Origin: a virus
IMG/VR virus record: IMGVR_UViG_3300011432_000027
Location: 1 to 42,951 of that record
Reading direction: 5' to 3' (one strand)
Length of the DNA stretch: 42,951 nucleotides
Under the pieces are notes generated by a model that was not told where the DNA came from, ran no database searches, and was given only the letters and a program-made list of their open reading frames with translations. Of the stretch, positions 1 through 42,951 are shown piece after piece. The position numbers and the translations under genes were made by a program. Within the stretch, counting starts at the first letter, position 1. The number at the start of each line of letters is the position of its first letter.

Positions 1-387
1 CGTTCGGGCGGCGTCATGCGCAGCGAGAGCGGCGCATAACGCATCAAAGGCAGTGGTCCACGTGAACCCTTCAAAGCGGGCCACACCGTCTGAGTCGAGC
101 GTCTTCTCTCTTAGCTTGGTTTGCACGACAAGCAAGACGCGGACGGCGGCGGCGAGCCGGTCGGCGTCCGCACGCGCCGCGTCACGAGCGGCTTCAATGC
201 CTTCGATCACTCCCGCGAGGTAATGGGCGATCTTGTCGCGCTCAGCCCCACCCTCGTCGCAGAGGCGGCGGGTAGGGCACGGCCACGGCTTGAAGCATTG
301 CGCACAGCCGACAACGTACGGGGTTATGTCGACGGCTTTCCGTGTTTGCGCCGTGTGCAGCTCGGCGATGCGTTCGAGCGCGCTCAC
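1..387 (-). CDS. Hypothetical protein with a four-cysteine cluster, cut by the left window edge
   Basis: An open frame of 129 codons without a stop runs from a GTG at 387 to the window edge, so the C-terminus is missing. The GTG overlaps the stop of the WhiB gene upstream in a GTGA arrangement, which fixes the start and suggests translational coupling. Residues 28, 31, 37 and 43 are cysteines (CxxC, then C and C), so a small zinc- or metal-binding knuckle is possible. The rest, from about residue 50, is alanine-rich and probably helical. I recognise no family. It is the last gene visible of the leftward unit DUF932-WhiB-this gene. Confidence 0.75.
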   Translation of the reverse strand, partial: MSALERIAELHTAQTRKAVDITPYVVGCAQCFKPWPCPTRRLCDEGGAERDKIAHYLAGVIEGIEAARDAARADADRLAAAVRVLLVVQTKLREKTLDSDGVARFEGFTWTTAFDALCAALAAHDAART

Positions 388-686
388 GGCAACCTCTCCT
401 TCGCTCGACGCAGCAGGTCGGGTTCAGCCCCCCGCAGTAGTGTGATGAGGCGTGTGTATGGGTACGGCCGCTTGCGGGAGACGATGCGACGACGTTGCCG
501 CTCGGACTGGCCACCCCACGTGCCGTGCTCGATCTTGTTCGCCAGCGCGTAGGCGAGACACGTCGCCCGTACCGGACACACGTTGCACTTCCGCCGCTGC
601 TCGACGATCGGTGCGTCGAAGAACCCGAGGTCGGAGGCGCACCGCGCCTCCGACCTCCAGGCCTCCCGCTCGAGCAGGGTGCTCAC
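384..686 (-). CDS. whiB: WhiB-family iron-sulfur transcriptional regulator
   Basis: A 100-residue protein with the WhiB signature: cysteines at 16, 34, 37 and 43 (C..CxxCxxxxxC) that would hold a 4Fe-4S cluster, then the G-T-W-G-G turn at 55-59 and a basic tail (SERQRRR) that contacts DNA. WhiB proteins occur only in actinobacteria and their phages, where they bind the primary sigma factor and redirect or block transcription. Here it may control phage or host promoters. The GTG start overlaps the stop of the DUF932 gene (GTGA), and its own stop overlaps the next start, so the three genes form one unit. The family assignment is firm; the target is unknown. Confidence 0.93.
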   Translation of the reverse strand: MSTLLEREAWRSEARCASDLGFFDAPIVEQRRKCNVCPVRATCLAYALANKIEHGTWGGQSERQRRRIVSRKRPYPYTRLITLLRGAEPDLLRRAKERLP

Positions 687-1630
687 TGGGCGTTGAGAAG
701 CAGACGCTTCCCGAAGTCGGAGCGCAGACCCGCGCCGTAGCCGAAGGTCTGGCTGAGGAAGCGACCCTCCTGCGAACGGCTGGTGACCACGTGTTCACCG
801 TACTCGCCGAACGCGTTCAGTGCGCCCCACGCGGTGGGACGAACGTCGTCGGCGAGGGTGGGGGTGAGGCTGCGGTGTGCGAGGATCGACTGGATCGCCT
901 CGGCGCGCTTGGGCCGCTCGGGAAGGACGTCCTCGAGGAGCTTGCGCATCAGGTCGTCCTCGACCTGGCTGGCGAGCAGGATCTCCGCGTTGGCCTTGAA
1001 CTCCTCCGCGTACTTGAAGGTCAGCTTGAGCGTCTCGCGTGCCTCGGCGACCTTACCCTTGACGGAGTTCGTGTGGCGAATCTGCCACGACGTCTTCGTC
1101 GCGCCCCACGCCATGTTCAGCGTGTTCCAGCAGACGACCCGGATGGGCGTGACGTCCGCGCGGATGCCGCGTGACCCGTCGTGACTGGTGGAAAGGAGGA
1201 TGTACAACTCGTGCAGGTCCTCGTCGCCGATGAGGATCTCCTGCGGGACCTTCATCGTCAGAAACACAACACGGCCCCCACGCAGGGAGCCGGCGGTTTC
1301 GTACTTGGCCTCGCCGGTGTCGACGAGTGTGTCCATGAAGTCGAATGCTTCACCGTTCTGGAAGGGCGTGTATACCTTGCCCACGGTGCCGAGGACCTTG
1401 TCGTCCACGTCGCGGGTCACGGCGAACCGGTCGCTGATCGGGACGTAGGTTCCGTCCGGCTTCTGTGAGAAGATCGGGCGAAGGTCGACTGTCCAGTCGA
1501 GCTGGGCGGTGACCAGCGCCTCCTTAGCCGTGAGGACGTCGGGAACGACGACCCCCAGGCGATGCCAGGCCTCGACGCGGGAGCTGAAGAAGCATCCCAC
1601 CCCGTTGCGAATCTCAACCGCTGCGGTCAT
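683..1630 (-). CDS. DUF932 (phage/plasmid-like) protein
   Basis: A 315-residue protein with the DUF932 architecture known from phages and plasmids (TIGR03299-like): an N-terminal stretch with AWHRLG near residue 21, a central VCWNTL motif, and a C-terminal LSQTFGYGAG-type segment. The molecular role of this family is not established; it is common in early or replication regions of actinophages. I place the start at the ATG at 1630 because AGGAG lies 5-6 bases upstream; an in-frame ATG further upstream at 1675 would fall inside the promoter. A near-consensus promoter with a palindromic spacer sits just upstream, so this gene probably heads its transcript. Confidence 0.88.
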   Translation of the reverse strand: MTAAVEIRNGVGCFFSSRVEAWHRLGVVVPDVLTAKEALVTAQLDWTVDLRPIFSQKPDGTYVPISDRFAVTRDVDDKVLGTVGKVYTPFQNGEAFDFMDTLVDTGEAKYETAGSLRGGRVVFLTMKVPQEILIGDEDLHELYILLSTSHDGSRGIRADVTPIRVVCWNTLNMAWGATKTSWQIRHTNSVKGKVAEARETLKLTFKYAEEFKANAEILLASQVEDDLMRKLLEDVLPERPKRAEAIQSILAHRSLTPTLADDVRPTAWGALNAFGEYGEHVVTSRSQEGRFLSQTFGYGAGLRSDFGKRLLLNAQ

Positions 1631-1744
1631 GATGTCTCCTGTCTTGGTCTGCGGCACGGGTTGCCGTATGTACATAATATCACGACATCGAGCGATGTCA
1701 ACTCAGAGCATCAAAAATCATTAGACGATTAGTGATGCGATGCC
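1631..1744 (-). promoter_or_regulatory. Sigma-70-type promoter with a palindromic operator-like spacer
   Basis: Read on the minus strand, TTGACA (1696-1701) is followed after 16 bases by TATTAT (1674-1679), close to the bacterial housekeeping consensus. The spacer holds a perfect inverted repeat, GACATCG-AG-CGATGTC (1684-1699), whose outer bases overlap the -35 box. This would suit a repressor site. Transcription would begin near 1667, leaving a leader of about 37 bases with an AGGAG ribosome site for the DUF932 gene. No other gene is visible in this gap. Confidence 0.72.
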
Positions 1745-1963
1745 TCACGGGCCCTCCTCCCCCGTGATCTTGCGCACCCAGCCGTTGGTGTCCTCCACAC
1801 GGCGAAGTTCACCAACGACGCAAGCTGCGTCGTGGTTGAGGGCGCGCGGACCGGAGTGACCCTTCACCCACAGCCACTCCGCACCACACCCGGGACACGG
1901 GTCTCCACGTTCGATGGCTTCGCTGATGTTGAACCAGTCGGCGAGGGCTTCCTCGAGTGTCAT
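1745..1963 (-). CDS. Small hypothetical protein with CPGC motif
   Basis: A 72-residue protein. Residues 23-26 are C-P-G-C, followed by W, a histidine-containing stretch and another cysteine near residue 48, so a zinc-ribbon-like fold is possible but not shown. The ATG at 1963 overlaps the stop of the upstream 62-residue gene in an ATGA arrangement, supporting both as real and co-translated. No function can be assigned. Confidence 0.75.
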   Translation of the reverse strand: MTLEEALADWFNISEAIERGDPCPGCGAEWLWVKGHSGPRALNHDAACVVGELRRVEDTNGWVRKITGEEGP

Positions 1964-2148
1964 CGCAGGTACCGATCATTCGCGGCGAGATATGCGTTCA
2001 CCGTATCGGTGCACGGGAAGTTCGCGACGATCTCACCGGTGTCGAGGAAGACGCGTATGGCCGCAACTTGCGCGTCGGTGTAGTTGCGGAACGCCCACCC
2101 ATGAAGGAGACGTGTCCGCTCCGAGAAGGTGAGAAGAGTCTTGGTCAT
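1960..2148 (-). CDS. Small hypothetical protein, probably from a leaderless transcript
   Basis: A 62-residue protein with no family I recognise. The ATG at 2148 has no ribosome site: the bases directly before it are a near-consensus -10 box (TATTAT) plus six bases. Transcription would therefore begin at or next to the A of the ATG, the arrangement of leaderless mRNAs that actinobacteria translate well. The gene ends in an ATGA overlap with the next small gene, so both likely come from this promoter. Confidence 0.75.
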   Translation of the reverse strand: MTKTLLTFSERTRLLHGWAFRNYTDAQVAAIRVFLDTGEIVANFPCTDTVNAYLAANDRYLR

Positions 2149-2183
2149 AAGTACATAATATCAAGTAAGATTGGGCGTGTCAA
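2149..2183 (-). promoter_or_regulatory. Sigma-70-type promoter giving a likely leaderless transcript
   Basis: On the minus strand TTGACA (2178-2183), a 17-base spacer and TATTAT (2155-2160) form a near-perfect promoter. The -35 box overlaps the stop codon of the upstream membrane-protein gene. Six bases separate the -10 box from the ATG at 2148. The 13-mer gtacataatatca (plus-strand reading, 2151-2163) is identical to 1670-1682 in the DUF932 promoter, so the two promoters share an extended -10 region. Confidence 0.75.
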
Positions 2184-2371
2184 CCCCACAGGGCAAGGCT
2201 GGCGAACAGCAGGAACACCAGTAGAACGGCGATGCAGATCCCGCCCAGGATGAACCCCACCTCGGCGAGGAAGCGGTGCCACTCGGGAAAGCGACGCTTG
2301 GCGCCGTGCTCGAACGCCATCGTGAGAAGCCCGATGGCGAACCAGCCCAGGGCGAGGTAGAGGAGGCCCAC
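2180..2371 (-). CDS. Small two-helix membrane protein
   Basis: A 63-residue protein with two hydrophobic stretches, residues 2-20 and about 38-62, separated by a short charged loop (KRRFPEWHR). It probably crosses the membrane twice. GTG at 2371 follows directly on the TAG of the secreted transglycosylase gene, so the two may be co-expressed. A link with cell-envelope action of that enzyme is conceivable but only inferred from the position. The -35 box of the next promoter overlaps its stop. Confidence 0.7.
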   Translation of the reverse strand: MGLLYLALGWFAIGLLTMAFEHGAKRRFPEWHRFLAEVGFILGGICIAVLLVFLLFASLALWG

Positions 2372-2878
2372 CTACGCGGTAAGCCGCCACGCCCTCCAGC
2401 CGGACTCGTCGTACATCTGCTTCGCCAGCATCACATCCGCGTAGCAGTCGGGTCCGGCGACCTCCGCCCACGTGAAACCCATGCGCCGGGCACGCGCCTC
2501 GTGCAGACGAAGATGCTGGAACAGACCCGACGCACTCGAGCGCGGGTTCTTGGCATCACACCTAAGACCCGACTCCCGGCGTGCGATCTTGAGAGCACGC
2601 TCCTCCTGGCCGGTGCCGTGCCACGCGATGCGGATGAGCGTCTCCGCCGGTAGTGCGCGGATGTACGCGAGGATCTGCACGGGTGTAGGTGGGATCGGGA
2701 TCACAGCCTCCGGGATGGGAACGGGCGCGAGAGGTTCGGGCACGTCCGCCGCCGGTGGAGCGATCTGAGGTGGGGGAGGAATGAAGGATACGGAGATCCC
2801 AAAGTCCTCGGCCGCCGCTGGGGCGACGACTGCAGTGCTCAAGAGGGCGGCGGCGACCAGCACCGCGCGTAACCTCAC
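2372..2878 (-). CDS. Secreted SLT-type transglycosylase-like protein
   Basis: A 168-residue protein in three parts. Residues 1-23 form a signal peptide (basic start, alanine-rich core, APAAA-like cleavage site). Residues 32-68 are a proline-rich linker. About 75-165 form a lysozyme-like transglycosylase domain with the family motifs R-E-S-G (catalytic Glu102) and S-A-S-G-L-F-Q at 115-121; cysteines 107 and 145 may pair. Such enzymes cut the glycan strands of peptidoglycan outside the membrane. The GTG start overlaps the stop of the methyltransferase gene (GTGA). It lies far from the lysis genes near 36 kb and so looks like an early or envelope-remodelling function rather than the main endolysin. 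Confidence 0.82.
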   Translation of the reverse strand: MRLRAVLVAAALLSTAVVAPAAAEDFGISVSFIPPPPQIAPPAADVPEPLAPVPIPEAVIPIPPTPVQILAYIRALPAETLIRIAWHGTGQEERALKIARRESGLRCDAKNPRSSASGLFQHLRLHEARARRMGFTWAEVAGPDCYADVMLAKQMYDESGWRAWRLTA

Positions 2879-4443
2879 TCGGCCCGATGGGCCGCCTGAA
2901 GCACCGGTGGTTGAGTGGCCTGAGCTGCGAACCCAATGTTCATAGGTTCCTCCTCTGGGTTGTGATCCTGTGACTCTAGCTTGGTCACCTCGGCTATAAG
3001 GGCCAGCCCCAGCCTGCGAGCACGCTCGAGGCTGAGCATGAAGAAGGGTTGCTCATTCTCATTGATCGTGACTCCCTCACTCGTCGTGGAGAACGTGAGT
3101 GGCCCGGCGTGCCGAACGCTGAAGGGTGGCGTGGGAGTGTCGGACACGGGTTCCTCCTCGGGTGCGGGTGTAGGCGTGAAGGTCGGGTACTGCTTGGCGA
3201 CCTGGATGCAGCGCTTCTCACGTTGGGTAAGGCGTGCCTTCCCGTACGAGACGTCGATGGCGAACTCCCGCTCACCGAGCGGCACACCCGAGTACTCACG
3301 CGGGTTGCCCTCGAGGGCGTCCATCACCTGCTCACCCAGCCAGCGGCCGGCGTCGACGGGAATGCCCTTGCCCCAGTAGAACACAGGCTTGCGCCCGAGT
3401 GCCTCGAGCGGCGCGATCTTCCAGTCGTCCGGGAAACCCTGGATGCGTGCACACTCCCGCATCGTCATGAAGCGCGGCTGGTTGGGGTGGATGACCTTGA
3501 TGCCGGTCGCGCCGTCCACCACGCGGGTGAGGCGGTCGTAGTCCCAGCGGATCTCGCTGGACGGGCCGGCGATCCAGTTGTGGCGCTCCATCTTCTCCTG
3601 CCACTTCTCGGCCCACACGGGCATCTTCCCGTTGCGGTCGAAGTAGCGCTTGATGGGTTGACCCACCTGCTCGCCGGGCATCCACCCGACGTCCTCGGCG
3701 AGCTCAAGCACGCGGGTGAGGCGACCCACCGTCGATGAGTACGAGAAGTGCCCATCCACGCATCCGGAGGCGGAGCGTCTGGTCGCCGCCCAGTCGCTCA
3801 GCGGTGCCCGGTCGTAGGGTTGGGCATGCCAGGTGTCGCGGAGCGTCTCGAGGTCACCGATGGCCTCCCTGAGTGTCTGCGGCCCGCGGTCAGCCTCCGT
3901 CGGAACGGTGACGCCGAACGGAATGCGGCTGAGGAGGAAGAAGTAGCGCGGACGCCACGCCGGTCCGCCCAGTGCGTTCGCGTTCTGCAGCACGTGGAAG
4001 AGTGTCCACTGCTTGCCCGAGTGCTCCTCGACCCGGGCACGAAGCGCCCGCATCAGGTGTAGGCCCTTGGAGAACGCGGGCTGCACCGACTCGAATGCGA
4101 TGACGCGGGCGTCGGTGCGGGCGCCGAACTCGGCCAGTGCCCACATGCACGCATTGATCTTCGAGTCCGCGCCACGGTCGAACGTCTTGCTCATGCCGGT
4201 CAGCGCGGAGAACGCACTGCACGGCGGGTTCCCGAAGACGAAGTCGATGTCGTCGGGGACGGTCCAGCGTTCGGCGGGCCCGTCCTCGTAGTGCAGGTTC
4301 GGGTTGATGAGGTCGAGGTTCGCGAGCACACTAGGTGCACCGAACCCACCCGGGAGTTCACGCTTCGCCACGACCTCGAACCCGGCCTCCACGACGCCGC
4401 GGGTGAAGCCACCCGCGAAGCACTCGACGTCAACCGCCCTCAA
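2875..4443 (-). CDS. DNA (cytosine-5) methyltransferase-like protein
   Basis: A 522-residue C5-methyltransferase homologue. Motif I for AdoMet (DVECFAGGF) is at the very N-terminus. The catalytic Pro-Cys is in GNPPCSAFS (Cys75), FESV stands at the motif VI Glu (118), WRPRYFFL resembles motif VIII, and TMRECARIQGFPDDW is motif IX/X. Two usual residues differ: Gln after Pro-Cys is Ser, and ENV reads ESV. About 130 C-terminal residues lie beyond the catalytic core and have no known domain. I prefer the TTG at 4443, five bases after GGAGGAG; an in-frame ATG at 4509 would overlap the upstream gene by 80 bases. It methylates or formerly methylated DNA cytosine, perhaps against host restriction. Confidence 0.87.
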   Translation of the reverse strand: MRAVDVECFAGGFTRGVVEAGFEVVAKRELPGGFGAPSVLANLDLINPNLHYEDGPAERWTVPDDIDFVFGNPPCSAFSALTGMSKTFDRGADSKINACMWALAEFGARTDARVIAFESVQPAFSKGLHLMRALRARVEEHSGKQWTLFHVLQNANALGGPAWRPRYFFLLSRIPFGVTVPTEADRGPQTLREAIGDLETLRDTWHAQPYDRAPLSDWAATRRSASGCVDGHFSYSSTVGRLTRVLELAEDVGWMPGEQVGQPIKRYFDRNGKMPVWAEKWQEKMERHNWIAGPSSEIRWDYDRLTRVVDGATGIKVIHPNQPRFMTMRECARIQGFPDDWKIAPLEALGRKPVFYWGKGIPVDAGRWLGEQVMDALEGNPREYSGVPLGEREFAIDVSYGKARLTQREKRCIQVAKQYPTFTPTPAPEEEPVSDTPTPPFSVRHAGPLTFSTTSEGVTINENEQPFFMLSLERARRLGLALIAEVTKLESQDHNPEEEPMNIGFAAQATQPPVLQAAHRAE

Positions 4444-4660
4444 ACTGACTCCTCCGTAGACCCCACGCGGTCCAGCCGTAGCGGGTGTCATTGTCGAAGG
4501 TGTCGACACCTACGACGCGAACCTCGGCGAAGATGCTGGTGACCTTCGTCCCGTGTGGGAGTGCACCCAACTCATCGGGTGTGAGAAGATACACCGGGTC
4601 GGGATCTGAGCCCGACCACGGGTTCTCGGTGTGGAAGGACGATGGAGCGGGAAGGCTCAC
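4430..4660 (-). CDS. Small hypothetical protein
   Basis: A 76-residue protein with an acidic and proline-rich N-terminal third and a VYLLTPDELGALPHGT stretch, a wording often met in small phage proteins where a residue pair sets a beta-barrel-like fold. No family is assigned. The GTG start overlaps the stop of the dUTPase/dCTPase-like gene (GTGA), and its C-terminus overlaps the methyltransferase start, so it is part of the same leftward unit. Confidence 0.75.
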   Translation of the reverse strand: MSLPAPSSFHTENPWSGSDPDPVYLLTPDELGALPHGTKVTSIFAEVRVVGVDTFDNDTRYGWTAWGLRRSQFEGG

Positions 4661-5031
4661 GTACCCAACCTAGCCGTGTAGCCCTCACGCACCCGGCGAA
4701 AGTTCTCGGCCTGCTTGAGACGGTACCTCGTCCAGAACTCGCTCTCGGTGACGCCGACCGCGACGAGGATGTTGCCGATGAAGTGCGTCACATCCACGAG
4801 TTCCTCGGTGAGTGCGTCCTTGTTGACGCGACCCTGACCCTGTGACCACGGCTTCCAGTCGACCTCGCCCATGGCCTCACCCAGCTCGGCGAAGGCCGCG
4901 AGGAAGTTCCACCGTACGAACTCGGCCAGGGCCACGTCCTCGAGCGGCATCACGGTGTACCCGTGTTCAGCTTGAAGTTCCTGGGTCGACTGGAGCCACC
5001 GCCACTCATCGAGTGTGCGGTCACTCATCAC
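4657..5031 (-). CDS. dUTPase/dCTPase-like all-alpha NTP pyrophosphohydrolase
   Basis: A 124-residue all-helical protein with the metal-binding ExxE...ExxD pattern of the dimeric dUTPase/MazG superfamily: E49xxE52, then E77xxD80. After it comes the K..NF.R..GY tail (residues 106-118) typical of dimeric dUTPases and of T4 gp56 dCTPase/dUTPase. Such enzymes split dUTP or dCTP to the monophosphate and pyrophosphate. In T4-like DNA modification this removes dCTP and supplies dCMP to the hydroxymethylase. Substrate choice between dUTP and dCTP cannot be read from the sequence. The start is GTG at 5031 (GTGA overlap with the HTH gene) or the ATG right after it. Confidence 0.82.
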   Translation of the reverse strand: MMSDRTLDEWRWLQSTQELQAEHGYTVMPLEDVALAEFVRWNFLAAFAELGEAMGEVDWKPWSQGQGRVNKDALTEELVDVTHFIGNILVAVGVTESEFWTRYRLKQAENFRRVREGYTARLGT

Positions 5032-5324
5032 ACGACCGTTGGCGCGGGAGGTGTGGCGGGAATGTCCGGCTGGACGGGCGCGGCGGGTTCGTCACTCAGT
5101 GTGGCGCCGCGCTCGGGAAGCGTCACACCCAGGACCCGCTCAAGCGCCTCACGCTCGGACACGGTGGGCGTGCGCTGGATCTCGATGTTCGCGAGCTTCG
5201 CGACGGTGAAGCCCTCGATGCCCACCTGCTCCACGACCTGGGCGCGGCTCAGGTTGGCCTTCTCTCGCGCGGCACGGATCGCCGAAGAGAGGGTGTTCTT
5301 TGCATCAATGGACGTGCGGGGCAT
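5028..5324 (-). CDS. HTH (XRE/Cro-like) DNA-binding protein
   Basis: A 98-residue protein. Residues 10-65 resemble a Cro/C1 helix-turn-helix: IRAAREKANLSRAQVVEQVG supplies helices 1-2, and the later helices carry a KLANIE stretch. The C-terminal 30 residues are a proline/alanine-rich tail. It may regulate phage transcription; the palindrome at 1684-1699 is a possible but untested site. The ATG at 5324 is preceded by AAAGGA at a good distance. Downstream genes follow with GTGA overlaps, so it heads a unit with the dUTPase-like and methyltransferase genes. Confidence 0.75.
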   Translation of the reverse strand: MPRTSIDAKNTLSSAIRAAREKANLSRAQVVEQVGIEGFTVAKLANIEIQRTPTVSEREALERVLGVTLPERGATLSDEPAAPVQPDIPATPPAPTVV

Positions 5325-5359
5325 GTCTTGGTCCTTTCGTTGAATGGGACGACTGTACC
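5325..5359 (-). promoter_or_regulatory. Possible promoter and leader of the HTH gene
   Basis: Minus-strand TACAGT (5352-5357) fits the actinobacterial -10 pattern TANNNT and lies 27 bases before the ATG, leaving room for the AAAGGA ribosome site. No convincing -35 box is visible, so this is a weak call. Confidence 0.3.
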
Positions 5360-5953
5360 TTACACTACATCGAACCGTGCACGTGGCTCCCGCGAAGGTT
5401 CCCGACCCGAACCCATGTTGCGGTACCGAGCGCCCAGGTCCCCGTCGGGATGACCGGCCGCGAGGTCCATCACGGGTAAGTCATCACCGATCATGCACGC
5501 GATCGCCGTCACGTATGCAAGCTGCCCGTGAAGTGACGCAGATGGGATCGTGCCGTGCACACCACCCTCCCCCGGAATGACGTAGCGACAGACGACGACC
5601 TCGGGCGCCATCGGGTTGTGGGCACCTCCGGTAATGAGGACGTAGCGGCGCGTAGTCCGCAGAACGGTCAGAATCTCCTCCGTCAACCCCGAGTGCGACA
5701 GAGCAAGAATCGCCGGCCTTGGCGATGACCTCAGGACTGTCAGCCCGCCGTGCAGCAGGTTGGTCGCGTGGATCGGGATGGCGGGCCTCCCAACGGACTG
5801 GAGTAGGCTTGCCGCGAGGCGTGCCATGTCGTCGGACTTTCCGATTCCCGTGCACACGATCACGGATGAGTCGACGAGAAGTTGTTTCGTGTTGAACGCG
5901 ATCTCATCGGACACGGTTCCAAGTGCGGCGGTTGCGGCGGTTCGTAGGTTCAC
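5360..5953 (-). CDS. SIS-domain phosphosugar isomerase-like protein
   Basis: A 197-residue protein with a sugar isomerase (SIS) fold like that of arabinose-5-phosphate isomerase (KdsD) and GmhA. Visible are the phosphate-loop stretch CTGIGKSDDMARLAAS, the SHSGLTEE serine-rich loop near residue 104 and the second nucleotide-fold half after it. SIS enzymes interconvert ketose and aldose phosphates or bind such sugars. The GTG at 5953 overlaps the stop of the nucleotidyltransferase-kinase gene (GTGA), so the two are coupled. Together they resemble the first steps of making an NDP-activated sugar, as in heptose pathways. No CBS domains follow, unlike KdsD. The specific sugar is unknown. Confidence 0.82.
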   Translation of the reverse strand: MNLRTAATAALGTVSDEIAFNTKQLLVDSSVIVCTGIGKSDDMARLAASLLQSVGRPAIPIHATNLLHGGLTVLRSSPRPAILALSHSGLTEEILTVLRTTRRYVLITGGAHNPMAPEVVVCRYVIPGEGGVHGTIPSASLHGQLAYVTAIACMIGDDLPVMDLAAGHPDGDLGARYRNMGSGREPSREPRARFDVV

Positions 5954-7458
5954 CAGATGACCTCCCGTGCTCGGGCTCGGGCTGCGGTTAGCAGCCACTC
6001 ACGTTGACGTGCGGTGTGAAGGGGAACCGCCGCAAACAGCATGAGTGCCTCGATGATGTCAAGTTCACGCTTCGTCACCTCCGGGAACGGCGCCATGATC
6101 ACGTCATCGAGGGCCAGGTCTAGCTCGGGTGAAACGGTCGGTCCGATTCCGTGCTGATCGAACTCGTCGAAGTTGATGGCGGCGAAGTTGTCGGCGTACG
6201 AGTACCGCAGCTTGGCGAGGTCGTAGCGCACATCACCGGTGCCGGCGGGCATGCGTCCCCACGCACCGCGCGGGTCGACCAGCTTCACCGTCTCGGTGCC
6301 CAGGCTGAACAGCACGTTGCAGAAGTTCGGGTCACCGTGAATGTAGCGTGGAATGACGGTGTCGATGAGTTCTTCCTCGGCGACCTTGAGGAGGGCGATG
6401 TTCAGCGGAGTCTCCTCGACGCCGGCCATGACCATACGCTCCCGGGTCTTCTCCACGTACATGAGACGGGCTGACTCGGTCGCGCTGCTCTCGGGCGCCT
6501 TCACACCCCACGGCCCATCCCACATGAGGTCGACGACGGTTCGCATGATGTGTGTCCACGTGACGGTCGGGAGTTCCCAGTACAACAGAAGCTCGGCCAA
6601 TGTGGGATGATCGATGAAGTCTGTGATGATGCAGTCGGGCGTGCAGGTATGCACCTGCGGGATCAGCCACGGCCACTTGGTTCGGAACCACTCCCAACCC
6701 CGTGCCTCGGAGTGTAGGCCGCCCGGTCGGGCCGGGGTCTTCGTCATACGCCCGTACTCATCGAGGCTTAGGCGATGATGATCACGACGCACGAACATCT
6801 GACGTCGTGCGTCAGCGAGTGCACCCAGGTCACCGGCGTCCAGCCAGGTGGAAAGCATCAGCTGCGGAAGTTGCAGGTAGGTAAGTAGGGGAGCCATACC
6901 CTCGCCCTGGAAGCGTTGCCCCCGCACGCGAGCGACCGAGAACTGGTTGAGGAAGTACGCACCGATGCACACGGACTCGACGGTGTCGGTGTGCGGGACG
7001 CCGTCCACGTAGGCCCGCGGTGACACGGGGTAGCACCAGCTGCGGTACAGGTCAAGGGGAGCGCACACACCGCACACAGACTCTTCACGGGAGACGAGGG
7101 TGCAGACGTCGACCTCATCGAGCCACGTGTCGGCCATCATCACCAGCGCCTCATTGCCTGGGGGGACGTTGCGGACCCCGATGCAGAAGGCGTCCGCCGG
7201 TCCGCGTGGGTAGGGCTGCTCGGTGAAGACGATGGGCATGCGGTAGCCGCGCGTCATGTGGCGCACGGCCGTCTGCAGTGTGATGGAGTTCGGCGGGATG
7301 ACCATGATCACCTGGTCCGCGTTGACCGCGCGGGCGCGGGCGAGCTGGTGGGCGATCATCGGCTTCCCACCGACGGTCACCAGCGCCTTGTTGCCCTGGG
7401 CGAGCGGACCCAGGCGGGTCGCGAGTCCGCCGGCCATGATGACGACGCTAAGACCCAC
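5950..7458 (-). CDS. Bifunctional sugar nucleotidyltransferase / APH-like kinase
   Basis: A 502-residue fusion. Residues 1-230 form an NTP-transferase domain: MAGGLATRLGPLA at 8-20 is the signature loop that binds the nucleoside triphosphate, NKALVTVGGKPMI follows, and MMADTWLD supplies the metal-binding Asp. Residues about 290-500 resemble aminoglycoside-phosphotransferase/choline-kinase proteins: the catalytic loop HGDPNFCNVLF is near 374, and the metal-binding DPRG near 395 is followed by GD..YDLAKL, as seen in capsule-locus kinases. It would phosphorylate a sugar or small alcohol and attach it to a nucleotide. I start at the GTG at 7458, nine bases after GGAGGG. Neighbours: the SIS protein downstream, a glycosyltransferase-like protein upstream. 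Confidence 0.85.
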   Translation of the reverse strand: MGLSVVIMAGGLATRLGPLAQGNKALVTVGGKPMIAHQLARARAVNADQVIMVIPPNSITLQTAVRHMTRGYRMPIVFTEQPYPRGPADAFCIGVRNVPPGNEALVMMADTWLDEVDVCTLVSREESVCGVCAPLDLYRSWCYPVSPRAYVDGVPHTDTVESVCIGAYFLNQFSVARVRGQRFQGEGMAPLLTYLQLPQLMLSTWLDAGDLGALADARRQMFVRRDHHRLSLDEYGRMTKTPARPGGLHSEARGWEWFRTKWPWLIPQVHTCTPDCIITDFIDHPTLAELLLYWELPTVTWTHIMRTVVDLMWDGPWGVKAPESSATESARLMYVEKTRERMVMAGVEETPLNIALLKVAEEELIDTVIPRYIHGDPNFCNVLFSLGTETVKLVDPRGAWGRMPAGTGDVRYDLAKLRYSYADNFAAINFDEFDQHGIGPTVSPELDLALDDVIMAPFPEVTKRELDIIEALMLFAAVPLHTARQREWLLTAARARAREVIW

Positions 7459-8758
7459 CGATTCCCACCCTCCGCTCGATCTCGCACACGGCCTGCTTCT
7501 CGTCGGCGGCCTGCCGGTACCGACGATACTGCTCGCGCACCAGCCAGGTCCAGTCACTCTGCCCGGCCCGGGTGGAAAGGTGATCGACCCGCTTACGCAG
7601 GATCTCGGGCGTCGTCACGCGCAGCCAGTCACTCAGTGGGTCGTCCCGAAGTGGGATGACGTTGCCCTGGGTGTCATACTGCGGGTGAAAGAAACAGACG
7701 ACGCCCATCTTGAACGCCTCCCACGGCTTCGTCGTCGCCCAACCCGACCCCGATGACGGCGTGGTGAAGGTGCAGCGCGTGGAGTTGAGCATGGGCCACT
7801 GCTCTTCCCAGTCGATGGGAGTCACCACCCGGCCCAGGCGCGGCGCCGAAGTCTTCGACCACGTACCATGAACCCAGTCCGGGTCGAGCGGTAGAACCCA
7901 GTCGAGCATGGCCTGCAGCCGCGTCCACCGGATGCCGTCCTTGCGTGCCTCATTGATGACGATGCCGAACCGTACACGGTCCTCCCACGGACGAGGTTCG
8001 GTGTACTCGTCCGGGATGCCGACGATCTCGAGGCGGGAGTACGTGTAGTGATGCTCGGCCTCCCAGATGGTGTTGTCCTGCAGACTCTTCACACCGGTCG
8101 GCGCCGGCGCGGGATCGTAGTAGCGCCAGTGCTTCTGCCGGCGGCTCCAGTCGAACTGACACATGATGGACCCGGGTGGATGCTTGACGTCGCGCGCCTT
8201 GAGGTAGTTGCGCACGTCGGGACACAGCCACACCTCCTCGTGATCGTGGTGCGTGTCGCGCCACCGGTTCAGTCCGGCGATGATCGGGCCGGCGTAGTAG
8301 AGCGAGTCCTCGTGCGGCGTGGTGGTGACACCCGGCTCGGCGACCATCGGAATCGCCGAGTTGCTGGTGCCGTGCTGGCCCAGCCATAGGACGAGGCCGT
8401 CGAGGTCCTCGTAGGCATCCACCGACGCGTCGGCAAACACCCGGGCTGCGGCGATCGACCACTGCGCCCGCACCGACTTGTCACTCTCACCCATCTTAGG
8501 TGGCGGGCCGAGCGTCTCCTTGATGATTTTCTTCGACATGACGTCCCACTCGGTCCACGGGTTGGTGACGTTGTCCGGTAGGCCGGCCTCCACCGGTGAC
8601 TCCCGGGAGTTGCGTCCCACGATCACCCACTCGACCTCGGGGTTCCGACGTGCGAGTGTGTCGAGGAGGATCACCGGCTCGTTGTCGCCACCGACCTCAC
8701 CCCACTTGCGCGGGGTAAGCCCAATCGACCTTCCCAGCTTCGCGTAACCTATCCTCAC
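7448..8758 (-). CDS. Glycosyltransferase-like protein (probable GT-B fold)
   Basis: A 436-residue protein. The N-terminus (MRIGYAKLGRS, then GDNEPVILLDTLARRNPEVEW) resembles the first Rossmann half of GT-B glycosyltransferases. Near residue 330 the TTKPWEAFKMGVVCFFHPQYD stretch resembles the acceptor-donor loop and final helix of that fold (a conserved Glu after P-W in an EAF..G context). This would transfer a sugar from an NDP donor to an unknown acceptor: DNA, a virion protein or a cell-surface glycan. GTG at 8758 follows the TAA of the DUF669 gene by three bases. The family assignment comes from local motifs only. Confidence 0.65.
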   Translation of the reverse strand: MRIGYAKLGRSIGLTPRKWGEVGGDNEPVILLDTLARRNPEVEWVIVGRNSRESPVEAGLPDNVTNPWTEWDVMSKKIIKETLGPPPKMGESDKSVRAQWSIAAARVFADASVDAYEDLDGLVLWLGQHGTSNSAIPMVAEPGVTTTPHEDSLYYAGPIIAGLNRWRDTHHDHEEVWLCPDVRNYLKARDVKHPPGSIMCQFDWSRRQKHWRYYDPAPAPTGVKSLQDNTIWEAEHHYTYSRLEIVGIPDEYTEPRPWEDRVRFGIVINEARKDGIRWTRLQAMLDWVLPLDPDWVHGTWSKTSAPRLGRVVTPIDWEEQWPMLNSTRCTFTTPSSGSGWATTKPWEAFKMGVVCFFHPQYDTQGNVIPLRDDPLSDWLRVTTPEILRKRVDHLSTRAGQSDWTWLVREQYRRYRQAADEKQAVCEIERRVGIGGS

Positions 8759-8761
8759 GGC

Positions 8762-9502
8762 TTAGAACGGAGGCTTGGGCGGCTCGTCGACCGAGCCGGT
8801 CTGCGTCGGAGCAGGAGCCTGCTCAGGAGGAGCGGAGGAAGCCTGGGCCTGCTGTGCGAGAAGCTGCTGCAGCAACGCCTGCTGCTGCTCGGGCGTCATC
8901 CCGTCCACGCTCGTAGGCGGTGTAGATGACTGCGGCTGCGGTTCCGGCGACGGAGCCGACTGCTGCGGCTGCGGCGAGGGTGAGGGCGTAGTGGGCTGCG
9001 GCGCGGGCTGCGGTGATGGTGCGACCTCCTGCTGGGGCTGCGGCTGTGCGGCCGGAGCCGGTTGTGTCATACCCGCCTGGGGGATGACGCCGCTGGCGCG
9101 CATAAACTTCTTCACGCGGGTGCGGGTCTGTCCCTCGTACATCTCCTGCTCGGTCTCGATCTTCGCGTCACGGCCGGTCAATGCACCGGCGACCTGCTCG
9201 ATGGCCGGTCCGTTGGCGAAGAACTCGGGTCCCAGGCCCAGCGCGGTCATGTGTTGGAAGAAGAACCTCATCGCGTTCGGGCTGTCGGGAGTCAGGGTGA
9301 AGTTGTGCCACACCATGCGCCCGTCGGCGGGACCACCGAACACCTTGAACTGGGTGACGATCATGTCCTTGTCGCCGGCCTTCGTACGCTGCACCTTCGC
9401 GCTGATGCACTTCACGTCGTAGGTGCTGGGTGGGAGTGCCTCGAAGCCGCCGGCCTCGTTGGCCTCGTCCAGCAACTTCTTCCAGTCGTAACCTTGCGTC
9501 AC
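8762..9502 (-). CDS. DUF669-like single-strand-binding or recombination accessory protein
   Basis: A 246-residue protein. Residues 1-140 match the DUF669 pattern (Y-D-W-K start, PPSTYDVKCISAKV, VFGGPADGRMVW, then a DSPNAMRFFFQHM helix), which in phages accompanies Sak4-type ATPases and probably binds single-stranded DNA. Residues 145-240 are a low-complexity P/Q/S tail. The last residues, E-P-P-K-P-P-F, recall the acidic P-F tip of bacterial SSB proteins that docks partners, though it is less acidic. The gene ends in an overlap-free join with the glycosyltransferase-like gene and starts four bases inside the Sak4-like gene. Confidence 0.75.
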   Translation of the reverse strand: MTQGYDWKKLLDEANEAGGFEALPPSTYDVKCISAKVQRTKAGDKDMIVTQFKVFGGPADGRMVWHNFTLTPDSPNAMRFFFQHMTALGLGPEFFANGPAIEQVAGALTGRDAKIETEQEMYEGQTRTRVKKFMRASGVIPQAGMTQPAPAAQPQPQQEVAPSPQPAPQPTTPSPSPQPQQSAPSPEPQPQSSTPPTSVDGMTPEQQQALLQQLLAQQAQASSAPPEQAPAPTQTGSVDEPPKPPF

Positions 9503-10203
9503 CTGCTGACCTCCGTGTTGAAGATGAGTTGGAACAGCTTGGGAATGTCGGGGTTGTCTACCACCTCACCGAGGCGACCGGTTCGGTCACCCGCCTCGAA
9601 TGTGGGCTGAGGCGCCGTAAGCAGCCGGTGGTACGGCTGGCCGGTGGTGACGTCGTTCTCACGGTAGAGGTATCCGACGACGTCGATGTAGTACGGGAGT
9701 GTCGTGTACAGCTGACCCTGCACGTGGGGTGCGTATCGCCCATCCACCGCGCGGGTCATCGCCACGATGATGACACACTCGATCGGATGGGTGGGGTGGA
9801 AGGTCAGGTCACGGAAGTTCCGGACGAGTGATGCCATCTTACGCAGCAGCTCGCCCCAGTCCTGCTGCCGCATCTGGTTGCCGCCCGAGATGGCGTCGAT
9901 ACACCGCTGCTGGATCTCACTGATGCTGTCGAGGATCACCGATCGGAACGGATGTGCACCGTCCTGCAGCCACTGGTACACAAGCTCGAGGGTCTGGTAG
10001 TTCCGCACGTAGACGATGCAGTTCTCCCAGGTTCCATCGGGTACCGGCGGTGCGTACTGACTGGGGTCCCACTCGATGCGGTTGGGCAGGAAGCGTGTTC
10101 CACCCTCGGCGTCGAGGAAGAGCTTTGGCGCGGGGGCCGTCTCGGCCAGGCGTGTCTTACCCACCTTGGCGAGCCCGTGCACCAGCAGGGCCAGCGTGTC
10201 CAT
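9499..10203 (-). CDS. Sak4-like RecA-fold ATPase
   Basis: A 234-residue P-loop ATPase. Walker A is GLAKVGKT at 10-17; Walker B is VILDSISE near 88-95; a later VIIVAMTR strand fits the RecA-like core. Size, order and neighbours (DUF669 and a Cas4-like nuclease) match the Sak4 single-strand annealing/recombinase set of phages. It would act on single-stranded DNA in recombination and repair of replicating phage DNA. ATG at 10203 follows GGAG at a good distance. The upstream nuclease gene overlaps it by 47 bases in another frame, an unusually long overlap for this genome. Confidence 0.82.
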   Translation of the reverse strand: MDTLALLVHGLAKVGKTRLAETAPAPKLFLDAEGGTRFLPNRIEWDPSQYAPPVPDGTWENCIVYVRNYQTLELVYQWLQDGAHPFRSVILDSISEIQQRCIDAISGGNQMRQQDWGELLRKMASLVRNFRDLTFHPTHPIECVIIVAMTRAVDGRYAPHVQGQLYTTLPYYIDVVGYLYRENDVTTGQPYHRLLTAPQPTFEAGDRTGRLGEVVDNPDIPKLFQLIFNTEVSR

Positions 10204-11194
10204 CGTCTAGGTCTCCAGTTCTTCCGGGAATCGAAACACTATCACGGTACGTGTGCCGCGCGTCTACCCGAACGTGGGTACGCTGCACCAGGTCGCGCCA
10301 GCGAGAGCCGTCGTCCATCATGTGACACATGTCGAAGAAGTCACACTGCCACGTGCACGTGTCGTTCACGTTCGGCGGCGTCACGGTACGATGATCCCAC
10401 CCACGGGTTAGGTCATCCTCCGCGCGGAAGATCTGCCGCAATGTGCCGTCCACCGCGTACCAGTATGAGCGAAGGTCGTCCGGGTTGAAGCGAACCTCCT
10501 CACGCCCGTAGAACGGTGGCTTCGCGGAGGCGGTACGCTTCACCTTTCGGAGCATGTTGAACAGCGCACCCACGGTCACCCCGCCGCGCAGCCGGTCGAG
10601 CATCGTGTAGTGCTTGAGCTGGGTGTTCATGTGCAACGTCTCTTGCTTGAGTGACTGCACCGTCTTGTGGTCGAACAGCAGGTGCACACCCGACGACACC
10701 CGGCGGATCAGCAGGTCGAGCGTGCCGCTGAGGTACACGGTACGCCCGCCGATGCCGGCGGACACAGTCACCCGCTCCTCCGCCGAGATGGGTTCGATGT
10801 CCTCGTCGGCACCGGTCTCGGCCAGCCACTCGTTGTAACCCTCCATCATTCGCCGCTCGAGGTCGAACTCGTTCTTGAGTTCCTTCACATCCTCGTCGGT
10901 GTAGGCGAGAAGGTGCACGTCACCCTCGACCTGACCGATGCGCTGGGTCATCGTCTGCATGTCCACTGCCTGGGCGTCATCCAGCGCCTTCAGCCCGGCC
11001 TGGGCGCGCCACTCGTACGGGAGCTCGGGCGTGTAGTGCGCGGCGAGTGCCAGGTGGATGCGCGTGCCGATGCGACGGATGCCGGTCACCTGCTCGACGG
11101 GCAGACGCAGGCCCTCCCAGTATGTGAGATACCACTTGCGGTTGCACCGTCGCCACGTTGCCAGCTCGGAGTGGGAGACGTACCGGTCAGACAC
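10157..11194 (-). CDS. PD-(D/E)XK nuclease, Cas4/RecB-like
   Basis: A 345-residue protein with the Cas4/RecB-like arrangement. The N-terminal helix holds Cys17 (TWRRCNRKW) and a RIHLALAAHY helix. The nuclease core has SGTLDLLIRR followed by LLFDHKTVQS (the D...DxK metal and lysine residues). Three C-terminal cysteines are in CTWQCDFFDMC. One N-terminal and three C-terminal cysteines usually hold a 4Fe-4S cluster in Cas4 and AddB. It likely trims DNA ends for the Sak4-like ATPase. GTG at 11194 overlaps the upstream coiled-coil gene by 8 bases. Confidence 0.85.
   Translation of the reverse strand: MSDRYVSHSELATWRRCNRKWYLTYWEGLRLPVEQVTGIRRIGTRIHLALAAHYTPELPYEWRAQAGLKALDDAQAVDMQTMTQRIGQVEGDVHLLAYTDEDVKELKNEFDLERRMMEGYNEWLAETGADEDIEPISAEERVTVSAGIGGRTVYLSGTLDLLIRRVSSGVHLLFDHKTVQSLKQETLHMNTQLKHYTMLDRLRGGVTVGALFNMLRKVKRTASAKPPFYGREEVRFNPDDLRSYWYAVDGTLRQIFRAEDDLTRGWDHRTVTPPNVNDTCTWQCDFFDMCHMMDDGSRWRDLVQRTHVRVDARHTYRDSVSIPGRTGDLDDGHAGPAGARARQGG
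10236..10244 (-). promoter_or_regulatory. Extended -10-like element before the Sak4-like gene
   Basis: Minus-strand TGATAGTGT carries a TGn extension plus a TANNNT hexamer (TAGTGT, 10236-10241). It lies inside the upstream nuclease gene, 32 bases before the ATG at 10203. The bases CGTGATA match two similar elements near 19.3 and 20.7 kb. No clear -35 box is seen. Confidence 0.3.
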
Positions 11195-11381
11195 GGTCCT
11201 TGGCCTCCTTGGCTACCTGCTTGAGTGTATCCACGTGCACCAAGAGCTTACTCATCGCGGCCATGATGCTCATCAAGCGATCGCACAGGTCGAACAGCTG
11301 CAGGATCTGCTGACGCTGCAGCACCACCTTCGCCTCGAGTACCTCAAGTCGTTCCTCGGTCGTATTCACGGTAGGATCCAC
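11187..11381 (-). CDS. Small coiled-coil protein
   Basis: A 64-residue protein. Residues 8-60 form heptad-like repeats (ERLEVLEAKVVLQRQQILQL), so a coiled coil is likely. The GTG at 11381 has no clear ribosome site, and a second in-frame GTG lies four codons later, so the exact start is uncertain. It sits back to back with the only plus-strand gene, whose ATG begins two bases away, so their promoters must overlap or lie within each other's genes. Confidence 0.65.
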   Translation of the reverse strand: MDPTVNTTEERLEVLEAKVVLQRQQILQLFDLCDRLMSIMAAMSKLLVHVDTLKQVAKEAKDRV

Positions 11382-11383
11382 TC

Positions 11384-11659
11384 ATGCGCAGAATCATCAT
11401 CACACTCACCCTCATGCTCGCTAGTGCGCTCGGCTTCACGGCACTCACGGCGGGTGCGCAGACGTCGCCTCCGCCTCGCGTGTCGGTCGGCATCTCCATC
11501 GATCAGCGATCTGGTGCGCCGACCGAGACGACCATCGACTGCGGCAAGGATGGCAGGTTCTCGACCGTGAACGGTGACGGCACCCTGTTCATGGAGAACC
11601 GTGAACCGCACAAGATGCTGTGTCAGATCACGATTCGGCGTGTAGGAACGCTTACGTAA
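11384..11659 (+). CDS. Small secreted protein, the only plus-strand gene
   Basis: A 91-residue protein with a clear signal peptide: basic MRRI, a hydrophobic core to about residue 20, small residues TAGAQ around 22-26. The mature part (about 65 residues) has two cysteines, near positions 52 and 79, that may pair outside the cell. Third codon positions are GC-rich as in true genes here, and the minus-strand reading of the region is arginine-rich and shadow-like. An AGGA lies eight bases before the ATG; TAGGAT (11372-11377) six bases before the ATG could also be a leaderless -10 box. Its orientation suggests a separately controlled cargo gene. Function unknown. Confidence 0.72.
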   Translation: MRRIIITLTLMLASALGFTALTAGAQTSPPPRVSVGISIDQRSGAPTETTIDCGKDGRFSTVNGDGTLFMENREPHKMLCQITIRRVGTLT

Positions 11660-11661
11660 CC

Positions 11662-13434
11662 TCACGCCGATAGCACCGCCTTCAGCCACGTGCGATCACG
11701 AACGATCTCCTCGAGCATGCGGGCCTTGTCATCCAGCCGGTCGATCTGCTTCTCGTCCTCCACCGTGTCGCGGGCGATGACGTCGATGATGAGGACGTTC
11801 TCGTGACCCTCACTTCCGATGCGGTGCACACGGTCCTCGACCTGCTTGTTATCGAGGTTGCTCCACGACCGTTGAAGGCGAACGAGAATGCGTGACCGGG
11901 TAAGGCTGATCCCGACGCCCCCGGCCTGAATGGTCATCAGCATCACCCGCAGCCGACCGGCCTGAAACTCCTCGATGTACTGATCACGCTCGGCCGTCGT
12001 GTCCGAACCGGTGATACGCCCGTATGAGATCTTCGCCCTGTCGAGACGTGCGGCGCAGAGGTCAATGAGCTGCCGTGACACCGCACACACGACGATGGGC
12101 TCGTCCTCGGGAAGTTCCTCGAGGATGTCCATCAGCTCGTCGACCTTCGGTGACGGCTCACTGAGGATGATCTTGTCCCTGTCGTTCTCTTGCGGCTCAA
12201 GCGCACACGTGGCTGAGGCGAACTGCATCAGTCGTAGACCCTGGGTGAGCGGTGACGTGGCGTAGATGAGGTCACCGTTCTCCATCTCGGTGAGCATCTT
12301 GTCCTTGAACTCGTTGTATGCCTTGCGGTGCTTAGGCGGTAGGTCGATCATCCGCACCTGCGGGACCTTGGGCGGCATGTTCTTGAGCACCTGGTCCTTG
12401 GGCATGCGGCGGAAGCGCGGGTCGAAGATGCGAAAGAACTCGTCACGGTTGCGCGGGTCAAGCCCGAGGATCTCCAACCCACCGAACCGGTTGAAGCTCT
12501 TCATCGTGTAGCGCTCGATGTAGGCGGTCTTACGTGGAAACTCCTCGGGCGCGACGAAGTGCATGATCGACCACAGGTCATCGGGTGCGTCGGCGATCGG
12601 TGTTCCCGTGAGGGCGATGCGGTACTCGACGGTGGGTTGCCGTCCCACCGCCCACAGGGCGCGGGTCTGCGCCGTGCGTGGACTCTTCGCCTTGTGTGCC
12701 TCATCTGCGATGACTGCCTTCAACTGCAGGGCGTTCAGCTCCTTGGACACCTTCTCCGAGTCCTTGAGGCTGATGGACCCGTACGGCGCAAGGCGTGTGT
12801 GCAGCCTCATCGCTTCCCAGTTAATGACGTACACATCGGCGGGTTCCTGCAGCTGCTTGCGCCGCTTCGTCGCCCCACCCTCGATGATGGAGACGACGCG
12901 GTGCGGCGCCATGCGGGCGTACTCCCGCCGCCACGCTCGTTTCACCGAGTTCGGCGTCACCACGAGTGCAGGGTAAGCGTTGGCTGCCTCGAGCGCGGCG
13001 ATGGTGGTGGCCGTCTTACCGGTGCCCATGTCGTCGGCGAGCAGGGCGCCGTGTGCGACGTACAGGAACACGGCACCCGGCCGCTGATGGGCGAAGAGTC
13101 GCTGCTCGGCATCCTCGAGGTCCGCTTCGAGGGCAAGCAACGGCGTCGTCCACTCGGGGTAACCCGCGAGCGTCGTCTTACCCCGCAACCACATGCACGG
13201 GTCGACGCGGTGCTGCCGTTCGTAGGCGGCCCACCCACCGAGCCTCTCACTTACCTCGAGGCGATGGTCGAAGACGCCGCGCAGCGCGAGGCACGAACCC
13301 CACGACAGCGGGAGCTTCCACTCACCGGGTGTGGCAAGTACCGCGCCCGGCACGTTGCGGATCAGCGGCGCCTCGGTGTAGTTGACGAAGACGGTGATCG
13401 CATCGTCACCCTCGAGGTAGTCGGCCCTCGCCAC
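11662..13434 (-). CDS. SNF2-family DEAD/DEAH-box helicase
   Basis: A 590-residue two-lobe helicase. The first lobe has DMGTGKT (Walker A, residues 135-141), VVTPNSVKRAW (motif Ia), VIADEAHKAK (DEAH, motif II) and IALTGTPI (motif III). The second lobe has VCAVSRQLIDL, a QAGGVGISLT stretch (motif V) and VEDRVHRIGSEG (motif VI, arginine finger). About 100 residues precede the core. SNF2-like proteins move double-stranded DNA and remodel bound proteins; in phages they accompany replication and recombination genes. GTG at 13434 abuts the stop of the upstream zinc-knuckle gene. It converges with the plus-strand secreted gene with two bases between stops. Confidence 0.92.
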   Translation of the reverse strand: MARADYLEGDDAITVFVNYTEAPLIRNVPGAVLATPGEWKLPLSWGSCLALRGVFDHRLEVSERLGGWAAYERQHRVDPCMWLRGKTTLAGYPEWTTPLLALEADLEDAEQRLFAHQRPGAVFLYVAHGALLADDMGTGKTATTIAALEAANAYPALVVTPNSVKRAWRREYARMAPHRVVSIIEGGATKRRKQLQEPADVYVINWEAMRLHTRLAPYGSISLKDSEKVSKELNALQLKAVIADEAHKAKSPRTAQTRALWAVGRQPTVEYRIALTGTPIADAPDDLWSIMHFVAPEEFPRKTAYIERYTMKSFNRFGGLEILGLDPRNRDEFFRIFDPRFRRMPKDQVLKNMPPKVPQVRMIDLPPKHRKAYNEFKDKMLTEMENGDLIYATSPLTQGLRLMQFASATCALEPQENDRDKIILSEPSPKVDELMDILEELPEDEPIVVCAVSRQLIDLCAARLDRAKISYGRITGSDTTAERDQYIEEFQAGRLRVMLMTIQAGGVGISLTRSRILVRLQRSWSNLDNKQVEDRVHRIGSEGHENVLIIDVIARDTVEDEKQIDRLDDKARMLEEIVRDRTWLKAVLSA

Positions 13435-13728
13435 TTAGGCGTTCACCGCGACGTCCACGCCGCGCGCCCACGTCGCGCGCCACCAGGACATCGAGTGCCG
13501 CTGCGCGTCGCGGTACCCATCGGGGTGCACGTACTGCGGGCTGCTGATCCGCTCGCCCGTGGTGCGTGAGAACTTGTCGTACCGAAGAGTCCCACACCGC
13601 GTGCACCGCAGACACACCAGCGTTCCGAAGTCCGGCCGCCGGTCACCGGCGCCGATCGGGTCCCAGGCGTGGCGCAGCGCGCGGCACGTGACGAATGCAT
13701 CATTCCTACCTCGACGTGTCTGAGTCAT
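13435..13728 (-). CDS. Small Cys-rich (zinc-ribbon-like) protein
   Basis: A 97-residue basic protein with Cys15, then CxxCxxC at 39, 42 and 45, followed by GTLRYDKFSRTTGE, a common actinophage small zinc-binding pattern. A role beside the helicase and resolvase genes is likely but unproven. ATG at 13728 follows AAAGGGT. The same region (TGATAAAGT, 13736-13744) also fits an extended -10 box seven bases before the ATG, so the transcript could be leaderless or read-through from the resolvase gene. Confidence 0.8.
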   Translation of the reverse strand: MTQTRRGRNDAFVTCRALRHAWDPIGAGDRRPDFGTLVCLRCTRCGTLRYDKFSRTTGERISSPQYVHPDGYRDAQRHSMSWWRATWARGVDVAVNA

Positions 13729-13733
13729 ACCCT

Positions 13734-14201
13734 TTACTTTATCATCTCGAGAACGCGCCGATCTCCCTGATTCACGAGGAACAGGAGCAGATGTCGGAGT
13801 GCGTCGCGGGCGTGCTCATTCTTGTCGTACAGCTTCACCTGGCGAAGACGATCGTTGGTGACGAACCGCTTGGCGTCACCGGGCGCCTGCAGCGGTGCGA
13901 GCAGGCACCTGTACTTGCCGGCCAGGTACCGTAACGCCCCGATGATCTCCATGCTCGAGGGCTGCTGGGAAAGCTGCGCGGTCTTCTCGGTGACGGTGAA
14001 TCGCTCGACGACGATGATCGCCTTGTGCTGTCGCCACCGCATCCAGTCCTCCGCCCGTCCGACGAACCGCTGCTGGTCGTCGTCCATGCCCGACTTGATC
14101 TCGAGCTTGGGCAGGTAGCAGTCGGCCCAACCTGTGTGCTCACCCGGGTCGACGGCGAGGATGTAGTCGAAGTCAGATAGGCGAATCGGGTTGCTCGTCA
14201 T
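13734..14201 (-). CDS. RuvC-like Holliday junction resolvase
   Basis: A 155-residue RNase H-fold protein of RuvC type. Acidic residues are at the expected places: Asp18 in AVDPGEHTGW, Glu66 in IIVVERF and Asp133 in EHARDALRHLL. RuvC-like phage enzymes cut four-way junctions and branched DNA before packaging. It is shorter than cellular RuvC, as is usual in actinophages. The ATG at 14201 lies 29 bases inside the DNA polymerase gene and has only a weak ribosome site, so translation may depend on the polymerase ribosomes. Confidence 0.85.
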   Translation of the reverse strand: MTSNPIRLSDFDYILAVDPGEHTGWADCYLPKLEIKSGMDDDQQRFVGRAEDWMRWRQHKAIIVVERFTVTEKTAQLSQQPSSMEIIGALRYLAGKYRCLLAPLQAPGDAKRFVTNDRLRQVKLYDKNEHARDALRHLLLFLVNQGDRRVLEMIK

Positions 14202-16008
14202 CGGTGTAGAACGCGGAGTTCACCTCCTGCACGAGGTCGGCGGGAACACCTAGGACGTCGCCCCACCGGGTGAGCGGTTCAGAGCACTCGACCTCGATGG
14301 GGATGTGAAAGTTGGTGCGATCCTCCATGATCACCCGCGCGCGGTTCGCGAGTTCTGCTCGTCGCTCGGGATCCTCGGCCGACACCTCGAGCAGGATCTC
14401 GTCGTGCACGGTCAGCAGCAGTCCCCGCTCGAGGTCCGGGTCGGCGGCCAGGTCGACGAGCTGACGCTTCATCACCTCGGCCGCGGTACCCTGGATGAGG
14501 TAGTTCACCAGGGCGTACTCCTTGCCCGGGTCCGCACGCTGCACGCGACCCAACGGCGTCTGCACGTAGGCGTACCCAAGCTCGGCCTTGCGGCTCATTC
14601 CGACCTGGGTGACGCGACTGATGAAGCCACGCACGCCCGGGAACAGGTCGTCGTACCGGTGCTGGAACTCACGGGCGACGTCCAGTGGCACACCGGCCGT
14701 GAGTGAAAGCTTTGCGGTGCCGGCGCCGTAGATGCGGGCGAACCCGGTGTGCTTCGCGATCTGACGCTGACCCTTCGTCGGCACGTCCACACCGTACGCG
14801 AGCTGCGCGGTGAAGGTGTGAAGGTCCTTGCCCTCCCGGATCGCACGAATCATCGACGGCTCACCGGCGAAGTGTGCCAGCAGCCGCATCTCGATCGCCT
14901 GACAGTCGAGGCTGTACAGCAGGTGCCCCTCACGGGGAATGAACGCGTCCCGCACCGTGCGACTGGTCTTGGGCAGGGTCTGCAGCGCGGGTCGCTGGAT
15001 GGACATGCGTCCGGTGCGTGCACCCATCTGATTGATGGACGGGTGCACCACACCCTGAACCGCATACTCGAGCAGGTTCTGGAAGTAGGACGACGCAAGC
15101 TTTTGACTCTTCCGGAAGCGATGGATGGCGCGGGAGAGTGGGTGATCGATGCCCAGCAGCACATCCTCATCGAGGGCGTACTGCTTGCCGGACTTCGTTC
15201 GCTTCTCGAGGACGATACCCTCCAGCTCCAGTGCACGGATGCACGCCGCGTTCGAGCCTAGGTTTCGGCACGAGTACCGATCGGCCGCCCACGCCTGCAG
15301 CTCCTCACCGTAGGCCAGCAGCTTGGTGTTCATCTGATCGCAGTACGGGAGGTCGACCCGCATGCCGGTTCGCTGCATCGAGGCGATCACGCGTGCACAC
15401 GCCACCTCGAGCTGGTATGCGTTCATCGCGTTGGCCTCGAGGAGCTTGGGCAGCAGGTCCTCACGCAGGTAGTAGGTAAGGACCGGGTCCACGCCCGCGT
15501 AGGCCCAATACTCGGGCAACTTCACCGGCACGGTGGCGAACGTCCACTTGCCCACGCCCATGGCGTTCTTCAGCAGCATCTCGCCGGCGCTCGCACGCGG
15601 ATCGATGAGTCGTGAACCTACCATCTTCAGTGCGGTGGATCGCGTCGAGTCGAGCACGTGGATCATCGCCCGCGTGTCGTCCACCATGCTCCAGTCGAAC
15701 CGGTAGTCACACTCGTTCTCGATGAAGCTGATGTCGAACGGGCTGTTGTGAAATGCCATTCGCCGGCCGTGCCAGCGCTCGAGCACCTCGACGGCAAGGC
15801 CACCCCACTGGAACCACGGGATGACCCACCCGGCGGTCGCATCACCGAACTGCACGAGGCGCAGCTTGTCACCGGTGTGTGGGTTCAGCCCGGTCGTCTC
15901 GGTGTCGCACGCAAGCACGGGTCTCGGCCGCTCGAGCCAGTCCAGCAGCCGGTTGCAGTCGGCTGTGGATTCCACCAGTTCGATGCGGGTGTCAAGCGGG
16001 ATCGGCAT
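14173..16008 (-). CDS. Family A DNA polymerase with 3'-5' exonuclease domain
   Basis: A 611-residue replicative polymerase of Pol I type without the 5' nuclease domain. The proofreading domain has DTETTG at 35-40 (Exo I), FHNSPFD near 87 (Exo II) and the YAGVDPVLTYYL stretch near 170-181 (Exo III). The polymerase domain has motif A around Asp368 (LDCQAIEMR), motif B with RQIAKHTGFARIYG at 415-428, and motif C VHDE at 534-537. In motif A the usual D-Y-S-Q-I-E reads D-C-Q-A-I-E, a variant pocket that may matter if modified dNTPs are used. ATG at 16008 overlaps the deaminase gene by 17 bases. Confidence 0.95.
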   Translation of the reverse strand: MPIPLDTRIELVESTADCNRLLDWLERPRPVLACDTETTGLNPHTGDKLRLVQFGDATAGWVIPWFQWGGLAVEVLERWHGRRMAFHNSPFDISFIENECDYRFDWSMVDDTRAMIHVLDSTRSTALKMVGSRLIDPRASAGEMLLKNAMGVGKWTFATVPVKLPEYWAYAGVDPVLTYYLREDLLPKLLEANAMNAYQLEVACARVIASMQRTGMRVDLPYCDQMNTKLLAYGEELQAWAADRYSCRNLGSNAACIRALELEGIVLEKRTKSGKQYALDEDVLLGIDHPLSRAIHRFRKSQKLASSYFQNLLEYAVQGVVHPSINQMGARTGRMSIQRPALQTLPKTSRTVRDAFIPREGHLLYSLDCQAIEMRLLAHFAGEPSMIRAIREGKDLHTFTAQLAYGVDVPTKGQRQIAKHTGFARIYGAGTAKLSLTAGVPLDVAREFQHRYDDLFPGVRGFISRVTQVGMSRKAELGYAYVQTPLGRVQRADPGKEYALVNYLIQGTAAEVMKRQLVDLAADPDLERGLLLTVHDEILLEVSAEDPERRAELANRARVIMEDRTNFHIPIEVECSEPLTRWGDVLGVPADLVQEVNSAFYTDDEQPDSPI

Positions 16009-16534
16009 CCACCCACTCCTGCGGGCGAATGCCCGCCTTCATGAACGCCTCTCGGAACTCGGTGAGTGCACGGTACACGACGACCCGCAGCCCAGACTTC
16101 TCCATGTAGAGGATCGACTTCTCGGGTTCACGGTCACGGTCGTGTGCACCGACCGAGCAGACGACACCGAAGAGCCCGGAGTTCGCGAGCATCTGCGAGC
16201 AGGTGTAACACGGACAAGTGTTGCAGTACGCAAGTCCGCCCTTGCGTGCCGAGGCGTCGGAGTACAGCAGTGCGTTGGCCTCGGCGTGAATGGCGACGCA
16301 GTCGGCGTACGAGCGCGGGTCCTCGGGCGGTGCCATTCCGCGCGGGCACCACGCACTGCAGTCATCGTCCTGATGCAGGTTGCGAAACCCCGCAGCCGGT
16401 CCGTTGTACCCGGTTCCGATGACGCGGTTGTCGTTGACGATGACACATCCGGCCTGCCGGCGACAACACGCCGATCGCAGTGCGATGAGGTCCACGACCG
16501 TAAGCCACGTCTCACTCCACGATGGGCGGATCAT
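15992..16534 (-). CDS. dCMP deaminase
   Basis: A 180-residue zinc deaminase. The catalytic H-A-E is at 83-85 (IHAEANALL) and the zinc cysteines are in NTCPCYTC (Cys109, Cys112). RPSW near the N-terminus and GTGYNG are typical of dCMP deaminases. It converts dCMP to dUMP, feeding thymidylate synthesis, and in T4-like modifying phages it balances dCMP against the hydroxymethylase. ATG at 16534 overlaps the coiled-coil gene stop (ATGA). Confidence 0.92.
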   Translation of the reverse strand: MIRPSWSETWLTVVDLIALRSACCRRQAGCVIVNDNRVIGTGYNGPAAGFRNLHQDDDCSAWCPRGMAPPEDPRSYADCVAIHAEANALLYSDASARKGGLAYCNTCPCYTCSQMLANSGLFGVVCSVGAHDRDREPEKSILYMEKSGLRVVVYRALTEFREAFMKAGIRPQEWVDADPA

Positions 16535-16740
16535 CCGACGATCGTCCGGATCTGCAGCAGTGCGTCACGGTGCCGCTGCACCGTCATCGACGTGAACGCC
16601 GTGGTGAACGCCATGGCCTCATCCACGGCCTTACGGATCTTCTCAAGGTCACGATGATGACGCGCAAGCTCGGCACGCGCCTCACCAAGCTCGTACATCA
16701 GCTGGTCGCGGGTCATCTCACCGAGAGCGTCCTCGTCCAC
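16531..16740 (-). CDS. Small helical protein
   Basis: A 69-residue protein, strongly helical, with charged heptads in residues 5-50 (EARAELARHHRDLEKI). No family is recognised. It lies between the thymidylate-synthase homologue, which it overlaps by 28 bases, and the dCMP deaminase (ATGA overlap), so it belongs to the nucleotide-metabolism unit and could be a partner of either enzyme. Confidence 0.72.
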   Translation of the reverse strand: MDEDALGEMTRDQLMYELGEARAELARHHRDLEKIRKAVDEAMAFTTAFTSMTVQRHRDALLQIRTIVG

Positions 16741-17516
16741 CAGTCCTCCTTCTCACACTTGCCTTCTAGGTAAGAACGGGCGATCTGCACAACGATGTCC
16801 CACGACATGCCCGGGTCACCGATACCCGCGGGCAGGTTGTACTGCATCTCTTGCGGGTGAAGCTTGGTGGTGGCCTCGAGGTCACGGTCGTACAGGTGCA
16901 GGCTGCGGGCGTGGTGCGTGTACGTTCCCACGGGTACGTCGAGGACGTTGGCGACCGTGTGCAGTAGGTGTCCGAAGATGAAGAAGTCGTAGGGAACTCC
17001 GAGCCAGATATCGTTCGAGCGCATCGTCACGTCGAGGTCGAGCCGTCCGTCACGAATAAAGAACTGCAGGCTGCTGGTGCATGGGAGGTCCCTTGCCGCC
17101 GGGGTATGCAGGTCGCGGAAGTTGTCCCACAACGACACCTGCGCCTGCCTCGTGTACGGGTCGCGTCGCAGCAGGTCGACGACGAGTGGCAGTGCCTCCC
17201 GGGTTCGCTGCCCGTAGCCGCCGTGGAACGCCTCGCCGTCGAGGATCTCCCTGAAGAAGGGACTCAGCTTCACCATCAGCTCGGGCATCTGCACACCGGC
17301 GACGAGCTGTAGAAACTCAGCGGCGGCGATCGCCGTGGAGACGTTGCGTCCCTGGGCGAGTGGCAACGCATCCCACGGGCGTTCGGTAATCGCGATCATC
17401 ACGTTTCGTTGCTCGTAGGTGAGGTGTCCCCGCACGTTGACGACGAACCCACCGGAGACATACTTCACGAGTTCGGCGTAGCCGTCCCGCATCGACGGAA
17501 ACTCGAACGTCATCAC
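16713..17516 (-). CDS. Thymidylate-synthase homologue, predicted dCMP hydroxymethylase (or methylase)
   Basis: A 267-residue ThyA-fold enzyme. From the catalytic Cys146 (LPCTSSLQF) to Tyr209 the sequence aligns with E. coli ThyA without gaps and with the same numbers. Arg166 and Asp169 (MRSNDIWLG) and His207/Tyr209 are kept, but ThyA Asn177 is Asp here (GVPYD, codon 16986-16988). That Asn recognises the uracil ring; Asp is the residue in T4 dCMP hydroxymethylase, and the N-to-D change is known to turn thymidylate synthase towards dCMP. The enzyme is therefore predicted to add a one-carbon group (hydroxymethyl, or methyl) to C5 of dCMP. GTG at 17516 overlaps the kinase stop (GTGA) and follows AGGAGG. 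Confidence 0.88.
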   Translation of the reverse strand: MMTFEFPSMRDGYAELVKYVSGGFVVNVRGHLTYEQRNVMIAITERPWDALPLAQGRNVSTAIAAAEFLQLVAGVQMPELMVKLSPFFREILDGEAFHGGYGQRTREALPLVVDLLRRDPYTRQAQVSLWDNFRDLHTPAARDLPCTSSLQFFIRDGRLDLDVTMRSNDIWLGVPYDFFIFGHLLHTVANVLDVPVGTYTHHARSLHLYDRDLEATTKLHPQEMQYNLPAGIGDPGMSWDIVVQIARSYLEGKCEKEDWWTRTLSVR

Positions 17517-18430
17517 CGGGGCCATCCTCCTAGGTCGATCTCGGCCCGCCGCTGGGCCAACGCCTGAATCAGTTCGCCGTACCTGCGTTTCATCTTGTGG
17601 TGGAAGCGTCGCACGTACTGCGGGTGAGGCACCGTCGAATGCGGTACGTTGTTCAGCTTGGCGACCCGCTGCGCGTTGCGCCCGAGGCAAACGACGGGTG
17701 GACACTCAAGGATCTTCCACAGCTGCTCGACGTTCTCTTCACACGCGTTGGCGATGCCGATCCGCTGTCCGAAGGACGGTGTCAGCGCCTCGAGGAGGAA
17801 GTGACCGGACGTCGCGTTGAACGGAACGAACGCCGACTCGTACTCAGCTGGACTGTTGCGGGTGTCACCCAGAAGAAGTGCACTAGGACGGAACCCACCG
17901 ACGTAGGTCGGGAAGTCCACCAGCGGTGCGCACATCTTGTCACGGTACCGGGCGAAGTCATACACGTCGGCCAGATCGAGAGGTGTTGACTGATGATCAC
18001 TCCATCCGGTGAGGGCGAGAAGACGGTAGTCCGCGATGATGTCGGCCAGGTTCTTCTGCTTGATGAGGTCATCGCCGCGGGTCTCAAGTCGAAACCTGAT
18101 GACGTCGAGCCGTTCACGCATGATGATCACCACTGCACCACGTGACTGGAGGAAGAGGTGGATGTGTAGGAGGCGTGCGTCATCAAGCTTGCTCTCACCG
18201 CGCAGCAGTGGGCCGTACACCCGCTCACCCAGGTGCAGTCGGTCGCAGATTACGTGCTGTCGCGTCCCGGGTCGATACCACTGCAGGGCAAGCTCGTACT
18301 CCTCGAGCGGGTCCTTCTCGATCGGACCGAAGTGAAGCACGGTGGCACCACGTAGTGCACCACGCTGGGTGAGCTTCCGAACGGCGGTCGTCTTACCGCT
18401 TCCATCAGGACCTTCCAACACGATCAGCAT
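17513..18430 (-). CDS. dNMP (thymidylate-like) kinase fused to a UDG-like domain
   Basis: A 305-residue protein. Residues 1-160 resemble dTMP kinases: P-loop GPDGSGKT at 7-14, CDRLHLGERVYGP as the DR motif near 62, and an IIMRERLDVIRFR helix. Residues about 170-290 resemble the uracil-DNA glycosylase fold: LLLGDTRN, PFNATSGHFLLEAL, GIANA, PPVVCLGRNA and a final VPHPQYVRRF. The catalytic acid of known UDG families cannot be placed with confidence, so the second domain may bind rather than cut a base. The kinase could phosphorylate dTMP or a modified dCMP as T4 gp1 does. ATG at 18430 overlaps the HNH gene by 7 bases. Confidence 0.78.
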   Translation of the reverse strand: MLIVLEGPDGSGKTTAVRKLTQRGALRGATVLHFGPIEKDPLEEYELALQWYRPGTRQHVICDRLHLGERVYGPLLRGESKLDDARLLHIHLFLQSRGAVVIIMRERLDVIRFRLETRGDDLIKQKNLADIIADYRLLALTGWSDHQSTPLDLADVYDFARYRDKMCAPLVDFPTYVGGFRPSALLLGDTRNSPAEYESAFVPFNATSGHFLLEALTPSFGQRIGIANACEENVEQLWKILECPPVVCLGRNAQRVAKLNNVPHSTVPHPQYVRRFHHKMKRRYGELIQALAQRRAEIDLGGWPR

Positions 18431-18921
18431 GACTTAGGCCACCGTCCACGCGCACTTGCTGTTGCATGTTTAGCCTTCTTCTCAGGGTCAGCCCAATGTG
18501 CACGCATCGCGATACGACGTTTCTCGTTCGCTTCGGGTGTATGAGCAGCTGCATCCATCTTGGTACGGAATGTGCCGTCATCGTCAGCCCAACGCTTACC
18601 TGTTGCTGCACCTATTGCAGCACGGGCGTTAGGTCGCGCCATAGCGTCTTGCCCACCGCGCTTACTGTTGCAGTAGAAGTGTAAGACGCGAAGATTCGAT
18701 GGATGATCGGTACCACCGTCACTGATGTTGATGATGTGATCTATCGAGAGGGCGAGCGGGTTGCGTGCTCCCTGCTCAAATGCCCGTGACTCAAATAGGC
18801 AGTCTTCCCACATACACTCGAGCTTCGGCACATACCCAAGTTGGTGAAGGGCGAGCACCAGCATTCGTACCCATACCCTTTTGGGTCCACCTGCCACACG
18901 GGCAAGCTCTTCCTCGAACAT
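18424..18921 (-). CDS. HNH homing-type endonuclease
   Basis: A 165-residue free-standing nuclease. A CMWEDC zinc knuckle (Cys36, Cys41) precedes SIDHIINISDGG (Asp61-His62), HPSNLR (Asn76) and VLHFYCN (His81, Cys84, Asn85). The C-terminal 75 residues hold basic repeats resembling NUMOD-type DNA-binding modules (EKRRIAMRAHW). GC content is roughly ten points lower than in the polymerase gene, so it looks recently arrived. Homing endonucleases often sit beside thymidylate-synthase and polymerase genes. ATG at 18921 follows GGAG. Confidence 0.88.
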   Translation of the reverse strand: MFEEELARVAGGPKRVWVRMLVLALHQLGYVPKLECMWEDCLFESRAFEQGARNPLALSIDHIINISDGGTDHPSNLRVLHFYCNSKRGGQDAMARPNARAAIGAATGKRWADDDGTFRTKMDAAAHTPEANEKRRIAMRAHWADPEKKAKHATASARGRWPKSC

Positions 18922-18945
18922 TGGTTCTCCGGTCTAGGTCTGGTG

Positions 18946-19287
18946 TTACGCGACTAGCGTGACCGCGAAGCCCCTGTCCTTACGGGCCGCGAGGTCGAGT
19001 GCCTGCTGGGCGGTCGTCGTTAGACGAAGCACGCCGGTGTTGTCCACGCGGTACAGGCCGCGCACGACGTCCTCGGGTGTGTCGCACAGCTTCACCCAGG
19101 AAAGGTCAACCTCGCCCGGGCGACTCGAGCGCCCAACACCCTCGACGATGTACCGACCGGCCTCGGTGCGGAAGATGCGAAGATCGAACCACCGGTCCGA
19201 CTCGGGACGACGGCTTGATGCCTCACCGAGCAGATCACCACGGAAGGCGATCTGCCGTGATCCGTCCTTCACCCGGTATCCCTTCAC
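18946..19287 (-). CDS. Hypothetical protein
   Basis: A 113-residue protein with a beta-rich first half (DRWFDLRIFRTEAGRYIVEGVG) and a VKLCDTPEDVVRGLY helix, a pattern seen in small actinophage proteins of unknown role. GTG at 19287 lies seven bases after TACAGT of a TGATACAGT element, so it may be translated from a leaderless transcript; AGTAGGGA in the same place could serve as a ribosome site for read-through mRNA. Confidence 0.72.
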   Translation of the reverse strand: MKGYRVKDGSRQIAFRGDLLGEASSRRPESDRWFDLRIFRTEAGRYIVEGVGRSSRPGEVDLSWVKLCDTPEDVVRGLYRVDNTGVLRLTTTAQQALDLAARKDRGFAVTLVA

Positions 19288-19292
19288 AGTCC

Positions 19293-20096
19293 CTACTGTA
19301 TCACGCTCCGTAGGGATAGGTCATGCCCGCGCGAGGCGAGTGGGCCGATGGAGCGGGGGAAGTGTTCCCCCACCAGGTCGTGCAGCACAACGGTGTGAAA
19401 CCCATAGGTCTCCCGGGCATCACGCTGATAGGCGGGATCGTCGGTGAGGCCGTCGTCCAGGTCCCAATACCACCTCAGCCTGCGAAAGAGCACGCGGTGC
19501 ACCAGCAGAAAGCCGGCGGTGTTCCAGTGCACCTGGGCGTCGGATGATGGGATTGCATCATCGGGTACGAACTCCCACGGGAGTCTTGGGTTTGCGATGA
19601 ACGGGAACTCCCGCCCATGCTGCAGCACGATCTGATGGTACGTCTTCACCCGAGGTCCGGTGAGCCCGTAGGTGGGAACGTGTCCGCCTACGATGGGCCA
19701 CGTCACGTTCAGCATGCGCACCACCGACTCGGGAGGGGCCATCGTGTCGGAGTCCAGGAAGAGGATCGCGTCATACCGGCCGATGAGACCTTGCTCGGTG
19801 ACGAGGTTTCGTCCCATGCAGATGCGATTGATGCGGTCCTCGTTGGTGAGGTAGTCCGCACCGTTGTCGTACCGGAACTCGACGCGCCACCCTCCCACCG
19901 CGGCGAGGCGTCGCAGGAGGGCATCTTGTAGACCGTTCCCACGGGCATCGACCTCAAGCGCGACGAAGAACTCGACCTCGTGCCCGTACTCCCGGGAGAA
20001 CTCTTGCATGGCCGCGGCGTGGATGAGCCACGCCGTGACATACTCATCGTGATCCGCCTTGTACGGCGGCACGGTGCATCCCACGAGAACCCTCAC
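19293..20096 (-). CDS. Glycosyltransferase, GT-A fold
   Basis: A 267-residue protein. An N-terminal VRVLVGCTVPP strand and DAILFLDSDTMAPPESVV (DxD metal motif near residue 120) are typical of GT-A glycosyltransferases, which bind an NDP-sugar and a divalent metal in the cytoplasm. HWNTAGFLLVHR further on fits the acceptor-site part. GTG at 20096 overlaps the stop of the small membrane-protein gene (GTGA); longer in-frame starts would overlap that gene entirely. It is one of several glycosyltransferases in this stretch; the acceptor is unknown. Confidence 0.85.
   Translation of the reverse strand: MRVLVGCTVPPYKADHDEYVTAWLIHAAAMQEFSREYGHEVEFFVALEVDARGNGLQDALLRRLAAVGGWRVEFRYDNGADYLTNEDRINRICMGRNLVTEQGLIGRYDAILFLDSDTMAPPESVVRMLNVTWPIVGGHVPTYGLTGPRVKTYHQIVLQHGREFPFIANPRLPWEFVPDDAIPSSDAQVHWNTAGFLLVHRVLFRRLRWYWDLDDGLTDDPAYQRDARETYGFHTVVLHDLVGEHFPRSIGPLASRGHDLSLRSVIQ
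19295..19305 (-). promoter_or_regulatory. Extended -10-like element CGTGATACAGT
   Basis: Minus-strand CGTGATACAGT contains a TGn extension and a TANNNT hexamer (TACAGT, 19295-19300). A weak -35 (ATGACC) lies 18 bases further upstream. The same eleven bases occur at 20661-20671. Both copies stand 6-7 bases before a GTG start. Confidence 0.4.
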
Positions 20097-20329
20097 GTGT
20101 ACGGCCACCTCCCCCATTCCTTCACCGAACGCACCGTTCCCTGAATGAAGCCAACAATCACCCAGATGAGAAGCAACGTCATCCACCCGTACCACGCGCC
20201 AAACTTCAGGCCGATCATCACGGCGAGAAAGATGCGCTCCGACCAGTTGACGATCGACCGCGTCCACACCTGCAGACGACGATCATGCTCCTCAGCTGAT
20301 GACGGCACGGGCGAATGCATCCTGTGCAC
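20093..20329 (-). CDS. Small membrane protein
   Basis: A protein of up to 78 residues with one or two hydrophobic stretches, about 33-62 (IFLAVMIGLKFGAWYGWMTL and a following LLIWVIVGF). Starts at GTG 20329, ATG 20320 or GTG 20308 all overlap the upstream gene; none has a clear ribosome site, so the start is uncertain. It precedes the glycosyltransferase with a GTGA overlap and could anchor or assist envelope-directed glycosylation, which is only inferred from position. Confidence 0.65.
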   Translation of the reverse strand: MHRMHSPVPSSAEEHDRRLQVWTRSIVNWSERIFLAVMIGLKFGAWYGWMTLLLIWVIVGFIQGTVRSVKEWGRWPYT

Positions 20330-20654
20330 GCCGCGCGCCCTGCCGCGCGAGTGCCTCGGAGTTGTAGCCGCCCCTACCGATGACGTTCCTGCCGGTGCTA
20401 CCCACCAGTTCCCACGCCCAGTCCCTGGGGCCTACCTGCTCGAACAGGACGCGTGGGACCTTGGGAGCACGAACGGCGGGTGCCTTCTTCTTGGCCGCCT
20501 TCTTCGTCTTGGTCTTCTGCATGGTGATGACTTCTCCCTCTCGCTCAATGATGAGTACGCGGCGACGCCGATCCGGCGAACCGTCCTTCTTCAGTGGTGT
20601 GACGACGATCTTGTGAAGCTCAAGTTGAAGTTGCGTGCTTCGTCTTCGCGTCAC
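20292..20654 (-). CDS. YegP/DUF1508-like small basic protein
   Basis: A protein of 120 residues, or 76 if it starts at the internal ATG at 20522, which follows AGGGAG. The C-terminal half has the DUF1508 look: FEQVGPRDWAWELVGSTGR, then GGYNSEALARQGARRA. It is preceded by a lysine/alanine-rich stretch (KTKKAAKKKAP). The GTG at 20654 lies six bases after a TGATACAGT element and lacks a ribosome site, so the long form may come from a leaderless transcript. The function of DUF1508 proteins is unclear; the basic stretch could bind nucleic acid. Confidence 0.65.
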   Translation of the reverse strand: MTRRRSTQLQLELHKIVVTPLKKDGSPDRRRRVLIIEREGEVITMQKTKTKKAAKKKAPAVRAPKVPRVLFEQVGPRDWAWELVGSTGRNVIGRGGYNSEALARQGARRAQDAFARAVIS

Positions 20655-20660
20655 GGCCGC

Positions 20661-20671
20661 ACTGTATCACG
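20661..20671 (-). promoter_or_regulatory. Extended -10-like element CGTGATACAGT, second copy
   Basis: Identical over eleven bases to the element at 19295-19305. The hexamer TACAGT (20661-20666) is followed by six bases and the GTG of the DUF1508-like gene, which lacks a ribosome site. No good -35 box is visible. Confidence 0.4.
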
Positions 20672-20672
20672 G

Positions 20673-20750
20673 CTAGCGAAGGATGATCTTGGCGAGAACG
20701 ATGATCGCGAGGATGACGAGAATGATGATGAGGATACCCATGACCCTCAT
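20673..20750 (-). CDS. Very short hydrophobic (single-helix) peptide
   Basis: A 25-codon frame. The ATG at 20750 overlaps the TGA of the upstream glycosyltransferase gene (ATGA), and an alternative in-frame ATG lies at 20741. After MRVMG almost every residue is I, L, V or A up to a final K-I-I-L-R, which would form one membrane helix. The coupling overlap and the regular composition argue that it is translated; its role is unknown. Small membrane peptides in phages can act on envelope stress, lysis timing or membrane partners. Confidence 0.5.
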   Translation of the reverse strand: MRVMGILIIILVILAIIVLAKIILR

Positions 20751-21484
20751 ATTACGCCCGCGAGTGCGTGGATCGCATCACGAACGAATCGGTCACGCAT
20801 GTCGAAGTAACCCGACCCGAACTGGAGTGCTTGCCCGTGCTGGTCGAGTTCACGCCAGCACTCGTCGCCCTCCATGGGAATGCAGAAGGTCGAGTCGGGG
20901 TTCACGAGACCCATGATGATGTCGTCACCCTCGTGTGGCCAACGAATCTGGCCATCGTCGCGAACGTTGAGCCGCACGAACTCCTCGGCCGCCACGAGCC
21001 GGGCCAGCGCGCGCCAGCCACACCACACGACGCGACCGTGCAGGCCGTCCACGTGTACACGCTGACCCTTGCTGAGTAGGTGGGGCTGCACGATGCGACC
21101 GTGGTGGAAGGAGTTGTCACGCAGCTGCACGCCCCAGAAGCCCGTCACGAAGTCGGGCCGGAAGGACTCCTCGAGAAGTCGCTCGACCGTTCGACGCCCG
21201 GGCGCGGTGTCGTCATCACTAAGGTAGTACCAGTCGGCCGGGTCCAACATGGCGGTGATGAACTTGGCCCGGGTGTGGAAGTTCTCACTTCGCACGAGGG
21301 TGATGCGCTTGTCGAGGATCTCGATTCGCTCGAACGACTCCTCCCAGCGTGCCGGGCCCTGGGCGTGGATGATGATGCGGTCGGGTACACGGGTGCCGGC
21401 CAGCAGACCCTCGACGATCGGCAGGACGTTGGGAATGCGTGCCGGCCAGTAGGACAGCACGACCGCGACGACCCGCTCAGTCAC
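20747..21484 (-). CDS. Glycosyltransferase, GT-A fold (GT2-like)
   Basis: A 245-residue protein. VVAVVLSYWPARIPNVLPIV starts a GT2-like nucleotide-binding half, and WYYLSDDDTAPG near residue 88 is the metal-binding DxD region. EGDDIIMG later resembles the ED catalytic region. It would move a sugar from an NDP donor in the cytoplasm. GTG at 21484 overlaps the stop of the next glycosyltransferase-like gene by four bases, and the gene belongs to the operon of sugar genes. Confidence 0.85.
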   Translation of the reverse strand: MTERVVAVVLSYWPARIPNVLPIVEGLLAGTRVPDRIIIHAQGPARWEESFERIEILDKRITLVRSENFHTRAKFITAMLDPADWYYLSDDDTAPGRRTVERLLEESFRPDFVTGFWGVQLRDNSFHHGRIVQPHLLSKGQRVHVDGLHGRVVWCGWRALARLVAAEEFVRLNVRDDGQIRWPHEGDDIIMGLVNPDSTFCIPMEGDECWRELDQHGQALQFGSGYFDMRDRFVRDAIHALAGVI

Positions 21485-22029
21485 GCACCCTCCAGGTTGC
21501 GTACGACGTCGAGGTCGCGGATCTGGTCGTAGTACACGTTGCCCAGTGCGACCATTCGCCTCTGTGACTGAAGCGAGTACGAGTCCGCGGCATCACATGT
21601 GTCAAGGACACCCGAGTGCTTACGCACCGCGAGGCTGACGAGGCGTGAGTGACCGAAGGAGTCGACCCGCTCATCGAGCTGCCCGGCCCGCGCGAGGAAG
21701 CGGTCGATGGCGACCATGTAGCAGCTCGGGTTGACCGGCTCCCACCACACCCGGTCATCAAGGCGCGGACTGGCGACGACGGTCTTCGCGTTGTCCCTGA
21801 ACATCAGGTGGCCCGCGAGCTCGTGCACAGCCGCATCTTCGAGGGTGGCACCGTCGATGATGAGCGCAAACGTCGTAGGCGTGGCCTTCAGCGTCTCATT
21901 GATCTGGTGCACCACCTTCGGCGGGTGAAGGATGACGACGGTTCCGCAGCTGTCACGCAGCTTGGGAAGGATGATCTCCACCTCGTCCGCCCAGTTGACG
22001 ATGACCGCCGTGATGGACTCAGGTCCCAC
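21481..22029 (-). CDS. Glycosyltransferase-like protein
   Basis: A 182-residue protein. An ITAVIVNWADEVEIILPKL start and a FALIIDGATLEDAAVHELAG stretch correspond in position to the nucleotide-binding and DxD parts of GT-A enzymes, but only D-G is left where DxD is expected. A short or inactive member, or a subunit of a neighbour, is possible. I start at GTG 22029, which overlaps the upstream glycosyltransferase gene by 11 bases; its ribosome site (GAG) is weak. Confidence 0.62.
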   Translation of the reverse strand: MGPESITAVIVNWADEVEIILPKLRDSCGTVVILHPPKVVHQINETLKATPTTFALIIDGATLEDAAVHELAGHLMFRDNAKTVVASPRLDDRVWWEPVNPSCYMVAIDRFLARAGQLDERVDSFGHSRLVSLAVRKHSGVLDTCDAADSYSLQSQRRMVALGNVYYDQIRDLDVVRNLEGA

Positions 22030-22948
22030 GGTCAAGCTCGTCGGTGAGGCGGTCGGCGAAGACTCGATATCGGTCGAGAAGATTCGTTCGAGAGTTGAGG
22101 TAGTCACGCTGTGTGTAGAACGTCCAGTGGGCGCACTGTGCACCTCCGTACACATAGTTCGACCGACGGACGATGGTCGGTATGTGCATCGTCAACCAAT
22201 GCTCTTCCTCGTCCCAGTTGAGCACCCCACCGCAGTCGGCGTACTCCTTCCCGTCGATGGCGAAGCAGGATACGCTGAACTGCTGCCGCCAACCTAGCTC
22301 AACCCACTTGTTCGGTTCGATGCACGCATCCTCGTGATCGTGCTCGAGGTGGTGCAGCAGAAGGTTATGTACAGCCTCCGCGAAGTACGGGTCACCCCAG
22401 CCGACCGGGTCCACTGCGTTCATCGCCACGCGCGGCCACTGCCACGGCTGGTGACCCCACCGCTGCATGATGCTGCTCGACACGGCGTTGTTCCAGATGA
22501 TCGGGAACACACCCAGTGACTGGGGGAAGTCAAGTTTGAAGTCCACCAGCGCGCGGATGCAGTTGTCGTGAAGCCAGATGACGTCGTCGTCGAAGCGAAT
22601 GAAGATGGTGTCGCGCGCGTCGGGCGCGTTGCCCATGTACCAGAAGAAGCGCATGGTGTTGAGCTGCTTCGGCTGGCGATACCCGTCCATCCAGTGCTTG
22701 GGAACCTGGCCCGCGAGGTTCGGCGTGCGTGGACCCGGGCACTGGAACGACTTGATCCACGGGTAGGTCTCGGTCAGCTTGCGGGCGTACGCCTCATCCT
22801 GGATCTGGTGTGGGTCCATGTTGAGGCAGAGCATCCACTCGTCGAGAACGCCGCGGGCGTGCTCACGCCGGAGGTACGGAAGCAACAGGGAGACGGTTGC
22901 CTCACGCCCGTAGGGTGTGAACGCGACGATCTTCCTACCGCGGTACAT
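22019..22948 (-). CDS. Glycosyltransferase-like protein with DDD motif
   Basis: A 309-residue protein. RKIVAFTPYGREATVSLLLP forms the first strand-helix, and FIRFDDDVIWLHDN near residue 145 is the probable metal-binding motif of a GT-A fold. Tryptophan-rich regions follow (HQPWQWPRV). The ATG at 22948 has GAGGGG ten bases upstream and overlaps the epimerase gene by 14 bases. It lies between the epimerase and two further glycosyltransferase-like genes, so it probably uses a sugar made by that epimerase. Confidence 0.78.
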   Translation of the reverse strand: MYRGRKIVAFTPYGREATVSLLLPYLRREHARGVLDEWMLCLNMDPHQIQDEAYARKLTETYPWIKSFQCPGPRTPNLAGQVPKHWMDGYRQPKQLNTMRFFWYMGNAPDARDTIFIRFDDDVIWLHDNCIRALVDFKLDFPQSLGVFPIIWNNAVSSSIMQRWGHQPWQWPRVAMNAVDPVGWGDPYFAEAVHNLLLHHLEHDHEDACIEPNKWVELGWRQQFSVSCFAIDGKEYADCGGVLNWDEEEHWLTMHIPTIVRRSNYVYGGAQCAHWTFYTQRDYLNSRTNLLDRYRVFADRLTDELDRGT

Positions 22949-23978
22949 GCCAGGTGACCCCCTCGTTGGCGCGGAACCACTCCACCGTCTCGCGCAGGCC
23001 GACCTCGAGCGGTGTGAAGTCATCCGCCCACATCCCGATCTCGGTCAGGGTGCTTGTGTCGGCGTATACATCGACGTCGAGCTGGCGCAGTAGGTCCATC
23101 ACCTTCTTGTAGGTGCGGACGTCCCCGCGCGGTACCGACCCGAGAACGGCGTCCCGCAGCTTGGGAAGCAGCCCGGGATCGACGTCGGGTCGCGCCTTCT
23201 CACCCGGGCGCATGTCCAGATGCACCACCTCGTCCTCGACGCCGACGATGTCGCAGACCAGTTCGGCGATCTCGAGCGTCGTTCGATGCTCGCGGGGACC
23301 GACCTCGAGGGGGAACGGGGGAACGTTTCCCATCTTCAGGTTCTCGAGGCACGTGACGAAGACGCGGGCGACGTCCTTCACGTACACCATGTCGCTGATG
23401 CGGGAGCCGTCACCGTAGACCTCGACCGGGTAGTCCGGATGCTGGGCGAGTGCACGACACACGAAGCTGGGCGTGATCTTGCGCACCTGGGAGCTGGCGA
23501 ACGGGGGTGCGGGAACCTGCCCGGGTCCGTACGCGTTCATGGGTCGCACCGTCGCGAACGGAAGATGGAACTCGTTGCGGAACTGGTTGAGCAGTCGCTC
23601 CACCGAGGTCTTGGTGGTGGAGTAGGTGTTCTCGTGCCAGTGGTTGCCGACACCCGCGTACACGAGTGGAATCGAGTAGTGCTTGCACGCACCGAGGACG
23701 TTCACACCGCCGAGGATGTTGACCTCCGCGGCCGGCCCGGGGTCACCGATCGTCTCTTGCGTGCCGAGCACGGCGGCGAGGTGAATCACACCGTCCACGT
23801 GTGCGGCGAGTTCCTTCACGGCGGATGAGTCCCGAACGTCGGCCAGCATCACCGGGTCACCGGCGCCGTTGCAACGGCCCTTGTGATCGAGGACGAGGAC
23901 CTCGTGACCGCGACTTCGCAGCTCGTTGCAGATGTGTGTGCCGATGAACCCGTTGCCACCGGTCACTCCGACCTTCAC
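22935..23978 (-). CDS. NAD-dependent sugar epimerase/dehydratase (UDP-glucose 4-epimerase-like)
   Basis: A 347-residue extended short-chain dehydrogenase. VGVTGGNGFIG at the N-terminus is the NAD-binding GxxGxxG, HLAAVLG follows, and NTYSTTK near 118 holds the Tyr-xxx-Lys catalytic pair. ATVRPMNAYGPGQ and the GDGSRISDMVYVKDVA region are typical of the UDP-sugar epimerases. It would change the configuration or oxidation state of an NDP-sugar for the adjacent transferases. GTG at 23978 overlaps the stop of the dehydratase gene (GTGA). Confidence 0.9.
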   Translation of the reverse strand: MKVGVTGGNGFIGTHICNELRSRGHEVLVLDHKGRCNGAGDPVMLADVRDSSAVKELAAHVDGVIHLAAVLGTQETIGDPGPAAEVNILGGVNVLGACKHYSIPLVYAGVGNHWHENTYSTTKTSVERLLNQFRNEFHLPFATVRPMNAYGPGQVPAPPFASSQVRKITPSFVCRALAQHPDYPVEVYGDGSRISDMVYVKDVARVFVTCLENLKMGNVPPFPLEVGPREHRTTLEIAELVCDIVGVEDEVVHLDMRPGEKARPDVDPGLLPKLRDAVLGSVPRGDVRTYKKVMDLLRQLDVDVYADTSTLTEIGMWADDFTPLEVGLRETVEWFRANEGVTWHVPR

Positions 23979-25024
23979 AGCAGCCACTCCCTTCGCTTCA
24001 TCGTCCACCTTACGGTGCGCTCGAGTGACTCCTCGAACGGCACGGGTGCCATCCATCCAGCCATTCGCAACTTGCTGCCGTCGAGTGAGTATCGTAGGTC
24101 GTGACCCGGGCGTGAGGAGTGATGATCAACGAGGTCACACCCCCACGACTCCAGACCCATCGCCCGGGCGATGAAGCCAATCATCTCGATGCCGTCCACC
24201 TCCCGATCACCGGCGACGTTCCACCGGTCGGGCCACAGGTTGGTGCGATCGTACCGCGTCACGGGTTGCTGCAGCAGGAAGCACAGCGCGTCGGCGTGGT
24301 TGCGCGCGTGCAGCCACACCCGGGATGATGCGACCCAGTCATCCACGGCTTCATCCGTTCCCTTCACCGTGCGCACGATCTTCTTCCCGACGATCGCGCC
24401 GTGTACGGTCATCTTCTCACCGGCAAGGAACGTCTTGATCGTCTTGGGTATGAACTTCTCCGGTCCCTGACGCTCACCGAAGTTGTTCATCGTGTTGGTG
24501 ATGACGACCGGCACGTTGAAGGAGCGCCACCACGCGATGGCCGCGGCCTCCTGTGCGGACTTGCTCCCGCTGTAGGGGTTCGACGGAAGCTGTGGGTCCC
24601 ACTCTCGCGAGGGACGTCCCAGGGGCACCGGCCCATACACCTCATCGGTGGAGACCTGAATGAAGTGGGTGAGGAAGCGGGTGCGCGCCCACTCGAGCAT
24701 GTTCACGGTGATGGCGGCGTTGGCGAGGAAGAAGTCCGCCGGCCGGGCAAGGCTGTTGTCCACGTGCGACTCGGCCGCCGCGTGGATGACGGCGTCCACG
24801 TATCCGATGCGGTCATCCAGTCCCGACCCGATCGGCGAGCGTAGGTCGTGCCACAGCACCTTCACCCGCGTCGGATCGTACCCATCGATGTCGGTAAGGC
24901 GGGCGACGTCGCCGGCGTAAGTCAGGCCGTCGAGAACGACGAGGTTCCAGTCGGTGGTCTCGAGGATGTGCTCGACGGTGTGATGCCCGATGAAGCCGGC
25001 ACCGCCGGTCAGGAGGATGCGCAC
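23975..25024 (-). CDS. dTDP-glucose 4,6-dehydratase-like enzyme (RfbB-like)
   Basis: A 349-residue extended short-chain dehydrogenase. VRILLTGGAGFIGHHTVEHI binds NAD, AAESHVDNS and QVSTDEVYGP are RfbB signatures with the catalytic Thr-Asp-Glu, and NPYSGSKSAQE holds Tyr-xxx-Lys. Such enzymes make 4-keto-6-deoxy sugars from dTDP-glucose or a related NDP-sugar, the first step to rhamnose and deoxyhexoses. GTG at 25024 overlaps the glycosyltransferase gene upstream by 16 bases. No glucose-1-phosphate thymidylyltransferase of plain RmlA type is in this block; the fusion at 5950-7458 or the host may supply it. Confidence 0.9.
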   Translation of the reverse strand: MRILLTGGAGFIGHHTVEHILETTDWNLVVLDGLTYAGDVARLTDIDGYDPTRVKVLWHDLRSPIGSGLDDRIGYVDAVIHAAAESHVDNSLARPADFFLANAAITVNMLEWARTRFLTHFIQVSTDEVYGPVPLGRPSREWDPQLPSNPYSGSKSAQEAAAIAWWRSFNVPVVITNTMNNFGERQGPEKFIPKTIKTFLAGEKMTVHGAIVGKKIVRTVKGTDEAVDDWVASSRVWLHARNHADALCFLLQQPVTRYDRTNLWPDRWNVAGDREVDGIEMIGFIARAMGLESWGCDLVDHHSSRPGHDLRYSLDGSKLRMAGWMAPVPFEESLERTVRWTMKRREWLL

Positions 25025-26103
25025 TGCACCTTCGCCCTTCGGTCGAGGGCACACCGCCACGCGGTGAGCCACTCCTCGAGGTGATCCTGCGCGAACCAGT
25101 CCTGCGCGGCGGCCTGGGCCTTCATGCCGTACTCGATCCGTTCATCATCGTTGGTCATCCAGCGGTTCAACCTGAACCACCACTCCGACGCCGTCGTCGC
25201 CGTCTCACACAGGCCGATCTTGCGCGCCAGGCGGTATTCACTGGTGGGACTTGCGATCGAGGGCGTGCCTACCGCCGCGTACTCGAGACCCTTGAGGAAG
25301 GACTTCGCGGTGTTGAACGGCACCAGGCGCAGCGGTGTGAGGCCGATGCCGAAGCCGGCGAGGGTCGGGAAGTAGCGGTCGAACGAGATGTTGGGCGACA
25401 CCTCACCTTGGCCCATCGGTACCTGCAGTTCGTTCAACCCCTCCGCATCATCCGACACGAGGAGTGCGTGCCACTCCCTGTTCGCGGCCAGGGCCTCGAG
25501 AAGGCCGGTCCCCACCGACGTCAGGTCCTTGGGATGTGAGCGTGGGTTACCGGCCCAACCGACCGATCGCGTACGCTCGATGCCATCTAGGGCCTTCCCG
25601 AACATCTGACGGTCGAGGCGGTTGCGCACGACGGAGACGCGCCCGTGGCCGCCGTAGCGCCGGGCGAGGCTGGGCGTGGAGGCGATCACCCAGTCCGCCT
25701 TCGTGCACGCCTCCATCAGGTGATCACGGTTCGCGACCGGGTTCAAGCGTGGGTGAACGAAGGTGTAGGCAACGTGATTCTTTTCCACGGCGTGGAAGTC
25801 GTCATCGATCTCGACCGCCACCGCGACCCCGTGCTGCTGGATGAACGGGATAATCGCCTTGACGTGCCAGTGCAGCGGGCGCTGGAAGACGATCAGCTCG
25901 CAGTCGGGTCGCGCGACCCCGACGATTGCATCATCCTTGGAGGGAGTTCCGGGCAGGCGCTGCTGGTAGTACACCTCAAGCCTGGGTGACTGATCCTCCT
26001 CGACCGAGACCTCGTGCCCCTCGGCTGATGCGAGTCGGGCTGGGAGGCGCATGCGGTAGAACCCACACGCGCCGTAGTCGGCGGGATACACCTGGACGCG
26101 CAC
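25009..26103 (-). CDS. Glycosyltransferase, GT-B fold
   Basis: A 364-residue protein of GT4-like GT-B type. MRVQVYPADYGACGFYRMRLPA starts the acceptor domain, with EIDDDFHAVEK in the middle. The donor domain follows with VGWAGNPRSHPKDL and ends in FLKGLEYAAVGTPSIAS, the E..A.G.P pattern that holds the sugar diphosphate. It would attach a sugar made by the dehydratase/epimerase genes. GTG at 26103 follows the stop of the acidic repeat-protein gene by nine bases. Confidence 0.88.
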   Translation of the reverse strand: MRVQVYPADYGACGFYRMRLPARLASAEGHEVSVEEDQSPRLEVYYQQRLPGTPSKDDAIVGVARPDCELIVFQRPLHWHVKAIIPFIQQHGVAVAVEIDDDFHAVEKNHVAYTFVHPRLNPVANRDHLMEACTKADWVIASTPSLARRYGGHGRVSVVRNRLDRQMFGKALDGIERTRSVGWAGNPRSHPKDLTSVGTGLLEALAANREWHALLVSDDAEGLNELQVPMGQGEVSPNISFDRYFPTLAGFGIGLTPLRLVPFNTAKSFLKGLEYAAVGTPSIASPTSEYRLARKIGLCETATTASEWWFRLNRWMTNDDERIEYGMKAQAAAQDWFAQDHLEEWLTAWRCALDRRAKVQCASS

Positions 26104-26112
26104 GAGGCGCGC

Positions 26113-26343
26113 CTAGAACGGAGGTTCGGCCGGCGGGTCCTCGGGTGCAGGAGCCTCCGCTTCGGGTTCGGGCTCGGGAGTGGGTTCGGACTCCTCGGGC
26201 TCGGCGGTCTCCTGGCCCTGGTCCTCGGTGGGTCCGGTGCCGATCCAGTTCCCATCCTCATCGAGGTACTGGGTAGGTGGCTCAGCCTCGGGTCCCGTGC
26301 CGACCCAGTTGCCGTATTCATCGAGGTTGGAATCGTAGGGCAT
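26113..26343 (-). CDS. Acidic repeat protein with SSB-like C-terminal PPF
   Basis: A 76-residue, very acidic protein. Two 20-residue repeats begin at residues 7 and 27 (LDEYGNWVGTGP and LDEDGNWIGTGP). Then comes a Glu/Pro-rich run and the last residues A-E-P-P-F, which recall the acidic PF tip of single-strand binding proteins. The DUF669 protein of this window also ends in P-P-F. The ATG at 26343 follows AAGG; TAAGGT six bases before it could also act as a -10 box. It may mimic a binding partner; no function is known. Confidence 0.7.
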   Translation of the reverse strand: MPYDSNLDEYGNWVGTGPEAEPPTQYLDEDGNWIGTGPTEDQGQETAEPEESEPTPEPEPEAEAPAPEDPPAEPPF

Positions 26344-26352
26344 GTGCGAACC

Positions 26353-27435
26353 TTATCCCACCCGGCGTGTGAGACGTGGGAGGTCGGGACTCCACACCAT
26401 CGTCGGACGTGAGACGCGATATGGGTTGTACGCGTCGAGGAACGCGTCCACGGGTGGAAGCCCAATGCGTCCCTCGGGCAGACTGCGAAAGTCCACGAGC
26501 TGCATGTTCATGCCGAGGCGACTGATGGAGGTCGTCTGGATGGGAATGGAGCATGCACCCGTGCCACACGCACCCAGGAACGTCTTCCCAAGTTCCATCG
26601 CGGCGTGTCGACCCATGGGCGTCGGGACCCTGCCGAACGCGACCGTCACCGACCAGGTGTCCTGCATCGTGTCGGGCAGGTCCATCCGCTGGCAGCACGG
26701 CCAGTACCGAGGCAGGCCCTGGGAGTCCGGGAGACGCACCAGCCATCGCTGCTCATCGACGCGGTAGTCCGCGTTTGGTGTAAGGACGACGCCGTCCACC
26801 TTCACCTCGGTGACGGCCGTAAGCGGCCAGTACCCGAGGTCGAGCGCCTGCAGGGTGTCACACCCGCAACCCCACAGCCACGCGCCGGTCGTTCCCCACG
26901 CCCATCCATACCAGCCGTACCCGGTCACCCACGGATAGAAGCCCGAGCAGTCCTGTCCGTAGGGTCGGGAGGTCTCGATGCACTCACCCGGAAACTGCAT
27001 TGCACTCTTGAGGTACAGCCACTCGGTCGCCTGGTCGAGTGCGAACTGGATCTGCAACGGTGACACCTCGTTCGGGTCCACACCGCAGTAGTCCACGAAC
27101 TCGTCCCACTCGACCCACGGGCTGCACAGACCCGCGAGGGTGACCTGGCTGGTGGGAGGTGTGATGTCCACGGTCGTGGACTCGACCTCGAAGCGTTCGG
27201 TCGCGGTGATGGTCTGCGCACCGGTGCCGACCCAGTACACCTCATACTTCCCGGCCTGGGGCAGCGGGATCAGAACGGTGTACACGCCGAGGCTGACGTG
27301 GATGACGCTCGCCGAGCCGTCCACCTCGGTGAAGTCGGGAAGACGCCACATCACGGTGACGGTGGCCGGGTCGACGAGTGCGCCGTTAATGCGGAACTCG
27401 ACCCGGCAGATGCGATCCGAACCTACGACCGGCAT
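26353..27435 (-). CDS. Head-to-tail adaptor-like protein with N-terminal beta domain
   Basis: A 360-residue protein. Residues 1-95 are beta-rich, with a Big-like look. From residue 107 SPWVEWDEFVDYCGVDPNE and a QFALDQATEWLYLKS helix resemble the gp6-like connector/adaptor proteins, and DAFLDAYNPYRVSRPTMVWSP near the C-terminus is seen in actinophage adaptors. Such proteins join the portal to the tail. The ATG at 27435 follows AGGATGGG. It lies unusually far from the portal end of the structural genes, after the repeat protein. Confidence 0.6.
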   Translation of the reverse strand: MPVVGSDRICRVEFRINGALVDPATVTVMWRLPDFTEVDGSASVIHVSLGVYTVLIPLPQAGKYEVYWVGTGAQTITATERFEVESTTVDITPPTSQVTLAGLCSPWVEWDEFVDYCGVDPNEVSPLQIQFALDQATEWLYLKSAMQFPGECIETSRPYGQDCSGFYPWVTGYGWYGWAWGTTGAWLWGCGCDTLQALDLGYWPLTAVTEVKVDGVVLTPNADYRVDEQRWLVRLPDSQGLPRYWPCCQRMDLPDTMQDTWSVTVAFGRVPTPMGRHAAMELGKTFLGACGTGACSIPIQTTSISRLGMNMQLVDFRSLPEGRIGLPPVDAFLDAYNPYRVSRPTMVWSPDLPRLTRRVG

Positions 27436-27444
27436 GTTCCCATC

Positions 27445-29274
27445 CTAGTCCTCGCAGCCTTCCTCGAATGTGATCGTGGCCGTTCCCTCACTGCACGACG
27501 TCGTCGCGGTCCCATCCTCCCACGTGACGGTCGCCTCACCGTCTTCGAAGGTGACCTCGATGCAGTTCACGGCGTCCAGCAGAGGCATCGCCTCGAAGTG
27601 GAAGACGGCCGGTACGAGGTTGACCGTGCCCGGGGGTGGGGCGAGTGACGGGGTGACCTCCGCGATGCGGATGTGCGCACGTCGCTGCTGAATCCACCTG
27701 CGTCCGCGAACCACCTCGGGAACCGGCGACACCTGGGGTGCAAGTTCCTGCGCCGTGAAGGTGAAGACCGCGGGAACGAGGTCGACGACGGTCGCTTGCG
27801 GACGCGGCGGTGTGTAGGCGACGCGAACCCGGGAGCGAAGCGGCGGACGCAGCCGACGGCGAACGTCGATGATTGGTGTGTCCTGCGCCTCGAGCGGCGG
27901 AGGCATGATGATCTGCCGACGACGCGGGAGGATCTGCTGCTTGCGGCGCTGGCTGGGCGCGGGTTCGGTGACGGTCGGAACGAGGACGCTCGCCGTGAAG
28001 GTGAACGTGACCGGGACCAGGTCACTGGGCAGGACGTCGCGGCCGACGAAGTTGACCGCGTGTATGCCACGATCGCGCGGTGGCACACGCCGGCGGTACT
28101 GCGGTGACGTAGGTGGTAGCGGTGCCTCAAGGAGTGACGGAGGCGCGTCCCAGACCTGCGCCCGACGCACACGCTGCACGGTACGCGGATTGCGTCCGGT
28201 AACCTCGGTGAGCTCGATGACGACCGGCGTCGGCGCGGTTGTGATGCGGCGTTCACGCGGGAACGGAGGTGTGATGCGCCTGCGCGGAATCGCCTGCGTG
28301 GCGATCGTTGTTACCTGCGGCGCCAGCGGTGATGCTGTGAAGGTGAACGTGGCCGGGACTAGGTCGACGGTGACGCGCGGGACGGGGATGTTCCCGCCGG
28401 CGCGACGCTTGGGCCGCGGCGGAATGAGGTTGCGTCGGATCGCCTGCGGCGGGGCGACGGGTTGGTCGGGTGTTGGCGCGAGCCAGACCTTCGTGTGACG
28501 TGGGAACGGAGGCTGCACACGCTTGCGCGGTGTGACCTCCGTTCCGATCGCGACCACCTGCGGCACGAGGACGGATGCGGTGAAGGTGAACGTCGCGGGA
28601 ACGAGGTTGGACTCCGCGGGTGGCACCGCCGGGTAGAAGGGTGCACCCTGGGCGCGCCGCTGCCGGCGCGGCGGCATGACCGGCTTACGGGTCGCCTCCG
28701 GGAGGGTGAACGCCTCAGTGCTCGCGGGTGGTGCCCAAATCTTCGTGTGACGCGGTCGCGGCTGGATGCTGTTGCGCCGTGGAATGACCTCGGTCGCAAC
28801 GGTCGTGACCTGCGGGCTGAGCGGCTGCGCGGTGAACGTGAACGTCGCGGGAACGAGCGAGACGTACGTCGGGAACTGGGAGAAGGTGACGCCGCCGCGC
28901 GCGGGTCGCGGGGGAACCCGCCGGGGCTGACGTACCAGCGGCGGAGGAACGGGCGTCGTCTGCGGAAGCGGCGCGTCATACACCCGCGCCTTCCGACGGT
29001 TCGCCGGCTGCTTCTTACGATGCTCCCGGTACGGGTCGGGAACGAAGACGGACTCGGGCGGAGGTGTGACGACCTCCCACGGCGGTTCCCACACCCTGCC
29101 GCGTCGGGCCATGCCACGCTGCGCACCACGTGATGCACGACTCTGAACGATGGGGGTGAAGAGAGGAGGTGACTCGACCTCGAGGATGTGAATCGAGGCG
29201 GGTGTCCAGACGGGCAGAAGCTGGATGGCCTCGCGGTACTCGCCTGGGAGGAGGACGACGTTGGTGCCTAGCAC
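27445..29274 (-). CDS. Proline/arginine-rich structural-type repeat protein
   Basis: A 609-residue basic protein built from repeats. The core LVPATFTFTA (with V/A/H changes) occurs at residues 140, 224, 305, 419, 499 and 553, at steps of about 80 residues. Each is followed by a Q-V/V-x-P strand and an arginine-proline linker with PRH-T-K-x-W or RRR motifs. The last 45 residues turn acidic with short E-D-G-x-A-T-V-T-W-like repeats and two cysteines. I recognise no family. The arginine-rich linkers could bind DNA, RNA or anionic cell-wall polymer. The GTG at 29274 overlaps the upstream small gene by 7 bases; position suggests a virion or tail-tip part, but this is not shown. Confidence 0.7.
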   Translation of the reverse strand: MLGTNVVLLPGEYREAIQLLPVWTPASIHILEVESPPLFTPIVQSRASRGAQRGMARRGRVWEPPWEVVTPPPESVFVPDPYREHRKKQPANRRKARVYDAPLPQTTPVPPPLVRQPRRVPPRPARGGVTFSQFPTYVSLVPATFTFTAQPLSPQVTTVATEVIPRRNSIQPRPRHTKIWAPPASTEAFTLPEATRKPVMPPRRQRRAQGAPFYPAVPPAESNLVPATFTFTASVLVPQVVAIGTEVTPRKRVQPPFPRHTKVWLAPTPDQPVAPPQAIRRNLIPPRPKRRAGGNIPVPRVTVDLVPATFTFTASPLAPQVTTIATQAIPRRRITPPFPRERRITTAPTPVVIELTEVTGRNPRTVQRVRRAQVWDAPPSLLEAPLPPTSPQYRRRVPPRDRGIHAVNFVGRDVLPSDLVPVTFTFTASVLVPTVTEPAPSQRRKQQILPRRRQIIMPPPLEAQDTPIIDVRRRLRPPLRSRVRVAYTPPRPQATVVDLVPAVFTFTAQELAPQVSPVPEVVRGRRWIQQRRAHIRIAEVTPSLAPPPGTVNLVPAVFHFEAMPLLDAVNCIEVTFEDGEATVTWEDGTATTSCSEGTATITFEEGCED

Positions 29275-29492
29275 GCCGTCACCTCACTTGGTGGGGGGTC
29301 TGCTCCCTGCCTCGTCCGGGTGTGCCGCGTGATCGCCCGACGACGTGTGCGTCGCGCGCCGTACCACCTGCGCCGAAGTGGCAGAGCCAGGTAGTACCGG
29401 CAGGGGACGTTCGGCCGCGGCGGAACGTGCGTCATCGCCGCGGGCCTCGGGTGCTGAGGCACGAAGCCTCCGCGCGTGGGTCGCGGAATCAC
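29268..29492 (-). CDS. Small proline/arginine-rich protein
   Basis: A 74-residue protein, rich in Pro and Arg (PRPTRGGFVPQHPRPAAM, later RTRRRAITRHTRTRQ). The GTG at 29492 overlaps the stop of the lectin-domain gene (GTGA), and its end overlaps the repeat-protein start by 7 bases, as with other coupled genes here. Its composition matches that repeat protein, so it may be part of, or a precursor of, the same structure. A second frame over the same bases (29284-29499) lacks such coupling. Confidence 0.65.
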   Translation of the reverse strand: MIPRPTRGGFVPQHPRPAAMTHVPPRPNVPCRYYLALPLRRRWYGARRTRRRAITRHTRTRQGADPPPSEVTAC

Positions 29493-31594
29493 AGCCCACC
29501 CCTACGAATGAGTGCCTGCACGACCCCGTCTAGGTTGCGGGACAGCACGGAGATCGTCTGCCCCTCCGCGGGTGGAGAACAAGGTGTGAGAGTCACGGGT
29601 GCGGTGCCCGTCAACGTCGTACCTGTGTTGGTCAGTGTAAGCGATGGCCCAACATCGGGGTAGGAGTCGAGGTCTGCACCCTCGAGCCCGAAAAAGAATG
29701 TCGGCGTGCCGCCGTCGGTGAGTGGACACAGATCGCCTGTGCGGAGCTCGTTCATTTCCGCTTCGGTCAACTGCCACGGAACGACGAACGGGGCGAAGAT
29801 CGAGCCGGGGAACGAACCGGTTGTGTTGCCCGTCCATTCCGTGAACGGGCCGGGGTCGGCTTCGTTGTGATTGCCAACACAGACGGCGGTGCCGCCGGTC
29901 ATGCGGGAGCCGCCGCCTGTGCCAAGCGCGTTATGGGTCTGTTCGACTACCGCGCTGCCGACGGTGCCTATCCAAATTTTGTAGTTCGCCTCGACCGTGC
30001 CACCATCGCCGACGCCACAAACGAACGTCCACGTGCTGTTAGAGAAAGCGAACTGGTCGCTGATCGTCCCGCAATGCCCGCCGCCCGTGTAGCCCTGACC
30101 AAAGTAGATACCGTTTGTGCCGCCACGCGTGCCGAGCATCTGAATTGAGTTAGTGCCGTCGGCGATTTCGATGATCCCCTGAAACGCTGACGTGTCCCCG
30201 GTCGTCTTGATCCAACAGCCCATCGAGAATCCGCCGCTGTTTATGGCGGTGACGGTGGCGCCGTCGAGCCGGTCGGAGTCGCCGCCGGTGAATGTGCGAG
30301 TGCGGGTGTCGCCGCCAAACCACTTGTCGAGCAGGTACGACTCGACCAGGTCGATGTCGTCCGAGTCGAGCGCCGTGTCATAGATGATGACTTCGCCGAC
30401 GTAGGAGCCGGGCATGTTGCCGAGGCCGTTCTCGGACCCGGCACGACGACCGAGGTTCGTTGGCGCTGTCATACCTTCGGACCCGACGTCTACGCCGGTG
30501 AATCCGACAGCACCGTTCAGCCGAGTGTGGGACGACGCGCCGTCAAACACGACCGTTGTGTAGTACGGGATGTCTGCGTCTACCTCGTAGGCAGCACCGG
30601 GAAACGGCGGAGAGGCGGTGCCGAGGACGAAGATCGACCCGCCGTTGACTGGGTGATAAACGATCCCACGGTCGTTTGCGCCGCGCATGATGTCCTCGAC
30701 GCCAGCGGACATCGACGCGAAGTAGATGATCATAAACACGGTGTACGGCTGAGAGATGGCAAACGATGTGTTGCGCAACCCGAGGCCCGGACCAGGCCAT
30801 ATCGCCACACCACGACCGTTCAGCGTTGCTGGCGCGTAGTCAGGCCCGGCGCCGCCGCCGAGCACGATCTGGTTGAAGCCACTACCCGACTTGTCCACGG
30901 CACCTGTGATCTCGTCGCTGACGATCGTGAGGGAAGCCACGTCATCGAAGTCGAGCCACAACTTGCAACCGTCGATCGCCCCGGTCGGGTCGACCGTAGG
31001 AGCGAAGCCGATCATCCCACCGGCAGCGTCGATGCCCGGCGACCATGTGACGGACGCCGAGCCGGTCGCCCCGACCCCGAAGGTCTTAGAGGAGACAAGG
31101 ATGCGATCGCCACCCCCAAGGCTCTCCTCGGTCCATCCTGAGATTGACGGCGGGGTGGACGGTGAGCCGACCGCGTCGGACACGTGGAAGCCGACGAGGC
31201 AGAGTGTGTCAGCTACGGCGACCGTGACACCGCCGACCGCCAGCGAGGTCGGCTCGGCGGTGTCGACGGCGGGGGTGCCTTCGAGCGGGGTCTGACCGAC
31301 GTTAGCCCCACGGACGATGAACGACGTCCACCGGATACCGCCGACATCACCGGTCGGCGTCCACGTAGAGGGTTCCGTGCCGTCGCGGACCTTGAAGAAC
31401 CAGCCGAACCAGCTGAGCGTGAAGCCGCCCTGCATGATCGTGGTGAAGCCGTCGTCCTCGAAGTCCCACGTGGGGGCACCGGAACCGGACAGGTTCACAC
31501 AGTGGATGACGTAGATGTCGCCGGCCACGCCGCCGGTCGGCCGGTCGACGGCGCCGGCTTCGCCGTAGGTGAGACTTTCGACGACGGCCGGCAT
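29489..31594 (-). CDS. Minor virion protein with two lectin-like (LamG) domains
   Basis: A 701-residue protein. Residues 1-195 are a beta-rich first part. A concanavalin-like domain spans about 205-430 (LWLDFDDVASLTIVSDEITG, then TVVFDGASSHTRLNGAV and YDTALDSDDIDLVESYL). A second spans about 440-660 (GGFSMGCWIKTTGDTSAFQG, NSTWTFVCGVGDG, FVVPWQLTEAEMNELRTG). Such domains bind glycans, so an adhesion or receptor role is likely. GC content is a little lower than in the genes around it. ATG at 31594 is preceded only by a weak TAGG; earlier codons would overlap the upstream gene. Confidence 0.78.
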   Translation of the reverse strand: MPAVVESLTYGEAGAVDRPTGGVAGDIYVIHCVNLSGSGAPTWDFEDDGFTTIMQGGFTLSWFGWFFKVRDGTEPSTWTPTGDVGGIRWTSFIVRGANVGQTPLEGTPAVDTAEPTSLAVGGVTVAVADTLCLVGFHVSDAVGSPSTPPSISGWTEESLGGGDRILVSSKTFGVGATGSASVTWSPGIDAAGGMIGFAPTVDPTGAIDGCKLWLDFDDVASLTIVSDEITGAVDKSGSGFNQIVLGGGAGPDYAPATLNGRGVAIWPGPGLGLRNTSFAISQPYTVFMIIYFASMSAGVEDIMRGANDRGIVYHPVNGGSIFVLGTASPPFPGAAYEVDADIPYYTTVVFDGASSHTRLNGAVGFTGVDVGSEGMTAPTNLGRRAGSENGLGNMPGSYVGEVIIYDTALDSDDIDLVESYLLDKWFGGDTRTRTFTGGDSDRLDGATVTAINSGGFSMGCWIKTTGDTSAFQGIIEIADGTNSIQMLGTRGGTNGIYFGQGYTGGGHCGTISDQFAFSNSTWTFVCGVGDGGTVEANYKIWIGTVGSAVVEQTHNALGTGGGSRMTGGTAVCVGNHNEADPGPFTEWTGNTTGSFPGSIFAPFVVPWQLTEAEMNELRTGDLCPLTDGGTPTFFFGLEGADLDSYPDVGPSLTLTNTGTTLTGTAPVTLTPCSPPAEGQTISVLSRNLDGVVQALIRRGGL

Positions 31595-31598
31595 AAGC

Positions 31599-32102
31599 CT
31601 AGTCCAGGAGGGAGGTGAGTCCCACCGTGAGATCACCGTTGGTGTAGGTTACGGATGAACGTGCGACGAGGAGCCCGAAGATCGACGTCGAGGACGTTCC
31701 ACACACGTAGTCGGCGCTCTGAAACACAACGGATGCAACGGAGTTCGCCGAACCCGGGAAGGCCGCCCAGTCGGTGGTGAGGATCGGCACCCATCCCACA
31801 TATGAGTCCATGTCGAAGTTCGCGTCGGCGACGTTAACCTGCTGCGAGTCGGTGCTCGTAACCGTAGGTGACGTCACACTCCACACGTGCAGCTCGAGCG
31901 CGGCCGTCTGCGCACTGCGGTCGAGGATGCGAAGCAGCGAGAGACGCCCACCCGCGCCGGCGAGTCGCGCGGCTCCCGTGAACGTCATGAGCCCACCGAC
32001 CTGGTCGCCGGTGACGTACGCGGCTGCGCCGATCGTGGGCGTGACGTCCGGAAGCACCGCCGAACGAATGCCCCGTACGAACCCTCCGATGCCCTCTCCC
32101 AC
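31599..32102 (-). CDS. Phage structural-type protein
   Basis: A 167-residue protein. AYVTGDQVGGLMTFTGAARL and a later RILDRSAQTAALELHVW stretch match a recurrent small virion or fibre-associated protein of soil phages that has no named function. GTG at 32102 follows a strong GGAGGTGA ribosome site. It belongs to a run of small beta-rich proteins between the endolysin and the lectin-domain protein. Confidence 0.7.
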   Translation of the reverse strand: MGEGIGGFVRGIRSAVLPDVTPTIGAAAYVTGDQVGGLMTFTGAARLAGAGGRLSLLRILDRSAQTAALELHVWSVTSPTVTSTDSQQVNVADANFDMDSYVGWVPILTTDWAAFPGSANSVASVVFQSADYVCGTSSTSIFGLLVARSSVTYTNGDLTVGLTSLLD

Positions 32103-32105
32103 TTC

Positions 32106-32657
32106 TTACTCACCTCCCAAGCGGTACCTGTTGAAACGCCAACCGTCGGTTACGATAATGCAACCCGCGTTGGCCGTGCCCATCGTGACGGTCGCTCGGA
32201 ACGTGACCGCACTGGCGAATGAGGTCGTAAACGGAGTGCTGTTGCCGCCTACACGTATCTCTCCAGCGGTTGAGAGCGCTTGCCACTCTGTCTCCGCGGC
32301 CTGAGCCTCGAGTGTTTGGTACAGTTCCCACCGAGACTGGGTTTCGGCGATGGTCTTGAGAAAGCCCGACCACCGCAAGACGTAGGGTCGGTTCGCCGAT
32401 GACGGAAGAGTGTCGGACGCCCCGCTGTCGGCGATCAGCGATCCACCGATGTAGAGGCGATAGCGAAGAGTGACTCCCGCTCCGCTGTTGTTCCAGTTTC
32501 GTCCGGGGATAAGGATCTCCCAGAAGTCACCGACTCGAATCACACCCGCCGGGAGAGTGTAGTTCATAATGTCGAACTCTGCCGTGCTGTTGCCTTGTTG
32601 GGCGTTGTCCGTGCTATAAGCGACGATGGTTCCCACGTTGATGGTACGCATCGGCAT
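32106..32657 (-). CDS. Phage structural-type beta-rich protein
   Basis: A 183-residue protein with beta-sandwich-like strands: DFWEILIPGRNWNNSGAGVTL, RYRLYIGGSLIADSG and AVTFRATVTMG. The ending TDGWRFNRYRLG is unusual. No named family; likely a virion decoration or fibre component from its place. ATG at 32657 shares one base with the stop of the upstream gene (TAATG). Confidence 0.68.
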   Translation of the reverse strand: MPMRTINVGTIVAYSTDNAQQGNSTAEFDIMNYTLPAGVIRVGDFWEILIPGRNWNNSGAGVTLRYRLYIGGSLIADSGASDTLPSSANRPYVLRWSGFLKTIAETQSRWELYQTLEAQAAETEWQALSTAGEIRVGGNSTPFTTSFASAVTFRATVTMGTANAGCIIVTDGWRFNRYRLGGE

Positions 32658-32977
32658 TAGCGCTCATCTCCGAACGCGTTAAAGCTGACCGTGCTCGAGT
32701 TCGCGCGCACCGTGATGACGTCGGACGCGTCACCCGTGATGCCGGCGATGAGGACACCCGCCCACAGGCCGTCGAGCGGAACGTCGAAGAGGACGTAGTG
32801 CTGCGCGGCGATGCCGGCGCCGTTCGGCCTGATCGCAACCCGCACGAGGGCCGAGGTGGATACCTGATTGCACACCCACAGCGATGAACACACGAAGCTC
32901 ATGTTCGCCGGGCACGTGTAGAGGTCGGTGTCGGTGTTGAGCGTCGGGTTTGCCTGCCCCAGGACCTTGTACGCCAT
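32657..32977 (-). CDS. Small beta-rich structural protein, paralogue of the next upstream gene
   Basis: A 106-residue protein with the pattern T-D-L-Y-T-C-P-A-N, SSLWVCNQ, VRVAIRPNG, YVLFDVPLDG, DVITVRANSSTVSFNAFGDE. This is a small trimer-fibre or decoration-like fold often met in phage structural regions. The upstream gene has the same ending (HYIWYDIPFDS, GATIRIKG, SFSVFGVEL), so the two look like a gene duplication. ATG at 32977 shares one base with the previous stop (TGATG). Confidence 0.72.
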   Translation of the reverse strand: MAYKVLGQANPTLNTDTDLYTCPANMSFVCSSLWVCNQVSTSALVRVAIRPNGAGIAAQHYVLFDVPLDGLWAGVLIAGITGDASDVITVRANSSTVSFNAFGDER

Positions 32978-33480
32978 CAGCTCGCCGCCGGGAGTTCGAC
33001 GCCGAACACCGAGAACGAGCAGTGACCCTTGATGCGAATCGTCGCGCCCGCGTCGAGCGGAAGGGTGACGGTGCGAACCTCCTCGCTGTCGAAGGGAATG
33101 TCGTACCAGATGTAGTGGCGAGGCTGGGTGAGGTTGTTCGAGTCGGGGTTGACGACCGACATGCGAAGGGAAAGCTCGGCGGTCGGGAAGAACCCAAGCA
33201 CGGCCGTCGTGATGACGACGGTCACGTACGCGCTGTAGCCGTCGGGCACGGTGTACGCGACGACCTCCGTCTGGGATCGTCCCTGATTCTGCCCGAGAAG
33301 GCGCGTGGCGACCGGCGCCGCCTGCTGGTTCGACCGCACGGTGCCGTACGCGAAGAGTTCCCAGTTCTCTCGGTTCCAGAACGGGTACATGTAGCGCGTG
33401 GACTGGGGTGGACGAAAGCGTCGCAGCCCGTGACGGCGCGCCGCCTGCACACTTCCGGTTCCCGCTCCGCTCTGCGCCAT
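32977..33480 (-). CDS. Beta-rich structural protein, paralogous partner
   Basis: A 167-residue protein. Residues 20-45 are basic and tyrosine-rich, then EVVAYTVPDGYSAYVTVVI and the HYIWYDIPFDS...SFSVFGVEL ending align by eye with the 106-residue neighbour. ATG at 33480 shares a base with the upstream stop (TGATG), and an in-frame start at 33510 would lie inside that gene. A virion decoration or fibre role is inferred from context. Confidence 0.7.
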   Translation of the reverse strand: MAQSGAGTGSVQAARRHGLRRFRPPQSTRYMYPFWNRENWELFAYGTVRSNQQAAPVATRLLGQNQGRSQTEVVAYTVPDGYSAYVTVVITTAVLGFFPTAELSLRMSVVNPDSNNLTQPRHYIWYDIPFDSEEVRTVTLPLDAGATIRIKGHCSFSVFGVELPAAS

Positions 33481-34301
33481 CAGCCGTACACCACCGTGAT
33501 GCGGCCCCACACCGTGACGGCGGTCGTGACCGAGGCGAGGATCATGAGCCCAAGTGACGCACCGTCGAACACGCGCTGCATGGGCGGGAAGTCATACATC
33601 AGGGAGACCTTGTTCTCGATGTTCGCGATCAGGCCCAGTGAGCAGAGCTTCTTCTGCAGCACAACGGTCGCGACACCCGCCGACGCGGCCGTTGCCACGT
33701 TGATGGTGGAGATGGCCTGCACACCCTTCTCGCCCGCGACCTCGGGGAGCTGAAGTGCGGTGTGCGCGTCCGTCGCCGCTGCCGGAAACGTCAGTGAACC
33801 ACCGGCGAGGCCCGATGAACCGTCACCCGAGGTGTACGAGTTCATCGAGAGGATCGGTGCGGTCGTCGTCGTGGCCGTGGTGACCTCGAGCCAAGCCTCC
33901 ACATCGGCGGAGGGACCGTTGCCCGCGTAGCGCGGAAGAGCCACGGAGGACACGGTCTTGTTGCCCGTGCTGCTGAGGGCGATACCCGACACACCGACGA
34001 GGCGGTCGTACAGCAGCAGCGTGCAGTTCTGGGTTGCACGTGCCTCGAAGAGGATCGCGAACTTGAAGTCAGATGACTGGTCGGTGAAGAACATCGACCC
34101 GACGGCGTCGTCGTACGCGGTGCCCGGTGTAGTGGCTGGGTCCGCGCCCGCACCGGGGCGACCCGTCGCCTTCCACAGCGTCTGATGCTGACCCGCGGCC
34201 TCGGCGGCCGCGGGCGCGATCTTCATGAACTGGTACTCGTAGACCTTGCCGAACTGGGTCGTTTCGGCGATGACGTCGTCGTACCCGGTGAAGCCTGGCA
34301 T
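33480..34301 (-). CDS. Structural-type protein
   Basis: A 273-residue protein, mostly beta-rich, with alternating small residues. RATQNCTLLLYDRLVGVSGI, VEAWLEVTTATTTTAPILSM and a C-terminal VTTAVTVWGRITVVYG fit a capsid-decoration or tail-associated protein, but no family is recognised. I take the ATG at 34301, after GGAGG; the GTG just before it would sit too close to that site. The ribosome site lies within a possible hairpin. Confidence 0.7.
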   Translation of the reverse strand: MPGFTGYDDVIAETTQFGKVYEYQFMKIAPAAAEAAGQHQTLWKATGRPGAGADPATTPGTAYDDAVGSMFFTDQSSDFKFAILFEARATQNCTLLLYDRLVGVSGIALSSTGNKTVSSVALPRYAGNGPSADVEAWLEVTTATTTTAPILSMNSYTSGDGSSGLAGGSLTFPAAATDAHTALQLPEVAGEKGVQAISTINVATAASAGVATVVLQKKLCSLGLIANIENKVSLMYDFPPMQRVFDGASLGLMILASVTTAVTVWGRITVVYG

Positions 34302-34328
34302 CACCCCTCCTTAGGAGCGTAGGGGGTG
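34302..34328 (-). promoter_or_regulatory. Possible hairpin over a ribosome site
   Basis: The plus-strand arms cacccc (34302-34307) and ggggtg (34323-34328) are complementary, with an inner tcc-tta-gga stem (34308-34316) and six unpaired bases. In the RNA the AGGAGGGG ribosome site of the 273-residue protein gene would be partly paired. Stability is not computed, so this is tentative. Confidence 0.3.
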
Positions 34329-34332
34329 AGGC

Positions 34333-34803
34333 TTACTCCTCCCACTCGAACGACAGCACGTACAGGTGCGAGGCGGGAAGAGCGTTGCCGACGTTCTGCA
34401 CCGCGATGCCGTTCGCCGTGCCCTGGTCACAGATGAGCTCTTCCTGGAACTCCCACGGAACGTCCATCGCCGACTGCGTGTTGATGGTGGGCTTCGCGAG
34501 GAAGTTCGCCGACACCGTCGGGTTGCCCGACCACGTGAAGTCGAGGCCCGTGATGACGGATGCACCGGAGCGCGGATCCATCGGGATACCGGCGGAGTTG
34601 CCGGTCTGGGTGCCACGCGCCGTGGCGCGGGCGATGCCCACCGTCACCTGCTGTGACGTTGGGACGGATGCACCGGCGCGAACGCCGATGATGATGCGAC
34701 GCAGCTTGTAGTTGGCCGACGCGCCCGCGACGAGGTTGCCGAACGTCGTGGGCGCAGCGGCGAGGGCGGCCGCAGATTCGGTCGTCACCTTGAAGCGGGC
34801 CAT
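34333..34803 (-). CDS. Structural-type protein
   Basis: A 156-residue protein with YKLRRIIIGVRAG, TVGIARATARGTQTG, then GLDFTWSGNPTVSANFLAK and a final HLYVLSFEWEE. This layout recurs in small phage virion proteins, and no function is known. ATG at 34803 is preceded by AAGGAG. It lies in the structural run after the 75-residue gene. Confidence 0.7.
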   Translation of the reverse strand: MARFKVTTESAAALAAAPTTFGNLVAGASANYKLRRIIIGVRAGASVPTSQQVTVGIARATARGTQTGNSAGIPMDPRSGASVITGLDFTWSGNPTVSANFLAKPTINTQSAMDVPWEFQEELICDQGTANGIAVQNVGNALPASHLYVLSFEWEE

Positions 34804-34806
34804 TGC

Positions 34807-35034
34807 TTACTCCTTCTCGCTTGGGTTGGGCCAGACCTGCGCCCGGATGGTTACCTCGAGGACCTGCTCGTCCGCGTAGACGAAGATGCTTGCCCGTCCT
34901 CGATCCATACCCGCGGCCCCGTTCACGTAGCCTTCGAGGATCGCGAGCACATTCTCATCGGCGACTCCCGCTCCGGTCGCGGCGGACCGCGCATCCTCGA
35001 GGGTCGCGAACTCGAACTCCTTGATGTCTGCCAC
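34807..35034 (-). CDS. Small hypothetical protein
   Basis: A 75-residue acidic protein with helical N-terminal half (EDARSAATGAGVADENVLAILEGY) and a short strand pair at the end (ASIFVYADEQVLEVTIRAQVW). GTG at 35034 follows AGGAG. Three bases separate it from the next structural gene. No family is recognised. Confidence 0.7.
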   Translation of the reverse strand: MADIKEFEFATLEDARSAATGAGVADENVLAILEGYVNGAAGMDRGRASIFVYADEQVLEVTIRAQVWPNPSEKE

Positions 35035-35045
35035 AGGTCGTTCTC

Positions 35046-35492
35046 CTACGTGGCTCGAATGACGTCGTTGGGTGTGTTCACCGTGAAGTCACCACCGTTG
35101 GTGACCTGCGGGAAGTTGCTGTCGTGGAAGCTGATCAGGTTGCGGGTCGCATCCGTACCGCCACCCTCCTCGTAGAACACGACGGCCCGCGCGGTCCAGC
35201 CGCTGGCGCCGTTCCACGTGATGGAGTCGCTGTCGAGGTTGGCGCGGTTGTTCACATCATCCTGCGTGACGGTTCGTGATGTGACGAGCTTGCGGGCGTA
35301 GCCCGTGCCGCTGGCCTCGAGGATACCGGTCAGCGCTAGCAGTGCGGCGACCGTGAGAAGGTCGGGATCGAACATCTGCGACGGGGTGGTCGCGTTCGTA
35401 CCGATCACCAGTGCACGGATGTCGGTGGTATCCCAGTCGAGAAGACCCGACGTGAAGCGCACCTTCGCGACGTTGTAGACCGTCTCACTCAT
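35046..35492 (-). CDS. Structural-type protein
   Basis: A 148-residue protein. KVRFTSGLLDWDTTDIRALV, a GYARKLVTSRTVTQDDVNNR stretch and a SITWNGASGWTARAVVFYEEG stretch are typical of a phage protein family found near virion genes but not assigned a role. Overlaps the previous small gene by 8 bases. Probably virion-associated. Confidence 0.7.
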   Translation of the reverse strand: MSETVYNVAKVRFTSGLLDWDTTDIRALVIGTNATTPSQMFDPDLLTVAALLALTGILEASGTGYARKLVTSRTVTQDDVNNRANLDSDSITWNGASGWTARAVVFYEEGGGTDATRNLISFHDSNFPQVTNGGDFTVNTPNDVIRAT

Positions 35493-35682
35493 CGGTGATC
35501 ACGTCCCCTCGACTTGGGACAACATCGGTGAGTGCACCCGTCTCGACGTCGAGGACCGTGAACACGATGTCCGTCTCGTCGGCACGAAAGCTGATCGCAT
35601 CCACGACGCCTTGCCCTTCGATGGGTTCATCTCCATCGACCAGGACAAGCTTGTAGGTGACGTTGCCTCCGAGGTCGGGCAC
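35485..35682 (-). CDS. Small hypothetical protein
   Basis: A 65-residue acidic, probably beta-rich protein (VTYKLVLVDGDEPIEGQGV, DIVFTVLDVETGAL). GTG at 35682 lies six bases after TACAGT (35689-35694), a -10-like hexamer, and eleven bases after AAGG, so either a leaderless or an ordinary start is possible. It follows the endolysin gene after a 47-base gap, the first break in the structural run. Confidence 0.65.
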   Translation of the reverse strand: MPDLGGNVTYKLVLVDGDEPIEGQGVVDAISFRADETDIVFTVLDVETGALTDVVPSRGDVITDE

Positions 35683-35729
35683 GGGCTAACTGTACCTTCA
35701 CTTGGTGTCGAGGGGCGAGTCGCTTCCAC
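35683..35729 (-). promoter_or_regulatory. Gap after the endolysin with a -10-like hexamer
   Basis: This 47-base gap holds AAGGTACAGT on the minus strand (TACAGT at 35689-35694). It may promote the following small genes; no clear -35 box is present. Confidence 0.3.
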
Positions 35730-36431
35730 CTACACCTGCGGCTTGGGAATGCCGAGGTGGGCGAGGACGGCGTCCATGCTTGCCTCGAGTTGAAGAACGC
35801 GACCGGCGACGAGGTCGTCGTGATCGTCACCGTAGAGCCCGATGTAGTTCGCGTCGATCTTGGCGCGAATGTCCTTTGCACCCTGCGGTCCGATGCCGAA
35901 GTAGTCGTCGAGCGTCTTCAGCACCTTGTCCAGCTTCGCTTCCTGTGTAGGGGTCATGTCCTGGGCTCCTGGTCTGAAGGCGGCCTCGATCTGCGCCGAG
36001 GTGAGCGTACGTGATGACGAACGGTTGAGCTCGATGTGAATGTGATTCTGATGCAGCTTTCCCAGCGAGACGGACACACCGCGCCAGCCGGTGTCGCATC
36101 GCCACTCATCACTCTTGTAGAGAACGCGTTGCACACCGAGTGCCACGTGATTCTGCACGATGAGTTGACGCCACATACGAATGATGGTGTCCGCCGGTGA
36201 GCCGGGTGGAATAGGCGCCGGGTTCGGTGCACCCGATGGGAGCGCGGCATTGATGTCCATCGCGCGTCCCTCCGCGTGCACCGACCAACCCATCACCTGC
36301 AGGCGGGGCGGTCGGCAGGCGTAGATGCCGTTACCCGCGAGGTTGGGTGATCGCTTGAGGATGTAGTCGTACAACGCTCTTGCACCCCGCATCTCACGGG
36401 TGCAGGAGGTTGCCTTCTCGTAGCAACTCAC
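35730..36431 (-). CDS. lysA: Endolysin, M15-like (ARB_07466-type) peptidase
   Basis: A 233-residue cell-wall hydrolase. MGWSVHAEGRAMDIN (His52, Asp59) and LHQNHIHIELN (His127-His132) give the zinc ligands of the M15-like peptidase fold that cuts peptidoglycan stem peptides or cross-links. The last 85 residues are helical (DKVLKTLDDYFG, DDLVAGRVLQLEASMDAVL), with no known wall-binding domain. GTG at 36431 overlaps the stop of the holin-like gene (GTGA), a usual lysis-cassette layout. Both genes lie inside the structural block, not after it. Confidence 0.85.
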   Translation of the reverse strand: MSCYEKATSCTREMRGARALYDYILKRSPNLAGNGIYACRPPRLQVMGWSVHAEGRAMDINAALPSGAPNPAPIPPGSPADTIIRMWRQLIVQNHVALGVQRVLYKSDEWRCDTGWRGVSVSLGKLHQNHIHIELNRSSSRTLTSAQIEAAFRPGAQDMTPTQEAKLDKVLKTLDDYFGIGPQGAKDIRAKIDANYIGLYGDDHDDLVAGRVLQLEASMDAVLAHLGIPKPQV

Positions 36432-36769
36432 TTGATGAGCGGCGGCTTGCTGGCGTCGTCGTTGTTATCGCGGGCCTGCTTGAAGTCCACGATGACGGAT
36501 GCAACCGAACCGAGCACGAGGCCGAGCAGCAGCTTGGTGGGCGCGTCCATGTTCTCCAGATTGATCTCAGCGACGGTGACCGTGTCACCGAACTGAGACT
36601 CTCCGTAGAGGAACACGGCGGCGATCATCCCAACCCACGACACCAGCTGCGTGACGATGGCCGACTTCTGCGTGCTGAAGTTCGACAACTGCCGTAGGAA
36701 GTCGACGAACTTGATGCCAAGGGTGGATAGACCCACCAGTCCTGCGATGAGGACGAGGGGTTCTGTCAT
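36428..36769 (-). CDS. Holin-like membrane protein
   Basis: A 113-residue protein with hydrophobic stretches at about 3-24, 40-57 and 78-94, so two or three membrane passes. It ends with a charged tail (DFKQARDNNDDASKPPLIK), a normal holin feature. It lies immediately before the endolysin with a GTGA overlap, which is the main reason for the call. The ATG at 36769 follows AGGAG. Confidence 0.72.
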   Translation of the reverse strand: MTEPLVLIAGLVGLSTLGIKFVDFLRQLSNFSTQKSAIVTQLVSWVGMIAAVFLYGESQFGDTVTVAEINLENMDAPTKLLLGLVLGSVASVIVDFKQARDNNDDASKPPLIK

Positions 36770-36778
36770 GTAAGGCTC

Positions 36779-37324
36779 CTATGCTGTAATCGGACCAAGA
36801 TTGGTCGCTTGGATGAGACTGCGAATCGTGTTGGCAGCAGCGGATAATGTGCACGACGCAACCGGGTTGCGGTAGAGACCGCGGAACGTCACCTGATCCG
36901 CCGCAACGTCGGCGGGTTGCACAAGGTAACGACGCCCGATGTGAGCGCCGTACAACGCTTGACCCGAACCCTGCACCTGGAACGACTCGACGCAGCCCAA
37001 GTCTGCGTCACCCGTGCTACCGCTGATACGGTTCACGACCGTAGCACTCACCACGGTGCCGATGTCGAGACACACCTGCGCGTTTGCGGCGAACGCGTTC
37101 GGGTAGGTGGCAAGCATCAGGTCAACGACGTCACCGGCCTCGGCGTCGACCGCAACCTCATAGCCGGTCATCGTCGCCCAGGTTGCACTGTTCGCGGCAA
37201 CGTCGGCAGTGACGACGGTCTGCGCGTGGTCCTTGACGCCGACACCACCCGATGGGGTGACGCCTCCACACCCAGTGTCACACGAACTTGTCGGCGCCCC
37301 GGGCGAGTAGTTGGTTCGGCTCAT
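36779..37324 (-). CDS. Structural-type protein
   Basis: A 181-residue protein, beta-rich, with a GCGGVTPSGGVGVKDH start and several cysteines (positions about 15, 19, 84, 110 and 157). A YGAHIGRRYLVQPADVAADQ stretch follows. No family; the place between capsid and holin suggests a virion part. ATG at 37324 follows AAGGA. Confidence 0.65.
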   Translation of the reverse strand: MSRTNYSPGAPTSSCDTGCGGVTPSGGVGVKDHAQTVVTADVAANSATWATMTGYEVAVDAEAGDVVDLMLATYPNAFAANAQVCLDIGTVVSATVVNRISGSTGDADLGCVESFQVQGSGQALYGAHIGRRYLVQPADVAADQVTFRGLYRNPVASCTLSAAANTIRSLIQATNLGPITA

Positions 37325-37332
37325 AAGAGTCC

Positions 37333-38226
37333 TTAGTAGAGCGACCGGTCGATCTGGATGCCGACGTGCATGTACTGCTCCCAGGCGACGACGACCTCAC
37401 GCTCGGCGTACACCACTGTGTGGTTGCGCAGTGCGTCCGTGACGGCCGACCACGCACCTTCATCCTCGGGATCATCGGGAATGTTCGGGATGGTCAACAC
37501 CGGACCCAACCGGATCTGCGGCACGGGGGTCGCATACGCCCACACGACGTCGGGTGTAGCGGGTTGCCCACCCGGACCTTGACCCGTGTAGCCGCGCCCG
37601 GGCACGATGAGGTTGCCCATGGGGCTGACGAATCGTTGTCCGCCGCGTAGGCCCGGTTCCTTCGTGACGGAGCAGGTCTCCATCCACGGGACGATCTCGA
37701 ACGGGCGAACGTGGAAGACGGCCTGCTGCCCGACGGAGACGTCGGCGACGATGTCCTCGAGCGCGGCGAGTGCGCTGCGCGGTGAGAGTGGACCGCCCGC
37801 CGGGGTCGCGTCCACGAAGTTCGGGTTGCCGCCCGAGAGGGCGATAGCCTGCGTGCAGATGCCGAGGCTGTTTGTGTAGATCTCGTGCTCGATCAGCTTC
37901 GCCTGCGCGGCCTCGAGCTTGCGGGTCACGCGACCCATCCAGTCGCGGGCCTCGAAGGCGAAGGTGCTGCTGCGATCCGCGGCCCAGACGATGAACGAGC
38001 AGAAGCACTCGGTGCCGCACTCGTAGGAGGTGTCCTTCGTTACCTCACCGTCGGTGCAGACGCCCTCCATGACGCCCGTGTTCTCGTTGCCCGAACCCTC
38101 GGGCAGCCAGCAGAAGCCGTTGGCCCAGTGAAGGTCGGGATCGAAGGTCTCGGGAACCGTGGTGAGCAGGCTGACGCTGGGCGGCAGCATGGGAGGTGCG
38201 TTGCGGGCCTCCACAGGGTTGGGCAT
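37333..38226 (-). CDS. Capsid-associated structural protein
   Basis: A 297-residue protein directly after the capsid gene. Residues 65-80 are Cys-rich (YECGTECFCSF). Then come FEARDWMGRVTRKLEAAQAK (helix), ALAALEDIVADVSVG and HVRPFEIVPWMETC. Its C-terminal half has VVYAEREVVVAWEQYMHVG. This may be a second capsid-type or vertex protein as in some actinophages that have pentamer and hexamer subunits, but that is a guess. ATG at 38226 is preceded by AGGA. Confidence 0.65.
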   Translation of the reverse strand: MPNPVEARNAPPMLPPSVSLLTTVPETFDPDLHWANGFCWLPEGSGNENTGVMEGVCTDGEVTKDTSYECGTECFCSFIVWAADRSSTFAFEARDWMGRVTRKLEAAQAKLIEHEIYTNSLGICTQAIALSGGNPNFVDATPAGGPLSPRSALAALEDIVADVSVGQQAVFHVRPFEIVPWMETCSVTKEPGLRGGQRFVSPMGNLIVPGRGYTGQGPGGQPATPDVVWAYATPVPQIRLGPVLTIPNIPDDPEDEGAWSAVTDALRNHTVVYAEREVVVAWEQYMHVGIQIDRSLY

Positions 38227-38252
38227 GACACCATCCTCGCTCGTGGGTGGGA

Positions 38253-38274
38253 GGGAGGGGCCGTAGCCCCTCCC
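38253..38274 (-). terminator. cUACGg tetraloop hairpin after the capsid gene
   Basis: The plus-strand arms gggaggggc (38253-38261) and gcccctccc (38266-38274) are a perfect 9-bp inverted repeat. In the minus-strand RNA the loop is UACG closed by C-G, an exceptionally stable tetraloop of the UNCG type. No run of U follows, so it may reduce read-through, protect the capsid mRNA 3' end or simply terminate weakly. It lies in the 64-base gap between the capsid stop and the next gene. Confidence 0.6.
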
Positions 38275-38290
38275 CTAGGACCACCTTGAA

Positions 38291-39931
38291 CTAGCAGGTG
38301 ATGACCGTCGCGCCGGTCGGGCCCGCACCGGACGGGCAGACCGTGGAGGTCACCTGGTAGGACTCGATCCCGACGAACGCCAGGTTCTCGAACGTCTCGG
38401 CGAAGACCGAGTAGTCGTTCGTCTGGTTGAGCGTCGAGTCCCGCACGAGGCCGAGGTCCAGCGTTCCACCGTCGAGGAAGAGGAACGAACCCTCCGGGTA
38501 GAGGTACCAGACCACCGTGGTTGGGAAGCCGAGCATCGCGCCCGCGCTCTGCGCACCGAACTGCATACCCGCACCCGTCGGGGTGTCGAGGTAGAAGGTC
38601 GGCGTCACACCGCGTGAACGGAACCAGCTCGTGATCATCTCATCGGTGATATAGCCCGCCTCGGGGAAGCCCGGGAACTGCTGACGAGCGATGTCCGCCC
38701 GCATCAGTTCCTTCGTCCACGACGGACCCGCCCACCGGAACTGGCGGCTCTCGGTGATGCGGTGCCGGCTCTTGAAGCTGGCGAGCGCCTGGTCGATCTG
38801 CGGCAGCAGGGTGCGGGACGCACCGTACGTCGCCGCCGCCGTGATGGCCGTGGACGACGCGGCCAGCCGGTCCAGGAGCGCGGTCTCCGCGACCCGGGCG
38901 TGCTGCGCAAGCGACAGGGCCAGCCAGGTCTCGACCTGCTCGGGGAACGTACGCGCCCCGAAGTTGCCGAAGATCAGATGGCGGTAGATCGCCTGGATGG
39001 TGACGGTCTGCTGCACGCCACACGTGACGCGGAGCGGAGCCTTCAGCGCCGTTGGCGGGTAGCCCGACGCATCCTGGGCGGCGGTGCGAATGCCGATGGC
39101 GTTCGCCAGGTCCGTGAGCCGCGGAGGTGTGATGAACGTGATCGCACCGCGATCCGCACCGAACACTGGGAACATGTCCCGCACGGGACGATCAGCCCCG
39201 GACAGGTTCTGCAGCCCGTAGTACGGCTCGGCCGGGGCGCAGATGCCACCGGACGCGACCAGCGCCTGGGGATCCGCACCCTGCTCGAGTGCGGCGACCA
39301 GTGCGTCGACCTTCTCCTGGTTACCGGACGCCTCACCCTTCTTGAGCCAGCGCTCCTCGGGGAAGTCGGCCTTCACGGAGGCAACGATGACGCGGTCACC
39401 GTCGCCGGCCCGATCCACGCCACGGAAGTTGCCGCGCCGTGCGATGAACGCCTCGGCGACCGCGGTCATGTTCGGAAGCTCGGCACCCGCCGGCGTGGCC
39501 GGGATGTCCGCGCCCGCCGTGATGACGTAGGGCTGGGCCGTCTTGGGAGTGGGCTCGGAACCCTCGGGAGCGTCGAGTCCGTTCGGACTCAGGCTCGCCG
39601 TGACCTCCTCGGGTGCGGGTTCCTCGGCCTCAGCCTCAGTGGCCTCAGCCTCGGGGGTCTCCTCGGCCGCGAGGGTCGTGCCCTTGACCTTGTCCTCGCT
39701 GGCGGCGACCTCGGAGTCGATCTCCTCGATCTGGGCCTTCAGCTCGGCACGGCGGGCGATCTCGTCGCGGACCTCGGTGAGCTCGGTGCGGAGTGCACCC
39801 AGCTCTTGGACGGACTCACTGGTGAGTTCGAGTTGGCGCTTCTCGTTGTAGCGAGTGGCCAGGTCGACCTCGAGGGTCGAGAGCTCTTCATCTGAGAACT
39901 CTGTGATGGGCTTGGGCACGGGCGTAGGCAT
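38291..39931 (-). CDS. Major capsid protein, HK97 fold with N-terminal scaffold
   Basis: A 546-residue protein. Residues 5-75 form a coiled coil (ELSTLEVDLATRYNEKRQLE and a LRTELTEVRDEIARRAELKA repeat). A Glu/Ala-rich linker of about 80-120 follows. The HK97-like shell domain runs from about 150 to the C-terminus, with RPVRDMFPVFGADRGAITF and a LEQGADPQAL helix region. The N-terminal part would act as an internal scaffold and be removed by the upstream protease. ATG at 39931 follows AAAGGAG; ATG at 39949 is without such a site. A promoter-like element lies upstream and a stable hairpin downstream. Confidence 0.88.
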   Translation of the reverse strand: MPTPVPKPITEFSDEELSTLEVDLATRYNEKRQLELTSESVQELGALRTELTEVRDEIARRAELKAQIEEIDSEVAASEDKVKGTTLAAEETPEAEATEAEAEEPAPEEVTASLSPNGLDAPEGSEPTPKTAQPYVITAGADIPATPAGAELPNMTAVAEAFIARRGNFRGVDRAGDGDRVIVASVKADFPEERWLKKGEASGNQEKVDALVAALEQGADPQALVASGGICAPAEPYYGLQNLSGADRPVRDMFPVFGADRGAITFITPPRLTDLANAIGIRTAAQDASGYPPTALKAPLRVTCGVQQTVTIQAIYRHLIFGNFGARTFPEQVETWLALSLAQHARVAETALLDRLAASSTAITAAATYGASRTLLPQIDQALASFKSRHRITESRQFRWAGPSWTKELMRADIARQQFPGFPEAGYITDEMITSWFRSRGVTPTFYLDTPTGAGMQFGAQSAGAMLGFPTTVVWYLYPEGSFLFLDGGTLDLGLVRDSTLNQTNDYSVFAETFENLAFVGIESYQVTSTVCPSGAGPTGATVITC

Positions 39932-40041
39932 GGTGCTCCTTTGGCACACGTTGACGCAGCGGATTCTTGAGTGGGTTACTCACCGCCGGCGGCTATGCCT
40001 CCCGTTGGTTCCTTACCCAGTGATCACCGTATCACCCGTCG
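39932..40041 (-). promoter_or_regulatory. Leader of the capsid gene with an extended -10-like element
   Basis: A 110-base gap before the capsid gene. Minus-strand TGATACGGT (40026-40034) carries the TGn extension and a TANNNT hexamer (TACGGT, 40026-40031), with no good -35 box. The palindrome CCGCCGGCGG lies within the leader. This may give separate, strong transcription of the capsid gene. No small ORF with a ribosome site is seen. Confidence 0.45.
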
Positions 40042-40476
40042 CTACCCGGTGAGGTGAAAGAACGGTTCCTGCTGGAACTGGGTACGCAACTCTTCAGTGT
40101 ACTGATCGGGTGTCGGGATGAGAAAGGGTTGCCCGGGTGTGCCCGGGTGGTTTACCTCGTGGAACCGGTAGATGCCCGGACCGTACGGGCCGTCCGCCCA
40201 GTAGAAGACGAGGAGCGGCGCGTTGGACGCGGCGATGGTGTGTGGCTGAGTCGGGTACTCCACGTGTTCGGCGTAGTCAGCCTCGGCCGCGATGCGTACG
40301 ACGACGCGGGTCTCCGACTCATCGACGACGGTCGGGTCCACGATGGAGTCACGCAGGAAGCCCGTTCGCACGGGTGCGTTCAGGCGTGCCTCATCCGTGA
40401 AGTACTGCGCGGTTCGAATCAATGTCTCCCGACACCCGAAGCGAAGCCGTTCACGAAGTGCGTCTGCGTTAGCCAC
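40042..40476 (-). CDS. HK97-gp10-like neck/tail-completion protein
   Basis: A 144-residue protein of the HK97 gp10 family. NAPVRTGFLRDSI near 36, an ADYAEHVEYPTQPHTI stretch, LLVFYW and HEVNHPGTPGQPFLIP are its typical string of motifs. Such proteins sit at the head-tail joint and complete the tail. GTG at 40476 overlaps the protease gene by 8 bases. Unusually, it lies between protease and capsid; in most phages it follows the adaptor genes. Confidence 0.82.
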   Translation of the reverse strand: MANADALRERLRFGCRETLIRTAQYFTDEARLNAPVRTGFLRDSIVDPTVVDESETRVVVRIAAEADYAEHVEYPTQPHTIAASNAPLLVFYWADGPYGPGIYRFHEVNHPGTPGQPFLIPTPDQYTEELRTQFQQEPFFHLTG

Positions 40477-42739
40477 CGCTGTCGTACTTGTCCATCATCT
40501 TGAAGATCTTGTCGGGATCGCCCGTGAAGGTAGCGGTGGAATGTCCCGACGGGCCGGCCTCACTGGTCATCCGCCCACCCACTCCGGCCTCCTTCGCCAT
40601 CGCGGCGGCGCCCTGCTTTCCACCTACGACGTCGACATCATTCACCGTGGCACGACCGCCGTCCACCTGGATGCCGTACGTTTCCTTCAGCTCATCGGCA
40701 CGGTCTGCACCCAGGCCGAACCCAGTCTTCGCGTCGACCTCAGCCTTGAGGGCGTCCATGCGGTCGCCCTGCATCGACCCACGTTCACCCGAGAACTTCT
40801 GTGACGTGCCGTCCGTCATCTTCACGGTGTAGGTACGCACCGATGGGTTGTCCGCCGTCGCCTTCGTCGCGGTGAACTTGACGGACTTCACGTCATCGAG
40901 TGACTTACCCTCACCGAGTTGCTTGAGTGCGGCGGCCGTGTCGGGGTGGGAACCGCTAGATTCTTTTCCCCCGTCAGACGACCCACCACCTCCCTCCGAC
41001 GCGAAGCGGCCGTCGTCGTCACGGGCCTGCTCGAACTCCTCCACATCCTCGTCCTCGAAGACACCGATCGTCGAGCCGACGCGCCCGATCCGTGCAACGC
41101 GACGGGCACGTTGGGTTCGCATCACCTGCCCTACCTTCGCCGGATCCTTCTCACGGGCAAACTCGACGGTCGGAAACACCTCGGCGGCGAGGGTCAACAT
41201 CGTCGCCTCCATCGCCTCGAAGCGTGCGATGAACTCGTCGTCGGTGCCGGGCACGTCATCCTCTGTGAACTCGAGGGTGGCAACGGGTGGGTTCAGCAAC
41301 GCATCCTCGAGGCGGGCAAGCCGCTCGGCCAGGTTCTCCTCGGGTACGAGGACACCCGCCGCCACCAGGGCGACCGGAACGTCGGCCACGAGTTCGGCGC
41401 GGGCGCGCGGGACCGGGAAGCCCGGGGCGTTGACGGCCAACGCCGCCAGCAGCTCGAGACTTCCGCCGATCTTGCGCCAGTCACCCGAGGGTGCGGACGC
41501 TCGAAGTGTGCGAAGCGTCGCCTCACTCACGTCGGGTCGAACGGCACCCGCGACCCAGATACCGATCGCGTCCTCACCGCAGGCGAGGTCGGCGACGGCG
41601 GTACCGGTGTTGTCGTAGTGTCGCGTCACGTCGTGTGGACTGAGGCGGGTCGATGTGGACGCGTGACCCGTGCCCAGGGTTAGCGGACCGGTCGCGACCT
41701 GCTTGCCCTCGCGGGTCAGCACCGCACCGGTGCGGAAGTACGCGTAGTCACTCTTGCTTGGCGGCGGGGTGAGGCACTGGCCCAGGTGGCCGGTGTGGCA
41801 CGTTCCCCAGGTTGCCAGGTGCCCGTACACCCGACCCTCATCCGTGATCGTCAGCGCGGTCGGGGCGGTCAGGTTCGGGTTCTCGAACCACGTCTCGGGT
41901 GGGCGACACGGAATGCAGTCGCCGTCGGCGGACGCAACCAGGTTGACCATGAACTCGGCGGATGCGGCGACCGCCTCCTCGTTCGCGATGCGGGTGTTTC
42001 CGAACGCGGGAAAGGGAAGCACGGTGGTGCCGATGATGACGCCCGACTTGATCAGCTGACTCATGCGGTCGCTGCCGTCCTCGGCGAGGGTGACCTCCGT
42101 GTCCGCATCGGCGATGTCCGCCGAGTTGCCCGTGAGGTACCCGCCGTCCACGAGAAGGTCGAGCTTCTCTCCCTCCGCGAGGGGGACGTAGTCACCGCGA
42201 CCCCAGATCTGCGACGACTTGGGATCCTCGGTGCCGTCCTCGTTGCCGCGCCATGCCTCACGGATCGTTCCACCCAACTCCGAACCCTCGTGACCGGGCG
42301 TGTTCACGGTCTTGAACATGACCGGGAAGGGCGGGTCGCGCCACGTCAGCCCACCCTGGGCGAACGAACGCCCGTCGTTGGTGACCTTCGACTCATCGAC
42401 GATGAGGATCTTGAACGTCTGCTTGCCCTCCTCGGGTGCGCGCTCATCCTCATCCTCGTCATCCTCAGTGTCGTCGGACGCCGCCTCCTCCTCCTCCTCC
42501 TCCTCGCCCTCTTCCTCGTCCTCGTCACTCGAGGCAACGAGTGCGGCGAGCTCGGCGGGTCCCTCGAACGCGGGCTCCCACGACGCGATGTCGAGGATCA
42601 GCTCGTCGGTGATGGGGGTGGAGAGTTCGGAACGTGACAGGGTAGCGACCCGCGCGTTCGTCTCATCGTCGCGCAGGACGAGCCACCGGTCACCGTCCTC
42701 AGCTCGACCAATGACCTGGAACGTGTGCATGATGGTCAT
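40469..42739 (-). CDS. Capsid maturation protease, large with acidic tract and extra C-terminal domain
   Basis: A 756-residue protein, far longer than usual prohead proteases. After MTIMHTFQVIGRAED is a Glu/Asp run (about 68-105). The protease-type core spans about 106-390 (GLTWRDPPFPVMFKTVNTPG, then GHEGSELGGTI with the catalytic His region, SGVIIGTTVLPFPAFGNTRI, and GRVYGHLATWGTCHTGHLGQ). A helical region follows to about 560. The C-terminal 150 residues, after a DDDGRFASEGGGGSSDGG linker, form an unknown domain. It would process the capsid scaffold. ATG at 42739 has GGAGGAG upstream. Confidence 0.85.
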   Translation of the reverse strand: MTIMHTFQVIGRAEDGDRWLVLRDDETNARVATLSRSELSTPITDELILDIASWEPAFEGPAELAALVASSDEDEEEGEEEEEEEAASDDTEDDEDEDERAPEEGKQTFKILIVDESKVTNDGRSFAQGGLTWRDPPFPVMFKTVNTPGHEGSELGGTIREAWRGNEDGTEDPKSSQIWGRGDYVPLAEGEKLDLLVDGGYLTGNSADIADADTEVTLAEDGSDRMSQLIKSGVIIGTTVLPFPAFGNTRIANEEAVAASAEFMVNLVASADGDCIPCRPPETWFENPNLTAPTALTITDEGRVYGHLATWGTCHTGHLGQCLTPPPSKSDYAYFRTGAVLTREGKQVATGPLTLGTGHASTSTRLSPHDVTRHYDNTGTAVADLACGEDAIGIWVAGAVRPDVSEATLRTLRASAPSGDWRKIGGSLELLAALAVNAPGFPVPRARAELVADVPVALVAAGVLVPEENLAERLARLEDALLNPPVATLEFTEDDVPGTDDEFIARFEAMEATMLTLAAEVFPTVEFAREKDPAKVGQVMRTQRARRVARIGRVGSTIGVFEDEDVEEFEQARDDDGRFASEGGGGSSDGGKESSGSHPDTAAALKQLGEGKSLDDVKSVKFTATKATADNPSVRTYTVKMTDGTSQKFSGERGSMQGDRMDALKAEVDAKTGFGLGADRADELKETYGIQVDGGRATVNDVDVVGGKQGAAAMAKEAGVGGRMTSEAGPSGHSTATFTGDPDKIFKMMDKYDSGG

Positions 42740-42740
42740 C

Positions 42741-42951
42741 TTACTCCTCCTCACCTGAAGTGAGCGTGAAGGACTGCACAACGGCGCACAGGCAGCCGTT
42801 GTGATCACCCGGGTGGTAGTACTCGGTACCGAGCCAGGCGTCGTCGGGGTTCACCTCGAGTGCCGGGTCACTCCACGATGTGAACGAGAGCCCGTCGAGG
42901 TCGAGGTGCGGGTCGAAGCTGTTGCGCACGGCGGGTCCGTAGTCCCACTGC
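42741..42951 (-). CDS. C-terminal part of a MuF/portal-type head protein, cut by the right edge
   Basis: The frame is open to the window edge (70 codons), so the gene continues to the right. An in-frame GTG at 42929 is unlikely to be its true start. HPGDHNGCLCAVV near the end is the C-terminal metal- or cysteine-type motif of MuF-like minor head proteins, often fused to portals in actinophages. Its last codons (GAGGAGGAG) form the ribosome site of the protease gene. The gene order MuF-protease-capsid is standard. Confidence 0.75.
   Translation of the reverse strand, partial: QWDYGPAVRNSFDPHLDLDGLSFTSWSDPALEVNPDDAWLGTEYYHPGDHNGCLCAVVQSFTLTSGEEE

Follow-up and report, generated by a model that had tools for sequence, protein, structure and literature searches.

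A predicted pathway to arabinosyl-hydroxymethylcytosine in an actinophage, combining T4-like and RB69-like genes

The window, which is the whole stretch of 42,951 nucleotides analysed here (IMGVR_UViG_3300011432_000027, possibly a partial record), carries genes that can be read as a cytosine-replacement pathway ending in arabinosyl-hydroxymethylcytosine (arabinosyl-hmC), an assignment which we consider moderately probable. The scheme joins an acceptor and transferase half of the T4 type with a sugar half of the RB69 type. In its course, a dCTPase would destroy dCTP and dUTP, some of the dCMP would be deaminated to dUMP to feed dTMP, and a ThyA homologue would convert dCMP and methylene-tetrahydrofolate to 5-hydroxymethyl-dCMP. 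A dNMP kinase together with the NDP kinase of the host would provide the hydroxymethylated triphosphate, and a family A polymerase would incorporate this modified dCTP. On the sugar side, an isomerase would turn ribulose-5-phosphate into D-arabinose-5-phosphate and a kinase-nucleotidyltransferase would make NDP-arabinose, with a phosphatase step that is missing from the record and may be carried out by a host enzyme. Finally, the glycosyltransferase encoded at 7448-8758 would add arabinose to hydroxymethyl groups in DNA and thereby protect it from host nucleases. We infer each of these reactions and the final base from the observed homologies, active-site residues, fold, gene order and conservation. 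For actinophages, the proposal thus puts forward both a DNA glycosyltransferase and a base that lend themselves to testing, and since isolated relatives carry part of the cassette, its key predictions can be tested now.

The origin from an actinophage, suggested in an earlier note prepared from the sequence without database searches, is borne out by the major capsid protein, whose 366 database relatives nearly all belong to actinobacteriophages; megablast detected no phage match for the first 24 kb. All parts of the hypermodification pathway named in that note are intact reading frames on the - strand, which also holds every other feature described below. Its nucleotide-metabolizing enzymes were recovered in our searches and include an all-alpha dCTPase/dUTPase related to T4 gp56 (4657-5031; Pfam dUTPase_2, PF08761, E 9e-11; BLAST to gp56, E 2.5e-8), a dCMP deaminase (15992-16534; Pfam PF00383, E 2e-14; 44% to the counterpart in Actinomycetia phage DSL-LC01) and a dNMP kinase (17513-18430; PHROG thymidylate kinase, E 4e-15). 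The model of the latter (pLDDT 95) displays a kinase fold, with a list of fold matches spanning residues 1-173, and the protein contains a C-terminal domain, absent from the earlier note, with weak likeness to the uracil-DNA-glycosylase (UDG) superfamily (Pfam UDG, E 0.011), for which no match was found among PDB sequences. Together with a family A DNA polymerase (14173-16008; Pfam PF00476, E 5e-65), the dCTPase, deaminase and kinase would complete a T4-like route.

The hydroxymethylation step is ascribed to the ThyA homologue (16713-17513; Pfam PF00303, E 1.3e-18), whose open reading frame extends to 17705 and which is probably translated from the ATG at 17513, where it overlaps the stop codon of the kinase gene. 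The proposed dCMP-type aspartate indeed aligns to Asn177 of the E. coli enzyme and is accompanied by a threonine at position 147 (E. coli numbering), where thymidylate synthases (TS) combine Asn177 with His147. Positions 147 and 177 were the top discriminators between modified-cytosine and unmodified metagenome contigs (PMC8670742). The protein retains the catalytic and folate-site residues Glu58, Cys146 and Asp169 and also Tyr209, all of which are kept in 55 of 55 TS homologues of cassette relatives, taken from loci that were retrieved without reference to TS. Trp80 is lost in the TS clade of the window (Phe in 62 of 67 members), as it is in the homologues of Ackermannviridae and Yuavirus. 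The closest relative is the DSL-LC01 protein (39% identity), and in a tree with low deep support the window groups with the Ackermannviridae and Yuavirus homologues and not with RB69. We rejected a hypermodification of hydroxymethyluracil or thymine, because the latter homologues carry Asn177 and Asn147 at the positions of Asp and Thr in the window. As judged from these residues, hydroxymethyl-dCMP is the likely product, and the presence of hmC in the phage DNA appears very probable. Sequence comparisons give the best support to the proposed order, in which hydroxymethyl-dCMP is made and phosphorylated and glycosylation comes later. This reading holds up when TS, dUMP hydroxymethylases and a 5-hydroxy-dCMP synthase of the RB69 type are considered in its place.

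The likely DNA glycosyltransferase, which we predict to be an arabinosyltransferase, is encoded at 7448-8758 inside the replication and nucleotide operon, where its gene overlaps that of the nucleotidyltransferase-kinase (NTK), which in turn overlaps the isomerase gene. Its sequence matched none of the Pfam, PHROG and PADLOC models. Its AF2 model (pLDDT 90) has a GT-B fold, whose six best matches in the PDB are all T4 DNA beta-glucosyltransferase (BGT, GT63; Z 23.8 versus 19.8 for the next family), and BGT is also the sole clear family in a profile search (E 6e-4). In the nucleotide-binding domain, R195 and E272 of BGT, which we take to be UDP-binding residues, align to R280 and E347 of the window protein, with R280 being invariant in 52 sequences. 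An invariant D181-x-R183 motif follows a strand, as does D100-I-R with the catalytic Asp100 in BGT, a possible correspondence that is not placed by sequence aligners, and the MAFFT placement of BGT in the N-terminal domain is unreliable. Glycosylation of DNA by this protein appears quite probable. Among bacterial and archaeal genomes, a single match to it was found, on a Flavobacteriaceae MAG contig with the same cassette.

Both sugar-activating genes recognized in the earlier note are present. The isomerase of the SIS family (5360-5953; reading frame extending to 5998) is of the KpsF/GutQ-type D-arabinose-5-phosphate class in three libraries (NCBIfam GutQ, E 5e-11, and KpsF, E 9e-11), with a Pfam match below the gathering score. 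Phosphosugar/arabinose-5-phosphate isomerases make up its top three matches in the PDB, and the catalytic Lys59 of KdsD, which is mutated to alanine in PDB 2xhz (K59A), has its counterpart in K54. The NTK (5950-7458; Pfam NTP_transf_3; reading frame extending to 7557), a sugar nucleotidyltransferase fused to an APH-like sugar kinase, matches RB69 and Yersinia phage proteins, and its HGD...N/DPRG residues are invariant in an alignment. It is a homologue of RB69 ORF53_52c, and the isomerase of ORF055c, so that these two members of the RB69 arabinose-activation set have counterparts in the window. The two genes follow next after the glycosyltransferase, and their homology leads to arabinosyl-hmC as predicted base, and we consider arabinose, rather than the glucose of T4, reasonably likely from these relationships. 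The HAD protein of the RB69 cluster, which accompanies the NTK in RB69 and marine loci, was found neither in this record nor in other loci with the isomerase, and a search of the window for homologues of RB003, RB050 and UDP-galactopyranose mutase (UGM) was equally negative. In related loci, the same slot is occupied by a member of the RGP family, which is known for UDP-arabinopyranose mutases. 'epi1' matches beside other copies of the glycosyltransferase turned out to be generic SDRs, nearest to GDP-fucose synthase, and not arabinose enzymes.

The cassette is conserved in about 280 related loci, where the synthase, the dCTPase and a C5-cytosine-methyltransferase (C5-MTase)-like gene form the constant part and the module for the sugar donor is swapped, a logic that predicts further, as yet unknown DNA sugars. 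With T4 (gp42, gp56, gp1, beta-gt), the window shares the dCTPase, dCMP deaminase, dCMP-type hydroxymethylase residues, dNMP kinase and BGT-like GT-B transferase, but it differs by its family A polymerase, a ThyA homologue of a subfamily other than gp42, arabinose-type donor genes, the UDG-like domain fused to the kinase and the C5-MTase-like partner. With the arabinosyl-hydroxycytosine pathway of RB69/Mosigvirus (ORF53_52c, ORF055c, ORF048c, ORF003c) it has the isomerase and NTK fusion in common, whereas RB69 contains the HAD protein and another glycosyltransferase, and ORF003c (the candidate arabinosyltransferase) and ORF050c have no homologue in the window. Arabinosyl-hmC had once been proposed for RB69, which has since been corrected. 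Adjacent genes for a TS homologue, NTK and BGT-like transferase are also found in Enterococcus phages 9183/Planchet (Denvervirus) and Pseudoalteromonas phage XG4, with HAD in place of the isomerase, so that their sugar could differ from that of the window. Besides a T4-like gp42 (50% to T4), XG4 carries a C5-MTase-like gene; no such gene was found within the 33 kb of Planchet examined. DSL-LC01 shares the gene order from the kinase to a RecA-like gene and the TS and C5-MTase-like subfamilies, but it contains other glycosyltransferases and a UGM at the location of the transferase, NTK and isomerase.

The RB69-like character of the sugar-activation genes would also be compatible with direct hydroxylation of dCMP by the ThyA homologue and attachment of arabinose to 5-hydroxycytosine without a methylene group. 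According to PMC13390438, the RB69 synthase makes 5-hydroxy-dCMP and RB69-like phages contain arabinose linked to 5-hydroxycytosine. Moreover, among PDB sequences the ThyA homologue is matched best by 9iqu, which corresponds to the RB69 protein in the region shown. We nevertheless regard such chemistry as quite unlikely for the window, since the RB69 and Yersinia phage enzymes have replaced Glu58, Asp169 and Tyr209, strictly kept in the window and its relatives, by F58, N169 and F209, which may cause hydroxylation. The placement in the tree, within its low deep support, also argues against it, as does the resemblance of the transferase to BGT, which is an enzyme of hydroxymethyl acceptors. With hmC as acceptor, the cap could still be glucose, galactofuranose or another NDP-sugar: T4 BGT uses UDP-glucose, DSL-LC01 carries its UGM at the syntenic slot, the donor modules of other relatives differ and SIS enzymes serve further sugar phosphates too. 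This appears unlikely, although worth consideration, in view of an isomerase of the arabinose-5-phosphate type that is paired with an RB69-type activating enzyme.

A TS with Asn177 mutated to Asp yields 5-methyl-dCMP (cited in PMC8670742), and the ThyA homologue might act likewise, as in Xanthomonas phage XP12, leaving the sugar genes to serve other ends. The loss of Trp80 and the synteny and co-conservation of the TS gene with the DNA-glycosyltransferase-like gene make this highly improbable. Plain nucleotide metabolism combined with sugar and transferase genes whose targets are virion proteins or the envelope of the host would accommodate the cluster of five glycosyltransferase-like and two SDR sugar-nucleotide genes at 19293-26103 (PHROG and Pfam matches), which adjoins structural genes, shows no tie to DNA and would fit surface glycosylation better. 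Of the six glycosyltransferase-like genes in the window, 25009-26103 has a PHROG match at E 1.5e-34 and 22019-23023 a weak one at E 0.002, 7448-8758 is identified by family profile and fold as described above, and those at 19293, 20747 and 21481 are recognized by motifs only; the SDR genes are nearest to dTDP-glucose 4,6-dehydratase in NCBIfam. The UGM of DSL-LC01 was taken as a cell-wall gene by the authors describing that phage (PMC10611076). As an account of the whole cassette, surface glycosylation is very unlikely, given the DNA-glucosyltransferase fold and operon location of 7448-8758 and the misfit of Asp177/Thr147 and a dCTPase with plain dTMP synthesis.

The constant C5-MTase-like partner (2875-4509; Pfam PF00145), which falls outside the region covered by the earlier note, has no place in the arabinosyl-hmC scheme. 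It belongs to the cassette, and the cassette glycosyltransferase is present in 56 of 56 testable loci of this gene. The catalytic Cys, Glu and Arg-x-Arg are kept in 100% of 120 members, and in all 120 the equivalents of HhaI Gln82 (motif IV) and Asn304 (motif X) are replaced by S/A and K/Q, respectively, resulting in an altered cofactor pocket. Both motifs are said to be common to all C5-MTases (PMC10666283). The puzzle is a conserved C5-methyltransferase-like enzyme in genomes where C5 of cytosine is predicted to be already occupied. As a tentative and rather doubtful proposal, the protein would not methylate ordinary cytosine but carry out a new step of base hypermodification. Through a Cys-C6 adduct with a cytosine that bears a 5-substituent beforehand (hmC or a glycoside of it), or with the help of a larger cofactor, it would extend the group at C5 in DNA, replace it or take it off. 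In that case, the final base would be chemically new and common to many environmental phages. The same protein is the sole PADLOC match in the window, to Type II MTases.

The IMG/VR virus record, taken whole by the window, comprises 42,951 bases with 64% G+C and is classed as linear; as the genomes of phages with related capsid proteins span about 100-195 kb, it may be a fragment of a larger genome. The capsid protein has 366 database matches, overwhelmingly in phages of Gordonia, Mycobacterium, Microbacterium, Streptomyces and Arthrobacter, the best being Actinomycetia phage DSL-LC01 (46%), and the label 'actinophage' of the earlier note is thus well founded. The genes from which that note had proposed hydroxymethyl-dCMP synthesis, phosphorylation, incorporation by the polymerase and DNA glycosylation are all real. 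Nearly all genes of the window reside on the minus strand and, downwards from 18430, encode a dNMP kinase (17513-18430), the ThyA homologue (16713-17513), dCMP deaminase (15992-16534), PolA, RuvC-like, helicase, PD-(D/E)XK nuclease and RecA-like proteins, an order identical in DSL-LC01, followed by DUF669, a glycosyltransferase (GT, 7448-8758), a nucleotidyltransferase-kinase (NTK, 5950-7458), SIS (5360-5953), HTH, dCTPase (4657-5031) and C5-methyltransferase-like (2875-4509) proteins. Stop and start codons overlap in kinase/ThyA and NTK/SIS, and the ends of the GT and NTK genes also overlap. The C-terminal domain of the kinase (17513-17920), with invariant LG..A and HPQ..RRF motifs, weakly matches the uracil-DNA-glycosylase superfamily; actinophage-type relatives retain it, but the kinases in other cassettes are short and lack it. 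An HNH endonuclease gene (18424-18921) is located directly upstream of the dNMP kinase gene, and a DUF932 protein is found at 683-1675 (E 7e-56).

In an alignment with E. coli thymidylate synthase (TS), whose numbering is used, the ThyA homologue displays Asp177 and Thr147, as do T4 gp42, RB69, XG4, Planchet and DSL-LC01; TS proteins contain Asn/His and homologues from Ackermannviridae and Yuavirus, groups with relatives that make bases derived from hmU, Asn/Asn. Both positions were the best separators of modified-cytosine contigs in a metagenome study (PMC8670742). The base of RB69 is now described as arabinose on 5-hydroxycytosine instead of arabinosyl-hmC, made via a TS-family 5-hydroxy-dCMP synthase (PMC13390438). 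From residue differences, we infer that F58, N169 and F209, found in the RB69 and Yersinia-phage enzymes, underlie hydroxylation. Conversely, E58, D169 and Y209 are retained in the window and in 55/55 TS homologues whose loci had been retrieved with GT or NTK as sole query (those from the TS scan, which selects for Asp177, were left out), which makes hydroxymethylation the preferred activity on sequence grounds. A 'ThyX'-annotated gene of Gordonia phage Troje (2506-3354 of its locus) encodes a ThyA homologue that has Asp177/Thr147 but lacks Glu58; genes for MazG, a kinase and a deaminase lie nearby, and this may be a further cytosine modifier.

Among the glycosyltransferases of the earlier note, the protein encoded at 7448-8758 emerges as candidate for acting on DNA. 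Pfam, PHROGs and PADLOC contain no family that it matches. A profile built from 52 relatives identified T4 beta-glucosyltransferase (BGT) in the PDB (E 6e-4; sole other match, E 0.18). BGT occupies Foldseek ranks 1-6 for the AlphaFold2 model of this protein (pLDDT 90) and leads in VIA-align with Z 23.8 over 314 residues at rmsd 3.7, the next family scoring 19.8. In sequence alignment, R280 and E347 fall on R195 and E272 of BGT, and the invariant D181-x-R183 resembles the BGT motif D100-x-R as candidate counterpart. For the cluster at 19293-26103, which adjoins structural genes, our analysis found nothing tying it to DNA. Its part at 22935-26103 holds a GT-B-like gene (PHROG E 1.5e-34) along with two SDR genes for sugar nucleotides; in several relatives, L213 and L221 among them, homologues also occur close to the C5-methyltransferase-like gene and on the strand opposite to it.

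PHROGs, PDB and NCBIfam all place the SIS protein nearest to arabinose-5-phosphate isomerases, and NTK retains the nucleotidyltransferase signature and the phosphotransferase motif HGD...N...DPRG; no phosphatase was found in the record. In some actinophage-like relatives, the same GT is instead directly followed by a protein of the RGP family, to which UDP-arabinopyranose mutases belong. NTK and SIS are homologous to RB69 ORF53_52c and ORF055c, for which UDP-arabinose synthesis was proposed (PMC6024577). Donor modules of two unrelated kinds thus suggest arabinose. Since other relatives contain a nucleotidyltransferase without kinase, an SDR or, in DSL-LC01, a UDP-galactopyranose mutase, the sugar probably differs among phages. 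As this mutase and two GTs fill the sugar slot of the syntenic DSL-LC01 locus (L004 23035-29369), it may serve DNA galactofuranosylation, while the DSL-LC01 authors assigned it to the cell wall.

The C5-methyltransferase-like gene is a constant partner of the cassette, with a cassette GT found in 56/56 and dCTPase in 55/56 loci anchored on it with enough upstream DNA. The catalytic Cys, motif VI Glu and motif VIII Arg-x-Arg are invariant across 120 non-identical members, in all of which Ser/Ala follows the Cys and Lys/Gln replaces the motif X Asn. The M.HhaI equivalents Q82 and N304 belong to motifs described as common to all C5-methyltransferases, and bulky groups are transferred better once both residues are shortened (PMC10666283). 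Such altered-pocket C5 chemistry is an unexplained anomaly in a phage whose dCTP is predicted to be destroyed; the protein may methylate residual cytosine, act on hmC itself or assist GT as DNA-binding helper.

Scans with TS, GT, NTK and the methyltransferase-like protein yielded about 280 loci, many being near-duplicates whose counts do not reflect independent events. Among 27 loci anchored on GT and flanked by 5 kb on either side, the methyltransferase-like gene is present in 23, NTK in 22 and TS in 18; NTK-anchored loci contain HAD (35/39), the methyltransferase-like gene (33/39), TS (30/39) and GT (26/39). With 13 to 46% identity of the methyltransferase-like protein to that of the window, these loci do not stem from a single recent clone. 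In the bacterial and archaeal genomes scanned, where the search can reach only relatives sharing a short peptide pattern, GT is nearly absent, with one MAG contig carrying the same cassette. In Enterococcus phages Planchet and 9183, genes annotated 'glycosyltransferase' or 'hypothetical protein' encode NTK and a BGT-like GT beside a dCMP-type TS, predicting glycosylated hmC in isolated phages. The unannotated record of Pseudoalteromonas phage XG4 combines, in one run (L003 100-7552), a T4-like dCMP hydroxymethylase, HAD, NTK, a BGT-like GT, a second GT-like gene, a C5-methyltransferase-like gene and a gp56-like dCTPase.
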